Positions 1 to 64,000 of a stretch of DNA of 64,000 nucleotides are shown here, in pieces. Source of the DNA: Neofamilia massiliensis. GTDB lineage: Bacteria > Bacillota > Clostridia > Tissierellales > Peptoniphilaceae. The position numbers and the translations under genes are program-made. Numbering within the stretch: position 1 is the first letter of the stretch; every line of letters begins with the position of its first letter. The stretch spans positions 438,409 to 502,408 of the forward strand of contig NZ_CYUJ01000003.1 in assembly GCF_001299475.1 (NCBI RefSeq), in the 5' to 3' direction. The notes under the pieces were generated by a model, which searched no databases, was not told the origin of the DNA, and worked only from the letters and a program-made list of their open reading frames with translations.

Positions 1-133
1 AGTTACTTTAGTTTACTGCGAAGAAGGCCACGACAAGTCTTCTGCCTTAAAAAGAGAAATTCAAATAAAAAAATTAAGTCGCAAACAAAAAGAAAAACTT
101 ATAAAAAATACAGTTCATAAATTAACGCCCTAG
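1..133 (+). CDS. GIY-YIG family protein, C-terminal end (partial)
   Basis: The open frame enters at base 2 and stops with TAG at 131-133, giving 43 C-terminal residues. They include ALKREIQIKKLSRKQKEKLI, the typical tail of small GIY-YIG nuclease-like proteins of the UPF0213/YhbQ type, where an ALKRE...IKKLSR segment follows the catalytic fold. The catalytic GIY and YIG strands lie outside the window, so activity cannot be judged. A terminator follows directly, so this is the last gene of its transcript. IS200-type DNA begins 33 bp further on. Confidence 0.75.
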   Translation, partial: VTLVYCEEGHDKSSALKREIQIKKLSRKQKEKLIKNTVHKLTP

Positions 134-154
134 AAAATTCTAAGGGCCTTTTTT
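127..154 (+). terminator. Rho-independent terminator of the GIY-YIG gene
   Basis: GCCCTAGAA pairs with TTCTAAGGGC (one bulge), followed by a T run. It overlaps the stop codon of the upstream gene. Confidence 0.7.
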
Positions 155-165
155 ATGTCTTGCAA

Positions 166-869
166 AATAATCATCCCCCGGCGTAGCCGGGGGTTTTTCT
201 AATGCGGCCCAAAGGGCCTGTATTACCAGCCACGCCTCAATGGCGTTGGTTAGTTCGCCACTTGCAACTTCTACTTGCTACCCTTTAAAAGGGTCAACTA
301 CATCAAATGTTAGTTGTTCGCTTAACTGATCTTGTTTTTATTGGTTTTGGATATATTCTTGGATTGCTTTTGCATTTTTACCTGCTGTGTCTACATAATA
401 TCCTCTACACCAAAATTGTCTTCCTCTGTATTTATATTTTAAATTTCCCCATCTTTCATATATCATTATGCTACTCTTTCCTTTTAAAAATCCCATAAAA
501 CTTGATACTGATAGTTTTGGTGGTATTTCTACTAACATATGAATATGATCTGGGCATACTTCCGCTTCTATTATGTTTACTTCTTTCAAACTACATAATT
601 CTCGAAGTATTTGTCCTATTTCTAATCTTTTGCTTCCGTAAAATTCTTTTCTCCTATATTTTGGTGCAAATACTATATGGTATTTACAGTTCCATTTTGT
701 ATGTGATAAACTATGTTTGTCATTTATTGATGACATTTTCTTACCTCCTTGATATTTTTTATTGCAGTTGGCGAACTACAATTTAATTATATATCATAGG
801 AGGTTTTTTGTTGGTTTTTCATCGCTAAAGCTATACTGAACCCCCAGTCTAACTGGGGGTTTTCTTCTT
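166..869 (-). mobile_element. IS200/IS605-type insertion sequence, copy 1
   Basis: This 704-bp block is almost identical to 34010-34713, and the similarity stops abruptly at both ends, which defines the element. It carries one tnpA-like frame on the minus strand. Each end has a GC-rich hairpin: CCCCCGGC...GCCGGGGG near 174 (tnpA 3' side) and CCCCCAGT...ACTGGGGG near 841 (5' side). Subterminal hairpins without terminal inverted repeats are typical of IS200-type elements, which move as single strands with a Y1 HUH transposase. The tnpA of this copy has a premature stop, so it probably depends on another copy in trans. Confidence 0.85.
338..736 (-). pseudogene. tnpA: IS200-type transposase TnpA, truncated by a premature stop
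   Basis: The encoded 132 residues match the 152-residue TnpA at 34122-34580 apart from a few substitutions. They contain the HUH metal-binding motif (DHIHM, about residue 63) and the tyrosine region GRQFWCRGYYVDTAGKN. In the other copy the frame continues N-Q-L-K-Q. Here the Leu codon TTA has become TAA (338-340), which removes the last 20 residues. The catalytic residues remain, but the missing C-terminal helix in this family helps position the nucleophilic tyrosine, so activity is doubtful. Confidence 0.75.
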
Positions 870-1006
870 ACAATAAAAACCTGCTAACAAAAGTCAAGCA
901 TAACCTGAATTTATTTTCAGGTTATTTTTATTTTCCTGATTTATTAATTTTGATCATTACAATTAAGCCGACTGTTTTTCGGCTTAGTAACATATTATTT
1001 TTATTT
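870..1006. other. Spacer between IS200 and IS110 elements with two inverted repeats
   Basis: No gene is visible. AACCTGAA...TTCAGGTT at 902-923 is followed by a T-rich stretch and could be a plus-strand terminator. TAAGCCGA...TCGGCTTA lies near 964-986 and may belong to the 3' end of the IS110 element. Element boundaries cannot be fixed from a single copy. Confidence 0.4.
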
Positions 1007-2230
1007 CTAAGCTACTTTTAATTCTGTTTTACAGGCTTTTGACTTCATAACTCTTGCATAGTAGATTCTTAAGAATTTGTTTAAGCCGGCAAATTTGCAA
1101 ACTTTTTTTGCTTTTCCTTCTTTTTCTTTTTTTATCATGTAGTTATATATTTCATTTTCTGGATTTTTTGCACTCATCATACATTTCATTGCTTGGTAGC
1201 CTACTTTTCTTAGTATTGCGTTCCCTCTTTTACTTATTTTTCTTTGGTCTGCTTTAAAGTTTCCTGATTCATATGGGGGTGAATCTATCCCCATGAAGGA
1301 TATTAGACTTTTTTTGTTTTTAAATTTTGATAGATTTCCAAATTCTGCTACTATTTGTACTGCTAATTTGTCTGATATACCTGAGAATTTTTTTGCTTCT
1401 TGATATTCTTCTAAGGGCTCGGATATTTCTATCATTTGTGATAAAATATTATTTAGAATCTGATTTATTTGCTTTATCAGATTTATTCCTTCTCTGATAT
1501 TCGTTTCTATTTTTGAGTTATGGGAAGGTTGGGTTGAGATACTGTCCTCTGCTAATTTGTAAATGGCTTTTGCTTTGTTTACAGTTGGATGGTATCTCTT
1601 TTCTTTTGCCCATGTTTTATATTCTTCTACAAATTCTTCTTCTGTTTTTTCTAATATTAGGTCTTTATGCCACCATTTTTCTAAAAAGTCTAATAGTTTA
1701 TCTTTTGAAAAGTCTCCTGATCCATGGGGGATTAGTTTTTTTATTCCTGGAAATGTTTGATGTACTGTTTGGTCTACGAAGTTCATTTGGTTGATTCTTA
1801 GATCCATGTAATGTTGGTAGTTTCTATTTAATTCTTTTAAGACTCTGTAGTTTTCTTCATCTACTTTGTAGTCTTCTAATTCTTTCCAATACATTATTCC
1901 ATATTCTGCTATTTGCCTTGCGTCTATGTTGTCGTTTTTTGCTTTTCTAAAGTTTAAGGCTCGGCAAAATTGTTTCATTTTTAATGGATTTATTACTGTT
2001 ACAAAGTATCCTCTATCTTTTAATTCATAAAGTATTGGTAGATGATATTTTCCTGTGGCTTCCATTGTTATTTTTACTTCTTCTTTTATTTTTTCTAGTT
2101 TCGCTAGAAATTCTTCTACTTTTGTTTTGTTTAGTGAAACATCAAATGGTTTCCAAATTATTTTACTTCCTTGTTCTAATGCACAAACTGTAAATTTTTC
2201 TTTTGATATGTCTATACCTACAGATATCAT
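1007..2230 (-). CDS. IS110-family transposase (DEDD recombinase)
   Basis: The 407 residues have the two-domain layout of IS110-family recombinases. The N-terminal RuvC-like DEDD fold shows the first Asp in VGIDISKE, a Glu in MEATGKYH and the final Asp pair in KNDNIDARQIAEYG. The C-terminal Tnp domain has SFMGIDSPPYESG, which includes the conserved Ser used in strand exchange. Family members work with a bridge RNA from the non-coding end of the element and insert without target duplication or clear inverted repeats. The length is normal and no frameshift is visible, so the protein looks intact. The upstream non-coding part (2231-2415) is described separately. Confidence 0.9.
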   Translation of the reverse strand: MISVGIDISKEKFTVCALEQGSKIIWKPFDVSLNKTKVEEFLAKLEKIKEEVKITMEATGKYHLPILYELKDRGYFVTVINPLKMKQFCRALNFRKAKNDNIDARQIAEYGIMYWKELEDYKVDEENYRVLKELNRNYQHYMDLRINQMNFVDQTVHQTFPGIKKLIPHGSGDFSKDKLLDFLEKWWHKDLILEKTEEEFVEEYKTWAKEKRYHPTVNKAKAIYKLAEDSISTQPSHNSKIETNIREGINLIKQINQILNNILSQMIEISEPLEEYQEAKKFSGISDKLAVQIVAEFGNLSKFKNKKSLISFMGIDSPPYESGNFKADQRKISKRGNAILRKVGYQAMKCMMSAKNPENEIYNYMIKKEKEGKAKKVCKFAGLNKFLRIYYARVMKSKACKTELKVA

Positions 2231-2415
2231 GTTTTGCCTTCTTTCTTTTTTCTTTTGTAGTTTCTACCTGCACCATTACACTCATTTTAGCTTGTGACAC
2301 GGACGTTTTGCCCAACCTGCTTAACCGAATATGAATAATGAAGAGGTAGTTGACAGTTTTTATTTCGGATGTTTAAACCCTAAAACAGCCTCGTCATACT
2401 ACTTCTTCATTATAC
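2231..2415 (-). ncRNA. Candidate bridge-RNA region of the IS110 element
   Basis: In IS110-group elements the bridge RNA is encoded in the non-coding DNA upstream of the recombinase. Here that stretch (about 185 nt) contains arms at 2398-2412 and 2336-2350 that pair at 14 of 15 positions on the minus strand and enclose a loop of roughly 47 nt, as expected for a guide loop. A TATAAT box lies at 2409-2414. Target and donor loops cannot be assigned without element boundaries and other copies. The assignment rests on family knowledge plus the visible pairing. Confidence 0.5.
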
Positions 2416-2418
2416 AAA

Positions 2419-2458
2419 AATAGTGCAAGATAGGAACTACTTCCTTTCTTACACTATT
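2419..2458 (-). terminator. Strong hairpin upstream of the IS110 element
   Basis: AATAGTG pairs with CACTATT, AAGA with TCTT and AGGAA with TTCCT around a CTAC loop, with two single mismatches. On the minus strand the hairpin runs into ATTTTTG, so it could stop transcription coming from the DIP1984 gene. Confidence 0.45.
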
Positions 2459-2465
2459 TATGGTA

Positions 2466-2487
2466 CTAAAAGAGGCCCGAAGGCCTC
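2466..2487 (-). terminator. UUCG-loop terminator of the DIP1984 gene
   Basis: On the minus strand GAGGCC-TTCG-GGCCTC is followed by TTTT. It is a six-bp GC stem with a stable tetraloop, 157 bp beyond the stop codon. 2488-2643 holds nothing else recognised apart from short AT-rich repeats. Confidence 0.5.
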
Positions 2488-2643
2488 AATCCCCAATCCC
2501 ACCCTGCCAAATCAATAGATGGTAATAAAAATAAGATTAAATCTTAAATCTTAATAAGAATACTAACATTAACCTCTTCGAAGTATCGTTCGATCTGTTT
2601 ATATTAGTGTTTTTCTATTCGCCTTTGGCTAACCTAAAATTCT

Positions 2644-3111
2644 TTATAAATCTACCAGCCAATTAGTTCTTTGGATGGCTATATCTAAATTTCTTGCCTC
2701 CTTAGAAAGCTTGTCTGCCTTGGTCTGAAGGACTTTTGAATCTACAGTTGCAATAAACTTAATTTCTGACTTGCTATAACGATTTTGTGGAGTTGCACTT
2801 TCTGCCAGGTCCCTTAGCTTAGAAGCTAAAGAAACTAGCCCTTCCTTTTTTGCTAGAGCCTCTTGAATTGTTATGTCCAAGGGATTTCCATCTTCATCAA
2901 CTAGCTGTGACTGGCTGTTGGCCTTGTGGATTTTAGCTGTAAGTTCAACTAAAGATTTGTTGGCCTCTTCCAGTGACTTAATTAATTTTTCTGGGTCCTC
3001 TTGAGCCACTTCCCCTTCTTGGACCAAAAGATTATTTCTGGCCCTATTATAAAAGTTATAAATCTTCTCTTCTAAATCTGCCTTAGTTATAAGTCCTTCT
3101 GCTATTTTCAT
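2644..3111 (-). CDS. DIP1984 family protein
   Basis: The 155 residues starting at MKIAEGLI match the DIP1984 family (once called septicolysin-like): a helical, charged protein with the RYSKSEIKFIATVDSKVLQ signature and C-terminal DIAIQRTNWLVDL. Most of it is predicted coiled coil. The function is not known. A longer frame opens at 3147, but GGGAGGA sits 7-8 nt before the ATG at 3111, so that start was chosen. The gene stands alone between two terminators. Confidence 0.8.
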   Translation of the reverse strand: MKIAEGLITKADLEEKIYNFYNRARNNLLVQEGEVAQEDPEKLIKSLEEANKSLVELTAKIHKANSQSQLVDEDGNPLDITIQEALAKKEGLVSLASKLRDLAESATPQNRYSKSEIKFIATVDSKVLQTKADKLSKEARNLDIAIQRTNWLVDL

Positions 3112-3204
3112 AAGAGTCCTCCCTTGTATTTTTTTATATTCTATCACATAGGCTAATTTATAAATTACAATTCTGTTTCAAATTTTTTCAAGGACAATTT
3201 TAAT

Positions 3205-3249
3205 CTTTAAATAAAATAACCACCCTTAGTTTTTCTACTAAGGATGGTT
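3205..3249 (-). terminator. Terminator of the ABC pair
   Basis: CCATCCTTAGTA pairs with CTAAGGGTGG on the minus strand, followed by TTATTTTATTT. It lies 20 bp after the permease stop. Confidence 0.6.
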
Positions 3250-3268
3250 TTAAAGTAAAAAATTATTT

Positions 3269-4033
3269 TTAATAAAGTAAAAGTATGCCACTTTTCTTGG
3301 CTGCTTTTAAGCACTTTCTAAAGACGAATATTCCAAGACCTAACCAAAGAATTGAAAATATAATTAATTCTATAAGCTCACTAGAATAAGCCATTCCTGC
3401 CATATAAAGTCTACTTACATTATTTGCCATAGTCAAAGGAATAAACCTAGACACCTTTAAAATTGCAGAAGATGTAGGAATTGTATCAGTGATAAATAAC
3501 AAAAGCATTTGTAAAACTAAGACTACTGCTCCAACTTTTTTAAAGTAAAGGCTTAGGCCAGATATTATTAAACCCATACCAAACATTCCAAGAGCGCAAA
3601 TTAAAATTATTAGAATAAAGAAAAGTGAAAAGTACAAGTCTATTGTAAAAATAACTTTCGCCAAAAGGCTAATTATAATAATCACTAAACTTTGAACAAG
3701 GAGAGATGAAATAAATTCTCCTAAAACTATTAGCTCTATTGGATAGGCTGAGTGCATTAAATAAGGCAGGGTCCCAATTTTTGCTTCAGAATTTAAAAAT
3801 GTCGACAAACTTGAAATGGCAGTTATGGAAATCATCCACAAAAAGTAACCAATAAGAAGCAGGCTTTTGTAGGACTCCATGCCATATTTTTCTCCTAGCG
3901 ACTGGCCAGTATTTGAAAATAAAAATATTAATAAAAGGACAGTCATTACTACAATGTCTGAAATAAAAGAAAATTTGTAACGAAAGGTAGATTTTAAATC
4001 CATTTTAATTTTCCAAAACAAGGTCTTAAACAT
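3269..4033 (-). CDS. ABC-2 type transporter permease
   Basis: The 254 residues contain about six hydrophobic segments, with the first after a short cytoplasmic start, the layout of ABC-2 permeases. The start overlaps the end of the ATPase gene by 8 bp (4026-4033), so the two are translated together and should form one export complex. The substrate is unknown and no peptide or enzyme gene sits beside it. A multidrug, lipid or peptide exporter role is possible. Confidence 0.8.
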   Translation of the reverse strand: MFKTLFWKIKMDLKSTFRYKFSFISDIVVMTVLLLIFLFSNTGQSLGEKYGMESYKSLLLIGYFLWMISITAISSLSTFLNSEAKIGTLPYLMHSAYPIELIVLGEFISSLLVQSLVIIIISLLAKVIFTIDLYFSLFFILIILICALGMFGMGLIISGLSLYFKKVGAVVLVLQMLLLFITDTIPTSSAILKVSRFIPLTMANNVSRLYMAGMAYSSELIELIIFSILWLGLGIFVFRKCLKAAKKSGILLLY

Positions 4034-4718
4034 GGCTTCTTCCTCCCTTAAATATCTCTGAGTAGTTCTCCTTTAAAGTAAGAGAAGGATTTCCACTTAT
4101 AAAGCTTCCTTCTTTGAGATAATAAATCATCTGACACATCTCTTCTACAAAGGAATAGTCGTGAGAAACTATAATAACTATCTTGTCCCTATGGACAGAT
4201 AAAATTAGCTCCTTTAATATGTTTATATTTTCCATATCCAAACCCTCTGTAGCCTCGTCTAAAATTAGAACCTTGGCTTCAGAAACTAGGGAAACAAAAA
4301 TTGCAACCATGCGCTTTTGCCCATGAGACAGAGTTTCGCAAAGTTTATTTTTTATTTCATCATAGAAATAAAAGATTTTCCTGTACTTGTCTATGTTTTT
4401 TGCAATTTCTTCTTCACTTAGACCCTTTAAAATTGAAAAGAAATAGACATTTTCCTCTACTGTGTTTTTCATATAGAGGTTTTTATCTCCACCTTGAACT
4501 AGGCTAAAATCTTTAATGCTAAGGCCATCAGTTAAAATAATTTCCCCAGCCTTTGGAGTTAAAAAATCCATAAGTAAATTAATAAAAGTAGTCTTGCCCC
4601 TACCATTTGGAGCTAAAATCCCATAAATTTCTCCCTCCTTAAAAGAAGCAGAAAGATTCTTTATAATTGTAGGCCCCTTTAAGTAATTATAAGTTAAATC
4701 TTGAATCTTAATTTCCAT
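4026..4718 (-). CDS. ABC transporter ATP-binding protein
   Basis: The 230 residues carry Walker A (LAPNGRGKT, about residues 36-44), a Q-loop region, an ABC signature reading LSHGQKRMV rather than LSGGQ, Walker B (VLILDEATEG) and the H-loop (IIVSHDYSFVE). It supplies ATP hydrolysis for the overlapping permease. His in the third signature position is unusual but occurs in some exporter ATPases. The gene starts the transcript; 4719-4804 upstream is plain AT-rich DNA. Confidence 0.85.
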   Translation of the reverse strand: MEIKIQDLTYNYLKGPTIIKNLSASFKEGEIYGILAPNGRGKTTFINLLMDFLTPKAGEIILTDGLSIKDFSLVQGGDKNLYMKNTVEENVYFFSILKGLSEEEIAKNIDKYRKIFYFYDEIKNKLCETLSHGQKRMVAIFVSLVSEAKVLILDEATEGLDMENINILKELILSVHRDKIVIIVSHDYSFVEEMCQMIYYLKEGSFISGNPSLTLKENYSEIFKGGRSHV

Positions 4719-4804
4719 TATTCGCCTCCTTGAGTTTATAAATATTTAATTTTAAAAACAAAAATTTCCTTCATCTACTACTATATCATAAAAAAACAAA
4801 TCCA

Positions 4805-4832
4805 CTAAAAAAACTGACCTCTAGGGTCAGTC
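4805..4832 (-). terminator. Terminator of the small membrane protein gene
   Basis: ACTGACC...GGTCAGT stem with seven T on the minus strand, just after the stop at 4835. Confidence 0.7.
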
Positions 4833-4834
4833 TT

Positions 4835-5179
4835 TTAGTATTCATCATAAACTATATCTTCTTTTTTCGGCTGCTTCTTAACTTTAAAAATCACTCCTAA
4901 GATAAGGCCGAAGCAAAGGCCGATTATGCCTAGGCCTATTAAAAGGCAGGCCATTACTATATCGTCTATATAGGCCTTGTCTGTTAGTTTTGGAATTACT
5001 CCTACAAACATTACTATGCCTACTATTAAAACTATAAGTCCTGGTAAATATTTTGGAAATCTTATTCGCTCTGTGAAGAAATGAACAGCAAAAACTACTA
5101 CCATCATTGCAAGCACGGCAAATAATATCATTGTCAAATATTCATTATTGCTTTGGATTAATTCTCTAATTTTGTCCAT
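4835..5179 (-). CDS. Small membrane protein, three predicted TM segments
   Basis: The 114 residues show hydrophobic segments at about 16-36, 45-63 and 76-98, then a charged tail (KVKKQPKKEDIVYDEY). I do not recognise the family. It lies 48 bp downstream of the lipoprotein gene in the same direction and ends at a terminator, so it is probably the last gene of the deacetylase/two-component operon and may act at the envelope. The start has GAGGTG before ATG. Confidence 0.6.
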   Translation of the reverse strand: MDKIRELIQSNNEYLTMILFAVLAMMVVVFAVHFFTERIRFPKYLPGLIVLIVGIVMFVGVIPKLTDKAYIDDIVMACLLIGLGIIGLCFGLILGVIFKVKKQPKKEDIVYDEY

Positions 5180-5227
5180 TTTTCACCTCTTAAAGATAAT
5201 TATACAATAATTCTTTTTTTATAACAA

Positions 5228-6628
5228 CTATTTCAAATTATCTTTTAGTTCATAGGCCTTTAGTAGGTCTAGGTCGCCTTCTTCTAACATAGTTATTGAA
5301 ACTAAAGCATAAGGGCCTTCTATTTTCTTCTCTAGGGCCTTTTCGTATTTTCTACTAGCCTGGTCAATTTTATATAGCTGGAAGGAATCTTTAAAGAGTA
5401 AAATTCCATAGTCATTTGACGGTGTTGGCACTGCGTCTTCAACACTTGTAAAAATTTTCGCTAGGTTTTGCAAATCAAACCTTTGGTAGCCTTGGTCTGC
5501 AAAGGTAAATCTAGACGAAACTATATAGTCCCTGTTCATTTTCTTGCCATTAATTATATAGGGAATCCTGCCCTTTAAAACTGTCAGTCCATTTTCCCTG
5601 CCTAAGGCAATGTTATAAATTGATTCTTGAAAGGTTGCATTTGATCCTAGGGATATAATTCCATCTAAGACCTTGTCATAGGAATACTGGGCTATGTCGT
5701 CAATTTTAATTTGGTTAAATCCAAGCTTAGAGCTAGTTGAATATGTGGCCCAGGTGTTTAGATTTTGGCCTGGATTTATATATTCAAGTGAAATATACTT
5801 GTCTGATAAAAATACTATCCTAAAAAAGTTTTCGATTTTCTCTTCTCTAGCATTGTTTATAGGTACTTCCTTGTCGTTTAAACAGAGCAGGTACTTGTCT
5901 TGGCCGTTTTCTCCGACTTTTTTTACACTTATCAGGTCTAAGGAGTCGGCATTTTTTACTAAGAGGCCGTCTACAAACTTAGTTGACAATTTTCCGTCCT
6001 TGGAAATAAAAACTAAACTGCCATAAGTTGAACTACTTGAGTTTATACTTCCGCTATTTTCTAAAGTTTGAAGTCTTAGGCCTAGGGCCACTGCCCAAGT
6101 GTTAGATGCCTGGTAGACCTTTTCTTCTTCAGAGTAGTGATTTTTTAGCTCTTCTATTTCTTCCTTAGATAATTTATTAGAAACTCTTTTGATTTCTAAA
6201 AGATTGTTAGAAATATTTATAACCATCCTGTCCTTTTCCAAGGCTATTAGTTCTGCTATTAGCTGGCCTTCTTTTATTATTTCAATTACAGATATTTCTT
6301 TTTCATTTAGGCTGCTCTTTACTGAAGGACTTATATTTCTAGAGTAGAGATACTTGTCTAAGTCTACTCTTATGACTTCGAAGTCAGGATTTAAATAAAT
6401 ATTGTCCTTGCTGGCAAAGAGATTTATGTCCAGGTGAAATAAGTCTCCTGGCTTAAAGTTTGTCTTGTTGTCGTCTAAGGATTTTATAAATTCCCAAGAT
6501 CCATTAACTGGTGCCACTTCTAAACTTGGTTTGTGGGTCCTATTTATTTCTGTGTAGTTTTCAGACTGACAGGAAGTTACAAGTAAGACTAAGAAAAATA
6601 CTACTAAGATTTTAAAATGTCTTTTCAC
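5228..6628 (-). CDS. Predicted lipoprotein linked to a two-component system
   Basis: The 466 residues begin with a signal peptide and a lipobox ending LLVTSCQ, so Cys20 would be lipidated and the protein sits on the outer face of the membrane. The rest is rich in beta-type sequence and I do not recognise a domain. The GTG start shares one base with the stop of the histidine kinase gene, which indicates tight translational coupling. By position it resembles YycH/YycI-type accessory proteins that modulate a kinase, but I see no sequence match to them, so that is only a contextual idea. Confidence 0.65.
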   Translation of the reverse strand: MKRHFKILVVFFLVLLVTSCQSENYTEINRTHKPSLEVAPVNGSWEFIKSLDDNKTNFKPGDLFHLDINLFASKDNIYLNPDFEVIRVDLDKYLYSRNISPSVKSSLNEKEISVIEIIKEGQLIAELIALEKDRMVINISNNLLEIKRVSNKLSKEEIEELKNHYSEEEKVYQASNTWAVALGLRLQTLENSGSINSSSSTYGSLVFISKDGKLSTKFVDGLLVKNADSLDLISVKKVGENGQDKYLLCLNDKEVPINNAREEKIENFFRIVFLSDKYISLEYINPGQNLNTWATYSTSSKLGFNQIKIDDIAQYSYDKVLDGIISLGSNATFQESIYNIALGRENGLTVLKGRIPYIINGKKMNRDYIVSSRFTFADQGYQRFDLQNLAKIFTSVEDAVPTPSNDYGILLFKDSFQLYKIDQASRKYEKALEKKIEGPYALVSITMLEEGDLDLLKAYELKDNLK

Positions 6629-8052
6629 TAAATCCCTCCTGTATCTTTTTTCTCTACAATATTTGCTTCAATAGTTATAGTAATTTTTGTTCCCTGGCCT
6701 AGACTTGATTCTATATCTAAGTTACCACCGTGTAGGTTTACAATTTCATCAGATATAGAAAGTCCTAGTCCTGTGTGGCTTTTTCCTAAGGCGCCTTTAA
6801 AGAATTTTTCTTTTACCCTCTTTATATTTTTTTCGTCAATGCCAATGCCTGTGTCTTCTATTATAAAGATCAGTTCATCTGCCTTAGTCCTTCTGCCACA
6901 AATTGAAATTAGTCCAGGGTCTTCAGTAAACTTAATGGCATTGTCTAAGACATTTATAAAGACTTGCTTTAGTCTGTCTCTATCTACAACCATTAATCCA
7001 AGGTTGTCCCCAAAGTCTGTTAAAAACATATGGCCAGATGCTAGGACCCTTGGCTTCATTTGCTTGACAATTTCTTCTAAGAAAAAGCTGACGTCAACTT
7101 CTTCTTTTTTAAGGCTAATCTTTCCTGAGGTAAATCTTGAAAAGTCTAAAAGCTCTTCAACCATATCTGACAGTCTGTCTGCTTCTTTTACAATGATTTC
7201 CAGTCCTTCGTCTCTAAGTTTTGGGTCAATTTTTTCTGAATTTAAAATAGTCAGAGCCCAACCCTCTATTGAAGTTAGTGGAGTCCTAAGTTCGTGACTG
7301 ACAGAGGAGATAAAGTCGTTTTTCAGCTGGTCTCTCTTTATTAATTCTTCTGCCATATAATTTATTGAATTTGCAACTTGTTCAATTTCGTCATTGGAAT
7401 CTATAGTCGACCTTACATTAAACTGGCCGTCGGCAATTTTTACTGCAACGTCATTTAAACTTTTTAGTGGAGTTACAATATTTTTTGCCATATACCTAGA
7501 GATTAATAGGGCAATTGAAATTGTTAAAATACCAAGACCAATAAAATAAGTAATGTATTTGATCTTAAGGCTGTTAAGTTTGTTTAGGGAAATTATCATC
7601 CTAAGGGTACCGATATTTTCGTTAGTTGAGTTAATTATTGGAGCAGACATAGCCATAACTTGATCGTCAGAGTAGTCGACCTTGCCTCTCCAAACACCTC
7701 TTTGGCCGTTTTTTGCCATAGTAATATCTGGATAGACAATTTTTTCCGTATAAAAAACACCTAGAGAGTCAAAAATAACATAGCCGTCTTGGTTAATAAT
7801 TTGGACCTGGGCGTTGTTGTCGTTAAAGTACTGCCTAAAAGACGGATCTAGGATGTCCATTATGTCTAGGGATTCTGTACGAAAGACTATAGAGTTCATA
7901 GCATAGTCTAAGTTGTCTGTCATAATCCTTTCCATATTCTGATATGAAATTTTACTGGTGGCAAAAATTACAAAGGCCTCTAAAAGAATTACTACTAGGG
8001 CAATAACTGCAGTAAAACTTTTAAAGAGCCTTTTTTGTATAGAGTTTTTCAT
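6628..8052 (-). CDS. Sensor histidine kinase with HAMP domain
   Basis: The 474 residues have TM1 (about 12-32), an extracellular segment of about 130 residues, TM2 (about 165-185), a HAMP linker, and a HisKA domain with the phospho-acceptor His in SSVSHELRTPLTSIEGW (about residue 255). The HATPase domain shows N-box DNAIKF, G1 DTGIGIDE and G2 GLGLSISDEIV. It should phosphorylate the response regulator encoded 5 bp upstream. The architecture matches the PhoR/ResE/WalK class. There is no PAS domain, so the sensing part is the extracellular loop. The neighbouring deacetylase suggests an envelope stress signal. Confidence 0.9.
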   Translation of the reverse strand: MKNSIQKRLFKSFTAVIALVVILLEAFVIFATSKISYQNMERIMTDNLDYAMNSIVFRTESLDIMDILDPSFRQYFNDNNAQVQIINQDGYVIFDSLGVFYTEKIVYPDITMAKNGQRGVWRGKVDYSDDQVMAMSAPIINSTNENIGTLRMIISLNKLNSLKIKYITYFIGLGILTISIALLISRYMAKNIVTPLKSLNDVAVKIADGQFNVRSTIDSNDEIEQVANSINYMAEELIKRDQLKNDFISSVSHELRTPLTSIEGWALTILNSEKIDPKLRDEGLEIIVKEADRLSDMVEELLDFSRFTSGKISLKKEEVDVSFFLEEIVKQMKPRVLASGHMFLTDFGDNLGLMVVDRDRLKQVFINVLDNAIKFTEDPGLISICGRRTKADELIFIIEDTGIGIDEKNIKRVKEKFFKGALGKSHTGLGLSISDEIVNLHGGNLDIESSLGQGTKITITIEANIVEKKDTGGI

Positions 8053-8057
8053 TTATT

Positions 8058-8744
8058 TTATGGTTCCCAAATATAGCCTACACCCCAAACTGTTTTTATA
8101 TAGGCTGGTTTTGATGAATCAGCTTCGATCTTCGTCCTGAGTCTTCTAATATTTACATCTACAATTTTTGAATCGCCAATAAAGTCTTCGCCCCAAACCC
8201 TGTCTAAAATTTCGTCTCTAGAAATAGCTTCTCTTTGGTTTTCTAAAAATAAAACCATAACAGCATATTCAGTTGGAGTCAGGTCGATTTCCTTGCCGTC
8301 TTTATAAAACTTTCTTGATGCCTTGTCTAATTTAAATTGTCCAACTTCAAGTACCTTGTCATCTGAAGGTTCGTTAATGTTTCTCAGCCTTCTTTCTAAG
8401 GACTTGATTCTAAGAGTTAGCTCCCTTGGATTAAAGGGCTTAGAAATATAGTCATCTGATCCAGCTTCAAGACCTTCGATTTTGTCTATGTCTTGGTTTT
8501 TAGCTGTAACCATAATAATACCAACTTCTCTTTCCATAGCCCTTAACTGCCTACAAACTTCAAAACCGTCAATGCCTGGAAGCATAACATCTAAAAGGAC
8601 AATATCGGGATTTTCATTTTTTGCAAGGTCTATTCCTTCCTCGCCGCTGGCAGCTTCTAAAACCTCAAAGCCTTCCATTTCTAAATTTATTTTTTCAAAC
8701 TTTCTTATAGTTTCTTCGTCTTCAACTATTAATATCTTTGTCAT
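8058..8744 (-). CDS. OmpR/PhoB-family response regulator
   Basis: The 228 residues have an N-terminal receiver with acidic residues EDEE (8-11), phospho-acceptor Asp52 in VLLDVMLPG and Lys in SKPFNPRELTLR. The C-terminal winged helix contains DLTPTEYAVMVLFLENQ, RRLRTKIE and VWGVGYIWEP. It binds DNA when phosphorylated by the downstream kinase. The start shares one base with the deacetylase stop, so the deacetylase, regulator and kinase genes are coupled. Confidence 0.93.
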   Translation of the reverse strand: MTKILIVEDEETIRKFEKINLEMEGFEVLEAASGEEGIDLAKNENPDIVLLDVMLPGIDGFEVCRQLRAMEREVGIIMVTAKNQDIDKIEGLEAGSDDYISKPFNPRELTLRIKSLERRLRNINEPSDDKVLEVGQFKLDKASRKFYKDGKEIDLTPTEYAVMVLFLENQREAISRDEILDRVWGEDFIGDSKIVDVNIRRLRTKIEADSSKPAYIKTVWGVGYIWEP

Positions 8745-9697
8745 TATACTTCTCCTAGACTTTTAAATTCAAAGCCTTCATCTTTTAGATCTCTTATAAT
8801 TTGTCTCAAAGAACTTACAGTATTGGTCTTAGCATTGGTGTCGTGCATTAGAGATAAAATTACATTGTAACCCTTCCTAGTTGAGTCAAACTTGTTAACT
8901 AGGTAGTCAACAGATGGATTAGCTCCTTCAGCATCTCCATTTAATACATTCCAATCAAAGTAAATGTAGCCCATGGATTCAACTTTTTCTACAAAGGCCT
9001 CCTTGTTCTTTCTCCAAGATCCACCTGGAAACCTATAGAGATTTGTAGAAAAGTTTTCACCTAAAACACTTTTTAGACTTTCTGCTGCCTTATTAATATC
9101 TGCTTCCAAGGCCTCTGGGCTGGAATAAATATTTTTATAGTCGTGTGAATAGGTGTGAATTGCAACTGTATGGCCTTCATCATAAACCCTTTTTAAAACA
9201 TCTGGAAAATTAAGGGCATTTTTTCCTACTACAAAAAACGTGGCCTTGACATCTTCTTCTTTTAGAATATCTAAAATCGCCTCAGTAGACTTTGAAGATG
9301 GTCCGTCATCAAAGGTTAGGAAAACTTGTTTTTTCAAATAAGCCTGCTTGGCCCCCTTGCCCATAGAGTTTAGCTTCATTTTTTCTAGCCTGTACTTAGA
9401 TAGGTCTTCTAGCTCAGCAGCTTTTTCATAGCTAGCAAAAGCTATTTCCTTGTTGATATTTTCAACTGTAGAATTTTCTAAAATCCTTATGGCATTTCTC
9501 TCATTTTTACTTAAATTTTCATTGTCCTTGTCGATATAAGTTGAAACATTGTGGTCCTCTATTTTTGGTTTAGCAATAGCAGTTCCAAGTTTCTTAAAAA
9601 GACTAACGATTACAGCAATTAAAAGTATTAAAATCAAAAGAGCCAAAAGTCTTCTTATCATATAAACTTGTTTTTTGTTTTTTCTCTTTCTTTCCAT
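8744..9697 (-). CDS. Membrane-anchored polysaccharide deacetylase (NodB domain)
   Basis: The 317 residues start with a basic tail and one TM helix (about 14-34), a linker, then a NodB homology domain: motif 1 VFLTFDDGPS, motif 2 AIHTYSHDY (HxxxH metal ligands), motif 3 LYRFPGGSWRKN and a late LSLMHD. Such enzymes remove acetyl groups from peptidoglycan GlcNAc/MurNAc or another polymer outside the cell. All usual catalytic residues seem present. It is the first gene of the two-component operon, so the system may control envelope modification. A -35-like TTGTAA and -10-like TAGTAT lie near 9723-9751, but they are weak. Confidence 0.88.
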   Translation of the reverse strand: MERKRKNKKQVYMIRRLLALLILILLIAVIVSLFKKLGTAIAKPKIEDHNVSTYIDKDNENLSKNERNAIRILENSTVENINKEIAFASYEKAAELEDLSKYRLEKMKLNSMGKGAKQAYLKKQVFLTFDDGPSSKSTEAILDILKEEDVKATFFVVGKNALNFPDVLKRVYDEGHTVAIHTYSHDYKNIYSSPEALEADINKAAESLKSVLGENFSTNLYRFPGGSWRKNKEAFVEKVESMGYIYFDWNVLNGDAEGANPSVDYLVNKFDSTRKGYNVILSLMHDTNAKTNTVSSLRQIIRDLKDEGFEFKSLGEV

Positions 9698-9772
9698 AAT
9701 TCACCTCAACTAATACTATCTATAGTATATACTAATTTTAGCTTAAAATCCTTACAAACTGTTAACAAGTTT

Positions 9773-9803
9773 AAAAAAAGACCTCCAAGTTTTCTTGAAG
9801 GTC
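9773..9803 (-). terminator. Terminator of serS
   Basis: GACCTTCAAG...CTTGGAGGTC stem followed by seven T on the minus strand, directly after the serS stop. Confidence 0.75.
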
Positions 9804-9812
9804 AAAAGTGTT

Positions 9813-11099
9813 TTATTTGTTTGGATAAAGGACTTCCTTGCCACCCATATAAGGTTGTAAAACTTTTGGAATTCTAATTGAGCCGTCAGCTTGGACCATA
9901 TTTTCTAAAAAGGCAATTAGGGCCCTTGGAGTTGCAACAACTGTGTTGTTTAAAGTGTGGGCAAAGTAATTTCCCTTTTCTCCCCTAACTCTAATACCCA
10001 GTCTCCTAGCTTGGGCATCGCCTAAGTTTGAACAAGATCCAACTTCAAAGTATTTCTTTTGTCTTGGTGACCAGGCTTCAACGTCAACTGATTTTACCTT
10101 TAAGTCTGCCAGGTCTCCAGAACAACATTCTAAGGTCCTAACAGGAATTTCTAAGGACACAAAGTAGTCTACAGAATTTTGCCAAAGTTCGTCATAAAAG
10201 GCCATTGAATCTTCTGGCTTGCAGATAATTACCATTTCTTGTTTTTCAAATTGGTGGACCCTATAAACTCCTCTTTCTTCAATGCCGTGGGCTCCAACTT
10301 CCTTTCTAAAACAAGGTGAATAAGAAGTCATCTTTAGAGGCAGGGCATCTTCGTCAGTAATTGAATTAATAAACTTTCCAATCATTGAGTGTTCAGAAGT
10401 TCCAATTAAATACAGGTCTTCTCCTTCGATTTTGTACATCATATCTTCCATTTCATTAAAGGACATAACTCCAGTAACAACATCAGCACGAATCATAAAT
10501 GGTGGGATATTATAGCTATAACCTCTGTCTATCATAAAATCTCTGGCATAAGAAGTTAAGGCTGAGTGAATTCTAGCTACGTCTCCTTGGAGATAATAAA
10601 AACCATGGCCTGATGTAGATCTTGAAGAATCTAGGTCAACACCATTAATTGATTCCATAATGTCAATGTGGTGGGGAATTTCAAAATCTGGAACAAGAGG
10701 CTCGCCGTATTTTTTTACTTCAACATTTTCGCTGTCGTCTTTGCCTATTGGAACTGATGGGTCGATAATGTTTGGAATTACAACCATAATGTCCCTGATT
10801 TTCTTTTCAAGGTCAACTTCGTCAGCTTCAATTTTTTCTAGGTCACTATTAATTTCCACAACTTTTTTCTTGCACTCTTCAGCTAGGTCAATTTCCTTTT
10901 TAGCCATATGGCCGCCGATTTCTTTGGAGATCCTATTTCTGTCTCCACGAAGTTTATCAGCTAGTGTTTTCTTATCTCTAAATTCTTGGTCTAATTTTAA
11001 AACTTCGTCAACAAGTGGAAGCTTTTCGTCTTGAAATTTTTTCTTAATATTTTCCTTAACCAAGTTTGCATTTTCTCTAATTAATCTAATGTCTATCAT
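9813..11099 (-). CDS. serS: Serine--tRNA ligase
   Basis: The 428 residues have the N-terminal tRNA-binding coiled coil (about 1-105, with MIDIRLIRENANLVKENI) and a class II catalytic core: motif 2 in SYSPCFRKEVGAHG...GVYRVHQFEKQEM and motif 3 in NTVVATPRALIAFLEN. It charges tRNA-Ser (and tRNA-Sec where present). The frame is open up to 11168, but GGAGGATAAG precedes ATG at 11099 and the longer version would start inside the T-box terminator, so 11099 was chosen. Expression is controlled by the T-box leader. Confidence 0.95.
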   Translation of the reverse strand: MIDIRLIRENANLVKENIKKKFQDEKLPLVDEVLKLDQEFRDKKTLADKLRGDRNRISKEIGGHMAKKEIDLAEECKKKVVEINSDLEKIEADEVDLEKKIRDIMVVIPNIIDPSVPIGKDDSENVEVKKYGEPLVPDFEIPHHIDIMESINGVDLDSSRSTSGHGFYYLQGDVARIHSALTSYARDFMIDRGYSYNIPPFMIRADVVTGVMSFNEMEDMMYKIEGEDLYLIGTSEHSMIGKFINSITDEDALPLKMTSYSPCFRKEVGAHGIEERGVYRVHQFEKQEMVIICKPEDSMAFYDELWQNSVDYFVSLEIPVRTLECCSGDLADLKVKSVDVEAWSPRQKKYFEVGSCSNLGDAQARRLGIRVRGEKGNYFAHTLNNTVVATPRALIAFLENMVQADGSIRIPKVLQPYMGGKEVLYPNK

Positions 11100-11107
11100 C
11101 TTATCCT

Positions 11108-11312
11108 CCGAATTTTTAATACAAAAAAACCTCATCCCACCAAGGGACGAGATTACCCGCGTTGCCACCCTACTTAGTCTAAAAGACTCTCTTAATAATA
11201 CACTTGCTCCAAGGTGGATTCAAAATCTTCCCCTACTGGCTTTTCACCAACTGCCAGCTCTCTATAAGCTTCCAATTTTTACTAGTCCTTGTCATCGCAA
11301 TATTTAACTGTC
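11108..11312 (-). promoter_or_regulatory. T-box leader with serine (UCC) specifier
   Basis: On the minus strand the leader has AGAGAG and a GGTGAAAAGCCAG distal stem I, then GAA-TCC-ACC with specifier UCC (Ser) at 11216-11218. Next come the T-box AGGGTGGCAACGCGGG (11155-11171) that binds the tRNA acceptor end, and a terminator (11123-11151, CTCGTCCC/GGGATGAG then seven T). Uncharged tRNA-Ser stabilises the antiterminator and allows serS transcription. The specifier agrees with the gene, which confirms the annotation. Confidence 0.93.
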
Positions 11313-11316
11313 TTTA

Positions 11317-11345
11317 AGTATAGCAAAGAAGAAAAATTTTTTCAA
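11317..11345 (-). promoter_or_regulatory. Sigma-A type promoter of serS
   Basis: TTGAAA (11340-11345), 17-bp spacer, TATACT (11317-11322) on the minus strand, immediately upstream of the T-box leader. Confidence 0.75.
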
Positions 11346-11376
11346 GTAAATTTATAGCTTAGCTCAGCCTTTAATG

Positions 11377-11385
11377 TGGTATGAT
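11377..11385 (+). promoter_or_regulatory. Possible extended -10 promoter of coaBC
   Basis: TGG followed by TATGAT, about 33 bp upstream of the TTG start. No good -35 is visible, which fits an extended -10 promoter. It is divergent from the serS promoter. Confidence 0.35.
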
Positions 11386-11417
11386 ATATTTAAGTTGAAG
11401 AAAAAGGAGAGATTTTT

Positions 11418-12617
11418 TTGGATCTAAAAGATAAAAAAATTGTCCTAGGAGTTACTGGTGGCATTGCTGCCTATAAGGCTCCAGGAATTTGTTCCCTACT
11501 TAGAAAAGCTGGAGCCAAGGTAAAGGTTGTAATGACTCAGGCTGCAACAGAATTTATAAGTCCCCTAACCTTTAGGACAATGACAGATAATTTAGTTTAT
11601 ACAGAAATGTTTAATGATCATCCAGTTGTGGCAGAAGTAGACCACATTGAACTGGCAAAATGGGCAGATATAATTGTCATCGCCCCAGCATCGGGAAATA
11701 CTATTGCAAAAATTGCCTATGGCATAGCCGACAACCTGCTTACTTCAATGATGCTGGCCTACAGGTGTCCAGTTATTATTGTTCCAGCTATGAACACCTA
11801 CATGCTAAATAATCCTGCAACTAGACAAAACTTGCAGACTTTAAGAGATAGAGGCATGATTGTCTTAGGCACTCACATAGATTTACTGGCCTGCAATGAC
11901 GTTGGTGATGGAAAAATGTTAGAGCCTTATGAAATTGTAGATGAAATTGACACAGCCTTGAGAGTCAAAGACCTGGCAGGGAAAAAGTTTTTAATTTCAG
12001 CAGGTCCAACAATTGAAGCCATTGACCCAGTAAGGTATTTGACCAACCACTCGTCAGGAAAAATGGGCTATGAACTTGCAAGAGAAGCTTATAAAAGAGG
12101 AGCTGAAGTTACTTTAGTCTCTGGACCAACAGCCCTCCAGCCACCAAAGGTAAGTAAATTAATAAATATAAAATCAACCCAAGACCTCTTCGATGCAGTT
12201 AATGAAAACTTTGACCAGACAGATGTCCTAATAATGGCCGCTGCCCCAGCTGACTTTAAACCAAAAGATAAGTCTTCCCAAAAAATTAAAAAAGAAGAAA
12301 AAGATGAGATGACCTTAAATCTTGCACCAAACCCTGACGTTTTAAAAACCATGGGTCAGAAAAAGAAAGGCCAAGTCCTAGTTGGCTTTGCTGCCGAATC
12401 TGAAAACGAACTAGTCTACGGCCAGAAAAAAATCCAGAAAAAAAACCTAGACATGATTGTAATAAACAATATAACCGCCAAGGACGCAGGTTTTAAAACT
12501 GACACCAACAAGGTCTTTATAGTTGACAGAGATTTAAAAGTAGAAGACTTAAAGTTAATGACAAAGACAGATCTTGCCAATGTCATCTTAGATAGGACCT
12601 TAGAAAAACTTAAATAA
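11418..12617 (+). CDS. coaBC: Bifunctional phosphopantothenoylcysteine decarboxylase/synthetase
   Basis: The 399 residues comprise an N-terminal flavoprotein CoaC domain (GVTGGIAAYKAP; IVIAPASGNTIAKIAYGIAD; PAMNTYMLNNPATRQNL) and a C-terminal CoaB domain (GPTIEAIDPVRYLTNHSSGK, SSGKMG). It joins cysteine to 4'-phosphopantothenate and decarboxylates the product in CoA synthesis. The start is TTG with AAGGAGAG upstream; the N-terminus DLKDKKIVLGVTGG fits family length. With coaX and the ECF transporter nearby, the region covers several steps of CoA supply. Confidence 0.95.
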   Translation: MDLKDKKIVLGVTGGIAAYKAPGICSLLRKAGAKVKVVMTQAATEFISPLTFRTMTDNLVYTEMFNDHPVVAEVDHIELAKWADIIVIAPASGNTIAKIAYGIADNLLTSMMLAYRCPVIIVPAMNTYMLNNPATRQNLQTLRDRGMIVLGTHIDLLACNDVGDGKMLEPYEIVDEIDTALRVKDLAGKKFLISAGPTIEAIDPVRYLTNHSSGKMGYELAREAYKRGAEVTLVSGPTALQPPKVSKLINIKSTQDLFDAVNENFDQTDVLIMAAAPADFKPKDKSSQKIKKEEKDEMTLNLAPNPDVLKTMGQKKKGQVLVGFAAESENELVYGQKKIQKKNLDMIVINNITAKDAGFKTDTNKVFIVDRDLKVEDLKLMTKTDLANVILDRTLEKLK

Positions 12618-12634
12618 AATTTCGCAAAAAATTA

Positions 12635-12661
12635 GTACCCTTGTCCAGGGTACTTTTTTTT
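12635..12661 (+). terminator. Terminator of coaBC, possibly shared with the MATE gene
   Basis: GTACCC...GGGTAC stem followed by seven T on the plus strand. The minus strand also has a T run after the stem, so it may serve both convergent genes. Confidence 0.8.
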
Positions 12662-13985
12662 ATTCTCCTAAGTCATAAATTTTCTTTAGTTTACTTGCTC
12701 TAAATAAATAAATTCCAATTAGCAGAGTTAAAAATTCTGCAACAATAAAGGAAGCCCAAATTCCATTCATTCCAAAAAGATCGCCCATAATAATTACCAG
12801 TGGCAGAGAAAGTACTATGCCCCTTAAAACTGTAATTATAAAAGACTTTCTTAGCTCTTCTACTGCTGCTAAAATCGTAATTAAAACCATATTTATACCA
12901 GCAAATAAAAAGCCAGCAAAATAAATTCTAACTCCCTTGTAGGCCAAATCATAAACTTCAGCCCCGCCCTTTAATAAGAAAATACTTACAAGTTGGTCAG
13001 TAAAGAAAAACGAAAGGCCATAAATTACAACAGTTCCTAAAAGCGAATAGTAAATAGAATATTTAATTAGAGAATTAATACTTGCAAAATCCTTGCGGCC
13101 ATAATTTTCTGAAATAAGCGGCTGGGTTCCATAGGAAATTCCCTTAAAGACTGCCACAAACATATAATTTAGGTTGGCAATAATACCATAGGCAGCAACT
13201 CCAGGATTTCCTTCAGTTTTTAAAATAATAAAGTTAAAGCTAGTAATTAAAATCGCCACACAAATATCTACAATAAAAGTTGGAAGACCAAAGTTTATTA
13301 GGTCCTTTATATGAAATAAACTAACTTTTTCATCAAAGTAGAAAAACTTCTTCTTGTCCCTTAAATAAGCACTAATAATAAGTGTACAAGAAAACACTGA
13401 AGCAATTCCAGTTGCTAAAGCTGCTCCAAAAATTCCCCATTCAAAGTATCTTAAGAAGACATAGTCTAAGATAATATTTAAAAGCGATGCAGAAATCATT
13501 GCAGCCATAGCTAGTTTTGGCCTGCCGTCATTTCTAATAAAAACTGTTATCAGGTGGTTGGACATATAAGAGGGAGCGAAAAACATAACCACCTTCATAT
13601 AGGTTCTAGTTACCTCTAAGGTTTCTTCATTGGCACCAAAGGCTAGGGCCAAATCATTTGCAAAAAATAAACCTAAGAAAAATATTAAAGCTATAAAGAG
13701 GTTTATCTTAAGGGCAGCAGAAAAAACCCTATAAGCATCTTCATCCCGCCCCAAGGACTTGTGCATGGCAAACCTTGACGCTCCACCAACTCCAATGGCA
13801 AGGGCAAAGGCCGTCATTAAATTAAACATTGGCAGGGTCAAATTAACAGCAATTAGACCCTTGGCTCCAATAAAAAACGCAATAAAAAAGGCATCTGCTA
13901 CAACATAAAGAGAGGTACCTAACATGCCTAATATATTTAAAGATGTATATCTTAAAAATTTTGAAAATAAAGTTTCTTTTTCCAA
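12660..13985 (-). CDS. MATE family efflux transporter
   Basis: The 441 residues are mostly hydrophobic with twelve predicted TM helices in two similar halves, and the conserved early segment ADAFFIAFFIGAKGLIAVN typical of MATE pumps. These export cationic drugs or metabolites by Na+ or H+ antiport. TTG is the likely start, preceded by GGTGGTGAAG. A candidate promoter (TTGCGA, 17 bp, TAGAAT; 14003-14031) would leave a very short leader. The gene is probably monocistronic; nothing links it to a specific substrate. Confidence 0.9.
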   Translation of the reverse strand: MEKETLFSKFLRYTSLNILGMLGTSLYVVADAFFIAFFIGAKGLIAVNLTLPMFNLMTAFALAIGVGGASRFAMHKSLGRDEDAYRVFSAALKINLFIALIFFLGLFFANDLALAFGANEETLEVTRTYMKVVMFFAPSYMSNHLITVFIRNDGRPKLAMAAMISASLLNIILDYVFLRYFEWGIFGAALATGIASVFSCTLIISAYLRDKKKFFYFDEKVSLFHIKDLINFGLPTFIVDICVAILITSFNFIILKTEGNPGVAAYGIIANLNYMFVAVFKGISYGTQPLISENYGRKDFASINSLIKYSIYYSLLGTVVIYGLSFFFTDQLVSIFLLKGGAEVYDLAYKGVRIYFAGFLFAGINMVLITILAAVEELRKSFIITVLRGIVLSLPLVIIMGDLFGMNGIWASFIVAEFLTLLIGIYLFRASKLKKIYDLGE

Positions 13986-14032
13986 TTTTCTTCACCACCA
14001 ATATTCTATATGAATTTGCTATTTTTCGCAAG

Positions 14033-14066
14033 GAAAAAGCTACAAGTTTTTTACAACCTGTAGCTT
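14033..14066 (-). terminator. Terminator of the coaX operon
   Basis: GCTACAGG...CTTGTAGC stem (one mismatch) followed by five T on the minus strand, right after the coaX stop. Confidence 0.7.
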
Positions 14067-14074
14067 AAAATTTC

Positions 14075-14851
14075 TTATTTTAAATTTCTCTCATAGATTA
14101 GTCTAAGTCCGTCTAAGGTCAGCATTGGATCAATTTCTTCAATGTACTTACTTCCCTCTACAAAGAGTTTTGAAAAACCTCCAGTTGCAATAACCTTAAC
14201 TTTTTCATCTCCAGTCCTAAGCTCTTCTATCATCTTTTCAATAATAGCATCAATAAGGCCTAGGTAGCCAAAGAAAATTCCCCCTTGCATAGATGCAACT
14301 GTGTTTTTGCCAATGACTTTTTCCTTAGGAATTATTTCCACCTTAGGAAGTTTTGAAGCCCTTTGGAAGAGGGCATCAGCAGAAATTTTTATTCCTGGAC
14401 AAATTGCCCCACCTAGGTAGTCGCCGTGGATATTAATGGCATCAAAGGTTATAGCTGTTCCTAAGTCTACAACAATTAATGGTCCGCCATACTTTTCAAA
14501 GGCTGCAACAGAATTTACTATCCTGTCAGCTCCAACTTCTTTTGGATTGTCGTAGAGAATATTCATGCCAGTTTTTACCCCAGGTCCAATAATAATTGGT
14601 TCAAGGTCAAAATACTTGTTGGCAATTTCTGGGAAAATATCATTTATATTTGGCACAACTGAAGAAATAATAATATCCTTAATGTCTTTAGGGTCAATGT
14701 CAGCTGATCCTAACATCTGCCTTAGCATAAGGCCATATTCGTCAACAGTTTTGTTTTTGTCAGTAGAAATTCTCCAATCGAAAATTAATTTCTCACCTTT
14801 AAAAATTCCTAAGACAATATTTGTATTTCCAACATCTATTACAAGTAGCAT
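14075..14851 (-). CDS. coaX: Type III pantothenate kinase
   Basis: The 258 residues show the ASKHA-type phosphate loop at the N-terminus (LLVIDVGNTNIVLGIF), the second motif VVDLGTAITFDAI and GAICPGIKISADALF, all diagnostic of CoaX. It phosphorylates pantothenate as the first step of CoA synthesis. It lies 9 bp downstream of an ECF S-component gene, which suggests that component imports pantothenate. The length is normal for the family. Confidence 0.95.
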   Translation of the reverse strand: MLLVIDVGNTNIVLGIFKGEKLIFDWRISTDKNKTVDEYGLMLRQMLGSADIDPKDIKDIIISSVVPNINDIFPEIANKYFDLEPIIIGPGVKTGMNILYDNPKEVGADRIVNSVAAFEKYGGPLIVVDLGTAITFDAINIHGDYLGGAICPGIKISADALFQRASKLPKVEIIPKEKVIGKNTVASMQGGIFFGYLGLIDAIIEKMIEELRTGDEKVKVIATGGFSKLFVEGSKYIEEIDPMLTLDGLRLIYERNLK

Positions 14852-14860
14852 AGGCTTCTC

Positions 14861-15616
14861 CTATTTTAATTCTTTTATCTTGTTAACTACATTAGTTACT
14901 AAAATTATAGCAATAATACATTCAGGAAGTCCATTAACTAGGCCGATAGAAAAAATAATTTTCCTAGCCATGGCTATATCCTTGCCCATAGCTGCCACAA
15001 ATTCTTCCCCATATAAAAAGTAAATTGTAGAAAGAACTCCCAGTGTATTAATTAAAGTTCCGCAGGCAGCAGCAATTACAATTTCAAAAGACTGGTCTTG
15101 GTACTTGGTCCTTGCAGCATAGGCTATATATAAAGTTAGGGCAAGTAAAATAATATTTGCTCCTAAATTTATCCAGTTTTTGTCTAAGATAGTCTTATAT
15201 GATCCGTAAATTAAATATGAAGCAATTGCCAGGCAAATTATAAGAAGTAATCCCCTAGTCTTGTCTCCGCCAATTTTCTTTACTGCCTCATAGGCATAAT
15301 AAGTTCCAATACCAATCAAAACCCTTGGCACAATTGAAACAAGTGGATTTAAAAAGACAAAAGAAACTGGGGTCATATTTATAAGGGCATTAATTAAGGA
15401 AGACCCTCCAAAAATCAAGCCAACAAAACCACCAACTACTGGACCATAAACAATTGAGCCAACAATTACAGGAATGTGCATAATTGTCGCCCTAGTAGGT
15501 CCAATTGGTATAAATCCAAGAGGAGTCATACCTAAAACTGCTGTCAAGGCTCCTAACAAGGCGATCACTGTAATATTCCTTGTAGTAAGTCCTTTTTTTA
15601 CCATCATCTTATTCAT
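14861..15616 (-). CDS. ECF transporter S component, probably for pantothenate
   Basis: The 251 residues have about six TM helices and the ECF S-component start (TRNITVIALLGALTAVLGMTPLGF), then PIGPTRATIMHIPVIVGS. S components bind a vitamin and use a shared ECF energy module, which is not in this window. The 9-bp gap to coaX makes pantothenate the best guess for the substrate. A central insertion (about residues 120-165) adds extra hydrophobic segments. The start is ATG with CGGAGGT 5 nt upstream. Confidence 0.8.
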   Translation of the reverse strand: MNKMMVKKGLTTRNITVIALLGALTAVLGMTPLGFIPIGPTRATIMHIPVIVGSIVYGPVVGGFVGLIFGGSSLINALINMTPVSFVFLNPLVSIVPRVLIGIGTYYAYEAVKKIGGDKTRGLLLIICLAIASYLIYGSYKTILDKNWINLGANIILLALTLYIAYAARTKYQDQSFEIVIAAACGTLINTLGVLSTIYFLYGEEFVAAMGKDIAMARKIIFSIGLVNGLPECIIAIILVTNVVNKIKELK

Positions 15617-15711
15617 TTTTACCTCCGATCCAGCCCATTAAGGTGCCGGTCTAAAAAATTACATGCAATAAGCTTACCATCTTGTCCTGCTCATAGTGAT
15701 GCAGGCATATA
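15617..15711 (-). promoter_or_regulatory. Structured leader before the ECF/coaX operon
   Basis: The minus-strand leader contains CCTGC...GCAGG (10-nt loop) and CCGGC...GCTGG ending just before the ribosome site GATCGGAGGT. A TATAAT overlaps the stop codon of the upstream P1 peptidase gene, giving a leader of about 85-90 nt. I do not recognise a known riboswitch class. It could regulate translation by masking the ribosome site. Structural evidence is modest. Confidence 0.35.
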
Positions 15712-16662
15712 TTATAAATCAGCAGCGGCCTTAAAATTCTTATAAGACTGAGCTGACTTAATAGCATTTACTATGGCCTTTTCCATGGCTTCAACTGCCA
15801 AAAGACCAACTAAGTTTACATCTGCTTGGACCTCATTTGTCCCTAAGGCAAAAATTGTATCTCCGTCAAAGTTTGTGTGGACAGGCACAATTTGTCTGGC
15901 ATAGGCATTGTGGCCTAACTCTGCCAGCTTGTTGGCCTGGGCCTTAGAAAGTTTTGCATTAGTTGCAAGAACTCCTATCGTAGTATTTTTACCCGCAAGG
16001 TCCTTTTTAAATCCATTTTTCATAATCTCGACAGTATCTAAAAACTCACTTTTCTCATAGTCATAGACTCCAGCGATTTCATTTCCTTCAAGATCATAGA
16101 CATCGCCCATGGCATTAACTACAACCATAGCAGAAACAATTAAATCGCCATGGCTTACAGAAGCAGACCCAAGTCCTGCCTTCATAGCATGGTCATTTCC
16201 TAAAATTTTTCCAACAGAAGCACCACAACCTGCCCCAACATTTCCTTGGCGGTTTTCGTCTTTGGTCGCAAGTCTTGCTGCCTTATAGCCCATTTGAAAA
16301 TCAGGTCTTACACAAAAGTCTCCTAGGCCTAAATCAAAAATTACAGCAGAAGCTACAATGGGAACCTTGCAAACTCCAGTATCAAAGCCCATATTATTTT
16401 CTTCTAAGTATTTCATAACACCGCCAGCAGCATCTAAACCATACGCAGACCCACCAGCAAGGACAATGGCATTAATCCTGTCCATCATTTTCTTTTCATC
16501 AAATAAATCAGTTTCCCTAGTGCCAGGAGCAGACCCTCTAACATCAACTCCCCCAACAGCACCATGATCAAAAATAATAACACTGGCCCCAGTCATAGCA
16601 TCGCGATCTTCAAAATGCCCAACTCTTATCCCTGGAACATCAGTCAAATATCCATCGTACAT
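15712..16662 (-). CDS. P1 family peptidase (DmpA/BapA-like)
   Basis: The 316 residues match N-terminal-nucleophile peptidases of family P1: VPGIRVGHFED at the start, GVDVRGSAPGTRETDL, LAGGSAYGLDAAGGVM, GNVGAGCGASVGK, and a GKNTTIGVLATNA segment where related enzymes self-cleave to expose the nucleophile. These proteins are aminopeptidases acting on D-amino-acid or beta-peptide substrates; the real substrate here is unknown. A promoter precedes it, and the ECF/coaX genes follow 95 bp downstream. Confidence 0.88.
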   Translation of the reverse strand: MYDGYLTDVPGIRVGHFEDRDAMTGASVIIFDHGAVGGVDVRGSAPGTRETDLFDEKKMMDRINAIVLAGGSAYGLDAAGGVMKYLEENNMGFDTGVCKVPIVASAVIFDLGLGDFCVRPDFQMGYKAARLATKDENRQGNVGAGCGASVGKILGNDHAMKAGLGSASVSHGDLIVSAMVVVNAMGDVYDLEGNEIAGVYDYEKSEFLDTVEIMKNGFKKDLAGKNTTIGVLATNAKLSKAQANKLAELGHNAYARQIVPVHTNFDGDTIFALGTNEVQADVNLVGLLAVEAMEKAIVNAIKSAQSYKNFKAAADL

Positions 16663-16686
16663 CCTTCCACCTCATTTCCCTTTAAT

Positions 16687-16714
16687 ATTATAAGGCTTAG
16701 AATAGATATTTCAA
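16687..16714 (-). promoter_or_regulatory. Promoter of the P1 peptidase gene
   Basis: TTGAAA (16709-16714), 16-bp spacer, TATAAT (16687-16692) on the minus strand, 25 bp before the start codon. Confidence 0.65.
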
Positions 16715-16771
16715 GGAAAACAGAGAAAAACTTTTTGTAAAATAAAACCGAGGACAGGCCCGATTTATTGT

Positions 16772-16797
16772 GGGGACATTCCTTTAGGTGTGTCCCC
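16772..16797. repeat. GGGGAC palindrome (REP-like), single copy
   Basis: GGGGACATTCC...GTGTGTCCCC, 26 nt. A decayed half copy (GGACAGGCCCGA) lies just before it at 16751. A separate GTGGAAAA...TTTTCCAC hairpin follows at 16810-16830. No gene is seen in 16715-16857. Confidence 0.75.
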
Positions 16798-16857
16798 ATT
16801 TTCTGTTTGGTGGAAAAACTTTTTTTCCACTAACTAACTCTTTATCAATTCACAATA

Positions 16858-16887
16858 GAAAAAGCCCAAGACAATAAAATCTTGAGC
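16858..16887 (-). terminator. Terminator of the peptide/ABC operon
   Basis: GCTCAAGA...TCTTGGGC stem followed by TTTTTC on the minus strand, 15 bp after the ATPase stop. Confidence 0.75.
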
Positions 16888-16902
16888 TTAAATATTTTTC
16901 TA

Positions 16903-17817
16903 TTAAAGACTTGCAGTTTCTTTTCTTAGTTCTTTATATAACTCTTCTAAAGTCTTATGAACCCTATCAATATCATTAATAGCAATATTTTCTTTTTTTA
17001 TATTTTCTATATAAGTATCTAAAGATCCCTTTGGAATATTAACATTTAAACATTTTTCATCATTTCTATTATAAGAGTCCCTATAACTTATATTAAGTTT
17101 TTCCAATACTTTTTTAGTTTTTTCTAAATCATCAGTAACAATATTATAAGTATCTTCACTTAAAATATTATCAGAAAACTTATCATTATAAACAACTTGG
17201 CCATTTTCAATCATAACAATTCTATCAGAAATTTTTTCAACTTCAGCCAATTGATGAGACGAAAATAGTATAGAACAGCCATCATCTTTTAGTTTTTTCA
17301 TTTCTTCTCTAAGCTCAAAAACTCCATCAGGGTCCAAACCGTTCATAGGCTCGTCTAGAATTAAAAGTTTCGGTTTGGCCATTAAAACCATGGCTAGCAT
17401 TAACCTCATCTTCATTCCCATAGAATAACCCTTAACTAACCTGTTTAAATTATGACCTAACCTCGAATACTCTTCCATTTCCTTGACTCTTTTATCGTCA
17501 ACAGATCTCCAATTAGCCATAAGTTTCAAGTTTTCTCTGCCTGTTAAGTTGTCGTAAAGTGCTGGAGCTTCTATACTTACTCCCATAGACTTTAATGCCT
17601 CGACCCTGTCTCTTTTTATATCATGACCACAAATTTCAACCCTTCCAGAATCAGCAGAAAGAAGGCCACAAATAATTTTCATAGTTGTAGACTTACCAGC
17701 TCCATTTTTCCCTAAAAAACCTACAATTTCAGAATTATTAACATCAAAGGAAACATCTTTTAAAACTTTTTTATCGCCAAAGGACTTACTTAAATTTTCA
17801 ATTTGTAAAACTTTCAC
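16903..17817 (-). CDS. ABC transporter ATP-binding protein (exporter of the Cys-rich peptide locus)
   Basis: The 304 residues have Walker A (GFLGKNGAGKSTTMK), signature (VKGYSMGMKMRLMLA), Walker B (LLILDEPMNGLD) and H-loop (ILFSSHQLAEVE), then a C-terminal extension of about 85 residues as in BcrA/CcmA-type ATPases that serve peptide-antibiotic export or self-protection. It follows the second permease gene by 13 bp. With two permeases and a small peptide gene in the same run, it probably drives peptide export or immunity. The substrate is inferred only from context. Confidence 0.88.
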   Translation of the reverse strand: MKVLQIENLSKSFGDKKVLKDVSFDVNNSEIVGFLGKNGAGKSTTMKIICGLLSADSGRVEICGHDIKRDRVEALKSMGVSIEAPALYDNLTGRENLKLMANWRSVDDKRVKEMEEYSRLGHNLNRLVKGYSMGMKMRLMLAMVLMAKPKLLILDEPMNGLDPDGVFELREEMKKLKDDGCSILFSSHQLAEVEKISDRIVMIENGQVVYNDKFSDNILSEDTYNIVTDDLEKTKKVLEKLNISYRDSYNRNDEKCLNVNIPKGSLDTYIENIKKENIAINDIDRVHKTLEELYKELRKETASL

Positions 17818-17830
17818 TTGAGACCTCCAA

Positions 17831-19126
17831 TTAATTACTAGCTCTAAAAATAACTTCAGAAATTATACTAAGAACAAAACTTGCTAATAACAAAACTACA
17901 ATATAGTAGCCTAAACCCATATTAGTAGGAGCAATAACACTAGGTGCTATAGAAGTTCCATTCATTAAAATATCGTCCACCCGATAAAAGCTAAAAGGAT
18001 TTTTAATTTTTACTAAATCAACATTTATTAAAGTTCCAACTAAGGCTAAGCCTGATATTATAGAAATACTAGAATTTTTAAAGGCTAAAGAAATAAAATT
18101 TATAATAGAAAATATAAATATAATAAAGAAAACTACTAAGACCAAAGAGTATCCAATGTAAGTAGACATCTTTATAGGAATATCAGTTTTCCAAAGATTT
18201 TGAAGATCAGTTGAAATTCTAAACATTGTATCTACAACATTAGAATTAATAATCACATGAAAATTTGGTCCTATTCCAAATCTAAAAGCTGAATAGATAA
18301 ATGCAATAAGTAGGCCAGCTAAAATTACTAAAATATTTAAACAAAGCCTAGTAAAAAGTCTACTTCTAAAAATTGCTTTTTTAGAAAAAGGAATAGTGTA
18401 AATAATTTTTCCCTCTTTTTCGTCAAACTCCATAGACCATAAATCATAATTTAAAAACACTAAAATTATTACAATAAGACCAGCAAAATACCAGTTCTTG
18501 CCATTTAGAAAATTATAAGTTGTCCTTATAGAGCTAGGATATTCTTCATTTAGCTCATAAGTAAAATTAATATCAGCATCTGCATCTCTAAGTAATTTTC
18601 TCTTGTTCCAGTCTCTAGCATCTTCTAAAAATAATCCACCTGTATTTAGGTCTACATCATTTGAAACAAGATAATCTAAATAATCATCTATTTCCTGCCA
18701 GCTATCTTCTATTAGTGCATAATTTGTCTTCGGTTCCTTATAGGCACTTTCTAACATTCCTAAATTAGAGACAATTTGATTTAGTGGCTCATTGTTTTTT
18801 TCTAATTCCTCGATTTCTTCTTCTAGTCTTTCAAGCTTTTTCTTCAAATTTTTTTGTCTATCTGGACCAGCCATAAACATTTTCATATTAATATCTTGTA
18901 TCTCTAAAAAATTATTTGAAATTTCTATTTCCCGATAATTAGATACTGCCTCCAAGGGCTTCTTTATAGTGGAAATTTTATTGTACTGGTCTTCATAATA
19001 TGAATTATAATTAGGAACAAAAACAAATTGCACAAACAAAATCAAAATCAAGAAATACAATATAATTATAAAAAGATTTCTTCTATTGAAAAACAAGCTT
19101 ATTTCATTTTTTAATAATCCTTTCAC
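17831..19126 (-). CDS. ABC-2 type permease with large extracytoplasmic loop (second)
   Basis: The 431 residues start with a TM helix (about 17-36), followed by a hydrophilic stretch of about 180 residues with a coiled-coil section (KKLERLEEEIEELEKN), then about five TM helices. This TM1-loop-TM2 layout is usual for permeases of peptide/lantibiotic-type ABC exporters. It pairs with the ATPase 13 bp downstream and with the similar permease at 19426-20787; the two may form a heterodimer. The Cys-rich peptide gene lies 75 bp upstream. Confidence 0.8.
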   Translation of the reverse strand: MKGLLKNEISLFFNRRNLFIIILYFLILILFVQFVFVPNYNSYYEDQYNKISTIKKPLEAVSNYREIEISNNFLEIQDINMKMFMAGPDRQKNLKKKLERLEEEIEELEKNNEPLNQIVSNLGMLESAYKEPKTNYALIEDSWQEIDDYLDYLVSNDVDLNTGGLFLEDARDWNKRKLLRDADADINFTYELNEEYPSSIRTTYNFLNGKNWYFAGLIVIILVFLNYDLWSMEFDEKEGKIIYTIPFSKKAIFRSRLFTRLCLNILVILAGLLIAFIYSAFRFGIGPNFHVIINSNVVDTMFRISTDLQNLWKTDIPIKMSTYIGYSLVLVVFFIIFIFSIINFISLAFKNSSISIISGLALVGTLINVDLVKIKNPFSFYRVDDILMNGTSIAPSVIAPTNMGLGYYIVVLLLASFVLSIISEVIFRASN

Positions 19127-19201
19127 TTTAGTCTCCTTTATTAGTTAATAATTTTTATAACAAGATATATAGAAAAAAACATATTACATTATATCTAAAG
19201 T

Positions 19202-19363
19202 CTATCTTCTTACTTTTGACCTTAATTTTTCATAAGTTGTACAAGGGCAATATTCATACCCTGGACAAAAGTTATAACCTGGACATACTGGTAATCTATC
19301 GCTGTCTTCTTTTTCACTATTATTATTTTTTATAAAATCATTTGCAGAAATTATTGTTTTCAT
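19202..19363 (-). CDS. Small Cys-rich peptide (53 aa) within an ABC exporter operon
   Basis: The frame runs from ATG at 19361-19363 to TAG at 19202-19204, with GGAGG 8 nt before the start. The 53 residues divide into a leader-like, charged N-terminal half (SEKEDSDRLP near 16-25) and a Cys-rich part, CPGYNFCPGYEYCPC (27-41), with a repeated CPGYx[FY] unit and Cys at 27, 33, 39 and 41, then a basic tail ending SKVRR. There is no signal peptide. It lies between the two permease genes, so it is probably a secreted or modified peptide (bacteriocin, pheromone or RiPP precursor) or an accessory subunit. I do not recognise a family, and no maturation enzyme is encoded nearby. Confidence 0.7.
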   Translation of the reverse strand: MKTIISANDFIKNNNSEKEDSDRLPVCPGYNFCPGYEYCPCTTYEKLRSKVRR

Positions 19364-19425
19364 TATTAACCTCCAAATTGCTAATTGTAAAAAATATAAA
19401 TTTGTAATATGTTTTTTTCATTTAA

Positions 19426-20787
19426 CTATTTCTCGTCAGTTTTTTTATAAAAACTAACTGACACAATTACTAAAATAACTGTAAACAACAATAAATATAC
19501 AAGACTCTTAAGCCATGAAGTCCCTGTTCCTCCTAAAGTTATTTCCCAGCCTGTATTCATACTTAGGGGATTAAAGATATTCTTAGTTTGTGGTAGATAG
19601 CTTAATAAAATAGACATAGCTATTAAAATTGAAACAATTATTATAGCAACATTTTTGTTTTTTATATTTAGACCTATTGAAGTACCTAATAATACTAATA
19701 AATTGAATTTAAATAATTCTAAAACAAATGCATAGAAAATGAACTTATAAAACTCTATATTTTCTAATTCAAAAGAAGGAAAAGCAATATTAGTTTCTGG
19801 ATTTACATAAACAGCTTTTAACTTACTAAGACCTAGGGTATTAATTCCAAATACATCCAAGTCATAGCCTAAATTTTTATAAGTAGAAAATGATTTAAAA
19901 CCATCCCTATAAACTAAAATTGGATTTTTCAGGCCATAAAAACCATATCTAAGCCCCTGAAAAATTACCATAAGAATATTAGGTAGAAAAATAATTATAA
20001 AGCTGATAAATAACATTATAGATAAGTAATGATTAAAGACTTTCATTTTACTAATTGGTCTTAGTTGATTTAACTCTAAAGTTTTTTTGCTTCTAAAATC
20101 TGCTATAATATAAACAATAAAAATTGGCAAAACGTTCATCAAAAAGAACATAGTACTATCATGGTGGGAATAAGAGTAATAAAGATAAGTCCAAGGAGAA
20201 TTAGTTTCAGAATCTACTTCACTTAAATTATTTTCTTTAAGATAAAAATATCTTTCTAATACCATTCTCTCCTCTTCAACTATAGCATTGTTATAATCAA
20301 TAATAGTAGGTCTATAGCTGGATGCATAATCTTTAATTAAAGAAAAATCAAAATCATAAGAAGATAAGTCCATATACTTTTCTATTTCTTCCTTATATTG
20401 ATCACTGGCAAAGTCCTTATAAGAAGGTGTCGCATTTTTTTCGAAAGAAAACAAGGCCATTAGAGCTCTTTTCTCTAATCTTTCATCGGATGTCAAATTT
20501 CTATATTTATAATAATTTCCAAAATCTCTGTATAGTTCACTCTGCCATAATTCTGCATCTAACCAGTTGTTTTGAATTTTGTCATGGCTGTCTATAGTTT
20601 GCCTAAAAATTTTTTCTTGGCTAAGACCACCTTGATAAAGATTTAAATAGTATAAGTAGGTCTCATTATCAGACTCATTTATAGCCTTGTCCATATAATG
20701 CGCATTATATAGAGAAAGACCAATTGAAAGTATTAGCATAAAAATAAATACTTTATTTTTTAAAATAGACTTTAGTTCGTACTTCAT
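19426..20787 (-). CDS. ABC-2 type permease with large extracytoplasmic loop (first)
   Basis: The 453 residues begin with a TM helix (about 12-28), then an acidic/aromatic loop of about 180 residues, then about five TM helices. The layout parallels the permease at 17831-19126 but the loop sequence differs. It is the first gene of the operon, ahead of the Cys-rich peptide gene (62-bp gap). ATG has GAGGTGG 5 nt upstream. Function is as part of a heteromeric exporter; the substrate is not known. Confidence 0.78.
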   Translation of the reverse strand: MKYELKSILKNKVFIFMLILSIGLSLYNAHYMDKAINESDNETYLYYLNLYQGGLSQEKIFRQTIDSHDKIQNNWLDAELWQSELYRDFGNYYKYRNLTSDERLEKRALMALFSFEKNATPSYKDFASDQYKEEIEKYMDLSSYDFDFSLIKDYASSYRPTIIDYNNAIVEEERMVLERYFYLKENNLSEVDSETNSPWTYLYYSYSHHDSTMFFLMNVLPIFIVYIIADFRSKKTLELNQLRPISKMKVFNHYLSIMLFISFIIIFLPNILMVIFQGLRYGFYGLKNPILVYRDGFKSFSTYKNLGYDLDVFGINTLGLSKLKAVYVNPETNIAFPSFELENIEFYKFIFYAFVLELFKFNLLVLLGTSIGLNIKNKNVAIIIVSILIAMSILLSYLPQTKNIFNPLSMNTGWEITLGGTGTSWLKSLVYLLLFTVILVIVSVSFYKKTDEK

Positions 20788-21258
20788 TTTCCACCTCTCA
20801 AAGTATTAACTTTATTGCAAAAATTAATTATTATATAAACATTTTCATATTGCCTATGCCCTATATAACAAGTATAAGCCATATTTGATAAAAAATCACA
20901 CGACTTTGAAAAATAGTTATTTTCATCTATAGGCTAAAACTTCTTACTTATAGTATATATATGCCTTGTCAAATATATAATAATAAATAATAGTTTAAAT
21001 TTTTCTCTCTTGTATTTTTCTATATTTCTAAAATCTTCTTTTTTTCATTTATTATCTTATTTCAACTTTATGACTCCTAAAGCCTAGCCAAAATCTTTTA
21101 TGGGTATCCCTGTTTTTTAGCAGGTCTCACGTACTGTTGGGGACATTCCTTTGGGTCTGTCCCTTTTTTCAAACTTCCCCCTTTCCCACAAAACAATCTT
21201 GCCAGCCCCTTGCTCTATAATATATAATATAAATAATTAAAAATTTTTGGAGGTTTTA
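20788..21258. other. Intergenic region with decayed repeat pieces
   Basis: 20788-21060 is AT-rich and should hold the promoter of the leftward ABC operon, though no convincing -35/-10 pair was found. 21080-21131 is a partial, disrupted copy of the ~100-nt core repeat (CCTAGCCAAAATC... AGCAGGTCTC). 21139-21163 is a REP-like palindrome (GGGGACATTCC...TCTGTCCC). No gene is visible. Confidence 0.6.
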
Positions 21259-22530
21259 ATGGAAACTAAGTCGACTCTTAGAGAAAATAATATTTTTTGG
21301 ATGAGGTTTTTATTTATAGTTGCCTTTAGCTTAATGGCCCTAAGTTTTTTATTTTCTAGTCCCCTAGAAGTTTTTCAAGGCCTAAAAAGAATTATCACAT
21401 CAAAATCAATTTTACTAACAGACTATATGGAAGTGGGAAATGTTGGATCAGCTTTTTTTAATGCTGGCCTTTGCACCCTAGTTGCCTGTCTTGTGGTGAA
21501 ATTTTCTAGGGCAGATATTTCTAGTGTGGTTGTTGCTGGAGTTTTAAACCTAACTGCCTTCTGCTTTTTAGGAAAAAACATTTACAACATTTTCGCCCCA
21601 ATGTTTGGCGCTTATTTGTTTTCCCGCTTCAAAAGAGAAGCCTTTAAAGACTATGTGGCCTTTGCCCTTTTTGCAACAGGTATCGGCCCACTAATTTCCT
21701 ATATGACCTTTGAAGCCGACCTACCTATAATTGCAGGCATCCTACTTGGAAATTCTTTAGGTATGCTAATTGGATTTTTCCTGCCAGCAGTTTCAAAAAA
21801 CTCTTGGAACCTTCACCAAGGCTTTACAATTTATAATAACGGCTTTGCCCTTGGAATTATTTATGTAATTTTTCACTCAGTAATGAAGATGTTCGGCCTG
21901 GCAGTTGAAAATATCCACCTTATCTACATGAAAGAAAACCTAAGGCTCTTTTTGGTCTTTGTCTTTATGTTTGTAGGTCTTATGGTTCCAAAATTAATTT
22001 ATTCAAGGTCAGGTTTTGCAGAAATTCTAGCTATAAATAAGGAGTCAGGAAAATCTCCTTGTAACTATATAGGCAAATACGAAAACTATGCCATCCTCTT
22101 TAATATGGGTCTTGTTGGCCTAATGGGACTTTGCTACTTAAAAATAGTTGGAGCAAACATAAACGGCATAAACCTAGGCGGAGTTTGTGCAGTTGTTGCC
22201 TTTGCAATGTATGGTATAAATCCTAGAAATATTCTTCCTATATTCCTAGGAGTCTTCCTAGCAGGTCATCTTGGCCACTATGTTGTAAACTCTGAATCAG
22301 TTGTAATCGCCGCCCTTTTTGGCACGACCCTTGCCCCACTTGCAGGCTATTACGGTCCCCTTGCAGGAGTTCTTTCTGGTTTCTTGCACCTAAGTTTAGT
22401 TTCAAAAACAGGACTTTTACACGATGGTTTCCACCTTTATAACAACGGCTTTGCATCAGGCTTAGTTGCTTCCTTACTTTTCCCAATTTTTGAAGCTTTA
22501 AGAACAAGAAAATTTAAAAAAATTAAATAG
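21259..22530 (+). CDS. DUF1576 family integral membrane protein
   Basis: The 423 residues are almost wholly hydrophobic with about eleven TM helices. Two related segments carry H-x-G-F-x-x-Y-N-N-G-F (LHQGFTIYNNGFALG near residue 190 and DGFHLYNNGFASG near 395), a mark of this family. The function is unknown; the duplicated motif suggests a two-fold transporter-like fold. TTTTTGGAGG precedes ATG at 21259; an upstream TTG at 21247 is in frame but overlaps the ribosome site. The gene stands alone, with a terminator 14 bp after the stop. Confidence 0.8.
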   Translation: METKSTLRENNIFWMRFLFIVAFSLMALSFLFSSPLEVFQGLKRIITSKSILLTDYMEVGNVGSAFFNAGLCTLVACLVVKFSRADISSVVVAGVLNLTAFCFLGKNIYNIFAPMFGAYLFSRFKREAFKDYVAFALFATGIGPLISYMTFEADLPIIAGILLGNSLGMLIGFFLPAVSKNSWNLHQGFTIYNNGFALGIIYVIFHSVMKMFGLAVENIHLIYMKENLRLFLVFVFMFVGLMVPKLIYSRSGFAEILAINKESGKSPCNYIGKYENYAILFNMGLVGLMGLCYLKIVGANINGINLGGVCAVVAFAMYGINPRNILPIFLGVFLAGHLGHYVVNSESVVIAALFGTTLAPLAGYYGPLAGVLSGFLHLSLVSKTGLLHDGFHLYNNGFASGLVASLLFPIFEALRTRKFKKIK

Positions 22531-22540
22531 CAGGCATAAA

Positions 22541-22572
22541 AAATCCCCTAAGACTAAAAATCCTAGGGGATA
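22541..22572 (+). terminator. Terminator between the convergent DUF1576 and GlsB genes
   Basis: TCCCCTA...TAGGGGA stem with AT-rich, T-containing flanks on both strands. It probably serves both genes. Confidence 0.65.
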
Positions 22573-22583
22573 ATTTATTTTAT

Positions 22584-22844
22584 TTATCTACTGCCTTTAA
22601 TTTTTCCAACAATAAATAATAGTAAACAAGCTCCAGCTATTCCAACTAAAATACTTGGAAGATTAAAGCCGTCAACATTTCCTCCGCCAATACCTAAAGC
22701 TGTAGATATCCATCCACCTAACATGGATCCAACAATACCTACGACAATGTTAGCGCCGCCACCCATTTGGGCATCAGTTTTCATAATTCTACTTGCTATC
22801 CAGCCAACTAAGGCTCCGAAAATTAACCATCCTATAATACTCAT
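22584..22844 (-). CDS. GlsB/YeaQ/YmgE family membrane protein
   Basis: The 86 residues have three short hydrophobic, Gly-rich helices and the family signature GWIASRIMKTDAQMGGGANIVVGIVGSMLGG (seen in pieces at 14-44). Such proteins are linked to general or acid stress and are small membrane components. The start has AAAGGAGGAAG before ATG. A TGGTATAAAT extended -10-like box lies upstream. Monocistronic. Confidence 0.88.
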   Translation of the reverse strand: MSIIGWLIFGALVGWIASRIMKTDAQMGGGANIVVGIVGSMLGGWISTALGIGGGNVDGFNLPSILVGIAGACLLLFIVGKIKGSR

Positions 22845-23044
22845 ATATTTCTTCCTCCTTTAAAAAATAAAAATCATTTCGTTATTATATTTATACCAAC
22901 ATTTTCCAACTTTACACTTTTATTTTTCTAATAAATAACTTGTAACCAAATCTTAACTATTTTTTTGAAAAATAAAGCTTAGGCAAAGGTTTTTTGTGGT
23001 ATATTTAAGATATAAGAATAAATTAATTTAAATAGGAGGATTTT

Positions 23045-24346
23045 ATGAAAAAGAAACTTATTGGACTAGTTTTACTTTTAGCTTTAGTACTTAGCCTTGT
23101 ACCAACAAGTGCCTTTGCTAAATCAAATGTAGAAATAGTTCCAGACGACTATTGGACAGACTATTGGAATTGGTCTTACTACGACCACTATATAGAAATC
23201 TATGATGCTGATGGCAATTATGTAACATCAACAAGATATGGAAACATTGTAGACTTAAACAGAGGCGACTACACAGCCAAAGTTTATTATAATGGCGACT
23301 ACTATTATTCAGAACCATTTTATTACAATGGAATTGGCTCAAGAGTTTATCTAAACTACTATGGAAGATACGACAGATATGACAAATACACTCCATACTA
23401 TGACACAATATCAGGAGTAAATGTTTATAAAGACAGAGTAACAGGAAAAGCTGCTCCATATGCAGAAGTAACTCTTTATAATAGTAACGGCAGTCTAAAA
23501 ACAGTAACAGCAGACAGATACGGTGACTTTACTATCTACTATGACTTTGCCTACTACTACAACTACAAAGACTATGGCTATTGGTATGACCTAGACAACT
23601 ACTACCTAAGATCAAACGCTGGCCAAAGCTACTCACTTAAAAACTACTACATTGACGGCTACTATGACTATGACAAAAACCTAGTAAGCACACCACTAGC
23701 AGGAGACGACTTTATAAAAGGCGCTTGGGCATATCCATATGCAGAAGTAATAGTAAGAGACTACCAAGATAACCTACTTGGATCAGGAACAGCAAAGAGA
23801 GACGGAAGCTTCTCAATAGATTTAAACAGAAAACTAATAGCAGGAGAAGCCCTAAGACTAACAAGCACTAGAAACAACTACATTGACAAGACAACAACAG
23901 TAGTAGTTGGTGGCATAGAAAAATCAGAAAAAATCGTAAGCAAATTTGTAATCGGCGATAAAACTTATAGCCAAACAAAATACGACACAACAAAAACAGA
24001 AAAAATGGACGTTGCCCCATATATTGAAAACGGCAGAACAATGCTACCACTTAGATACGTAGCAGAAGCCCTAGGCTATGAAGTAAACTGGGACCAAGCA
24101 ACAAAGAATGCAGTCTTTATTAAAGGCTCAAACACAGCAGTAGTAAACCTATACTCAAGAGAAATCTATGTAAACGGTAAAAACTCAATGCTATCAGTAA
24201 TGCCAGTAACAGTAAACGGAAGAATTATGCTTCCAGTATCAGAACTAGGCATGGCCCTAGGCCTAAGCCACGGCAACTACGGCCAAGGCAAAAACATCGA
24301 ATGGCAAGGCTCAACAAACACAGTTTATGTAACAATATTCGAATAA
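23045..24346 (+). CDS. Secreted protein with copper-amine-oxidase-N-like stalk domains and a Tyr-rich N-terminal half
   Basis: The 433 residues begin with a Sec signal peptide (to ...VPTSAFAKS). Residues about 30-290 are extremely rich in Tyr and Asp, with two beta-sandwich-like units (AAPYAEVTLYNSNGSLKTV near 145; AYPYAEVIVRDYQDNLL near 235) resembling carboxypeptidase-regulatory-like folds. Residues about 300-433 form paired copper-amine-oxidase N-like domains (ENGRTMLPLRYVAEALGYEV; VNGRIMLPVSELGMALGL). These domains commonly bind cell-wall material in Firmicutes. The protein is probably secreted and wall-associated. AGGAGG precedes ATG, and a terminator follows. Confidence 0.8.
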   Translation: MKKKLIGLVLLLALVLSLVPTSAFAKSNVEIVPDDYWTDYWNWSYYDHYIEIYDADGNYVTSTRYGNIVDLNRGDYTAKVYYNGDYYYSEPFYYNGIGSRVYLNYYGRYDRYDKYTPYYDTISGVNVYKDRVTGKAAPYAEVTLYNSNGSLKTVTADRYGDFTIYYDFAYYYNYKDYGYWYDLDNYYLRSNAGQSYSLKNYYIDGYYDYDKNLVSTPLAGDDFIKGAWAYPYAEVIVRDYQDNLLGSGTAKRDGSFSIDLNRKLIAGEALRLTSTRNNYIDKTTTVVVGGIEKSEKIVSKFVIGDKTYSQTKYDTTKTEKMDVAPYIENGRTMLPLRYVAEALGYEVNWDQATKNAVFIKGSNTAVVNLYSREIYVNGKNSMLSVMPVTVNGRIMLPVSELGMALGLSHGNYGQGKNIEWQGSTNTVYVTIFE

Positions 24347-24358
24347 ATGAATAGAATG

Positions 24359-24384
24359 AGGACCGAGAAATCGGTCCTTTTTTA
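24359..24384 (+). terminator. Terminator of the stalk-domain protein gene
   Basis: AGGACCGA-GAAA-TCGGTCCT stem followed by six T. Confidence 0.85.
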
Positions 24385-24399
24385 TTTTGTTGTATGTGT

Positions 24400-24425
24400 G
24401 GGGACATTGCTTTAGCTGTGCCCCC
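24400..24425. repeat. GGGGAC palindrome (REP-like)
   Basis: GGGGACATTGC...GCTGTGCCCCC; the same sequence as the copy at 36028-36053 apart from one change in the right arm. Confidence 0.7.
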
Positions 24426-24449
24426 TTTCCACGTTACGACTTTATATGT

Positions 24450-24577
24450 GGGGACAGTCGAAGCCCTAGCCAAAATCTTTGATTTTGCAGCAGGTCTCGT
24501 GCAAAAGATTCCCAATAAGCCGACCAAAAGGAAGGCTGATTGGCTAGAATCTGACTGCCAATTTTAGCTGTGTCCCC
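24450..24577. repeat. GGGGAC palindrome carrying the ~100-nt core at its apex (reverse)
   Basis: GGGGACA at 24450 and TGTCCCC at 24571-24577 are the outer arms. Between them is the core in reverse orientation, starting GTCGAAGCCC and ending GACTGCCA (about 24457-24560). The right part TTTAGCTGTGTCCCC equals that of the empty palindrome at 36028-36053. A further half palindrome (GTGGGGACTGTCCC) at 24624 borders the IS3 element. Confidence 0.7.
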
Positions 24578-24686
24578 TTTCCAGTTTTAGCCCTAGTCTA
24601 AATCTACCCTTGCTCGCCATATCGTGGGGACTGTCCCTTTGAACTGATGTTTATAAAGTAGACACATAATTAAATTAATTTTATCT

Positions 24687-25592
24687 TTAGGATGCTTGAT
24701 TTCTATATTCTAGTGGACTCATGCATCCTAAGCCTTTTTGTAGTCTCACTTCGTTATAAAATTTAATGTATTGTTCTATATTTTCCTTCAATTCTTCCAG
24801 GCTTTTGAATTTTTTGTCATGAAACATTTCTGATTTTAATGTTCCAAAGAAGCTTTCCATTGGTCCATTGTCTATACATTTGCCTACTCTTGACATGCTT
24901 TGTGTCATTCCTGCTTCTTCTAGTTTTCTTTTAAATGTTTTGTTTGTGTATTGAAATCCTCTGTCACTGTGGAATAGTGGTTTTGCGTCTGGGTTACTCT
25001 CAATTGCTCTGTCAAACATTTTAAATACTAATTTATTGTTGTTTCTATATGATATCTCGTATTCTACTATGCTGTTGTCATATAGATCTTTTATCGCACT
25101 TAGATATAGCTTTCTGTTTTCTCCTGGAATCTTAAATTCTGTTACGTCTGTTAGCCACTTTTCGTTTGGCCTTGTTGCTGTAAAGTTTCTTGCTAGTATG
25201 TTTTCTCCGGTGTATTCTGGCATTATGGTTTTTCTGTTTACTTTTTTTCTTTTGACTCTTGATGATACGCCTAATACTTTCATTAGTCTATAAATGTAGC
25301 TTTCTGAAAAGTTTGTGCTGTTAAATTTATTTATATACATGGCCATATTTCTATAGCCTAGTATTCCATCAAATGTCAAATGATATTCTGATATTAACAT
25401 ACATAGCAACAGGTCCTGGTTTTCTTTTTCTGGTGTTATTCTTTTTTTGTTTTTGTAGTAGCTACTTCTTGATATGTTTAGTACTTCGCATATTAATTTT
25501 ACTGGATATCCTTTTTCTCTATAGTAGTCTACTGTTTGATATTCTGCTAGCTGTCTTACTTTTGTTACAGTTACTTTTCCTTCTTCTTTTAT
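24687..25592 (-). pseudogene. IS3-family OrfB (rve integrase core), interrupted upstream by a stop
   Basis: The readable product includes an HTH_21-like start (VTKVRQLAEYQTVDYY; NISRSSYYKNKK) and a DDE core: Asp in KWLTDVTEF, Asp in LFHSDRGFQYT and Glu in DNGPMESFFGTLK. In IS150-type elements OrfAB is made by a -1 frameshift. Here the -1 frame entered from orfA meets a TAA at 25593-25595, and no normal start codon precedes the helix-turn-helix part. The intact remainder can only start internally (TTG at 25409), which would drop the N-terminal domain. The element is probably immobile on its own. Confidence 0.7.
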
Positions 25593-25621
25593 TTATATTA
25601 TTTTTAATTTATTTCTCATTT

Positions 25622-26245
25622 TTATCTTAGGGCTCTTTCTTCGTCTAGTTCTAACTTTAGTCTTTCTGTTTCTGTTAGATTTTGTTTTTTTATCTTAGTC
25701 TTAGTTTTTCTTCCACGTTTCTTGTATTTTAGAGCTTCTTTACCATTTTCTAGATAGTTTTTTGTCCATTTATATATGTTTGCATATGGAATTTCATATT
25801 TTTCTGAAGCTTTTTTGTAGTTCATATTATTTTTTATTGTCCACTCTACAATTTCTATTCTTTCTTCATATGTGGTCTTTCTAGTTTTCATGGTAATGGT
25901 AGCTCCTTTGGTATAGTCTTTTAATTCTATTCCATTATACCATTTGTTTACCCATCTAACTATGGTGCTGTGGTTTAGATTGTATTTTGCGGATAAGTCT
26001 GCATATGAAGATTCTCCACTTACATATTCTTCTACTACTTTGTGTTTGAATTCTTTTGTGTAGACCTGTTTATGATCTGGCTTTTTAAAGGCTTCTTCTC
26101 CATGTTCTCTGTATCTAAAGCACCATCTTCTAATTGTTGATTTTGCTGCAGATAATTTTCTTGCTAAGCTATCATATGACTCTCTGCCTTTTTCATAATC
26201 TTTACAAGCTTTAATTTTTGTTTCTAAATCATATTGTTTGTTCAT
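25622..26245 (-). CDS. IS3-family (IS150-like) OrfA, HTH protein
   Basis: The 207 residues hold three helix-turn-helix units: DSLARKLSAAKSTIRRWCFRY, YADLSAKYNLNHSTIVRWVNKW and YKKASEKYEIPYANIYKWTKNY. This is typical of IS150-group OrfA, which binds the element ends. After the last helix comes a basic stretch (KKRGRKTKTKIKKQ) and the beginning of a leucine zipper (LTETERLKLELDEERALR) that ends early at the stop. The short zipper and missing overlap with orfB suggest a small deletion at the junction. Confidence 0.85.
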   Translation of the reverse strand: MNKQYDLETKIKACKDYEKGRESYDSLARKLSAAKSTIRRWCFRYREHGEEAFKKPDHKQVYTKEFKHKVVEEYVSGESSYADLSAKYNLNHSTIVRWVNKWYNGIELKDYTKGATITMKTRKTTYEERIEIVEWTIKNNMNYKKASEKYEIPYANIYKWTKNYLENGKEALKYKKRGRKTKTKIKKQNLTETERLKLELDEERALR

Positions 26246-26484
26246 CGATATACCTCCAAAGTATCTAGCGTATTTTTAATTAATTACGCTGTCTACTTTG
26301 GGCACATCGGTACACTTTGGGCCTGTCCCCCTTAACCACGTTACTACCAACCGCTAGGGAGAGTCGATTGGCTAAAATCTGACTGCCTATTTAGCTGTGT
26401 CCCCATTTAATCACAAATGAACTGCGTATTTGTAGTAAAACTGACTTTTTTGAACTGCGTATTTGCAAAAATAAAAATTATCGC

Positions 26485-26571
26485 CAAACACTGGAATGAA
26501 AAACGGACAAACACTGGAATGAAAAACAGCCAAATACTGGAATGAAAAATAGCCAAATACTGGAATAGAGA
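26485..26571. repeat. Tandem 23-bp repeat, four units
   Basis: Units start at 26485, 26508, 26531 and 26554 with consensus CAAATACTGGAATGAAAAAT plus three bases. The period is exactly 23 bp. The last unit is truncated. No spacer differences as in CRISPR, and no long open frame through it. Confidence 0.85.
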
Positions 26572-26681
26572 TTTTTTATTTTAAATTTAAAAGATACAAA
26601 AGCAGAAATTTGTTAGTTAACGAAATATACTCTGCGTCACAACAACTTTTGCTAACGGCGAAACCTTTCCACCATTCCACT

Positions 26682-26706
26682 GGGACACACATAAATGAAT
26701 GTCCCC
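26682..26706. repeat. GGGGAC-type palindrome, empty form
   Basis: GGGACACACATAAATGAATG followed by TCCCC. The loop is ATAAATGA; the same sequence with the core inserted is at 28879-29004. Confidence 0.75.
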
Positions 26707-27104
26707 TCACAGCCCTTGCCAAAAAAGGCGAAGCAGCGCTAGCTCCAACTCTTTAACTTATTAAATAGAGTAAAGAACAGAAAAAAACTTACTCAAACGG
26801 CGAAGCAGCCTTCCGCAGGAACAGTTTAGGGTGAAAGGAGAGGTAGGTCTCGGGAGGAGAACATGAGGGAGTCGAAGCCCTAGTCCAAATCTTTGATTTG
26901 GCTAACAGGTCTTATGTACAGATTTGAATCTGACTGCCAGCTCCCTTAGCCTCCTCCTGAGGGTGAAATTCTTTAAGTTAAAAAGAAAGATTATGCGTCA
27001 CAATAACTTTAAAATACGACGAAGCTACCACAATCTGTACGCTAAGGTAAAAATTTAAAATCAATAATAATTTAGAAATCAGCGAAGCCAAACCACCATT
27101 TTAT

Positions 27105-27130
27105 GGGGACACACATAAATGAATGTCCCC
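27105..27130. repeat. GGGGAC palindrome, empty form
   Basis: GGGGACACACATAAATGAAT followed by GTCCCC, 26 nt. It is the cleanest empty counterpart of the filled copy at 28879-29004. Confidence 0.8.
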
Positions 27131-27663
27131 TCACAGCCCTTGCCTACAGCGAATCCTTATCAAAGCTCTTCTAAAAGAAAGAAAAACCATTTTTCCTAAA
27201 CTCACCCAGCCATCGGCGAAGCAGCCTTCCGCAGGAACAGTTTAGGGTGTAAGAAAGGGTAGGGTTTGGGGAGGAGAACATGAGGGAGAATTAAAGCCCT
27301 AGTCCAAATCTTTGATTTGGCTAACAGGTCTTATGCAAAAGATTCCCAAGAAGCCGACTGAAAGGAAGGCTGATTGGCTAGAATCTGACTGCCAGCTCCC
27401 TTCGTTCCCTTCCCCAATTTATCTAAACTCTTTTAAAAGAAAATAAGATTAACTAGCCTAAACAACTTCAGCAAACGGCGAAGCTACCACATATTTCTAA
27501 CTAACACGATAAATCATGCGTCACAATACTTTAGTAAAAAAATAAAAATTAAAGAAAAACCAAAAAAATCCCCTATGTAACATCAACTTTACATAAATTC
27601 CTAGAAGATTTGCTAGAAAAATCTCCAAAGACAAGTATAATAAAAATAAAAGGAGGCAAAAAA

Positions 27664-28182
27664 ATGACCCTAGGAGAAAAAATCCAAAAACTAAGAAAAG
27701 AAAAACAAATGAGCCAAGAAGACCTAGCAGAAAAACTAAAAGTTTCTAGACAGACAATCTCACGTTGGGAACAAGACCAGGCCCTTCCTGACCTTTCAAA
27801 CATAATCGCCTTGGGAAAAATATTTTCCGTATCCATAGACGACCTGGTCCAAACAGACCTAGAAAACCTAAAAGACAACAAAGACACAGTCGGCCTAGCC
27901 AAAGACCTTTACGCCTATAAAATGCGAATAACCTTTGGCATTATCCTAATAACCATAGGAATAATAATGGCCATCGGCCTAAGCATATACGGCTCAATGC
28001 AAGATTCATATGTAGTAATGATTGATAAGCCAGACCTAAGTGGCCTCAAAGCATTTTTATTTGTAAATAAACTCTACTGGGTCTACTTCCTAAGCCTGGC
28101 CCTTGCTTTAGTAGGACTAGGCCTAACAGGAGTCCTAAACAAACTTGGGGTCTTTGGTAAAAAAGATAAAGAAGAAAAATAA
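27664..28182 (+). CDS. XRE-family regulator with C-terminal membrane segments
   Basis: The 172 residues have an N-terminal HTH_3 domain (EKIQKLRKEKQMSQEDLAEKLKVSRQTISRWEQ...) followed by a linker and two TM helices (about 92-116 and 136-158). Membrane-tethered XRE regulators of this form are common in Firmicutes and usually have unknown signals. AAAGGAGG precedes ATG at 27664; the frame is open further upstream, but that part lacks a ribosome site. A TATAAT lies near 27638. It is isolated in repeat DNA with its own terminator. Confidence 0.85.
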   Translation: MTLGEKIQKLRKEKQMSQEDLAEKLKVSRQTISRWEQDQALPDLSNIIALGKIFSVSIDDLVQTDLENLKDNKDTVGLAKDLYAYKMRITFGIILITIGIIMAIGLSIYGSMQDSYVVMIDKPDLSGLKAFLFVNKLYWVYFLSLALALVGLGLTGVLNKLGVFGKKDKEEK

Positions 28183-28197
28183 AGAAAATAAATTTAG

Positions 28198-28227
28198 GGT
28201 TTATCTCATAAAGATAGACCTTTTTTT
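28198..28227 (+). terminator. Terminator of the XRE gene
   Basis: GGTTTATCT-CATAA-AGATAGACC stem followed by seven T. Confidence 0.8.
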
Positions 28228-28336
28228 CAATTTCAAAAAATTTTTCTCATATTAAGTGACATTTTGACCGACACTTTATAAAATTCCGTCCCAAAAATCA
28301 CATCATATTTGGGACAAATCTATTTACGTATTAACT

Positions 28337-28663
28337 CTATTTATATACCTTCCAATAACCATCCCTAGCACTGCCAACGTATTCTATTATTTTTTCATCA
28401 GTGAGAACTTTTAAATCTCTTTTTATAGTTCTTTCTGTTACATTAAACTGTTTTGAAAGCTCACTAGCAGTAATTTTAGAGTTTGTTCTTATTATTTCAA
28501 CTATCTTTTTATGCCTATCTACTGGTTTTAATTTATCACTTTGAGTGACATTTTGGGTGACATTTTTGGTGACATTTTGCCATTCACTTTCACCGTCATT
28601 TTGACCGACATTTTGACCGTCATTTTGACCGTCATTTTGACCGACAAAAATTTTTTGTTTCAT
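28337..28663 (-). pseudogene. C-terminal fragment of a winged-helix/AlbA_2-type regulator
   Basis: The 108 residues consist of a low-complexity stretch (QNDGQNDGQNVGQNDG, then NVTKNVTQNVTQ) and a helix-turn-helix (KITASELSKQFNVTERTIKRD... GYWKVYK). This is the usual C-terminal end of large ATP-binding AlbA_2-type transcriptional regulators, but the N-terminal catalytic part is missing. The frame stays open upstream to about 28798 without a matching domain (AENCFEDEKEFFTYNFVFNS...). No ribosome site precedes ATG. I read it as a gene remnant; a small free-standing regulator is the alternative. Confidence 0.5.
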
Positions 28664-28798
28664 TGTTCTTGTCTTAGCAACGGCAAAATCATTTACTGTT
28701 TTTATATCAAGTACATAGGCTTCGCTATTAAAAACAAAGTTATAAGTAAAAAACTCTTTTTCATCTTCAAAACAATTCTCAGCTCTTGGGGAAACTTA

Positions 28799-29043
28799 CC
28801 AAATCTCTTCTAAAAGAAAGAAAAATATTTTTCCTAAACAACTTCAGCAAACGGCGAAGCCTTTACTACGATTCCCCCGGGGACACACATAAATAGGCAG
28901 TCAGATTCAACCAATCAGCCTTCCCTTTGGTCGGCTTCTTGGGAATCTTTTGCACGAGACCTGCTACAAAATCAAAGATTTTGGCTAGGGCTTCGAATGT
29001 CCCCTAACAATCCTTGCTAACGGCGAAGCAAACCACAATCTTT
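28799..29043. repeat. Repeat cluster with filled GGGGAC palindrome (core forward)
   Basis: GCGAAGC units at about 28851 and 29022 flank a palindrome whose arms are GGGGACACACATAAAT (28879-28894) and AATGTCCCC (28996-29004). Between them is a 101-nt core in forward orientation (28895-28995), from AGGCAGTCAGATT to GGCTAGGGCTTCG. No gene is visible. Confidence 0.8.
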
Positions 29044-29069
29044 AAAAAAAGACGCCTCTTAAGCGTCTT
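29044..29069 (-). terminator. Terminator of the first pilus-locus sortase gene
   Basis: AGACGC...GCGTCT stem followed by seven T on the minus strand, directly after the sortase stop. Confidence 0.8.
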
Positions 29070-29072
29070 CTC

Positions 29073-29918
29073 TTACTTTCTCAAATATTTAATTAAAGAA
29101 TAAAAATTCTTAAAAATAGCCAAGTACAAAATCACAGTCAGACCATAAGTCCCGTACTTTAATAACTTTGACGAAAGATCAGGTTCTTCACCGTGAATAT
29201 CTGAAAAAGATTTCAATTCCATAAGCTCTGGCTCTTCTTCCTCAACAACTCTGACCCCATTAACAAGTAACCTGTCAGGTCTAGGCGGTCTTAGCGGATG
29301 GCAGGCCATTAAAGAAACCATATCCAAATCGTCCTTGGCCTTCAAAAGATCCCAATCATAAGGCCCAATAACCTCATGATCAACAACCTCATAAGTCAAA
29401 AGCCCAGTAGGTCCATCAAGATAAAACCTGTCTCCAGCAACAAGGTCTTCGATCTTTAAAAACATCAGGTCTCCCCACCAGCCTCTGTGACCAGCAATAA
29501 CAGACCTTTGCCCTTTCCCACCAATAGGAAGAGCCGACCCCTCAAGTTGGGCAACACCCCAATCAAGGTGTTCATAAGTCGCATCAAGATAAACAGGTTT
29601 TCTAATATCTAACTTTGGAATATAAAGAAAAGAAAAAGCCTGGTCCTTATCAAAATCAAGATCATAACTAGCTTCAAGCTCATCATCTTGGTCATCCCTA
29701 AAAGGATCCACCAAAAGATTAAAAGACTGGTCCATTAGCCTTTGATTATAGGCAACAAACTGCCTAGCATCAAGATCTTCCTCGGCTTTAAAATCCGCAT
29801 AAGTACTAGAAGCAGAAAGCTCCCTAAAAGAAATCCTAGTCAGCCCCCAAAGCGGCAAAGCCAACCCAAGAATCACCAAAACATATCCAATAACAACCCA
29901 TGGAGATTTTTTTCTCAT
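29073..29918 (-). CDS. Class C sortase (housekeeping or pilus-type), variant active-site context
   Basis: The 281 residues have an N-terminal TM helix, a lid motif (VDPF, about residue 71-74), the sortase barrel with catalytic His in VIAGHRGWWGD, Cys in SLMACHPLRPPRPDRLLVNG and Arg in the same segment, and a C-terminal TM helix. The lid and two TM helices mark class C. The Cys context is ACHPLRPPRP rather than TCTP as in the two sister sortases, so it may handle a different substrate or the final wall attachment. It is separated from them by the RAYT gene and REP repeats. ATG has AGGAGGGAG upstream. Confidence 0.88.
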   Translation of the reverse strand: MRKKSPWVVIGYVLVILGLALPLWGLTRISFRELSASSTYADFKAEEDLDARQFVAYNQRLMDQSFNLLVDPFRDDQDDELEASYDLDFDKDQAFSFLYIPKLDIRKPVYLDATYEHLDWGVAQLEGSALPIGGKGQRSVIAGHRGWWGDLMFLKIEDLVAGDRFYLDGPTGLLTYEVVDHEVIGPYDWDLLKAKDDLDMVSLMACHPLRPPRPDRLLVNGVRVVEEEEPELMELKSFSDIHGEEPDLSSKLLKYGTYGLTVILYLAIFKNFYSLIKYLRK

Positions 29919-29937
29919 CTTCTCCCTCCTTTATATT

Positions 29938-29963
29938 GGGGACATTCCTTCAGGTGTGTCCCC
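29938..29963. repeat. GGGGAC palindrome (REP-like)
   Basis: GGGGACATTCCTTCAGGTG followed by TGTCCCC. It sits 20 bp upstream of the sortase start, so it is in the leader if transcribed from further right. Confidence 0.8.
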
Positions 29964-30006
29964 TTTATCTTCATCTAAACGTGTCGAATTGCACACGGTA
30001 TTTTCT

Positions 30007-30032
30007 GGGGACATTCCTTCAGGTGTGTCCCC
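30007..30032. repeat. GGGGAC palindrome (REP-like)
   Basis: Identical to the copy at 29938-29963. Between them is CGTGTCGAATTGCACACGG, also seen near 32738. Confidence 0.8.
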
Positions 30033-30058
30033 GTTCTCAGCACGATGGTGGTTTCACC

Positions 30059-30137
30059 GGGGACAGGCCCAAAGGGACAGTCCCCTTTCTTCCTTGCCCA
30101 CCAAAGTGTGGGGACTGACCCTTGTGGTCTGTCTCCC
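30059..30137. repeat. REPIN-like inverted doublet, downstream side of RAYT
   Basis: Unit 1 (30059-30085) reads GGGGACAGGCCCAAAGGG...GTCCCC. Unit 2 (30110-30137) is nearly the reverse complement (GGGGACTGACCCTTGTGG...). The two are separated by 24 bp. The RAYT gene ends 31 bp further on. Confidence 0.85.
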
Positions 30138-30167
30138 TTATCCACAAAAAACTATCTTTCCACAAAA

Positions 30168-30704
30168 CTATTTCCCAAACAAGAACTCATTATACAACTC
30201 AATTGCTCTATTAATATTATCAGAAAAATAGCCTAAAATATACCCACAATCGCAAAAAGAATTATCATTAGAAAGATAAAACCTGTGAGAAGTAAAACGA
30301 TCAATATAATCCTTAGATAACATAGCATTATCAGAATTTAAATGTATGTACCTAACAACATCCAACAAATAACTATCATCCTTACAAGCCTTAGAAGAAA
30401 ACCTAGAAGCAAATATAACCCCATACCTGTTATATTTCTTATTAAAATAGTAAGTATAAGACTGCTGAATGCTTTTCATAACCCTAGACAGCAAATCTCC
30501 CTCGGCCCTTAAAAGCAAATGAACATGATTGTCCATAATACAATAAGAATAAACACTAATAGGGTACTTTTCTTTAGCAGCTTTAACCAAAGAAATATAC
30601 TTATCCTTGTCCTGATCATCGATAAAAATATTATTACCATTATTTCCTCTAGCAAAAATATGATAAACACCAGAATCAGATAACTCTCTTGCTCTTCTAG
30701 GCAT
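30168..30704 (-). CDS. REP-associated tyrosine transposase (RAYT)
   Basis: The 178 residues match the TnpA_REP/RAYT branch of Y1 HUH transposases. They start MPRRARELSDSGVYHIFARG, have the HUH motif in CIMDNHVHLLLRAE (about residues 58-71), a Tyr-rich helix with QQSYTYYFNKKYNRYGVIFASR, and DVVRYIHLNSDNA. RAYTs are single-copy domesticated transposases that maintain REP/REPIN palindromes in the genome. Inverted GGGGAC doublets lie on both sides (30059-30137 and 30761-30844), and more are spread through the window. It is inserted between two sortase genes, so it is not part of the pilus pathway. ATG has AAAGGAGAA upstream. Confidence 0.9.
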   Translation of the reverse strand: MPRRARELSDSGVYHIFARGNNGNNIFIDDQDKDKYISLVKAAKEKYPISVYSYCIMDNHVHLLLRAEGDLLSRVMKSIQQSYTYYFNKKYNRYGVIFASRFSSKACKDDSYLLDVVRYIHLNSDNAMLSKDYIDRFTSHRFYLSNDNSFCDCGYILGYFSDNINRAIELYNEFLFGK

Positions 30705-30760
30705 AAATTCTCCTTTATAAAAAACGTTTTGTTGGTTAACTAAGGTAATGTGGTTTCACC

Positions 30761-30844
30761 GGGGACAGGCCCAAAGGGACAGTCCCCTTACTAATTCCCC
30801 TGTCTCCACACAACGTGGGGACTGACCCTTGTGGTCTGTCCCCC
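30761..30844. repeat. REPIN-like inverted doublet, upstream side of RAYT
   Basis: Unit 1 (30761-30787) and unit 2 (30817-30844) repeat the arrangement at 30059-30137 in the same order, with a 29-bp spacer. It also separates RAYT from the sortase gene ending at 30857. Confidence 0.85.
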
Positions 30845-30856
30845 TTTACTACATTA

Positions 30857-31708
30857 CTACCAAAACTTTGACTTCTTCTCTATTTCCCTAATCCTTCTAA
30901 ACCTCTTCACAGTTAAAATCGCAACGATAATAACAAGAAGGCCAAGGCCATAAACCCACAGCCTTAAATCCCTGCCAGTTGGCATAGTGAGAATAGGTTC
31001 AACAACAGGCGGAACATATTCGACCCTGTGGCCCCTAACTAACAACCTGTGAGAATTAATCATATAAGGCGTACAAGTGAGTAAGGTCATAAGATCTTCC
31101 CCCTCAACAACCAAAACAGGCTCAAAATTACTAGGCTCAACAGTGAGAATTTGGTCCACCTCATAGGCAAGAGTCGTCTCAAGATTCGTATAATAGAAAA
31201 TATCTCCCATCTCCATCTTGTCAAGGTCCCTAAAGAGCTTTACAGAAGGAAGGCCCCTGTGGGCAGTAATAACCGCATGAGTATCAACTCCCCCAATAGG
31301 AAGAGAAGTTCCCTCCAAGTGGCCACAAGCCTTTTGCAAAACTTCCTCAGAAGTTCCCGCATAAACAGGAATGTTCTCCCTGATTTTAGGAACAGAAACA
31401 TAACCAATATGCTCACGAAGCTCAAGCATCCTAGCATAATTTGCGATCCCCTCTTTCTCCTCATCAGAATAAGGATCCGCCAGCCTCGAAGGATCAAGAG
31501 TCTGATTATAAAGCCTCGCCAGTCTCATCCTCTCTTCGATTTCCTCACGATCAAGAGCCTGAGCCCTTTCATCAAAAGCCATAACCTCATTATTATTTTG
31601 CACCCTATAATAAAAATTCGAAACCATAGGATAAACAAAAATCAAAAGACCAAGGACAAAAATCAAAATAATCTTCCAGTTTTTCTTAAAACCCTTACTA
31701 ATCTTCAT
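30857..31708 (-). CDS. Class C sortase, pilus assembly
   Basis: The 283 residues have an N-terminal TM helix after KISKGFKKNW, a lid motif (DPYSDEEKE), catalytic His in VITAHRGLPS, Cys in LLTCTPYMINSHRLLVRGHR with the Arg, and a C-terminal TM helix. This is the standard set of a pilin-polymerising sortase. The ATG at 31708 overlaps the end of the preceding sortase gene by 11 bp, so the two are translated together. A longer frame to 31819 is open, but it lies inside the upstream gene and has no ribosome site. Confidence 0.92.
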   Translation of the reverse strand: MKISKGFKKNWKIILIFVLGLLIFVYPMVSNFYYRVQNNNEVMAFDERAQALDREEIEERMRLARLYNQTLDPSRLADPYSDEEKEGIANYARMLELREHIGYVSVPKIRENIPVYAGTSEEVLQKACGHLEGTSLPIGGVDTHAVITAHRGLPSVKLFRDLDKMEMGDIFYYTNLETTLAYEVDQILTVEPSNFEPVLVVEGEDLMTLLTCTPYMINSHRLLVRGHRVEYVPPVVEPILTMPTGRDLRLWVYGLGLLVIIVAILTVKRFRRIREIEKKSKFW

Positions 31709-32678
31709 TAGACTCGTCCCTTTCCTTATTAACTTGATTATTAAGACCTTGACCACCAGCAGCCTTCTCTTTATCAATCTCCCTTTGCTTTCTGGCAATA
31801 GCCCTAAGCTGACGCTCAAGCCTCTTAGCCTTCCTATTTAAGAAAATAAAGGCGATAAGAAGAATTAAAAGAATTACAGCCAATACAATAAAGGCCTGCT
31901 TATAAATAAAGTTAGAAGAAAGATCCTGAATAATAGGCTCCTCAACCTCAGGAATATAATCAATCCTATGACCTCTAACAATAAGCCTGTGAGTATTAAT
32001 CATAACAGGCGTACAAGTAAGTAGAGTCATAAGGTCTCTGCCAGGTTGAATTAAAAGCTGACTAAAATCGCTAGGGTCAATAACATCAATATGGTCAATT
32101 TGAAAAGCCATAGTCCCTTCGATATTGTGATAATAAAACTTGTCCCCAACCTCAAGATCGTGAAGGTCAGTAAAAAGTCTAGCCTTAGGAAGCCCAGAAT
32201 GAGCAGTAATAACAGAATGAGTAGAATTCCCCCCAATAGGAAGAGAAGTCCCCTCAAGATGCCCTGCCCCCTTTTGCAAAACCTCCTCAGCCGTACCAGC
32301 ATAAACAGGAATATCGATATTAATACGAGGAATTTGGATATGGCCGATCTTCTCATGAAGCTCAAGCATCCTAGCATAATTCTCAAAAGCCTCCTCCTTC
32401 TTATTCTCAGAATAAGGATCCTCAGTAATAATATTAGCAAGAGTATCATTATAAACCTGGGCAAGGTCCATACGACGAGCAATCTCTGCCTCATCAAGCT
32501 CAGACCTAGCCTCTTGGAAATCCGAAACCTCATTAGACGCCTCAACCCTATAATACCAATCCGAAATCATAGGATAAGACAAAATCCCCAGCCCAATAAT
32601 AAAAACCAAAACAAAAGGCCAATTAGACTTTTTCTTTTTTCTTTTCTTTTTTTTCTTAAAATTCTTATCTTCGTTCAC
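31698..32678 (-). CDS. Class C sortase, pilus assembly
   Basis: The 326 residues have a Lys-rich start (KKKKKRKKKKSN), TM helix 1, lid motif DPYSENKKEE, catalytic His in VITAHSGLPKAR, Cys in LLTCTPVMINTHRLIVRGHR and TM helix 2, followed by a long basic cytoplasmic tail (about residues 280-326). It is closely related to its downstream partner and probably arose by duplication. The start is GTG. The two enzymes may prefer different pilins of the locus. Confidence 0.92.
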   Translation of the reverse strand: MNEDKNFKKKKKRKKKKSNWPFVLVFIIGLGILSYPMISDWYYRVEASNEVSDFQEARSELDEAEIARRMDLAQVYNDTLANIITEDPYSENKKEEAFENYARMLELHEKIGHIQIPRINIDIPVYAGTAEEVLQKGAGHLEGTSLPIGGNSTHSVITAHSGLPKARLFTDLHDLEVGDKFYYHNIEGTMAFQIDHIDVIDPSDFSQLLIQPGRDLMTLLTCTPVMINTHRLIVRGHRIDYIPEVEEPIIQDLSSNFIYKQAFIVLAVILLILLIAFIFLNRKAKRLERQLRAIARKQREIDKEKAAGGQGLNNQVNKERDESNED

Positions 32679-34009
32679 TTAAAATACCTCTCAGTGTGGG
32701 GACTGACCCTTGTGGTCTGTCCCCTTTCTATTAACCGTGTCGAATTGCACACGGTTCCTTGGGACTTCCAATTGTTGTCTGTCCCCTTTTCCAAAAGGAG
32801 TCGAAACCGACCCCTTATCCAAACCCCCTCGAAATCGAGGGGTATAACAAAAATAAATTAACAAAATCTCTCTACTATAATAACATTTATTAAACAAAAA
32901 ATCACTTTTATAATTAAGTATAAAAACACAAAAATTATTTTGAACAAGCAAAAAATAAAATAAAAACTCTTTTCCTTTTTCAAAACAAATTAGCTTCGCC
33001 ATTTACTAGATTTATTCTAACGCAAAGTCTTTTTCTTTAAATAAGATATTTCTCTACCTCAGGAGGAGGCTAAGGGAGTTGAAGCCCTTGTCCAAATCTC
33101 CGATTTGGCTTACAGGTCTCATGCCAAGAATTCCCAAGAGGCCGACCAAAGGGAAGGTCGATTGGCTAGAATTCGACGGCCTAGTATTCTCCCTCATCGC
33201 CTCCTCCCGAGACCCTCCTCCCCTTTCACCCTAAATTGTTCCTGCGGAAAGCTGCTTCGCCGTTTACTAAATCTTTTTAGGAAAAAACTTAATTTCTTAA
33301 CACACAGATTCTGGTTATTATTTTTAATTAAAAGTAAAATTCACAAATAAAAAAGCGATAGCTCCAATTATCTCACTTATTAAATAAAATTAAAAGCAGC
33401 AAAAACTTATGCAAACGGCAACAGCTAGCGATAGCTCCAATAAAGTTAATTACATAATTAAGCATCAAGCAGAAAATACTTCTGATACCACAAAGATCAG
33501 CCCTCTGCAAGAGCTCTACAGGGTGTAAAAAGAGGTAGGGTTTGGGGAGGAGAACATGAGGGAGTTCGAGCTTCCCTTCGTTCTCCTCCCCAAGAGCTGA
33601 GAATCTTTTTGCTAACAGAAAAAGTAATCAACTGAAATAACTTCACTACACGGCGAAGCTACCACAATTATTCTAAAATAAAGAAAAAACTATTTTCCTA
33701 AACTATTTTCGCTAACGGCGAAGCCAAATAAAATTATTTTTGAAGAAAGAAAAAACGCTTTTCCTAAACTCTTTTCGCTAACAGCGAAGCCTTAACCACG
33801 ATTCCACCGGGGACAGGCCACAAATCGGCAGTCAGATTCAACCAATCGACCTTCCTTTCAGTCGGTCTCTTGGGAATCTTTTGCATGAGACCTGCTACAA
33901 AATCTAAGATTTTGGCTAGGGCTTCAACAGTCCCCTCACAACCCTCGCAAACAGCGAAGCAAAAACCTCCCTTTTGTTAAAAGAAATTTCACAAAAAATA
34001 TATTTTAAT
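32679..34009. repeat. Repeat-rich region between sortases and the minor pilin
   Basis: No gene is visible in 1.3 kb. Contents: a REP unit (32698-32724) with a degenerate partner (about 32760-32788); a reverse core copy (33079-33182) inside CTCAGGAGGAGGC...GCCTCCTCCCGAG arms; an empty GGGGAGGAGAAC palindrome (33544-33591); GCGAAGC units at about 33655, 33720 and 33784 with 65-bp spacing; and a filled GGGGAC palindrome (33809-33935) with the core forward (33827-33927). The IS200 copy follows at 34010. Confidence 0.75.
33544..33591. repeat. Empty long palindrome with GGGGAGGAGAAC arms
   Basis: Left arm GGGGAGGAGAACATGAGGGA, loop around TTCGAG, right arm ending GTTCTCCTCCCC. It is preceded by CAGCCCTCTGCAAGAGCTC and AGAGGTAGGGTTT, exactly as at 36547-36594. 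Confidence 0.8.
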
Positions 34010-34713
34010 AATAATCATCCCCCGGCGTAGCCGGGGGTTTTTCTAATGCGGCCCAAAGGGCCTGTATTACCAGCCACGCCTCAATGGCGTTGGTTAGTTC
34101 GCCACTTGCAACTTCTACTTGCTACCCTTTAAAAGGGTCAACTACATCAAATGTTAGTTGTTCGCTTAACTGATCTTGTTTTAATTGGTTTTGGATATAT
34201 TCTTGGATTGCTTTTGCATTTTTACCTGCTGTGTCTACATAATATCCTCTACACCAAAACTGTCTTCCTCTGTATTTATATTTTAATTTTCCCCATCTTT
34301 CATATATAATTATGCTACTCTTTCCTTTTAAAAATCCCATAAAACTTGATACTGATAGTTTTGGTGGTATTTCTACTAACATATGAATATGATCTGGGCA
34401 TACTTCCGCTTCTATTATGTTTACTTCTTTCCAGCTACATAATTCTCGAAGTATTTGTCCTATTTCTAATCTTTTGCTTCCGTAAAATTCTTTTCTCCTA
34501 TATTTCGGTGCAAATACTATATGGTATTTACAGTTCCATTTTGTATGTGATAAACTATGTTTGTCATTTATTGATGACATTTTCTTACCTCCTTGATATT
34601 TTTTATTGCAGTTGGCGAACTACAATTTAATTATATATCATAGGAGGTTTTTTGTTGGTTTTTCATCGCTAAAGCTATACTGAACCCCCAGTCTAACTGG
34701 GGGTTTTCTTCTT
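34010..34713 (-). mobile_element. IS200/IS605-type insertion sequence, copy 2
   Basis: 704 bp, nearly identical to 166-869, with the same end hairpins and an intact tnpA. It inserted just downstream of the terminator of the minor pilin gene, at the edge of a repeat block. This is probably the active copy of the two. Confidence 0.88.
34122..34580 (-). CDS. tnpA: IS200-type transposase TnpA, full length
   Basis: The 152 residues are the normal length for IS200 TnpA. The HUH motif is in AEVCPDHIHMLVEIPP, with the tyrosine segment in GYYVDTAGKNAKAIQEYI and the C-terminal helix NQLKQDQLSEQLTF that copy 1 lacks. The enzyme cuts and joins single-stranded element ends. ATG has AGGAGGT upstream and lies near the 5' hairpin of the element. 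Confidence 0.93.
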   Translation of the reverse strand: MSSINDKHSLSHTKWNCKYHIVFAPKYRRKEFYGSKRLEIGQILRELCSWKEVNIIEAEVCPDHIHMLVEIPPKLSVSSFMGFLKGKSSIIIYERWGKLKYKYRGRQFWCRGYYVDTAGKNAKAIQEYIQNQLKQDQLSEQLTFDVVDPFKG

Positions 34714-34716
34714 TCA

Positions 34717-34741
34717 ACAAAAATAGGGCCCTAGACCCTAT
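34717..34741 (-). terminator. Terminator of the minor pilin gene
   Basis: ATAGGG...CCCTAT stem followed by TTTTTG on the minus strand, touching the IS200 boundary. Confidence 0.6.
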
Positions 34742-34744
34742 TTT

Positions 34745-35950
34745 CTAATTTCTCTCAGATTTAATTAAATACTTGCCTACAAGAACGAAAATCGCACCGG
34801 CAATAAACATAATAATTAGAGTAATATCCCCAACCTTAGGAATAGGAGTTTCACCCTCATCATCAGGTGTAGGAATTGGTTTCTTAAAATTCTCAACATC
34901 AATAGTCTTATCAAAAGACTCAGAATTTACAACAACCTCTATCTCATCCTGACACAAAACATAACCTTCAGGAGCCTCGGCCTCAATAACATAATGATAA
35001 CCAAAATCTAAATCCTTAAAAGAAAACCTACCATCTTTATCAGACCTAGCATGGATTTTGTCCCCATTTTCATCAGTCAAATAAACCTTCTCTCCATTAA
35101 TCTTCCTATAGATTAAAAAGTCAGCACCAGCAAGAGGAGTAGAATCCTCCCCATCAATCTTCTTAAAATTAATCTCGCCCTTTAATCTCTTGTTGACAAC
35201 ATGGACAAAACCGCCAGTATAATAATCCACCTTTACATAAGAAGATCCTCTCTCCATTTCATAACCAGGAAGAGTCCTAACCTCAACGAACTTATAAGTT
35301 CCCTTTGGCAGGTTAGTAATTCTAATGTAACCGTCCTTATCAGTAACTAGGTCTTCGACTTCCCCATCAGGATCGTAGACATAGTTCTTAGTCTTTACAG
35401 GATTTCCGTTTTCGTCATAAAGATGAAAGACTACTCCTTCAAGAGGTTTACCTCTGTCATCAGACTTAAAAAGTAAAATCTCTCCTGGTGGAGGAGGAGT
35501 ATCCCCTGGTGGTGGCGGAGTCTCGCCCTTAGTCCACTTAATCTTAATAAGAGGAGGAGCATCCTTACCGACTACAATAATATTATCAACTAGCCAGTAA
35601 TCACCACGAGGACTAGTAACATCCCTCATATAATAAACCCCAGTCTCAAGATCAAGATTTAGCTTATAAGAATCCTTATTAGAAATATGAAAAACATTCC
35701 TAGAACTCATCTCATCTAACCTGTCCTCAGACCAGCTAGACAAAATTTCTAAAAGCCTAAAATGATCAGGATAGGTCTTTAAAAGATCATCATTGATCTT
35801 CCAAAAAGCCACATCCCTAGGTCCCCTATCAGCCCCATCACCTGGACTCATATCTAATTCAGTAGCAAAAACCTGCCTAGGCCCAAAAACAAGCACCAGT
35901 ACAAGTAAAAATAATAAAATTGTAAATTTGTTTCTATTAAAAGTTCTCAT
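34745..35950 (-). CDS. Minor pilin-like surface protein with SpaA/Cna-B domains
   Basis: The 401 residues start with a signal peptide (to ...RQVFATE). A region of about 120 residues precedes a Pro-rich linker (PPPPGDTPPPPGE, about residue 148). Two Cna-B/SpaA domains follow: ILLFKSDDRGKPLEGVVFHL...GYIRITNLPKGTYKFVEVRTLPGYE and INFKKIDGEDSTPLAGADFLI...FGYHYVIEAEAPEGY. The C-terminus has IPKVGD, a TM helix and a basic tail, an LPXTG-like sorting signal with Val-Gly in place of Thr-Gly. It is probably the pilus base or wall anchor. It is followed by a terminator, so the sortases downstream need another promoter. Confidence 0.82.
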   Translation of the reverse strand: MRTFNRNKFTILLFLLVLVLVFGPRQVFATELDMSPGDGADRGPRDVAFWKINDDLLKTYPDHFRLLEILSSWSEDRLDEMSSRNVFHISNKDSYKLNLDLETGVYYMRDVTSPRGDYWLVDNIIVVGKDAPPLIKIKWTKGETPPPPGDTPPPPGEILLFKSDDRGKPLEGVVFHLYDENGNPVKTKNYVYDPDGEVEDLVTDKDGYIRITNLPKGTYKFVEVRTLPGYEMERGSSYVKVDYYTGGFVHVVNKRLKGEINFKKIDGEDSTPLAGADFLIYRKINGEKVYLTDENGDKIHARSDKDGRFSFKDLDFGYHYVIEAEAPEGYVLCQDEIEVVVNSESFDKTIDVENFKKPIPTPDDEGETPIPKVGDITLIIMFIAGAIFVLVGKYLIKSERN

Positions 35951-36753
35951 AATTTCCCCTAATTAATAATATAATAAAATGTCTAACATGGGAACAATGT
36001 CCCCGTTTTTTTTATTTTGCCCTGTCTGGGGACATTGCTTTAGCTGTGTCCCCTTTCCACAAAAAATATTTTGCCCAAAGGCTATGTAGTGGGGACAAAT
36101 CGTCCCCGTTTATTTTTTCGATGTGGGGACTGACCCTTGTGGTCTGTCCCCTTCTCAGCAAACTGTGGTAATGCTTCGCCGATTACAATAGTTACCTCGA
36201 CGCATACTCTATCTCTTTATCTTAATGAGTCGCTACCTCAGGAGGAGGCTAAGGGAGTCAGATTCTCCCTCATCGCCTCCTCCCGAGACCCTCCTCCCCT
36301 TTCACCCTAAACTGTTCCTGCGGAAGGCTGCTTCGCCATTGACAAAAGTTGTTTAGGAAAAGATTCATTATCTTAACCTACGAATTGTGGTTGTTTTTTA
36401 GTTATAAACTAATTTTTAGTTTTTAAAAAGCGATAGCTCCAATAACTTTTGAAAATGCAATTAAGTTTAGCACTGAAAATATTTTAGCTAACACGAAGAT
36501 CAGCCCTCTGCAAGAGCTCTACAGGGTGTAAAAAGAGGTAGGGTTTGGGGAGGAGAACATGAGGGAGTTCGAGCTTCCCTTCGTTCTCCTCCCCATTTTA
36601 CCTAAACTCTTTTAGAAGAAAGAACGAGTTCTTAATATTAATTTCTATCGCTAACAGCGAAGCAAACCCCAACTTTTTTAGTTAAAGAGAAAGATTATGC
36701 GTCGCAATAACTTTAGAATACGGCGAAGCAAAAATCATCTCTCCCCTATGTAA
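35951..36753. repeat. Repeat-rich region between minor and major pilin genes
   Basis: No gene is visible. Contents: REP-like palindromes at 36028-36053 (empty GGGGACATTGC type) and 36125-36151; a short GGGGACAAATCGTCCCC near 36092; an empty palindrome with CTCAGGAGGAGGC/GCCTCCTCCCGAG arms (36237-36286) whose loop is CAGATT-like; an empty GGGGAGGAGAAC palindrome (36547-36594); GCGAAGC units at about 36655 and 36722. The GGGAACAATGTCCCCGTTTTTT at 35986-36008 may act as a terminator. Confidence 0.7.
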
Positions 36754-36778
36754 CCACACTGGCACTAGGCCAGTATGG
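36754..36778 (-). other. Strong hairpin after the major pilin gene
   Basis: CCATACTGGC...GCCAGTGTGG pairs over ten positions with one mismatch, 22 bp beyond the stop. There is no T run, so it may be a processing or stability stem that limits read-through into the minor pilin gene rather than a classic terminator. Confidence 0.5.
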
Positions 36779-36799
36779 GAAACTTAAATTTATAAAATC

Positions 36800-39130
36800 C
36801 TAAGCTTCAAAAGATTCTTCTTTATTACGTCTCATAGCTACAACAGCTGCAGACATTAAACCAATACCAACAACAGTAAAGATTACAGTACCAATACCAC
36901 CAGTTTGTGGGATTGTTACTTTCTTGTTGTCTATTCTTTGAGCTCCACCAACAGTTGCATCACTTACTGGATCGTCTGATTCATAAGTTACTCCACCTTC
37001 AGTAGCGCTATAAGAACCTTTTTTAACTTCAAATGAATATCTAGCTTCATTTAGAGCATATCCCTTTGGAGCTTTAGTTTCTTGTAGGTAGTATGTTCCA
37101 TAAGCAAGACCGGTTATTTCAAACTTACCTTGTCCATCAGAAACTAATTTTACTCTTTCAGCAGTATCATCAGTTGTTTCAACCCATTTGTATTGTTGAG
37201 CTGCTTCAACTACTGCCTTATTATAAGCTTCTTGAGCTGTGGTGATTGCTGTTTTAGCTTGTTTTCCATCTTCGCCTTTTTGTTGTTCAGCTGATAAATC
37301 ATTATATGCTTTTATAGCTTTGTCTAATTCTGCCTTTGCATCTGTAACTGCTTTTTTAAGATTTTCAGCGTCTTCTGTTGTAACATAAGCTAAAACTTTT
37401 CCATTTTCTTTTGAATCATAAACTTCGAATTCTGCTCCAGTTAATCTTTCACCAGTTGTTTGGTCAGCTTTTACAAACTTCTTACCGCCAGTTGTTACTT
37501 CTGGATTTGTTGGTACTAGAACGTCAGGTTTTGATGTATTTGTTACAGTTACTTTTCCATCTTCTTCTGATTTATAAGATGCTTCGTATCCACGTACAAC
37601 TTCTCTTACAGTGAATGTGTCGTTTGCGATTTTTGCATCAATTTCAAATGTGTGGTTGAAGTCTGGACCTTTCTTTGTAACAGAATCTACAACTACACCT
37701 TTGCTATTGATTAGGAAGTAAGTTACTTCAACACCTGTAGGTGCATCTGTTCCACCTTTTCCATCATCCCAAGTTTTTGTAACTTCAATCTTGTTATCTG
37801 CAGGAGTTACATTTGGTGTTGGGTTTGGTTTACCTGGTGTGAATGAAACCTTGTTGTTTTCATAATCATCAGCTACTGTTTTGTTATTTACAGTTGCAGA
37901 ATATTGTAAACGAACCTTTACAGCTCCATTTTGAGCTTTTGCTAATATATCTTTCATTATTTCGCCATTTTCATCGAATGTTAAATCGAATCCATAGCTT
38001 CCTTGTGCATATGTTGCTCCTGTTACTGTAGCAGCATTTGAAAATTCATATACTTTATCATCTTGTCCTTCTTGTGAAACTGTTACTTTAAGGTCGTTAT
38101 TAAATGTTAGTCCCTTAGTCATAATATCTGACCAAGACATAGAAGTATAGTTATAGTTTTGTGGAATTTCAGTTACTATGTCGTAAGGTGCCTTTGTTCC
38201 TACAGTAAGAGCAATTTTAGCTTTTTCTGCATCATAATTGTTGATATCTGCTTCCCATTTTGCAATTTGTTCTTCAGTATATCCGCTTGCAATAGCTTCT
38301 TTTTTAAATTGAGCAAATTCTTCATCTGTCATTTTGCCAGTTTTTTCTTTTAAGAAGTTCTTGTCAATTTTTACATCATTAGTTTCAATGTTCTTTGGAT
38401 AAATGTGAACTGGGTTAAGGTATTTAGTACCAGCTTCAGCTATAATTTTACCATTTTCATCTTCAACATCATATGCGTTTGTAAGTGGAAGTGTTAGTCC
38501 AAATGGTACTGCTACTTGTCCTGTTACTTTTTCTGGTGCTTTACTTTCAATTACCCAGTAATAACCATCAGCAAGTGTAACAGTTGCTAGACCTGTATTT
38601 TCAGCTGTATCAGCAGTATGTCCATCTGTTAAACCTGTGCCAGTAGCAACTGCAAGTTTATTTGCAGCGATTGAGTTCATAGTATTATCAACTTTACTTG
38701 GTGTTAATTCAGTTTTTCCATTAGCAATTAAATCGTTCATTTGAGCTACTGTTTTGAAGCTTCCTTGGTTAGCTTTTAAAAGTTCAAGGATTTTTTCATT
38801 TTCTACATCATTTTCTCCATTGATTTTGTAGAATGTAAATTGAGCTCCTGCTAATGCTGTAACATCTGCTCCTAAATTAGCATATTCTTTCGGATCAATT
38901 TTTCCACCATTGTGAAGCCATGGTGCACCTGCTTTATAGCTTGTCTTAGTTGTCAACTTATAAAGATTAACAGTAGTTTCTGTTGGTTTTGTATCTTGTA
39001 GTTGACTTGTTTCAACTGTTCCAGTTGGTTCTGTTACTGCATCATTTGCAGCAAATGCTGTTAGTGGGCTAAATGCTCCAACTACCATCACTAATGCAAG
39101 TATTAGTGATAAAATTTGTTTTTTGTTCAT
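36800..39130 (-). CDS. Major pilin, SpaA/SpaH-type, sortase-polymerised
   Basis: The 776 residues start with a signal peptide (to ...PLTAFAAND). A pilin motif VHIYPKN (about residue 241) supplies the Lys for sortase cross-linking. Central domains follow, including KIEVTKTWDDGKGGTDAPTG (Cna-B-like), and a last SpaA-type domain with E-box YYLQETKAPKGYALN that contains an Ala/Lys-rich helical insertion (about 605-665). The C-terminus is IPQTGG plus a TM helix and basic tail. This is the backbone subunit of the pilus, attached by the class C sortases downstream. GAAGGAG precedes ATG at 39130; the longer frame to 39178 has no ribosome site. Confidence 0.92.
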   Translation of the reverse strand: MNKKQILSLILALVMVVGAFSPLTAFAANDAVTEPTGTVETSQLQDTKPTETTVNLYKLTTKTSYKAGAPWLHNGGKIDPKEYANLGADVTALAGAQFTFYKINGENDVENEKILELLKANQGSFKTVAQMNDLIANGKTELTPSKVDNTMNSIAANKLAVATGTGLTDGHTADTAENTGLATVTLADGYYWVIESKAPEKVTGQVAVPFGLTLPLTNAYDVEDENGKIIAEAGTKYLNPVHIYPKNIETNDVKIDKNFLKEKTGKMTDEEFAQFKKEAIASGYTEEQIAKWEADINNYDAEKAKIALTVGTKAPYDIVTEIPQNYNYTSMSWSDIMTKGLTFNNDLKVTVSQEGQDDKVYEFSNAATVTGATYAQGSYGFDLTFDENGEIMKDILAKAQNGAVKVRLQYSATVNNKTVADDYENNKVSFTPGKPNPTPNVTPADNKIEVTKTWDDGKGGTDAPTGVEVTYFLINSKGVVVDSVTKKGPDFNHTFEIDAKIANDTFTVREVVRGYEASYKSEEDGKVTVTNTSKPDVLVPTNPEVTTGGKKFVKADQTTGERLTGAEFEVYDSKENGKVLAYVTTEDAENLKKAVTDAKAELDKAIKAYNDLSAEQQKGEDGKQAKTAITTAQEAYNKAVVEAAQQYKWVETTDDTAERVKLVSDGQGKFEITGLAYGTYYLQETKAPKGYALNEARYSFEVKKGSYSATEGGVTYESDDPVSDATVGGAQRIDNKKVTIPQTGGIGTVIFTVVGIGLMSAAVVAMRRNKEESFEA

Positions 39131-39154
39131 AATAAACTCCTTCGTTTTATTTTT

Positions 39155-39241
39155 CTGGGATTGGGTCCCAGTTCCCATAATTTCCTAGACTCTTTCAAGT
39201 CTTCTTAACTCTGGGATAAGGGTCCCAGTTCCCTTATTATA
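39155..39241 (-). promoter_or_regulatory. Promoter -10 and twin hairpins ahead of the major pilin gene
   Basis: TATAAT at 39236-39241 on the minus strand is followed at once by GGGAACTGGGACCC...ATCCCAG (39211-39234) and, 56 bp later, by a second copy (39155-39176) just before the ribosome site. Each forms a CTGGGA/TCCCAG stem. The -35 is weak. The pair could be operator sites or RNA hairpins that tune pilin expression. Confidence 0.5.
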
Positions 39242-39299
39242 AACGACCCAAAGATCGATTATTAAAATTGTGTGGGTTTAAAACCCTGTTAGTCTTTCA

Positions 39300-39929
39300 C
39301 TAACCCCGCCTCGCCCTTATGGACTCAGCTTTTTTACTAATTTTTTCTTCTAGCTTCTTACAAAGCTTCTTACATGAATTATTTTCATTGCGTTTTATCT
39401 CTGAGTGATAATCAGTTGAACACTCATCCATTTCCTCTTTAATAGCTTCTAGAATATATATGCCATAATTAATGACATTCAATTTTCCTACTTCTCCATT
39501 TTTGCTTACTGTTTTTAATAACCTAAACAATATCATAAGCAAATATATATAAACCATAGTCTTAATAACAAAGGTTAATAAATTAAAATCAATTGAGCTC
39601 TTAAAAGAAGTAATAGTTGATACTACCAATGCTATCAATGAAACAATATAACTAACAAAAGACATAAAAACTTCATTGTCCCTGTATTTTATTTCTAATC
39701 TATCTCTATATATTTTAAACCCTATTAAGTCATTAATTAAATTATTTTTGTCAATTGTTTTATCACTAAGATAATTGTCTTCAATATATTTAATTATTTC
39801 ATCTTTTTTTAGATTTTTTAAGGTCTTTCCATTTTTATAAGATAGTGTACAAACAAAAATTTCTTCTTTTAGGTAATTCTCTTTTAAGAATTTAGTATCT
39901 TTTAATTGTTTTTTCAGCTTTTTGTCCAT
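39300..39929 (-). CDS. Hypothetical two-TM protein inside the pilus locus
   Basis: The 209 residues have a charged N-terminal half, two adjacent TM helices (about 88-108 and 115-137) and a charged C-terminal half with two Cys (SCKKLCKKLEEK) and a basic end. I do not recognise the family. It lies between the giant surface protein and the major pilin in the same orientation, so a role in pilus expression or assembly is possible but unproven. Base composition is more AT-rich than its neighbours, which may point to a separate origin. ATG lacks a strong ribosome site. Confidence 0.55.
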   Translation of the reverse strand: MDKKLKKQLKDTKFLKENYLKEEIFVCTLSYKNGKTLKNLKKDEIIKYIEDNYLSDKTIDKNNLINDLIGFKIYRDRLEIKYRDNEVFMSFVSYIVSLIALVVSTITSFKSSIDFNLLTFVIKTMVYIYLLMILFRLLKTVSKNGEVGKLNVINYGIYILEAIKEEMDECSTDYHSEIKRNENNSCKKLCKKLEEKISKKAESIRARRG

Positions 39930-39983
39930 ATCTCACCATTTTCAAAAACTATTAAGATAAAATGGATTTTATCGTGGATCCGT

Positions 39984-40064
39984 GGGGACTGACCCTTGAG
40001 GTCTGTCCCCCTTCACCACAATTAACTTTTCATCACCGGGGACAGGCCCGAAGGGACAGTCCCC
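39984..40064. repeat. REPIN-like inverted doublet after the giant gene
   Basis: Units at 39984-40010 (GGGGACTGACCCTTGAGG...) and 40038-40064 (GGGGACAGGCCCGAAGGG...) are inverted copies, in the opposite order to the doublets near RAYT. They occupy the gap between the giant gene and the 209-residue gene. Confidence 0.82.
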
Positions 40065-40116
40065 TGAATCAACTAACTTCCTCTGTTAAGGAGGCAGCCT
40101 CAGTGCCTTATTAAAA

Positions 40117-43100
40117 TCATTCACCATAAGACACCTCCCTCTTTCTCCTATAAACATAAGCCGCCGCAGTCATAAGACTTAAGCCTGCTAAGATGAAGAT
40201 CACCGTACCAGGACCACCAGTCCAAGGGTATTCCGCCTTGCGGTTTTCTATTTGGATTGGCTTTGTTGTGTCAAGGTCTCCATAAAGTGGCTTATCGCCT
40301 GCTAGTATGCTTAGGTCTAGCTTATCTTCAATGGAATCGTCTATTTGTGAGTCAAATACTAGTTCAAATAGTTGGTCGGCTATGCCTGTTGTGTTAGTAT
40401 CATCAAGCTTACCAGTAAATTCCATTACTATTGAATCTGTTGTTGTAAGAGGTTTATCTGTTGTAGATGTTTCTCCAAGCATTTCCTTTAGGCCGTATCT
40501 TGAACCTGTAACATTGCCTGCTGTTGTGAAGCTTATTGCGTCATATTCCTTAAAGTCATCTTTTGTTAAGCTTTCTAGAGTTTTATCTCCGTCTTTCTTA
40601 AGAATAGCTACATTGACTTCTCCACCAATACCTTTTCCATTTCCTGTTGATTCCTTGTACTTTGGTGTTATCTTCCAGTCATTTTCCTTTATACGGATAT
40701 AGGACTCGTAAGATGGAATTGTCATTTCAGTGTGGTTAGGGTTAATTATAATTCTTTGTTTAAATGTTCCCGTATCCTTATCCACTTCTAGAATTTCACT
40801 TGTGATTAGTGACTTAGCACTTGTCTTGTGAGTTGCTTTATTCAAATCTTTTTCAAGTACTTGGATTTTTCCATTTTCTAGCTTAAATTCTTTGATCCAA
40901 CCTGGGTATTTAGCATATCCCTTAGGTGCTTTGGTTTCTTTTAGCGCATAGTAGCCTGGTTTGCTTGGATTTAGTACAAATTTTCCGTCTTTTCCAGATG
41001 TTACAGTCTTAGTCTTTTCGACTTCTTTGCCATCTTCAGTAGTTTTAATCTTATAAGGTTGATACTTTTCATCTTCTTTTTCCTTATACCAGACTTCGAA
41101 TTCTGCTCCTGGTAAGAAGGTTTCTTTCTTGTCTCCATCAACCTTTATAAACTCAATATCTTTGTAGTTTACAACATTTATTGGAGCCGTTCCAGCTGCT
41201 TGACTTACTTTTTCAGTAGTATCGCCAACAATTGCTTTCGCTGCAGTTTTTAATTTTTCTGCTATATTTGCTAAAGCTGAAGAGTTTTCAGTGGTTTCTG
41301 TTTTCTCTTCTTTTGGCTTTTCTACAAGTCTTGTGATTGTACCATTTGCTTCTACTGTGAATTCTTCTATATGTCCTTCTATTTTCTTGTAGCCTTTTGG
41401 TGCTTCGATTTCTATAAGGGCATATTTTCCAGGAGATAGTTTTTCGTAGTGGATTAAACCATCTTTTCCAGAAGTTTTTACTGATCCAGATACTGGTGTT
41501 TCTGACCACTTTTTAGTGTTCTTGTCGAATTTAATAAGAGCAAATTTTGCACCTTCAAGTGGTTTACCTTCTTGATCAACTTTCTTGAAGTTGATTTCAT
41601 TCTTAGGATTTATAGCAGTTATTTCAAGTTTACCTTCTGCTGTGTTTTCATTTTGCAAACCATAGACATAGTCTTGTCTTTCAACACCCATATATGGGAC
41701 GCCATAGATATTATATCTATCAAGGTTAGTTGTTGCTCCATAGAAACTCTTGTCCTCACCTTTGATCTTACCTGTAACTCTTATTATATAAGTGTCATCT
41801 GAGCTTAGGAAGTTACGATAAACTCTATTATAGGAGTCCCAGTAATAAGGGAAAGTATAGCTGTAACCGTCTTGTTTAGTTATTTCTCCATAGTAGTTAT
41901 AAAATGAGGAGATATAACCTTTGTTTACAAAGTCGTTGATGTTGACTGCATAAGATGGAGATAAAATCAAGTTCTTATAGTAATTACCATATTGATAGTT
42001 AGGATTTATATAGTTGTAATTAACCTTATAAATATTAAAGCTAACATTTTCTATATCCATTCCTGGTGTGTATCTTAGAGTACCATCAATAATATTCATT
42101 TGATCTCTATTTACATAGATAATGTGCTCAAACTCACCAGTCTTGTAATCAAAGTAGGTTATCTTAGATGATATATTTGGGTACCTTCTATAAACATTTT
42201 CAGGAGTACTATGAGTTCCTGCATCAAATATTACATTAATGTTTTTATATTGTCCTTCTTGGTCCCCTTTCATCTTGAATCCTACAGGAACATTTTGATA
42301 AACTGCCTTGTCATTTTGAGGCTCGAATGCAAACCTGTCAATGTGAGATATTAATTTGTTCTTAAAGTCTGTAAGTTCATAAGTGTTGGCATACTCAGTA
42401 AATGTGTATGTTATCACATTGTTTTGATCGTCATATTCAGCCTTGGCTATTGTACCAATTCCATCTGCAAATATATCAAGTCCAGATACTAAATCTTTGT
42501 TGTAGATTCCGTAAAGGTCTGTATATGAACTTATATCTAATTGGAAATAATCTCCAGGTTTTATAACAGTTCCATCAGCTATTTTAAAGTCATTGTCAAA
42601 GGACAATAGATGAGCTGAGTTAGGATAGATTGTATTTGCTGTAGCTGTTGCTTCATCATTATCTGGTTTGATAATTTCCATTTTAGAACTTTCAAGAGTG
42701 ATTTTGCTTGTCAAATCTTGACCTGTTCTTTCGATTGGTCCAGAGTATGGGTCTAAGCCCTTACCACCTACAGTAAACCTCCATTTTTGTCCAATGTTTT
42801 GGTGACCGTCTCCTGGTTTTATCTCTTCAAGTTCGTAGTTACCAATAATTAAATCTTCAAATATAAGTTTTCCATCTGTTCCAACTTCACCAATTTGGCT
42901 TGCATCTTCTGGAGTAGTGCCATCAGTGTTTTTCGCCAAAGATGTTCTTGTAAGTTTAAACTTTGCTCCTTCAACAAGTTTTCCATCTAGGTCCTTTTTT
43001 TTGATTACAACTTTACCTTTTCCTGGTTTGTTGTTTATGATCTTACCCATGTTCTTTGCAGTAGCAGATGTTACGAAGTCTGTTAACTGACCTGAACCTT

Positions 43101-46100
43101 CTGCATTTTTACCTGCATATTGGATAATGCCATTGGCATTGTCATATTCAAGGGTTATGACACCTCTACCTGGGGTGATTTCTCCAGTTTCCTTATCTAT
43201 ATCGCCCTTTTCATAGGCTATTGTAAATTGAAGAACAGCTCCCTTAAGTGGTGCATAGTCCTTAGGTGGTCTAACTTCAAGTAGTCTATAACGACCTGGT
43301 TCAAGACCTCTAAATCCAAAGTAACCATTAAATGCAGATGATACTGTAGATCCAGGAACGTCTTCATAACCACCAGCAACTTGTTTTTGAAGCTTGAAGA
43401 TTGCTCCTTCAAGTCTGTTTTCTGTTACTGCTTCACTGTTAAGATCGTCTTCTGGGTTATCACGTCCGTGTTTAGAGAATGTGATATTGAATTTTTCTCT
43501 TTCGTTTTCAACTACTAGTCCATCTTTTGGTATCTCAGTCGGCTTGTCTGAAGTATAAACAGGTTTTAGGTTTACACTTGTATTTGCAGTATAAGTTGGA
43601 TTTTTATCTATTGATGGGTCAATTATACCTGTATCGTAAGTCTTTCCATCAACTGTAATCTTTCTGCTTACAAAGTTAGCATATTTTGCACCTGGTGCTT
43701 TATACTCTGTTACATTTTTCGCTTCAGTAAGTGCTTTAGCACCGCCTTGGAAGGATGCACCAGGGAATGCTTCATAGTATGGGTTACCATTTTCATCAAA
43801 CTTAAGTTGCTTGAACTCTCTCTTTCCATCAAAGAAGTCAATCTTTAAATCAATCTTACCTAAGTCCTCTTCTGGTATATCAGTTCTCTTATATGGTTCC
43901 TTCTTAGCAGGGTCCTTTGTTTTGAATAGTTCTTTATCAGAAATTATCTGTCCATTTTCATCAAGAAGGTTGTAATTATCATCATATTTTACTTCGTTGG
44001 TTACAACTCCGTCTATTATTGAAGTATCATAGTAACCTTCTACGTCGATGATGTAGACTCCCTTGCCTAAGTTTAGTTGGTCTTCATCAAAGCCCCAGTC
44101 AAATGGTCTCCACCTTGCAGTGTTTACCATAGACATATCTTTCTTAGAAAGGTCATATGATCTTAGAATTGTGTCATAATTTCCTTTCTGTACGTCTTCG
44201 TTTGCTTCTGGGTTTGTGATTTCGTAAGTTGTTCTGTAGGCTGTCTTTACACCTTCTTTTATTGTTACTGGAGGTTTTGATGGTGTATCAATTTCTTCTC
44301 TCTTGTACTTAGGAGTGATTTGTACATTGATTTGGTCACTGCCTGTATATCCTCTAGTATCTACATAGATTCTTTGGACAAAGGTCTTTGCCTCTGGATC
44401 TAGGTAGGTAAGTCTTGAGTAATACTTAATTCCAGCATTATCAAAAGATTTACCTGCATTTGCTTTGTCGTTATCTTCGATAAGACTTGCTGAAGTTTCT
44501 TGTGGACCCTTGTACTCAGCGTAAATACGTCCACCGTCATCTTTGACCTCAATCTTCCAGTCAGCAGATGATTCCTTAAAGCCTACTGGAGCTTTTGTTT
44601 CTGTTATAACATAGAATCCTTTTTCAAGCTTAACTTCTTTTCCGTCTTTGTCTTTAAAGACTAGATCACCGTTAGCGTCTGATTTTCCAGTAAGTTGTGT
44701 GAAGTCTGTATCTTCTTTTTCATAAGTTCCATCAGTCATCTTCTTGATAGTGAACTCTGCTCCTTCTAGAGGAATGTCATTGATGTCTCTCTTTAGGATC
44801 TTAAGTCCAAGTCCACCAGTTTTGTTAGTGATTTGTAAATCCTTGTTGATATTATTTTCTAAATCTTGTATTAGAATATCTCCAGTTGTGTCTGGATCAA
44901 AGCTATCAAGTGGATCATCTGATTTACCAATACGAACCTTTGCATTAGTTGGTTCTGTTCTTGATAATTCTAGCTTTTCAAAATTAGTAATTACTTCGCC
45001 AGATTGCTTACCAGCTTTTAGGGCAGCTATTACATCTGCTGGCCAGTCTGCTGGTGCAGCTACATCTGTTTGACCTGTAGTTTTTGCTTTGTTGTAAGTT
45101 GCAGTGTATCTGTACTTAACTTGGCCGTTAGTACCTTCTCGGTCAACAACTCTTTCGCCTGGTGCAAGATTTTCATCTACAATTACGTCAGTCTTGTAGT
45201 TAAGAGTTTCAGTTCTTTCCTCAGATGCAGTTCTTTCTCCTTCTGGGATTTTTTCAAATACTCCACGAACCGTTACTCCAGTAGATGGACTAATATCTGG
45301 CATTATGAAGTAACCCTTGTTTGTTGCTGGATCAAAGATTACTTCGGTATCGCTTAATCGCTGACCATTATTCTTTGTGACAGTAGCTTTAGTAGCCTTA
45401 TATCCATTGTATGGATATAAGGTGAAAGTAACTTTTTCTCCAACCTTAGCATAGCCATCTCTTGATTGTGTTGGATCTACAGTTACTCCTCCTCTTCCAC
45501 CATCATTTTCTTTACCAACAATGAAAGATTTAGCTGGGGTTTCTGACTTCTTAAATAAAATCTTTACCCACACATCTTCATCAGGCATTGTAAAGGTATT
45601 ATCTAGATGGCTGATAGATGAACCTTGTACTTGCAAGTCATTTTTGTCTAAAAGTATTGAGGCTTGTATTTCATAGCCAGTGTCTGGTGTAATTGTAAGT
45701 TTAACAGTCTCACCTTGTTCTGCAGTGGACTTGTCAGCTTTAACTGTACCACCTTCTGTTTTGATTATATTGATGTTGTGTTTAGTTGGTTGAGGTTGAC
45801 TTACTTGTTCAAATTCAACTCTTATCGTAACATCAGTGTCTGGCATTGTAAATTTATTGTTGTTTACAGGAACTTGTCCTGCTCCACTTCCAACGTAGAT
45901 TTCTTTTACTCTGTAACCTTGTGCTGGTTTTGGAGTAATTGTAACTACTTCTCCTTTTGCAGCTTCGGTCTTGTCAACTGTGAATGATCCATGTGATGGA
46001 GTTTGGGTGTAAATCTTGTGCTTAGTTGGCTCTTCAGCTTGTTTCTTAAATTTAGCCTTAACAGTAACATCACTATTTGGCATTGTGAAGCTATAAGATG

Positions 46101-49100
46101 TGCCGTTATTAGTGTAAGAAACTTGTGCTCCTGTTGAATCTAATACCTCAAATTTTTCAAGTATATAACCAGGATTTATTTCTGGTGTTACATTTACAAT
46201 ATCTCCTGCTTTTGCAGTTCTAACTGAACTATTTAATGTTCCTCCTGTACCAACATCACTTGTAGTCAATAGATTTACATCGTAAGTTTGTTCTTGAGTT
46301 TTGTTGATGTCATTTGCACTGTTGTAGTATTGTGCTCCCCAATAGCTTGGCCAAGTGTTAGGTGCTCCTGATTTGGAATAGAAGTAATCCATTCCTAAAC
46401 CGACGCTTCCATTTTCTACATACCTGGCTGTAACTTCAATATAGAAGTAATTGTTTTTTGCAGTATCCCAATATAGTCTAACTTTATTGTCACTATATGG
46501 GTCTTCTGATGGATTGTTTGCTCTTACTTTGCTTCCTTTTACTACATTATCAATTGAGGTGCTCTTTGTAGTGTAAACTTCATAAGAAATAATGTCAGTT
46601 GGAACAAGACTTGCTAATGGTTCTCTATGAAGATTCAATGGAAATTTATTATTATTGTTCAAACTACCATTAATTAAGAATACTTGCTTAAATTGTTTTG
46701 TATCCTTATTAATGTCAGTTATCTTTGTTTGAACTTGAACTGGATTGTTAGGATTTGCCTTTGTAGTTGGAGTTTCTGACCTTGTTGGGTCTATTGCTTG
46801 CCATCCTTCTCCTGCTCCAACTGGTGTTCCTACAAGCTCATCACCTATTTCTAAGCCTGAATTTATTTGGCTTGTAGTTTCATCATTTTGTATTTGATTT
46901 TCAAGGTTCAAAGTTTGTTTTCCAGTCATATATTCTTCTAGAATCTTTCCTGGAAGGTTAGTTGCTTGACTTAGGTTTTCGTCTAGGGCTAGGGCTGTTA
47001 CTGATTGTGGGTCTACTCTTAGTTCTTGAGTTAGACCGGAACTTCTAAAGGCCATAGTCCTTACTGGACCTAGGTTGTTCGTTCCAGTAGGATTTCCATC
47101 TTTTACTACTATTGTTGCATTTTTTTCAACAGTAGACGGTGGAACTGGATCTAGGTTTACACTATCTAGGCTGTTATATTTTTCTGCTGCCCAATAAGTT
47201 CCCCTATTTATAAAGTCCATTCCTAAACCAAAAGGTCCAGATTCTGGTAGGACTGATTCTACTTCTACCATAAGAGTTTTACTTTGGTCAACTGTAGTAT
47301 TGATTACAAACCTGTCAATGTCTTGTCCTTCTTTGGTTTTTCTAGTCTCTATTTTAGATGTATATGGTACATCTTTTCCAGCATTTTCAATTTTATTAGG
47401 TTCAGAATTTGCTCCTACCTCTTTAATTGATAAAATCTTTGTGTTTTCTTCAGAAAGATTTCTATTTTCTGGATAGAAGTGGATTTCAAGTTTAGGGTTA
47501 TTCAAGTAGTTTCTTTGTTTATTTACAATAAACACTTGTCTGAACTTCTTGTTTGCTTTATCTACTTCAGTAATATAACTTTTATTGGCCTTGCCAGCAT
47601 TATAAGGATTTAGATCGTATGAAGATGATTCTCTTTCCCTACCAGCATTTTCTTTATCAAAGTCATTTACTTTTTGCCATTTTGGACCTTGAGTACCTTC
47701 AGTATCGTTATCTCTTATATAAGTTTTGCCGTCTCTGGTTATTGTTACTGTCCAATCTGTATTGGCTTTTTCATAACCTTGAGCTGCACCTGTTTCTATA
47801 AGTTTGTAAACTCCTGGTTCTAAGTCTCTGAATTTTACATTTCCATTCGCATCAGACTTAGCGTATCTGTGGTCTTCTTTTGGTTCTGGTCCTATAAGTT
47901 TAAAGGTTGCTCCAGAAACTGCATCTGTAGAACCTGCTCTTATTTTTTTGAAAGAGAAGTCCTTTTTGTCAAGAGTGTTGGTTACGTCAAGTGAGTCTTC
48001 TGAGATATATGCACCCTTGATATTTCCAGCTTCACTACTTGTTGTAACTGGTTCTCCTTCAACGATTTGGTTTGCCCTATCGTAGTAGTCTGATTTCCAA
48101 TATAGACCCTTATCAGTTTGAAGGTCCATTCCTGTACCTACTCCACCATCTTCTGATGTGTAAGGTACCTTGACATCTATAACAATAGGTTTTGTAATTT
48201 GTCTGTCGTTAAAGTCTAGATAAAGTCTTGGTTGTCCTGAGATATTTTGACTTGTTGCAGTTACGCCTTTAATTTCTGTAAGGCCATAGTTTTCTAATCT
48301 AATATCTTCTACTTTACCTTCTACTGCCTTGTCAAGTTCAAATATCTTATAAACTCCATTTCCTGCATACCAATCCATATTAGAAAACTGTGGTTTTTCT
48401 CTATGGATTGACGCGTTTTTAAGAGTTATTGAGTCTGCTTCTGGGTTTATTACATATCTTTGGATAACATATTTTTCCCCAGTGTTTTTAGCAACAATTC
48501 TTGTACCTAGTTTATATGGCACTGGATAGTTGTTATAGTAACCAGTTTGCCTATTATCTCCAAGAATCCATCCATCAAGTGGTCTTTTTGCAACATTAAC
48601 CCATTTTGTTCCTTGATCTCCAAGGATAGACTTATTAACTTCAGGGTCTGTTGTTCCTGATGGTTCTACATAGTTGTAGACTTTTACCTTGTTGTTTGCA
48701 TCTACTTCTACTACCCATTTTTTATTTAGCCTAGTGTAGCCTGTAGGTGCCTTAGTTTCTTCTAGGATATATATTCCTTGGCTTAGGTCTTTATCAAAGC
48801 TTACTACACCTTTATCATTTGATGTGCCTGTCGCAAAGTCAGTGAATTTACCATCTTCGCCTTTTTTAGTTAGCTTAAACTCTGCACCTTCTAGTGGTCT
48901 GTTGTCGCCGTCTTTTTTGTAGACAACAAACTTTTGAGCAACTGGTTGGTTGGTAACTTCAAGCGTGATATTATCTCCACTTAATTGCTTGCCAGTTGAG
49001 CCTATACTAAATTCAGTTATTGTTACATTTCCTTCATTACTTACATCTACTGTCCAAGTCTTGTTAGATTTGTTGTAATTTTCTGGTGCCTGAACTTCTT

Positions 49101-52100
49101 TTAGTGTATAGGATCCTGGTTTTAGATCTTTGAAATCTATTTTACCATTTTCGTCTGTAGTCCTATAAATTGTGTTATTATCTTCATCTGTCAATGAGAA
49201 GGTTGAACCTTTTAGTTTTTCACTATTATTTAGTTCATTTACTTTTTCTATACTGAACTTACCTGGTGTAAACTTATAGTTAAAAAGTCCAACTTTTTGG
49301 CTGAAGAATTTTGGAATTTCTCCACCTGTTTGGTCACCAACAGCCTTGTTATAGTTTGCTCTTGTTACAAAGGCAGAGTTGAAAGACCCATTGGACATAT
49401 TAAATGCTCTCCAAGTATTGTTGAACTTATTCATATCGTCAATCTTGAAGGTTTGTTCAACTACGTAACCATAATTAGAGTAAGGACCTACACTTGGCAT
49501 TTGTACATCTAAAGGCCCTTTGTCACTCATCGTTCCAAATGGATTTAACATATTTGGATCATAGTTAAGTGTAATGTTGCCTTGTCTATCATTTGTTATA
49601 GTTTGGTTAGGATTAATACTTCTGCTGTATAACAAAGTATAAGTTGTTGGGTCTTGTTCTGGCCTTATACCAAATGATAATGGCATATTTTTGTTAATCT
49701 TCTTATTGTACTCAGTTCCCTCTATAGGTTGTGTGATGATGTTTGGACTTGTTCTATAAACTTTAACATCTCTTAGGGTAAAGGCTGGTGTTTTACCATT
49801 ACCTTTCCAGTTAACATAGTTACCATATTGGTAGTTAGTGGACTTCCAGTTGAAGTTTAGTGTGTCATTATTTCCCTCATTTGCATATATAGGGTTGTAA
49901 TATGCAAGAGCTGTTACATACCACTCGCCGTCATCGCCCATGTAGACATCTCTAAAGTAATATGATTGTGATGTTTTTTTGGCTGCTGGGTCATAGTCAT
50001 AATCTTCATAATTGGCCTTGACAGGTTGTGTTATTGTTTGATCGCCAGTCACATTTTCTTGTCCTGGTTCAACTGTTACTGTGAAGTTATAAGTTCCGTC
50101 GTATTGGGCAAAATATTTACTTGGAATAATACCTCTTAGGTTAATCTTTGCAGTACCCTCACCTCCAGCTGAGTCTTCATTAAATACATAGGTTAGTCTG
50201 TTTGTGCTATAGTCAAAGTATGGGTCTGCAACTTCTTTACCATTTACTAATAACTTAGGAAGTTCTCCAAAGTATTGGGTAAAGTCTAGGTTAGGGTCAA
50301 ACTGGATTGAAAATCTCTTGCCAGGAGCTGTGTTTTCAAGGTCAATAGTTGCTTGGTATTTTAAAGATTCAAGTCTATATGCTTCCCATACGCCTGGTCT
50401 TTTACCTATATCCCCTTCTTCTCCTTCTTGGATGGATAGGGTTTGACTTACGTGTTTTACTCCTGCTTTAGCATCTTCTTGAGTTTGTTCTTCATCTTCT
50501 ATCCAGTAATCTTTTCCATTTACTGGGTTTCCAGCACCAGTTTTAAATTTAGCTTCATAAGTTACTTGATTTGAATCATCTACTGTTACATAGAAAATTA
50601 CATTTGATTTGTTGTAACCTGCTGGTGCTTCAGTTTCTTCTATTATATATTTACCTTCTGGAAGTTTTCCAAAGGATGCTTTACCTTCTGCGTCTGAAGT
50701 TACCGTTGTGATAGGATTTCCTTTTTCGTCTTTTATAACAAAGGTTGCACCTTGAATCGGTTTTTTATCCTTATCGATTTTTAATACTTCTACAGGACGA
50801 GTTTGGAAGGCTTCGTTTGTAATAGTAAGGGTTGTGTCCTTCTTAGCATCTTCTGCTGTAGTAGGAGTGATGTATTGATCTGTTAGTTTAGCTTGGGTAG
50901 CAGTATCTTGGTCTGTTAGCCAGTCATAGTGGATTCTTTGTTGTGTAGAGTTCCTATCTTTGGTAGATTTTGCTACAACTAGGAAACCCCAGTCGTTAGT
51001 AAATCTTTCTTTAGGGAAGGTAATCTTATAACCTAGTTCTTTAGTGTAAGGATCTCTAGGTCTACGACTTGCTCTAATTGGTTTATCATTTGGTGATTTT
51101 AGAACATTAGTATTGCCTATCATGTCTATGGTGTTCTGGTCAACACTTTGTTGGATCATTTCTGTCCTAAGTGAGTCTCTGTAGTATGGATTTACGTCAT
51201 AGACTTGGACATCATCTAATCTTTTAATTTCCCCACCTTCTGAAACTATATTTAGCCTTGTATCCCTATCAGTTGAGCCACCATGACTTGCTGCATTTGC
51301 TTTTAGGTAGATATAAGTTGTTACATCTCCGTTTTCATCAACTGTTGCATACTGCATTGCATTCATGTAGTCAGGATATCCGCCATGGGCAACTGACTTT
51401 GTAGGGTTTGCTCCTATTTCTAAAGTTCCAGGTCCGCCTTCTTTTGAAAGTCTGCCATTTTCGTCAACATATAGAATTATATTTTCTGTGTTGACCTTAA
51501 AGCCTTTAGGCGCCTTAGTTTCTTTAAGAGTATAACGACCAGGTCCTATATTAGAAAATAGTGCCTTACCATTTTCATCTGTAACTACTTGAGGTCCATT
51601 AAGGAGTTTGAAAGTAGCTCCTGGTAGTGGATTACCTTCTTTGTCTTTCTTTATTAGTGTAAAGCTAGCAAAGGTTGGGATTTCTTCTACTGTTGCACCG
51701 TTGTGAATATAGTATTCGTCTGTTTCTTTTAGATAATAGTTGTTGTTTTCATAGTATCTAATTGTTTTTCCAGTATTTGGATCTTTATCATTGGTTGGGA
51801 AATCTTGTGTAAGTTCTGGTTGAGCTTTAGTAGCTGTTCCAAAATTATCTATATCCCAAACTTTTACTTGCGGAATTATTATAGATCTTCTTGGGTCTGT
51901 GCTTTGTGATGCAGGGACCTCAACTTTTCCAAGTTCATTATTTGTATTAGGGTCTACTGCCTTAATAGTTTGACTTGGCATTTTTTGACCTTCTTGTAGG
52001 GTCCAAGATTGGTTTATCTTAAGATCTTCATATCTTGAAATTTCAACTCCGCCAAGTGCTTGAGGATTTTTGTTTCCTGCAGGAATACTTGTGTTGTATT

Positions 52101-55100
52101 CATAGACTGCAATTGTTCCAACGTCACTTGATCCTGGATTTTGGCCTTTAGATGGCATTGGATTTACGTTTGTTTGAGTTTGTCCAACTTGAACCATCTT
52201 GCCTGAAGTTGGGTCTATTTTATAAACTGCAACTTGGCCACCATTTTGGTTTAAAGTTTGTCCACCACCGAGTGTTCTTGTTTCTAATGGTAGGCTTGTG
52301 GAGATATTATTATCTTTGTCTACGTCGCCAGTTGAAACTGCATCTGTCACTGTCCATTTTGCGCTAGTATTAGATGTGAACTCGCCAAGGATTGTAGTCC
52401 TGTTGTTCATATCTACTCTATTTGGAGTAGATTCTTTGACCTTTTCTATTGGCCAGCCTTCGTCTATTACAATTCTCTTGGCACCAACTTTATTTTTATT
52501 AGTAAGTACGATAGATATATCCATCATGTACTTTTCTTGTTTATTTCTTGTAGGTGTAAAGAAATTGTAGGTTACTTCTCTAGCGCCAGATGTTGGTATA
52601 TGGTGTTTGGAGTCAACAATTCCAGTTGCATTTTCAAGCTGCTTTTTTAGGCCACCTATACTACCATTTATAATGACATCATTTATTACACCAAGACCAG
52701 ATCCCTTTACTGTTGTAAAGTTGGCTTTGTAGCCAAGAGTATTTAGGTCAGTGTCTGATGCAACTTTAATGGTCCAGTTGTAGCCTACTAATTTTCCGTC
52801 TTTTATTACTGGGTTCGCTACTGCGTCAGTAGTTATTTTGTAATTTGAGTCGTCTGGACTTATTATTTCTGTAACATCTTTTCTATCTGGTTCGATAATT
52901 GAACCTGCTAGGTTACCATTTTTGTCTACTTTTTGTGGAACAAGGTCTTGAGGTGCTTTTACTCCTAGGCCAGATACCTTGTTGGTTACCACAAATTCTC
53001 CATTTTCATCTAATTGGATATTAGCTGTGTTATAGTCTACTGGAATATTTAATGGGACTTGGATATTTTCTGTTATATCTCTTGTAATTGTATAAGTTAT
53101 TGTATTATCTGAACTATTATATTTTGGAGTAGCTATAACTTCATTATTGTATTTTATAGGTTCCAGTGTTGTTTCTGGTTTGACTGTTAATTTTTCGTCT
53201 AGATGTATTCTAAAGTACTGATCCTTTTTAATTGGACCAACTGCTGTTGAGGTATCAAACCTAGTCATAATATGGAACTTTTTATTTTCTAGACCTTCAA
53301 GACCTGCACCTACTGCCCCAGGAAATTCTTCTTCTGAAACTTCTAGGCCACGGTTTTCTTTTTCTGCTTGGTCTTGGACCATTTTTTCTAATTCTTCTAG
53401 GCTATGGTTTTTTGCTAATTCATAGGCTGCTTTTATTTGGTCGTCTGTTAGCTCATAGGTTGCTTGGAAGTTGTTTATTGTTTCTTCTCCAAGTTCGTCT
53501 GTGCCAGCTAGGTCAATTAGATTGTCCATGGCTATTCTCATAGCTATGGCTGCTTTTATTTCTTGGGCTGATATTTCTAGATCAGCTGGTTGGTCTTGGC
53601 CCATAGCTTCTAGGTCTTCTAAAGTATTTTCTTTAGCTAGATCATAGGCTGCTATTATTTGGCTATCTTTTAGCTTGTAGGATACTTGGAAGTTGTGTAT
53701 AGTTTCTGCTCCAAGTTCGTTCAAGCCTAATTTGTCCATTGCTAGTCTCATAGCAATTGCCGCATTTATAATTTTGTCTTCTGTTGCTGTTAAATCTAGG
53801 ACATAGGTTGGGTCAGTTATTTCTTCGCCGTCTACTAATAGTTCTAATGGCCTGTCGATATTGTAGTCGGTCATATCGAAGGCATAAAAAGTTTCCTCTA
53901 ATTTTTCTCTTAGGTCTATGTGGTAACTTTCTTCGCCTGCGATTAGGTCATAGGATCCTGGGGCTAGACTAATTGCTAGGTTACCGTTTTCGTCTGCCTT
54001 GTAGCTAGTGATTTTTTCTTCTAGGGGTCTTAGATTGTTTTTTTGGTCTAAGGTCATTTGGGCTAGAAGTGGATCTTCTTGGTCTAGGTCTACTAGGAAA
54101 AGTTCTTGGCCTTTTTCTGCTTTTATTTTTATATATTTGTCTCTTAAGTTTATTAGGCCATTAACTGCTATTTCTTCCTCTTCTTCTGGAAAGTCTACTA
54201 GTTGGTCTTCGTGCTTTTCTGCTGGAACTAGGTCTGTCCATGGAAGAGTTTCTTTTTCTTCTAGCTTTTCTTTTGGTCTTTCTTGATCTAGTGGTTTTTC
54301 TAAGTCAGTTTTTTCTACTGGCTGTTTTTCAATTTCTCTTTCTATTTTATTTTCCACTGGAGCTTTTTCTTCAGGTTTTTCTACTGGGGCTTTTTTTATT
54401 ATGCTGTTTGCTCTTAGTGGTTTTTCTGCTTTTTGAATTATTGATTTTTCTTCTGTGTCTGGGTTGAAGATACTGTTTTCGTCTCTAACGATTTCTTCTT
54501 GAGGATTTTGTTGGTTTTCTTCTTCGAAGTTTTCTTCTATTGGTTGAGAGTTTTCTTCTATTATATTAGTTTCTTCTATATTAGGTTCTTCTTCGCCAGC
54601 ATTATTTTCTTCTTCAGTAGTTTCTTCTATTATATTGTCTGTTTCTTTTGTTTCTATTTGTTCTAAGTTTTCTTCTGGAAGAGCTTTTTCTTCTGTTTCT
54701 TTTTCTCCTGGTAGTTCTAGGACGATTTCGTTATTTTCGTCTAGGTTTAGGATTTGTGAATCCATGTTTTGACCTTGGTGGTCTGCGTCTAGAATTTCTT
54801 CTTCTAGGTTTTCTTCTATTATATATGCTCTTTCTAAACTTTCTGTTTTTAGATCTATAATTTTTTCTAGATCAAGGTCAATTATTTGTGGTTTTTGGTT
54901 TTCTATTTCAAAAAGGTCTTTGGCTTTTTCTAATAGATTTTTTCCTTCTATTGGTTCTTCTGTTTCTTGGTTATTTATTTCTAGAGTAGTGTTTTCATTT
55001 TTTTGTTTTCTTGAGAATAATGGGTTTGCAAATAAACCTAGGGTATTTTCTGATTCAAGATTTTCTTCTTGGATCTCTGCTAGGTTTTCTTCTTCTGTCA

Positions 55101-55746
55101 TTTGAGTTACTGGAATTTCTGTAATTTCTAGTTTTAAGATTTTTTCAATTTGTGGATCGACGTCTTCTCCGATGAAGTCTTCTAGGTGAAGGAGATCTAC
55201 TCCTGCTAAAAATAGGTCACCAAAAGAACTGTCTACGTTTTCTAGAGGTACTAGGTCTAGGTAGCCATTTCTGTAATAGACGTCTAAGGCTGGAAGGTTA
55301 TTGGCATCTAGGGCTTGGCCTAGGTATCCTTCTTGTCTTATCTCTTCTTCCTTATTAAATTCTTGGATATGTGAGTTGAATTGATTGAAGTATGGGAAGG
55401 CTGACTCAGTAAAGTCTTTTTGGTCTAAATAAGTATCTTTGTCTACAAAGCTTTCGGCTAGTTCGATATGATCGTCTAGTTTTATTCTGTAGCCGAATCC
55501 TTCTTTTACGTTTTCCCATGACCAATAGATCCTTAGGCCGTAGGCTTTCTTTGGATCTGCTAGGCGAATTTTTTCAGGGTCAAGTCTGTAAAGGTCTGCC
55601 TGATAAATTCCTTCTTTGTATTCTATACTCCTTTGGGCTAATCTTTGGTCGTATTGATCTCTGTCTATGGCGTATACTGGCAAACTTAATGATTGGAATA
55701 AGATTGTTAGTGCCAAGATAAGAGATACTATTCTCTTTTTGTTCAA
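40117..55746 (-). CDS. Giant (5209 aa) LPXTG-type surface protein with many SpaA/Cna-B domains
   Basis: Signal peptide to about residue 26. About 215-540 is an acidic Glu/Asn-rich stalk. About 650-790 is a duplicated helical unit (AAIAMRLAMD / AAIAMRIAMD). At least ten SpaA/Cna-B domains start near residues 1355, 1655, 2160, 2270, 2595, 3640, 4090, 4240, 4715 and 4860, with E-boxes such as YTLKETKAPKG and YALKETKAPKG. Larger beta-rich adhesin-like modules lie between them, and InlB-like repeats at about 3160-3420 (FTMPNSDVTVKAKF, FTMPDTDVTIRVEF, FTMPDEDVWVKILF). The C-terminus is YPWTGGPGT, a TM helix and RRKREVSYGE. It is probably the pilus tip adhesin or a separate giant adhesin. The start is TTG after AAGGAG. 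The frame has no interruption over 15.6 kb. Confidence 0.92.
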   Translation of the reverse strand: MNKKRIVSLILALTILFQSLSLPVYAIDRDQYDQRLAQRSIEYKEGIYQADLYRLDPEKIRLADPKKAYGLRIYWSWENVKEGFGYRIKLDDHIELAESFVDKDTYLDQKDFTESAFPYFNQFNSHIQEFNKEEEIRQEGYLGQALDANNLPALDVYYRNGYLDLVPLENVDSSFGDLFLAGVDLLHLEDFIGEDVDPQIEKILKLEITEIPVTQMTEEENLAEIQEENLESENTLGLFANPLFSRKQKNENTTLEINNQETEEPIEGKNLLEKAKDLFEIENQKPQIIDLDLEKIIDLKTESLERAYIIEENLEEEILDADHQGQNMDSQILNLDENNEIVLELPGEKETEEKALPEENLEQIETKETDNIIEETTEEENNAGEEEPNIEETNIIEENSQPIEENFEEENQQNPQEEIVRDENSIFNPDTEEKSIIQKAEKPLRANSIIKKAPVEKPEEKAPVENKIEREIEKQPVEKTDLEKPLDQERPKEKLEEKETLPWTDLVPAEKHEDQLVDFPEEEEEIAVNGLINLRDKYIKIKAEKGQELFLVDLDQEDPLLAQMTLDQKNNLRPLEEKITSYKADENGNLAISLAPGSYDLIAGEESYHIDLREKLEETFYAFDMTDYNIDRPLELLVDGEEITDPTYVLDLTATEDKIINAAIAMRLAMDKLGLNELGAETIHNFQVSYKLKDSQIIAAYDLAKENTLEDLEAMGQDQPADLEISAQEIKAAIAMRIAMDNLIDLAGTDELGEETINNFQATYELTDDQIKAAYELAKNHSLEELEKMVQDQAEKENRGLEVSEEEFPGAVGAGLEGLENKKFHIMTRFDTSTAVGPIKKDQYFRIHLDEKLTVKPETTLEPIKYNNEVIATPKYNSSDNTITYTITRDITENIQVPLNIPVDYNTANIQLDENGEFVVTNKVSGLGVKAPQDLVPQKVDKNGNLAGSIIEPDRKDVTEIISPDDSNYKITTDAVANPVIKDGKLVGYNWTIKVASDTDLNTLGYKANFTTVKGSGLGVINDVIINGSIGGLKKQLENATGIVDSKHHIPTSGAREVTYNFFTPTRNKQEKYMMDISIVLTNKNKVGAKRIVIDEGWPIEKVKESTPNRVDMNNRTTILGEFTSNTSAKWTVTDAVSTGDVDKDNNISTSLPLETRTLGGGQTLNQNGGQVAVYKIDPTSGKMVQVGQTQTNVNPMPSKGQNPGSSDVGTIAVYEYNTSIPAGNKNPQALGGVEISRYEDLKINQSWTLQEGQKMPSQTIKAVDPNTNNELGKVEVPASQSTDPRRSIIIPQVKVWDIDNFGTATKAQPELTQDFPTNDKDPNTGKTIRYYENNNYYLKETDEYYIHNGATVEEIPTFASFTLIKKDKEGNPLPGATFKLLNGPQVVTDENGKALFSNIGPGRYTLKETKAPKGFKVNTENIILYVDENGRLSKEGGPGTLEIGANPTKSVAHGGYPDYMNAMQYATVDENGDVTTYIYLKANAASHGGSTDRDTRLNIVSEGGEIKRLDDVQVYDVNPYYRDSLRTEMIQQSVDQNTIDMIGNTNVLKSPNDKPIRASRRPRDPYTKELGYKITFPKERFTNDWGFLVVAKSTKDRNSTQQRIHYDWLTDQDTATQAKLTDQYITPTTAEDAKKDTTLTITNEAFQTRPVEVLKIDKDKKPIQGATFVIKDEKGNPITTVTSDAEGKASFGKLPEGKYIIEETEAPAGYNKSNVIFYVTVDDSNQVTYEAKFKTGAGNPVNGKDYWIEDEEQTQEDAKAGVKHVSQTLSIQEGEEGDIGKRPGVWEAYRLESLKYQATIDLENTAPGKRFSIQFDPNLDFTQYFGELPKLLVNGKEVADPYFDYSTNRLTYVFNEDSAGGEGTAKINLRGIIPSKYFAQYDGTYNFTVTVEPGQENVTGDQTITQPVKANYEDYDYDPAAKKTSQSYYFRDVYMGDDGEWYVTALAYYNPIYANEGNNDTLNFNWKSTNYQYGNYVNWKGNGKTPAFTLRDVKVYRTSPNIITQPIEGTEYNKKINKNMPLSFGIRPEQDPTTYTLLYSRSINPNQTITNDRQGNITLNYDPNMLNPFGTMSDKGPLDVQMPSVGPYSNYGYVVEQTFKIDDMNKFNNTWRAFNMSNGSFNSAFVTRANYNKAVGDQTGGEIPKFFSQKVGLFNYKFTPGKFSIEKVNELNNSEKLKGSTFSLTDEDNNTIYRTTDENGKIDFKDLKPGSYTLKEVQAPENYNKSNKTWTVDVSNEGNVTITEFSIGSTGKQLSGDNITLEVTNQPVAQKFVVYKKDGDNRPLEGAEFKLTKKGEDGKFTDFATGTSNDKGVVSFDKDLSQGIYILEETKAPTGYTRLNKKWVVEVDANNKVKVYNYVEPSGTTDPEVNKSILGDQGTKWVNVAKRPLDGWILGDNRQTGYYNNYPVPYKLGTRIVAKNTGEKYVIQRYVINPEADSITLKNASIHREKPQFSNMDWYAGNGVYKIFELDKAVEGKVEDIRLENYGLTEIKGVTATSQNISGQPRLYLDFNDRQITKPIVIDVKVPYTSEDGGVGTGMDLQTDKGLYWKSDYYDRANQIVEGEPVTTSSEAGNIKGAYISEDSLDVTNTLDKKDFSFKKIRAGSTDAVSGATFKLIGPEPKEDHRYAKSDANGNVKFRDLEPGVYKLIETGAAQGYEKANTDWTVTITRDGKTYIRDNDTEGTQGPKWQKVNDFDKENAGRERESSSYDLNPYNAGKANKSYITEVDKANKKFRQVFIVNKQRNYLNNPKLEIHFYPENRNLSEENTKILSIKEVGANSEPNKIENAGKDVPYTSKIETRKTKEGQDIDRFVINTTVDQSKTLMVEVESVLPESGPFGLGMDFINRGTYWAAEKYNSLDSVNLDPVPPSTVEKNATIVVKDGNPTGTNNLGPVRTMAFRSSGLTQELRVDPQSVTALALDENLSQATNLPGKILEEYMTGKQTLNLENQIQNDETTSQINSGLEIGDELVGTPVGAGEGWQAIDPTRSETPTTKANPNNPVQVQTKITDINKDTKQFKQVFLINGSLNNNNKFPLNLHREPLASLVPTDIISYEVYTTKSTSIDNVVKGSKVRANNPSEDPYSDNKVRLYWDTAKNNYFYIEVTARYVENGSVGLGMDYFYSKSGAPNTWPSYWGAQYYNSANDINKTQEQTYDVNLLTTSDVGTGGTLNSSVRTAKAGDIVNVTPEINPGYILEKFEVLDSTGAQVSYTNNGTSYSFTMPNSDVTVKAKFKKQAEEPTKHKIYTQTPSHGSFTVDKTEAAKGEVVTITPKPAQGYRVKEIYVGSGAGQVPVNNNKFTMPDTDVTIRVEFEQVSQPQPTKHNINIIKTEGGTVKADKSTAEQGETVKLTITPDTGYEIQASILLDKNDLQVQGSSISHLDNTFTMPDEDVWVKILFKKSETPAKSFIVGKENDGGRGGVTVDPTQSRDGYAKVGEKVTFTLYPYNGYKATKATVTKNNGQRLSDTEVIFDPATNKGYFIMPDISPSTGVTVRGVFEKIPEGERTASEERTETLNYKTDVIVDENLAPGERVVDREGTNGQVKYRYTATYNKAKTTGQTDVAAPADWPADVIAALKAGKQSGEVITNFEKLELSRTEPTNAKVRIGKSDDPLDSFDPDTTGDILIQDLENNINKDLQITNKTGGLGLKILKRDINDIPLEGAEFTIKKMTDGTYEKEDTDFTQLTGKSDANGDLVFKDKDGKEVKLEKGFYVITETKAPVGFKESSADWKIEVKDDGGRIYAEYKGPQETSASLIEDNDKANAGKSFDNAGIKYYSRLTYLDPEAKTFVQRIYVDTRGYTGSDQINVQITPKYKREEIDTPSKPPVTIKEGVKTAYRTTYEITNPEANEDVQKGNYDTILRSYDLSKKDMSMVNTARWRPFDWGFDEDQLNLGKGVYIIDVEGYYDTSIIDGVVTNEVKYDDNYNLLDENGQIISDKELFKTKDPAKKEPYKRTDIPEEDLGKIDLKIDFFDGKREFKQLKFDENGNPYYEAFPGASFQGGAKALTEAKNVTEYKAPGAKYANFVSRKITVDGKTYDTGIIDPSIDKNPTYTANTSVNLKPVYTSDKPTEIPKDGLVVENEREKFNITFSKHGRDNPEDDLNSEAVTENRLEGAIFKLQKQVAGGYEDVPGSTVSSAFNGYFGFRGLEPGRYRLLEVRPPKDYAPLKGAVLQFTIAYEKGDIDKETGEITPGRGVITLEYDNANGIIQYAGKNAEGSGQLTDFVTSATAKNMGKIINNKPGKGKVVIKKKDLDGKLVEGAKFKLTRTSLAKNTDGTTPEDASQIGEVGTDGKLIFEDLIIGNYELEEIKPGDGHQNIGQKWRFTVGGKGLDPYSGPIERTGQDLTSKITLESSKMEIIKPDNDEATATANTIYPNSAHLLSFDNDFKIADGTVIKPGDYFQLDISSYTDLYGIYNKDLVSGLDIFADGIGTIAKAEYDDQNNVITYTFTEYANTYELTDFKNKLISHIDRFAFEPQNDKAVYQNVPVGFKMKGDQEGQYKNINVIFDAGTHSTPENVYRRYPNISSKITYFDYKTGEFEHIIYVNRDQMNIIDGTLRYTPGMDIENVSFNIYKVNYNYINPNYQYGNYYKNLILSPSYAVNINDFVNKGYISSFYNYYGEITKQDGYSYTFPYYWDSYNRVYRNFLSSDDTYIIRVTGKIKGEDKSFYGATTNLDRYNIYGVPYMGVERQDYVYGLQNENTAEGKLEITAINPKNEINFKKVDQEGKPLEGAKFALIKFDKNTKKWSETPVSGSVKTSGKDGLIHYEKLSPGKYALIEIEAPKGYKKIEGHIEEFTVEANGTITRLVEKPKEEKTETTENSSALANIAEKLKTAAKAIVGDTTEKVSQAAGTAPINVVNYKDIEFIKVDGDKKETFLPGAEFEVWYKEKEDEKYQPYKIKTTEDGKEVEKTKTVTSGKDGKFVLNPSKPGYYALKETKAPKGYAKYPGWIKEFKLENGKIQVLEKDLNKATHKTSAKSLITSEILEVDKDTGTFKQRIIINPNHTEMTIPSYESYIRIKENDWKITPKYKESTGNGKGIGGEVNVAILKKDGDKTLESLTKDDFKEYDAISFTTAGNVTGSRYGLKEMLGETSTTDKPLTTTDSIVMEFTGKLDDTNTTGIADQLFELVFDSQIDDSIEDKLDLSILAGDKPLYGDLDTTKPIQIENRKAEYPWTGGPGTVIFILAGLSLMTAAAYVYRRKREVSYGE

Positions 55747-55842
55747 GTTACTACTCTCCTTAATCTAGAAATTTTATTTTTATTTTTTTTCGTTTTTTTC
55801 TAATTTTCGTATATTTTTCACTATTACATTCTTATGTCAATA

Positions 55843-55871
55843 ATATTACATCTTATTAACAACATTGTCAA
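55843..55871 (-). promoter_or_regulatory. Promoter of the giant surface protein gene
   Basis: TTGACA (55866-55871), 17-bp spacer, TAATAT (55843-55848) on the minus strand, about 90 bp before the start. A second TTGACA at 55835-55840 has only a weak -10. Confidence 0.7.
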
Positions 55872-57285
55872 CTGTTTTAGTGTAGTAATCTTTAAATTTT
55901 TTAAAAATTTTGTTAATTTTTTTAGTTTTTACTTAAATTTAATCTTTTATTGATTTTTTGCTTGGATTTTTTAGATTTTTCTTTGTCCCCAAGGGGATGG
56001 GGAAAAAGTTTTTTAGGCCACTGTATATTGATAATCGTTTCTAATTTGTCTTTTGTTTTTAGATTTATTGTTAGTGGATTCGTTTTAATGTATTAAAGTT
56101 TGTTGTTGGGGTTTTGATAGTTTTAATTTTGTTTTTTGTTTTATTTTTGTAATTTTTGTCTTTTTTTGTTACAAAGATGATATAATTGTGAATTTGTTTT
56201 ATTTGTCTGCTGGTTTTATGTGTTTAGTTTTATTTTTGCTGGGTATCAATGTATTTATGGAAAAGGGGACAGACCTAAAGGACTGTCCCCACAATATGGC
56301 GAGCAAGGGAAAGATTTTAGAATCTGTTCCCTTTTTTTGTGATTTGAATTAGATTTGCTGTTAGCTAAGGTTTTGTGGTGAACACCGGGGACAGGCCGCA
56401 AGGGACAGTCCCCTGACGTTTGGGAATGGATTTTAGAATCTCTTCCTTTTTTTGTGATTTGTTGTTGTGGTCAACGGGGGGCAGGCCGCTTAAACCATAT
56501 ACTTTTTCTGCGGAAGGCTGCTTCGCTATTTGTTGAAGTTGTTTAGGAAAAAAATTTAGTTTCTTAACTTACAAATTGTGTTAGGCTTCGCCATTTGCGA
56601 AAAGAATTTAAGCTAAATAGTCTTTCTTTCTTTTAAAATAATTTTGGTTGACTTCGCAGTTTATTGAAGTTATTTCGGTTAGTTACTTTTTCTGTTAGCA
56701 GAAAGATTCTCAGTTCTTGGGGAGGAGAACGAAGGGAAGCTCGAGCAGTCAGATTCTACCAATCGACTTTCCCTATCGGTCGGTCTCTTGGGAATCTTTT
56801 GCACAAGACCTGTAACCAAATCAAAGATTTGGACTAGGGCTTCGACTCCCTCATGTTCTCCTCCCCAATCCCCTCCTCTTTTTACACCCTGTAGAGCTCT
56901 TGCAGAGGGCTGCTAGCACCGTTGGCTAGAAGTGTTTAAGTTAATAGTGTTTTCTTTCTTTTAGAAGAGTTGTGGTTTGCTTCGCCATTTGCGAAAAGAA
57001 TTTAAGCTAAATAGTCTTTCTCATTGGCTTAGTGATTCTCTAAACTCAGAAAGAGGCTAAGGGAGCTGGCAGTCAGATTCAACCAATCGACCTTCCTTTC
57101 AGTCGGCTTCTTTGCGGTGAAGGGGGACAGACCACAAGGGTCAGTCCCCACGCTTTCTCGGGCAAGGGACAGATTTGGATTAGGGCTTTGACTGTCCCCT
57201 AACTCAAAAAACATTCTCAAAAAACCGGGGATACACCTGAAGGAATGTCCCCAAAAAATGAATCTCCCCAGTCAAAAACTAAAAT
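55872..57285. repeat. Intergenic region: AT-rich part, then repeats
   Basis: 55872-56260 is strongly AT-rich with no gene. Then: REP units 56265-56290 and 56387-56413; GCGAAGC-type units at about 56517, 56584 and 56652 (67-bp spacing); a core copy forward (56745-56845) inside GGGGAGGAGAAC...GTTCTCCTCCCC arms; a further GCGAAGC unit near 56979; a core copy (from about 57067) broken by a REP unit at 57123-57149, with its right end (GATTTGGATTAGGGCTTTGA) near 57171; and a REP-like unit at 57227-57252. A short frame here is not credible as a gene. Confidence 0.7.
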
Positions 57286-57327
57286 CCTATTTAATTTTAT
57301 TTCCGTTTTGGAATTATTCTTAAATAG
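57286..57327. repeat. 42-nt imperfect palindrome upstream of the DUF4143 gene
   Basis: CCTATTTAA at the left pairs with TTAAATAG(A) at the right, with TTTCC/GGAA inside. An identical 42-nt copy lies at 58818-58859, after the gene. Confidence 0.85.
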
Positions 57328-57329
57328 AC

Positions 57330-57358
57330 TTGCTTGTCTTAGAATTAAATTGTATAAT
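57330..57358 (+). promoter_or_regulatory. Promoter of the DUF4143 ATPase gene
   Basis: TTGCTT (57330-57335), 17-bp spacer, TATAAT (57353-57358). It lies between two palindromes, with the start site predicted inside the second. Confidence 0.5.
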
Positions 57359-57359
57359 G

Positions 57360-57398
57360 TATTTAATTTAATTTCCGAAATGGAAATAATCTTAAATA
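57360..57398 (+). promoter_or_regulatory. Palindrome at the predicted transcription start (operator-like)
   Basis: TATTTAA...TTAAATA with inner ATTTCC-GAAAT-GGAAAT. It is related to the flanking 42-nt palindrome, but with a different loop and a more perfect inner stem. Its position at +1 fits an operator or 5' hairpin for self-control. Confidence 0.5.
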
Positions 57399-57415
57399 GA
57401 AATAGGGGAAATATT

Positions 57416-58714
57416 ATGATCATTAAACGCGATTTTTATTTGGATAAGTTGATAAGAAAAATGGATAACGGATTTATCAAGATTATTACAGGAATTAGAA
57501 GATGTGGGAAATCTTTTTTGCTTAATAATCTTTTTTATAATCACCTACTTGAAAGTGGGGTTGATGATAAACACATTATAAGATTTGCCTTCGATTCAGG
57601 AAATGATTTATTAAAAATTGGCGAAGATCTAATGGATTTAGATACCTTGAGTGGTGAAAGGTTAGTTGATCCTAAGAAATTTCTAGAATATATAAATAGT
57701 AAAACTAATAACACTGATAAGTTTTATATACTCTTAGACGAGGTTCAATTGTTAGCATCTTTTGAGCAGGTCTTAAATGGATTTTTGCGTCAAGATAATT
57801 TTGATGTTTATGTTACTGGTAGTAATTCAAAGTTTTTGTCTAAGGATATTATTACAGAATTTGCTGGTAGAGGTGATGAGATTCACGTTATGCCACTTTC
57901 TTTTTCTGAATTTCTCCAAACTTTTGATGGTGATAAAGAAGATGCTTTTGCCGAATACCAAGTATATGGCGGTTTGCCGGCACAAGCTTTGATGAAAACT
58001 GATGAAGACAAAATGAATTATCTAAAAAATCAATTGGAGAATGTCTATTTGCGCGATATTATAAATAGGTATGATGTTCGTTTAGGTTCAGAGTTAGAGG
58101 ACCTGCTTAATATTTTGGCTTCTGGTATTTCTACTCTTACTAATCCAAAAAAGATTTCTTCAACTTTTTTATCTGTTAAAAATTCAAAAATTTCTGCAAG
58201 TACTATTGATAAATTTATTGGATATTTTGAAGATGCCTTTATGATTAAAAGAGTCTACAGGTATGATGTTAAGGGCCGTAAATATATTGGAACTCCTTAT
58301 AAAATATACTTTGAGGACCTAGGGCTTAGAAATGCAAAATTAAATTTTAGGCAGGTAGAGCCAACTCACTTAATGGAAAACATTATTTATAATGAACTCA
58401 GATTTCGTGGTTATATGGTTGATGTAGGAATGGTCATAAAAAGAGAAAGTGATGATAATAGGGATATAAAAAAACAACTAGAGGTTGATTTTATTGCGAA
58501 TTTAGGAAGTAAAAGATATTATATTCAGTCTGCTTACAGTCTTCCTTCCCTTGATAAAATGAATCAAGAAAAAGCGTCTTTGTTAAATATAGATGATTCT
58601 TTTAAAAAAATTATTATAGTAAAAGACAGAGTAAAACCATTTAGAGACGAAAATGGAATACTAACTATTAATCTCTTTGACTTTTTATTGGATAAGAATA
58701 GTTTAGATTTGTAG
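57416..58714 (+). CDS. AAA+ ATPase with C-terminal DUF4143
   Basis: The 432 residues have a P-loop (IITGIRRCGKSFLL, about 19-32), Walker B (FYILLDEVQLL), an arginine-rich sensor region (YVTGSNSKFLSKDI, FAGRGDEIHVMPLSFSEF) and a C-terminal DUF4143 domain (GTPYKIYFEDLGLRNAKLNF...ENIIYNELRFRGYMVDVG) with a nuclease-like VDFIANLGSKRYYIQSAY. The family is very common in anaerobes and its function is unknown. The DUF4143 fold resembles restriction-type nucleases. ATG at 57416 has AGGGGAA upstream; the frame is open from 57245 but the earlier part is repeat DNA. The gene stands alone, bracketed by palindromes. Confidence 0.88.
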   Translation: MIIKRDFYLDKLIRKMDNGFIKIITGIRRCGKSFLLNNLFYNHLLESGVDDKHIIRFAFDSGNDLLKIGEDLMDLDTLSGERLVDPKKFLEYINSKTNNTDKFYILLDEVQLLASFEQVLNGFLRQDNFDVYVTGSNSKFLSKDIITEFAGRGDEIHVMPLSFSEFLQTFDGDKEDAFAEYQVYGGLPAQALMKTDEDKMNYLKNQLENVYLRDIINRYDVRLGSELEDLLNILASGISTLTNPKKISSTFLSVKNSKISASTIDKFIGYFEDAFMIKRVYRYDVKGRKYIGTPYKIYFEDLGLRNAKLNFRQVEPTHLMENIIYNELRFRGYMVDVGMVIKRESDDNRDIKKQLEVDFIANLGSKRYYIQSAYSLPSLDKMNQEKASLLNIDDSFKKIIIVKDRVKPFRDENGILTINLFDFLLDKNSLDL

Positions 58715-58770
58715 CAAGTTGCGGTGATACACTGTTAGCAAGAGTTATTTTTTTATTTAAGATAGTAGGT

Positions 58771-58816
58771 CTTTAGTTTGTCACGGATTTTGTATAGCAT
58801 TCGTGACAGTCTAAAG
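58771..58816 (+). other. Long hairpin after the DUF4143 gene
   Basis: CTTTAG pairs with CTAAAG and TGTCACG with CGTGACA, around a 16-nt loop. It directly adjoins the 42-nt palindrome at 58818. It may be a terminator without a clear T run or part of a mobile unit end. Confidence 0.45.
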
Positions 58817-58817
58817 G

Positions 58818-58859
58818 CCTATTTAATTTTATTTCCGTTTTGGAATTATTCTTAAATAG
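58818..58859. repeat. 42-nt palindrome downstream of the DUF4143 gene
   Basis: Identical over 42 nt to 57286-57327 and in the same orientation. The gene and its control region are thus flanked by direct copies of a palindrome. Confidence 0.85.
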
Positions 58860-59456
58860 GATTTTGCTTAAATGATTGGTAAGATTTGTTAGGGGACATT
58901 CATTTATGTGTGTCCCCGGTAAATGGTGGTAGGCTATCGCCAATCGCAAATTGAGTTTAGGAAAAATGTTTTTTCTTTCTTTTGAATGATTGTGGTTGGC
59001 TTCGCCATATTCTAAATTTATTGTGACGCATAATCTTTCTCATTGACTTAATGAGTTGCCACCTCAGGAGGAGGCTAAGGGAGCTGGCAGTAAGATTCTA
59101 GCCAATCGACCTTCCTTTCAGTCGATCTCTTGGGAATCTTTTGCATAAGACCTGTTAGCCAAATCAAAGATTTGGACTAGGGCTTTAATTCTCCCTCATC
59201 GCCTCCTCCCGAGACCCTCCTCCCCCTTCACCCTAAACTGTTCCTGCGGAAGGCTGCTTCGCCGATTGCCAAGAGAATTGAGGTTAAATAGTTTTTCTTT
59301 CTTTTAAGATAATTGTGGTTTGCTTCGCCGTTGGCAAATTGAGTTTAGGAAAAATGTTTTTTCTTTCTTTTTAAAGTTTGTGGTAGGTTTCGCCGATTTC
59401 TAGGGGACAGGCCCAAAGGGACAGTCCCCTGGCATAGAAACAGAGCAACAAAAAAT
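58860..59456. repeat. Repeat-rich region upstream of the histidine operon end
   Basis: No gene is visible. Contents: a REP unit (58892-58917); GCGAAGC units at about 58932 and 58998; a core copy forward (59096-59188) inside CTCAGGAGGAGGC...GCCTCCTCCCGAG arms; the flank ACCCTAAACTGTTCCTGCGG; GCGAAGC units at about 59257, 59321 and 59387 (64-66-bp spacing); and a REP unit (59403-59429). Confidence 0.75.
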
Positions 59457-59490
59457 GGGGACACAGCTGAAGCAATGTCCCCATTTTTTT
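59457..59490 (-). terminator. REP-like palindrome acting as terminator of the hut/ftcD operon
   Basis: On the minus strand GGGGACATTGC...GTGTCCCC is followed by ATTTTTTG, 27 bp after the ftcD stop. The plus strand also has a T run, so it is probably bidirectional. Confidence 0.6.
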
Positions 59491-59509
59491 TGTTTCTCAT
59501 ATTTTATTT

Positions 59510-60415
59510 TTACTTGCTCATTGAGTCTAGTAGTCTCTTTTCTAAAATTTGATTGATGTCGAAGTTTTCGATTTGAAGGTAGTATTCTGCTGCGTCTAAT
59601 AGGGATTTCATTGGTACTGTTCCTATTACTTCTGATCCTACTACGTTTACGCCGTATCTTCTAGCTTCCATTTTTACCATTTCAAAGGCTTGGTAAACTC
59701 TTGTTTTTTCGTAGTTTACTAGGTTCATTGATACTTGGGTAATGTTTCTTTCTTCTACTTTTAGGCCGATTCCTTTTACATATCTAAGGCCGCCACCAAT
59801 GTGTCTAACTTTTTTTGCTATTGCGTTTGCGATTTCTACGTCTGGTGTGTCTAGGTTTATGTTAAAGGCTACTAGTGGAACTCTAGCTCCTACTGCTGTT
59901 GCTCCGCTTTTCTTGTTCATTTCTCTTGGGCCGTAGTCTGGTTCCCATCCTTCTTCGTGAATTTTGTCAAAGAAGGCTTCGTATTGGCCTTTTCTAACTT
60001 TTGCTAGGTTTTTTCTGTCAGCTTTTGTTGCTGCGTCTTCGTATAGGTAAACTGGAATGCCCATGTCTCCCATTACTTTTCCTACTTCGTTAGCTAATTC
60101 TATACATTCGTCCATTGTCACTTCTGATACTGGTGTAAATGGTACTACGTCTGTTGCTCCCATTCTTGGGTGGGCGCCTTCGTGAGTTGACATATCTATT
60201 AGTTCTGTTGCAACTTTAATGGCGTTTATTACTGCTTCTTTTACTTTTTCTGGTTCGCCTATTACTGTTACTACTGACCTGTTGTGGTCTGGGTCTGATG
60301 AGTAGTCTAATAGAGTTACGTCTTCTATTTTTCTAATTTCGTCGACAATTTTTTCTACTTTTTCAAGGTCTCTACCTTCTGAAAAATTTGGTACACATTC
60401 AACTAATCTTGCCAT
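59510..60415 (-). CDS. ftcD: Glutamate formimidoyltransferase
   Basis: The 301 residues match FTCD N-terminal enzymes: start MARLVECVPNFSEGRD, then LLDYSSDPDHNRSVVTVIG and THEGAHPRMGATDVVPFTPV. It moves the formimino group from formimino-glutamate to THF, releasing glutamate in histidine breakdown. In mammals it is fused to the cyclodeaminase; here that is a separate gene (fchA) in the same operon. The gene is last in the operon, 25 bp after fhs. AAGGAGG precedes ATG. Confidence 0.95.
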   Translation of the reverse strand: MARLVECVPNFSEGRDLEKVEKIVDEIRKIEDVTLLDYSSDPDHNRSVVTVIGEPEKVKEAVINAIKVATELIDMSTHEGAHPRMGATDVVPFTPVSEVTMDECIELANEVGKVMGDMGIPVYLYEDAATKADRKNLAKVRKGQYEAFFDKIHEEGWEPDYGPREMNKKSGATAVGARVPLVAFNINLDTPDVEIANAIAKKVRHIGGGLRYVKGIGLKVEERNITQVSMNLVNYEKTRVYQAFEMVKMEARRYGVNVVGSEVIGTVPMKSLLDAAEYYLQIENFDINQILEKRLLDSMSK

Positions 60416-60440
60416 TTTAATATCCTCCTTAAGATATCTT

Positions 60441-62123
60441 TTAGAATAATCCTACTATTTCTCCGTTTTCAAGTATATCGATTTTGTTTGCTGCTGGAAC
60501 TTTTGGTAGTCCTGGCATTGTCATTATATCTCCAGTTAGGGCTACTATAAAGCCTGCTCCTCTTGATAGTTTAAAGTTTCTTACTGTGATCCTAAAGCCT
60601 TCAGGTCTTGCTAGTAGGCTTGGGTCATCTGAGAATGAGTATTGGGTCTTTGCCATACAAATTGGTAATTTATCGTAGCCTAGTTTTTCGTAGTCTCTTA
60701 TTGCTTTTTGAGCTTTCTTTGTAAAGTCTACTCCGTCTGCTCCATAGATTTCTCTGGCTATGGTTTCGATTTTTTCTGGGATGCTTTGGTTTACGTCATA
60801 TAGGAATTTGAAGTTGGCGTCGCCTTTGTCTACTACTTCTACTACTTTTTTAGCTAGGTCGATGGCTCCGTCTCCGCCCTTTGCCCAAACTTGGATTGGC
60901 ACTGCTTCTACTCCCATAAGCTTACATTTTTCAACGATTAGGTCGATTTCTGCTTGGGTGTCTGTTGGGAATTGGTTTATTGCAACTATTGGTTCGATGC
61001 CGAATTTTCTAACATTTTCAATGTGTTTTTCAAGGTTTGGCATTCCAATTTCTAGTTTTTCTAGGTCTTCATTTCCTAGATCTTCTTTGGCTGCTCCACC
61101 GTGGTGTTTTAAGGCTCTTACTGTTGCTACTAGTACTGTTGCGTCTGGTTCAAAGCCGCCGTATCTTGCTGTAATGTTAAAGAATTTTTCTGCTCCTAGG
61201 TCAGCACCGAAGCCTGCTTCTGTTACTACATAGTCGCCAAGTTTTAGACCCATGTTTAGTGCTGTTACTGAGTTACATCCGTGGGCAATGTTGGCAAATG
61301 GTCCACCGTGAATTATTGCTGGTGTGTTTTCTAGGGTTTGAACTAGGTTTGGATTTATTGCATCTTTTAATAGTAGAGCACAAGCGCCTTGGGCTTCTAT
61401 GTCTCTGGCATAGATTGGCTCGTTCTTTCTATTGTAGGCAATTACTATGTCGCCTATTCTTCTCTTTAGGTCTTCTAGGTCTGTTGCTAGACAGAAGATG
61501 GCCATTATTTCTGATGCTACTGTTATATCAAATCCGTCTTCTCTTGGTACGCCGTTTGGTTTTCCGCCTAGACCTACTACTATATTTCTTAGGGCCCTGT
61601 CGTTCATATCTAGAACTCTTTTCCAAACTACTCTTCTTGTGTCGATGTCAAGAAGGTTGCCTTGTTGGATGTGGTTGTCAAGTAAGGCTGAAATTAAGTT
61701 GTTGGCTGTTGTTATTGCGTGGAAGTCTCCTGTAAAGTGAAGGTTAATGTCTTCCATTGGAACTACTTGTGAATATCCTCCACCTGCTGCTCCACCTTTT
61801 ATTCCAAAAGATGGTCCAAGGGATGGTTCTCTAAGGGTTGTTATTGTCTTTTTGCCAATTTTATTTAGGGCCATTGATAGACCAATGTTTACTGTAGTCT
61901 TTCCTTCTCCTGCTGGAGTTGGGTTAATGGCTGATACTAAAATTAGTTTTCCGTCTTCCTTGTCTTTTAGTTCTTCTAAAAGTTTTAGGTCGATTTTTGC
62001 CTTATATTTTCCGTAGTGGATAAGGTAGTCGTCGCTAATTCCAATTTGTTTTGCTACTTCAGAGATTGGTAGCATTTTTGCTTCTTGGGCTATTTGTACG
62101 TCTGTTTTGAATTCTTGTGTCAT
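60441..62123 (-). CDS. fhs: Formate--tetrahydrofolate ligase
   Basis: The 560 residues have the ATP loop ([18 protein letters not shown], about 67-84), [36 protein letters not shown] and the C-terminal [15 protein letters not shown]. It interconverts 10-formyl-THF and formate plus THF with ATP. In this operon it probably runs towards ATP and formate, using formyl units from histidine through FtcD and FchA (and a cyclohydrolase not seen here). Length is normal. It starts 15 bp after fchA. Confidence 0.96.
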
Positions 62124-62138
62124 AATTACTCCTTTGTC

Positions 62139-62702
62139 TTAGTTTATTTTATAATCAGCTATTACACTGTTAAATTCGTCAATTTTTTCTTGGTCTTTTA
62201 CTAGAGGAAGGTTGGCTTCTATGTTCATAATGCAGCCGTTGGTTCCAATTTTTGCTAGCTCTAAACCAATTTCTAAGTCTGATTGACAGTTTGGATTTGT
62301 TTTGCCGTTTACTTCATTTGCTATTTCATAGACTCTGTGACAAAGTTTTGCGTTGTTCATTGGGCTTGTTGCTCCAACTATACCTGCGTGGGCAATGGCT
62401 TTTTTTCTCGCTTCTTTTTCTTCGTCTGTTTCTTTTGGAAGTTTGTAGGCGTCTCTAATTACTCCATAGGCGTTGGCGTCTTCTACTACGCCTTTTAATA
62501 GTTTGTCTCTTATTTCTTCTAGCTCTTTGGCATAGTCTAATTGTTTTTCTGCTGGTAGACCAAAGTCTTTTTTTGTTGATAGCTTACAAACCATGCCTAT
62601 TAGGCCACAGGCTTTTGCTCCTGCTAGGGCTGATGCTGATCCGCCTCCTACTGTTACGTCGTCTGTGTCAAGTATTAGGTCTAATACGTGTTTAAAATCC
62701 AT
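62139..62702 (-). CDS. fchA: Formimidoyltetrahydrofolate cyclodeaminase
   Basis: The 187 residues match the FTCD C-terminal/FchA family: GGGSASALAGAKACGLIGMVCKLS near the N-terminus, then a mostly helical domain with ASPMNNAKLCHRVYEIAN-like sequence and LELAKIGTNGCIMNIEANL. It turns 5-formimino-THF into 5,10-methenyl-THF and ammonia. It is slightly short compared with usual FchA (about 200 aa) but has no sign of truncation. It lies between hutI and fhs with 15-19-bp gaps. Confidence 0.92.
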   Translation of the reverse strand: MDFKHVLDLILDTDDVTVGGGSASALAGAKACGLIGMVCKLSTKKDFGLPAEKQLDYAKELEEIRDKLLKGVVEDANAYGVIRDAYKLPKETDEEKEARKKAIAHAGIVGATSPMNNAKLCHRVYEIANEVNGKTNPNCQSDLEIGLELAKIGTNGCIMNIEANLPLVKDQEKIDEFNSVIADYKIN

Positions 62703-62721
62703 TTTTTTCTCCTTAAAAATT

Positions 62722-63972
62722 TTAATAAACTAACTTTCTGTCTTTTACAACAACTTTTCCGTGTTTGATTACTGTTTCTACAAAGTTAGACCCGTGTCTA
62801 TAAACTACGTTTCTGTAGTCGTCTGTGTCCCAAATTTGTAGGTCTGCGTATTTTCCTTCTTCTAAGGATCCGTAATCTCTATCTAATCTTAAAGCTTTTG
62901 CGGCGTTTAAGGTTGCTGCCCTTAGGGCTTCTGCTGGAGTTAGGCCATGTCTTTTACAAACTAGGTCCATGCAGATGGTCATTGAAACTGTATAGTCTCC
63001 TGGGTTTATATTTGTTGCTATGGCTACGTCCATGCCTCTGTCAACTAGGTGTCTAGCGTCAGCAAGGTTGTCGTCATATTTTTTTACATAGTCAGTTGTT
63101 GGTAGGACAATTCCAACTGTTTTATTTTTTATCATGGTGTCAATGGCGTCTTCTGTAATGTAGTTTAAGTGAGCTACACAGTAGGCTCCTTCTTCTGCTG
63201 CCATTTTTGATGCGCCAATTGAGGATAGTTCGTCGCCGTGAATTGTTGCTGCTAGGCCTAGGTCCTTGGCTTTTTGTAAATATCTTCTGCCTTGGTCAAT
63301 GGAAAAGATTGAGTCTTCTACCCAAATATCAACCATTGATGCTAATTTTTCTTCTGCAACAACTGGCATTACTTCTTTGAGCATAAAGTCTAGATAGGCT
63401 TCCTTGCCCATTTCCTTGTCCCAGTCGTGGCCACCAAGATAAGTTGCAACTAGGGTTTGTGGAACCTTGTCCCTCAATGCTTTTATTACCCTAAGTTGAG
63501 TAAGTTCAACATCTTTATCTATGCCGTAGCCAGATTTTATTTCAATTGTTGTTGTTCCGTTGAGAAGAAGGGTCTTTAATTTTTCTTCTCCTTCTTTTAA
63601 AAGGCCGTCAAATCCTGCTTCTCTTGTTTGGACTATTGATGATTCTAGTCCTGTTAGACCAATCTTTACGTTTTTCTTAATTTCGTCTGGGTCTGTCATT
63701 GTAAGTTTTGCTACATATTCGTCTAGCCTGTCGCCACCAAATACTAAGTGGGTGTGAGGGTCTACAAAACCAGGAAGAACTGTTTTTCCTAAGCAGTCTA
63801 TAATTTCAGTTTCGTCGTCAATTTCGTTTTTTAGATTTTCAAATAAATCAATCTTCTTTATTTTTTCTCCTTCAATTAATAGACTATAGCCTTCTAAAGC
63901 CCCTGTTATGTCCTCATTTTTTTCTTTTAAGGTCAGTAGGGATTTACAATTCTTTAAAAGTATTTTGTTCAC
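62722..63972 (-). CDS. hutI: Imidazolonepropionase
   Basis: The 416 residues are an amidohydrolase: metal site GFVDPHTHLVFGGDR (about 72-86), ATYLGGHDWDKE, and IHGDELSSIGASKMAAEEGA, with LPTTDYVKKYDDN late in the barrel. It opens the imidazolone ring to formimino-glutamate, the substrate of FtcD. The start is GTG with AAGGAGG upstream. hutH and hutU, the earlier steps, are expected beyond the right edge, since no promoter is seen in the last 28 bases. Confidence 0.95.
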   Translation of the reverse strand: MNKILLKNCKSLLTLKEKNEDITGALEGYSLLIEGEKIKKIDLFENLKNEIDDETEIIDCLGKTVLPGFVDPHTHLVFGGDRLDEYVAKLTMTDPDEIKKNVKIGLTGLESSIVQTREAGFDGLLKEGEEKLKTLLLNGTTTIEIKSGYGIDKDVELTQLRVIKALRDKVPQTLVATYLGGHDWDKEMGKEAYLDFMLKEVMPVVAEEKLASMVDIWVEDSIFSIDQGRRYLQKAKDLGLAATIHGDELSSIGASKMAAEEGAYCVAHLNYITEDAIDTMIKNKTVGIVLPTTDYVKKYDDNLADARHLVDRGMDVAIATNINPGDYTVSMTICMDLVCKRHGLTPAEALRAATLNAAKALRLDRDYGSLEEGKYADLQIWDTDDYRNVVYRHGSNFVETVIKHGKVVVKDRKLVY

Positions 63973-64000
63973 AGTTTGTCCTCCTTAAGTTTTATCTATA

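Follow-up and report, generated by a model that had tools for sequence, protein, structure and literature searches.

Why does a stretch of about 100 nt occupy the apex of some copies of a short palindrome, while other copies of the same palindrome nearby lack it? The question is raised by a 64-kb stretch of DNA, analysed over its whole length and called here the window, in which the GGGGACA palindrome at 28879-29004 is interrupted exactly at its loop. A first, sequence-only reading had taken the interrupting core for a small element of its own, inserting into or carried by hairpin loops; no description of such an element was found in the open-licence literature. The explanation that we favour, at about an even chance of being right, is that the core is mobile but not autonomous, an element of about 85-150 nt (100 nt here) that is conserved in structure and moved in trans. 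Such a mobile unit is favoured because exact empty twins, structural conservation and varied targets come together in it.

The genome that contains the window comprises 1.92 Mb in three contigs and carries 17 near-full core copies of about 100 nt, seven of them in the window. Their blastn E-values, from 5.6e-61 to 5.8e-18, exclude chance resemblance. A covariance model (R1) identified 19 places in the same genome, 17 of them above 100 bits. The window also holds 22 GGGGAC-type palindromes without a core, each of 26-27 nt (a manual count with one mismatch permitted per arm), and several coreless copies of a second, longer palindrome family (family 2). The features of the window are as follows, HP1 and HP2 denoting the two hairpins of the core.

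28895-28995, plus strand: core, reference copy (model 121.3 bits, structure columns, empty twin at 26/26), with HP2 at 28897-28953, HP1 at 28955-28995 and the insert proper at 28895-28994
28879-29004: filled GGGGACA palindrome, outer stem plus core, with a predicted three-way junction fold
27105-27130: empty palindrome, exact twin of 28879-29004 minus the 100-nt insert
26681-26706: second empty palindrome, differing at one letter
24459-24560, minus strand: core inside the GGGGACA palindrome 24450-24577 (model 113.7 bits)
33826-33926, plus strand: core inside the GGGGACAGGCCACAA palindrome 33809-33935 (117.2 bits)
27292-27394, minus strand: core inside a family-2 palindrome (110.9 bits)
33080-33182, minus strand: core inside a family-2 palindrome (104 bits)
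56743-56844, plus strand: core inside a family-2 palindrome (105.3 bits; twin at 50/50), insert proper 56745-56844
59085-59187, plus strand: core inside a family-2 palindrome (105.6 bits)
36547-36594, minus strand: empty family-2 palindrome, exact twin of the copy around 56745-56844
36237-36287: empty family-2 palindrome with the other arm type, apex TCAGATT
36028-36053: empty GGGGACA palindrome
26873-26939, minus strand: partial core, found by model search (46 bits)
57068-57112, plus strand: partial core broken within HP2 and adjoining another palindrome, found by blastn (89% over 45 nt)
26366-26404: partial core, found by blastn

The ten coordinate pairs of the sequence-only reading hold the sequences ascribed to them, with end offsets within about 10 nt, and the twin that it placed at 26682 is indeed a near-identical empty palindrome, except that the first G given for it is a T (26681). 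The empty palindrome 56387-56413 resembles that of the filled copy 33809-33935. Both orientations of the core, as had been claimed, occur within family 2: four copies (L011, L012, L013 and L015) lie one way and three (L014, L016 and L017) the opposite way, and the core at 33080-33182 is oriented relative to its arms oppositely to that at 59085-59187.

The junctions can be read directly from the empty twins. Removal of 28895-28994 from the filled palindrome 28879-29004 leaves 27105-27130 at 26 of 26 letters, and removal of 56745-56844 from 56719-56868 leaves the reverse complement of 36545-36594 at 50 of 50. Both inserts measure 100 nt, and their ends (AGGC..CTTC and GCAG..CTTCG) are 1-2 nt apart. 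Compared with its twin, neither insert has duplicated target letters or a direct repeat able to explain precise loss. Junction mapping against empty palindromes, which had been put forward with the first reading, is thus exact at two window sites, with ends constant to a shift of 1-2 nt. Among the 17 copies of this genome, 14 have an empty twin at no more than five mismatches in 26 nt, the match of L010 being left out of this count as its own core. The search in other genomes covered fetched stretches, with 12 cut positions tried per copy: in Peptoniphilus duerdenii (G027), exact empty twins (28/28) were found for 2 of 32 copies and twins within three mismatches for 12 of 32, and twins that were never exact were found in Urinicoccus massiliensis (G153, 4/7), Ndiopella massiliensis (G034, 2/4), G001 (1/7) and Peptoniphilus nemausensis (G063, 1/5), with none in Peptoniphilus ovalis (G143, 0/7).

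Target duplication is absent at all four exact empty twins (two in the window, two in P. duerdenii). By eye, we saw no terminal inverted repeats, the ends GGC.. and ..CTTC not pairing as such, and no constant target sequence; the left flanks share no common tetranucleotide and the right flanks have a weak purine-A-A tendency. A classical DDE-type MITE was rejected on the lack of terminal inverted repeats by eye and of target duplication at the four exact twins. The empty sites compared were either further copies of the repeat within one genome or tuf genes from a given species and its relatives. In the same-genus genome G001, the conserved genes of window 24000-37000 align, and the repeat-rich 24317-27575 corresponds to about 630 nt without any match to it.

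The core is widespread. Model R1 matched 69 of the 130 genomes searched in the family, taken as Peptoniphilaceae, and 24 of its 39 genera, with 1 to at least 31 copies per matching genome; across the order 79 of 249 genomes matched, 22 belonging to other families and 16 of those with one match. These large searches apply stricter filters and cap the number of candidates scored, which makes their copy numbers lower bounds. P. duerdenii has the most copies found of any genome, at least 34 above 90 bits in the fetched stretches. In other families of the order (L264, L266-L269 and L028), the core lies within a longer conserved repeat; a ParE-type toxin gene is located near the core at L266 and L268, and at L265, also from another family of the order, a RAGATH-18 RNA (2949-3011, minus strand) lies 45 nt from the core on the same strand. 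Searches of plasmids and phages at E 1e-5 gave no match to the window core, the version of the core found at rlmD had no match in phage records, and no viral contig showed the HP1 pattern. Phage or plasmid carriage was rejected on this lack of core matches in phage, plasmid and viral-contig searches. One Anaerococcus plasmid matched the rlmD version, solely in the flank and at the terminus of a recombinase gene.

Some copies lie at the ends of genes rather than in palindromes. At tuf in G103 (L075), the core lies downstream of a complete EF-Tu gene and a terminator-like stretch, and next comes a second tuf 3' end, which begins exactly at the CTTCG of the core with 22 identical nt; the order is the same in G102 (L078). 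Of the seven tuf genes present in five genomes of the G102/G103 genus, two have a core at their end and the other five have none within 1.5 kb; a short stretch resembling the core end lies about 310 nt past the second tuf of G103. At tRNA-Leu(CAG) in G103 (L146) and G104 (L151), the core is directly followed by a repeat of the 5' half of the gene that begins beside the anticodon, with 34 identical nt in one case and 59 of 60 in the other. The 5' half of this tRNA gene and a stretch upstream of it are duplicated around the core, as in integration that replaces a 5' half. The G102 relative of the tRNA locus has no core, and two weak model matches (26.9 bits) lie 100-450 nt from the tRNA.

The third gene is rlmD. 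L089 and L271 are RlmD by TIGR00479, and L091 matches the L089 protein at 40%. In all three, the rlmD frame continues through ..HV into the core codons EALAL or EAVAL and then a stop, so that the core is positioned at the point HV/EA. The claim that the core has no reading frame therefore stands for the dispersed copies, whose lengths vary by 1-2 nt, but not for rlmD, where its reverse strand supplies the last codons; the same length variation led us to reject, for the dispersed copies, a coding peptide like that of the Rickettsia palindromic element. Among nine rlmD-type loci, the core runs directly into an RlmD-type tail in eight, L087 not doing so in that frame, and the 5' side is not rlmD in six. 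Judged by eye, tails such as EAVTLLVKE* and ETVCLMSRK* would belong to RlmD or to its exchange partner. At L172, the 5' side belongs to the end of an element that carries a pair of large serine recombinase genes, separated by a short ORF with a recombinase domain, and the tail EAIALIQKM* in the Anaerococcus plasmid terminates a serine recombinase gene. Streptococcal integrative and conjugative elements (ICEs) integrate in rumA by means of a serine integrase and swap the 3' ends of rumA and the integrase gene (PMC4701971). The rlmD loci fit this pattern, and the core is therefore located at, or very near, the crossover point of rlmD/rumA integrative elements. Restoration of the gene end at a fixed crossover, the test for rlmD/rumA integration, holds for the rlmD copies only. 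The rlmD of the window genome (L095, C2:27173-28432) has no core and ends in the tail of the Anaerococcus-plasmid serine recombinase gene, and for this reason an integrative element or its remnant probably sits there.

These loci lead to the alternative that survives best, namely that the core is the smallest member, or a leftover end, of the large-serine-recombinase elements of rlmD (rumA), the dispersed copies being secondary insertions. It is a possible explanation, if one on the unlikely side. The completion of the reading frame at HV/EA in L089, L091 and L271, the large serine recombinase genes adjoining the core in L172 and the exchange of gene 3' ends by rumA ICEs (PMC4701971) all speak for it. 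No integrase gene is encoded in the core, and its contact with recombinase genes in L172 does not imply dependence on them. On the other side, the palindrome targets have no evident sequence in common with the rlmD site, most rlmD-type loci lack rlmD on the 5' side, and 103 nt would be very short for two recombination half-sites.

How general, then, is the palindrome apex as a site? In the window genome, the sites are GGGGACA palindromes and the second family, the latter entered in both orientations. Elsewhere, the palindromes are of other types: GGGCGA-type (G034, G063 and G153), GGAGGGG (G143), GGGGGACAG in Peptoniphilus lacrimalis (G141) and GAGGGGAACTAAGGGG (G001). The complementarity of 30-nt flanks was compared with that of flanks swapped between genomes for 121 copies with 30 nt on both sides, forming 104 flank clusters in 27 genomes; this sample omits short or N-containing flanks, the damaged L040, L046 and L065, unfetched model matches, and L028 and L118, which occupy the same place as L067. 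At or below the 5% control line (-9.9 kcal/mol) were 33 of the 104 clusters (Mann-Whitney p = 2.5e-5), all in nine of the 27 genomes, namely the window genome (9 of its 16) and G001, G015, G034, G063, G141, G143, G148 and G153. None was found in P. duerdenii (0/24), G013 (0/5) or G102-G104 (0/15). Because complementary flanks are confined to these nine genomes, apex placement, strong in the window genome, is only partly general. The proposal of insertion into hairpin loops holds to the extent that the core occupies the apexes of unrelated palindromes, but it does not describe a general rule, given the nine of 27 genomes and some copies at gene ends.

The flanks also bear on whether core and palindrome travel together. 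Fourteen pairs of P. duerdenii copies share at least 96% identity in the core and less than 60% in a flank. A core tree of 24 sequences (17 from the window genome and seven from G001) requires three or more switches between palindrome families, and a tree uniting all family-2 cores is rejected (p-AU 0.007), most branches being weak. At L098-L114 of P. duerdenii, one palindrome type (CACCCTGAG .. AGTCGAATGGGTATAACC) bears many different tip hairpins, the core being only one of them, and the tips of this palindrome look exchangeable.

On the next alternative, the core is a passenger of REP-type palindromes that was taken up by a few loops and copied thereafter only within the composite repeat, arms and tips being swapped through gene conversion or template switching between hairpins. 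We consider this unlikely. All seven fetched copies of G001 lie in one palindrome type, with 86% mean flank identity, and in P. duerdenii left and right flank types occur in several combinations, which, like the many other tip hairpins on one palindrome type there, is as this account would have it. It accords poorly with arms that are unrelated between genomes and of two families in the window genome, with opposite orientations inside one family, with exact empty twins that have no direct repeat at the junction to mediate loss, and with the copies at tRNA-Leu, tuf and rlmD. The first reading had conceded that the copies might be simple duplications of a composite repeat; nearly constant ends, a fold of their own, exact twins, a place at the apexes of unrelated palindromes and the rejected family-2 clade argue against duplication alone. 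Gene conversion between repeats could nevertheless mimic independent insertions and blur the core tree.

The fold was assessed on an alignment of 28 cores from four genomes (17 from the window genome, six from G027, three from G034 and two from G013). Its consensus consists of two adjoining imperfect hairpins that are unlike in sequence. Across 34 pairs, 96.5% of cells are standard pairs, compared with 85.8% in shuffles. The covariation score reaches 0.333, whereas shuffles give 0.140 and sliding the partners gives no more than 0.091; 118 cells are altered on both sides against 42. Two of five covariation measures do not beat shuffles: pairs with a change on both sides (13 vs. 11.5, equalled in 104 of 500 shuffles) and further pair types (26 vs. 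30.1). Conserved bases lie at the feet of the hairpins (CCAATC, TTCTTGG, GCATGAGACCTG and CTAGGGCTTC), and the tips are variable. In the predicted fold of the filled copy 28879-29004, the palindrome arms pair as the outer stem of a three-way junction; as DNA this copy folds better than 200 of 200 dinucleotide shuffles (z -3.3), as does its reverse strand as RNA (z -4.2). By eye, G103 and G104 have a longer HP1 tip, and in G034 part of HP2 has been replaced by a palindrome. At L126 and L133, from two species, an extra short piece (ACCCACAGGGCACA..) lies between both hairpins.

Conserved unpaired bases together with covariation would suit a structured non-coding RNA or regulatory element with a selected function, spread by ordinary duplication, an explanation that we find distinctly improbable. 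Against it stand the high copy number of some genomes beside 61 of 130 that have no match, the exact empty twins, the occurrence of both orientations within a single repeat type, and the lack of any Rfam match overlapping a core at five loci searched with E values as high as 5. Rfam at the gathering threshold likewise gave no match overlapping a core in the window and 25 loci. A known RNA family was rejected on these Rfam results.

Mobilisation by IS200/IS605-type (Y1) or IS110-type transposases is very improbable: the window genome has 13 Y1 matches and one IS110 match, and REP sequences are targets of insertion sequences, the IS110 family included (PMC1525189), but at E 1e-5 neither is found in G001, G063, G010, G102, G104 and G013 (2-24 core matches), and in P. 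duerdenii Y1 gives no match and IS110 a single one. At this threshold, Y1 (PF01797) matches 71 of 130 family genomes and none of the core-bearing G001, G063, G010, G102, G104, G013, G027 and G122, and the IS110 DEDD transposase (PF01548) matches 35 of 130 and none of G001, G063, G010, G102, G103, G104, G013 and G034. Both candidates are weakened by these absences, to be read with the draft state of several of these genomes (G001 73% and G013 81% complete), in which copies may be missing, and with the possibility that enzymes have since been lost.

Several other features of the window were recorded. Y1 (IS200-type) transposase matches lie at 338-736 and 34122-34580 (minus strand), each preceded by an Rfam STnc490 match (746-861 and 34590-34705); since STnc490 precedes both, this suggests that it is the 5' leader of IS200-type elements. 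The IS110-family transposase at 1007-2230 (minus strand) is the sole match in this genome at E 1e-5. At 40117-55746 (minus strand), a 5209-aa open frame, perhaps a giant surface protein, has genes for an LPXTG pilin (36800-39178) and a sortase (29073-29918) in its vicinity.

We return to the mobile unit moved in trans. The analysis established the unit, its ends to 1-2 nt, a covarying fold, exact empty twins in two genera, several target families and insertion sites in both orientations. The view of the core as a distinct element was borne out by its nearly constant ends, its own conserved structure, its exact empty twins and its presence at the apexes of unrelated palindromes. Site-specific recombinases act at the centres of inverted repeats, in anticodon loops and at the rlmD crossover. 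The core would enter DNA intact, with no duplication of the target where that is a palindrome. It would often land midway between the arms of an inverted repeat, and these arms would become the third stem of a three-way junction. The difference between filled and empty sites would stem from insertion rather than from precise loss, and what is recognised would be a folded strand or a cruciform. A site-specific recombinase would act in trans, as the copies at the anticodon loop, the rlmD/rumA crossover and the tuf end suggest. Long direct repeats accompany the core at tuf and tRNA-Leu but not at palindromes, and the sites may not share one mechanism.

As a tentative extension, itself rather unlikely, the target may be picked by shape, the trans-acting recombinase inserting the core, as a folded strand with both its hairpins formed, at the open tip of a hairpin or cruciform. 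The target would then be whichever palindrome abounds in the host, and the hairpin would become a three-way junction. If this is true, the copies at the anticodon loop and at integrase sites would tie palindromic repeats to integrative elements.

To our knowledge, the movement of small dispersed palindromic repeats is mostly unexplained. In the present case, the DNA alone reveals the unit with its boundaries, its fold and its exact empty sites, and one and the same unit occurs in palindromes of REP-like character, in tuf and a tRNA gene, and in a gene known for ICE integration. This legibility and the variety of sites allow a direct test of hairpin tips as targets and of the recombinase, and the covariance model lets the family be searched in other anaerobes.

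Among known systems, ERIC, RUP, Correia and Rickettsia palindromic elements are, like the core, dispersed, foldable and non-autonomous sequences of about 100 nt; we know of no apex-of-palindrome placement or two-hairpin fold for them. The comparison with them is one of description (see also PMC2229807 and PMC10969869). With REPINs and REPs moved by RAYT (Y1) (PMC3116915), the core has in common that it is small, hairpin-forming, multicopy and non-autonomous. In contrast to REPINs, it consists of two unlike hairpins rather than an inverted pair of like REPs, it lies inside REP-like palindromes, and several carrier genomes have no Y1 match. The REP-targeting insertion sequences IS1397, IS621, ISPa11, ISPpu9 and ISPpu10 insert into palindromic repeats as the core does, but they encode a transposase (PMC1525189), whereas the core has 100 nt and no gene. 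The core lacks features that define REPINs and features that define REP-targeting insertion sequences. Unlike rumA ICEs with a serine integrase, it has no integrase or transfer genes, and most of the copies found lie elsewhere; it shares with them the same gene end, the exchange of C-terminal codons and short direct repeats (PMC4701971).
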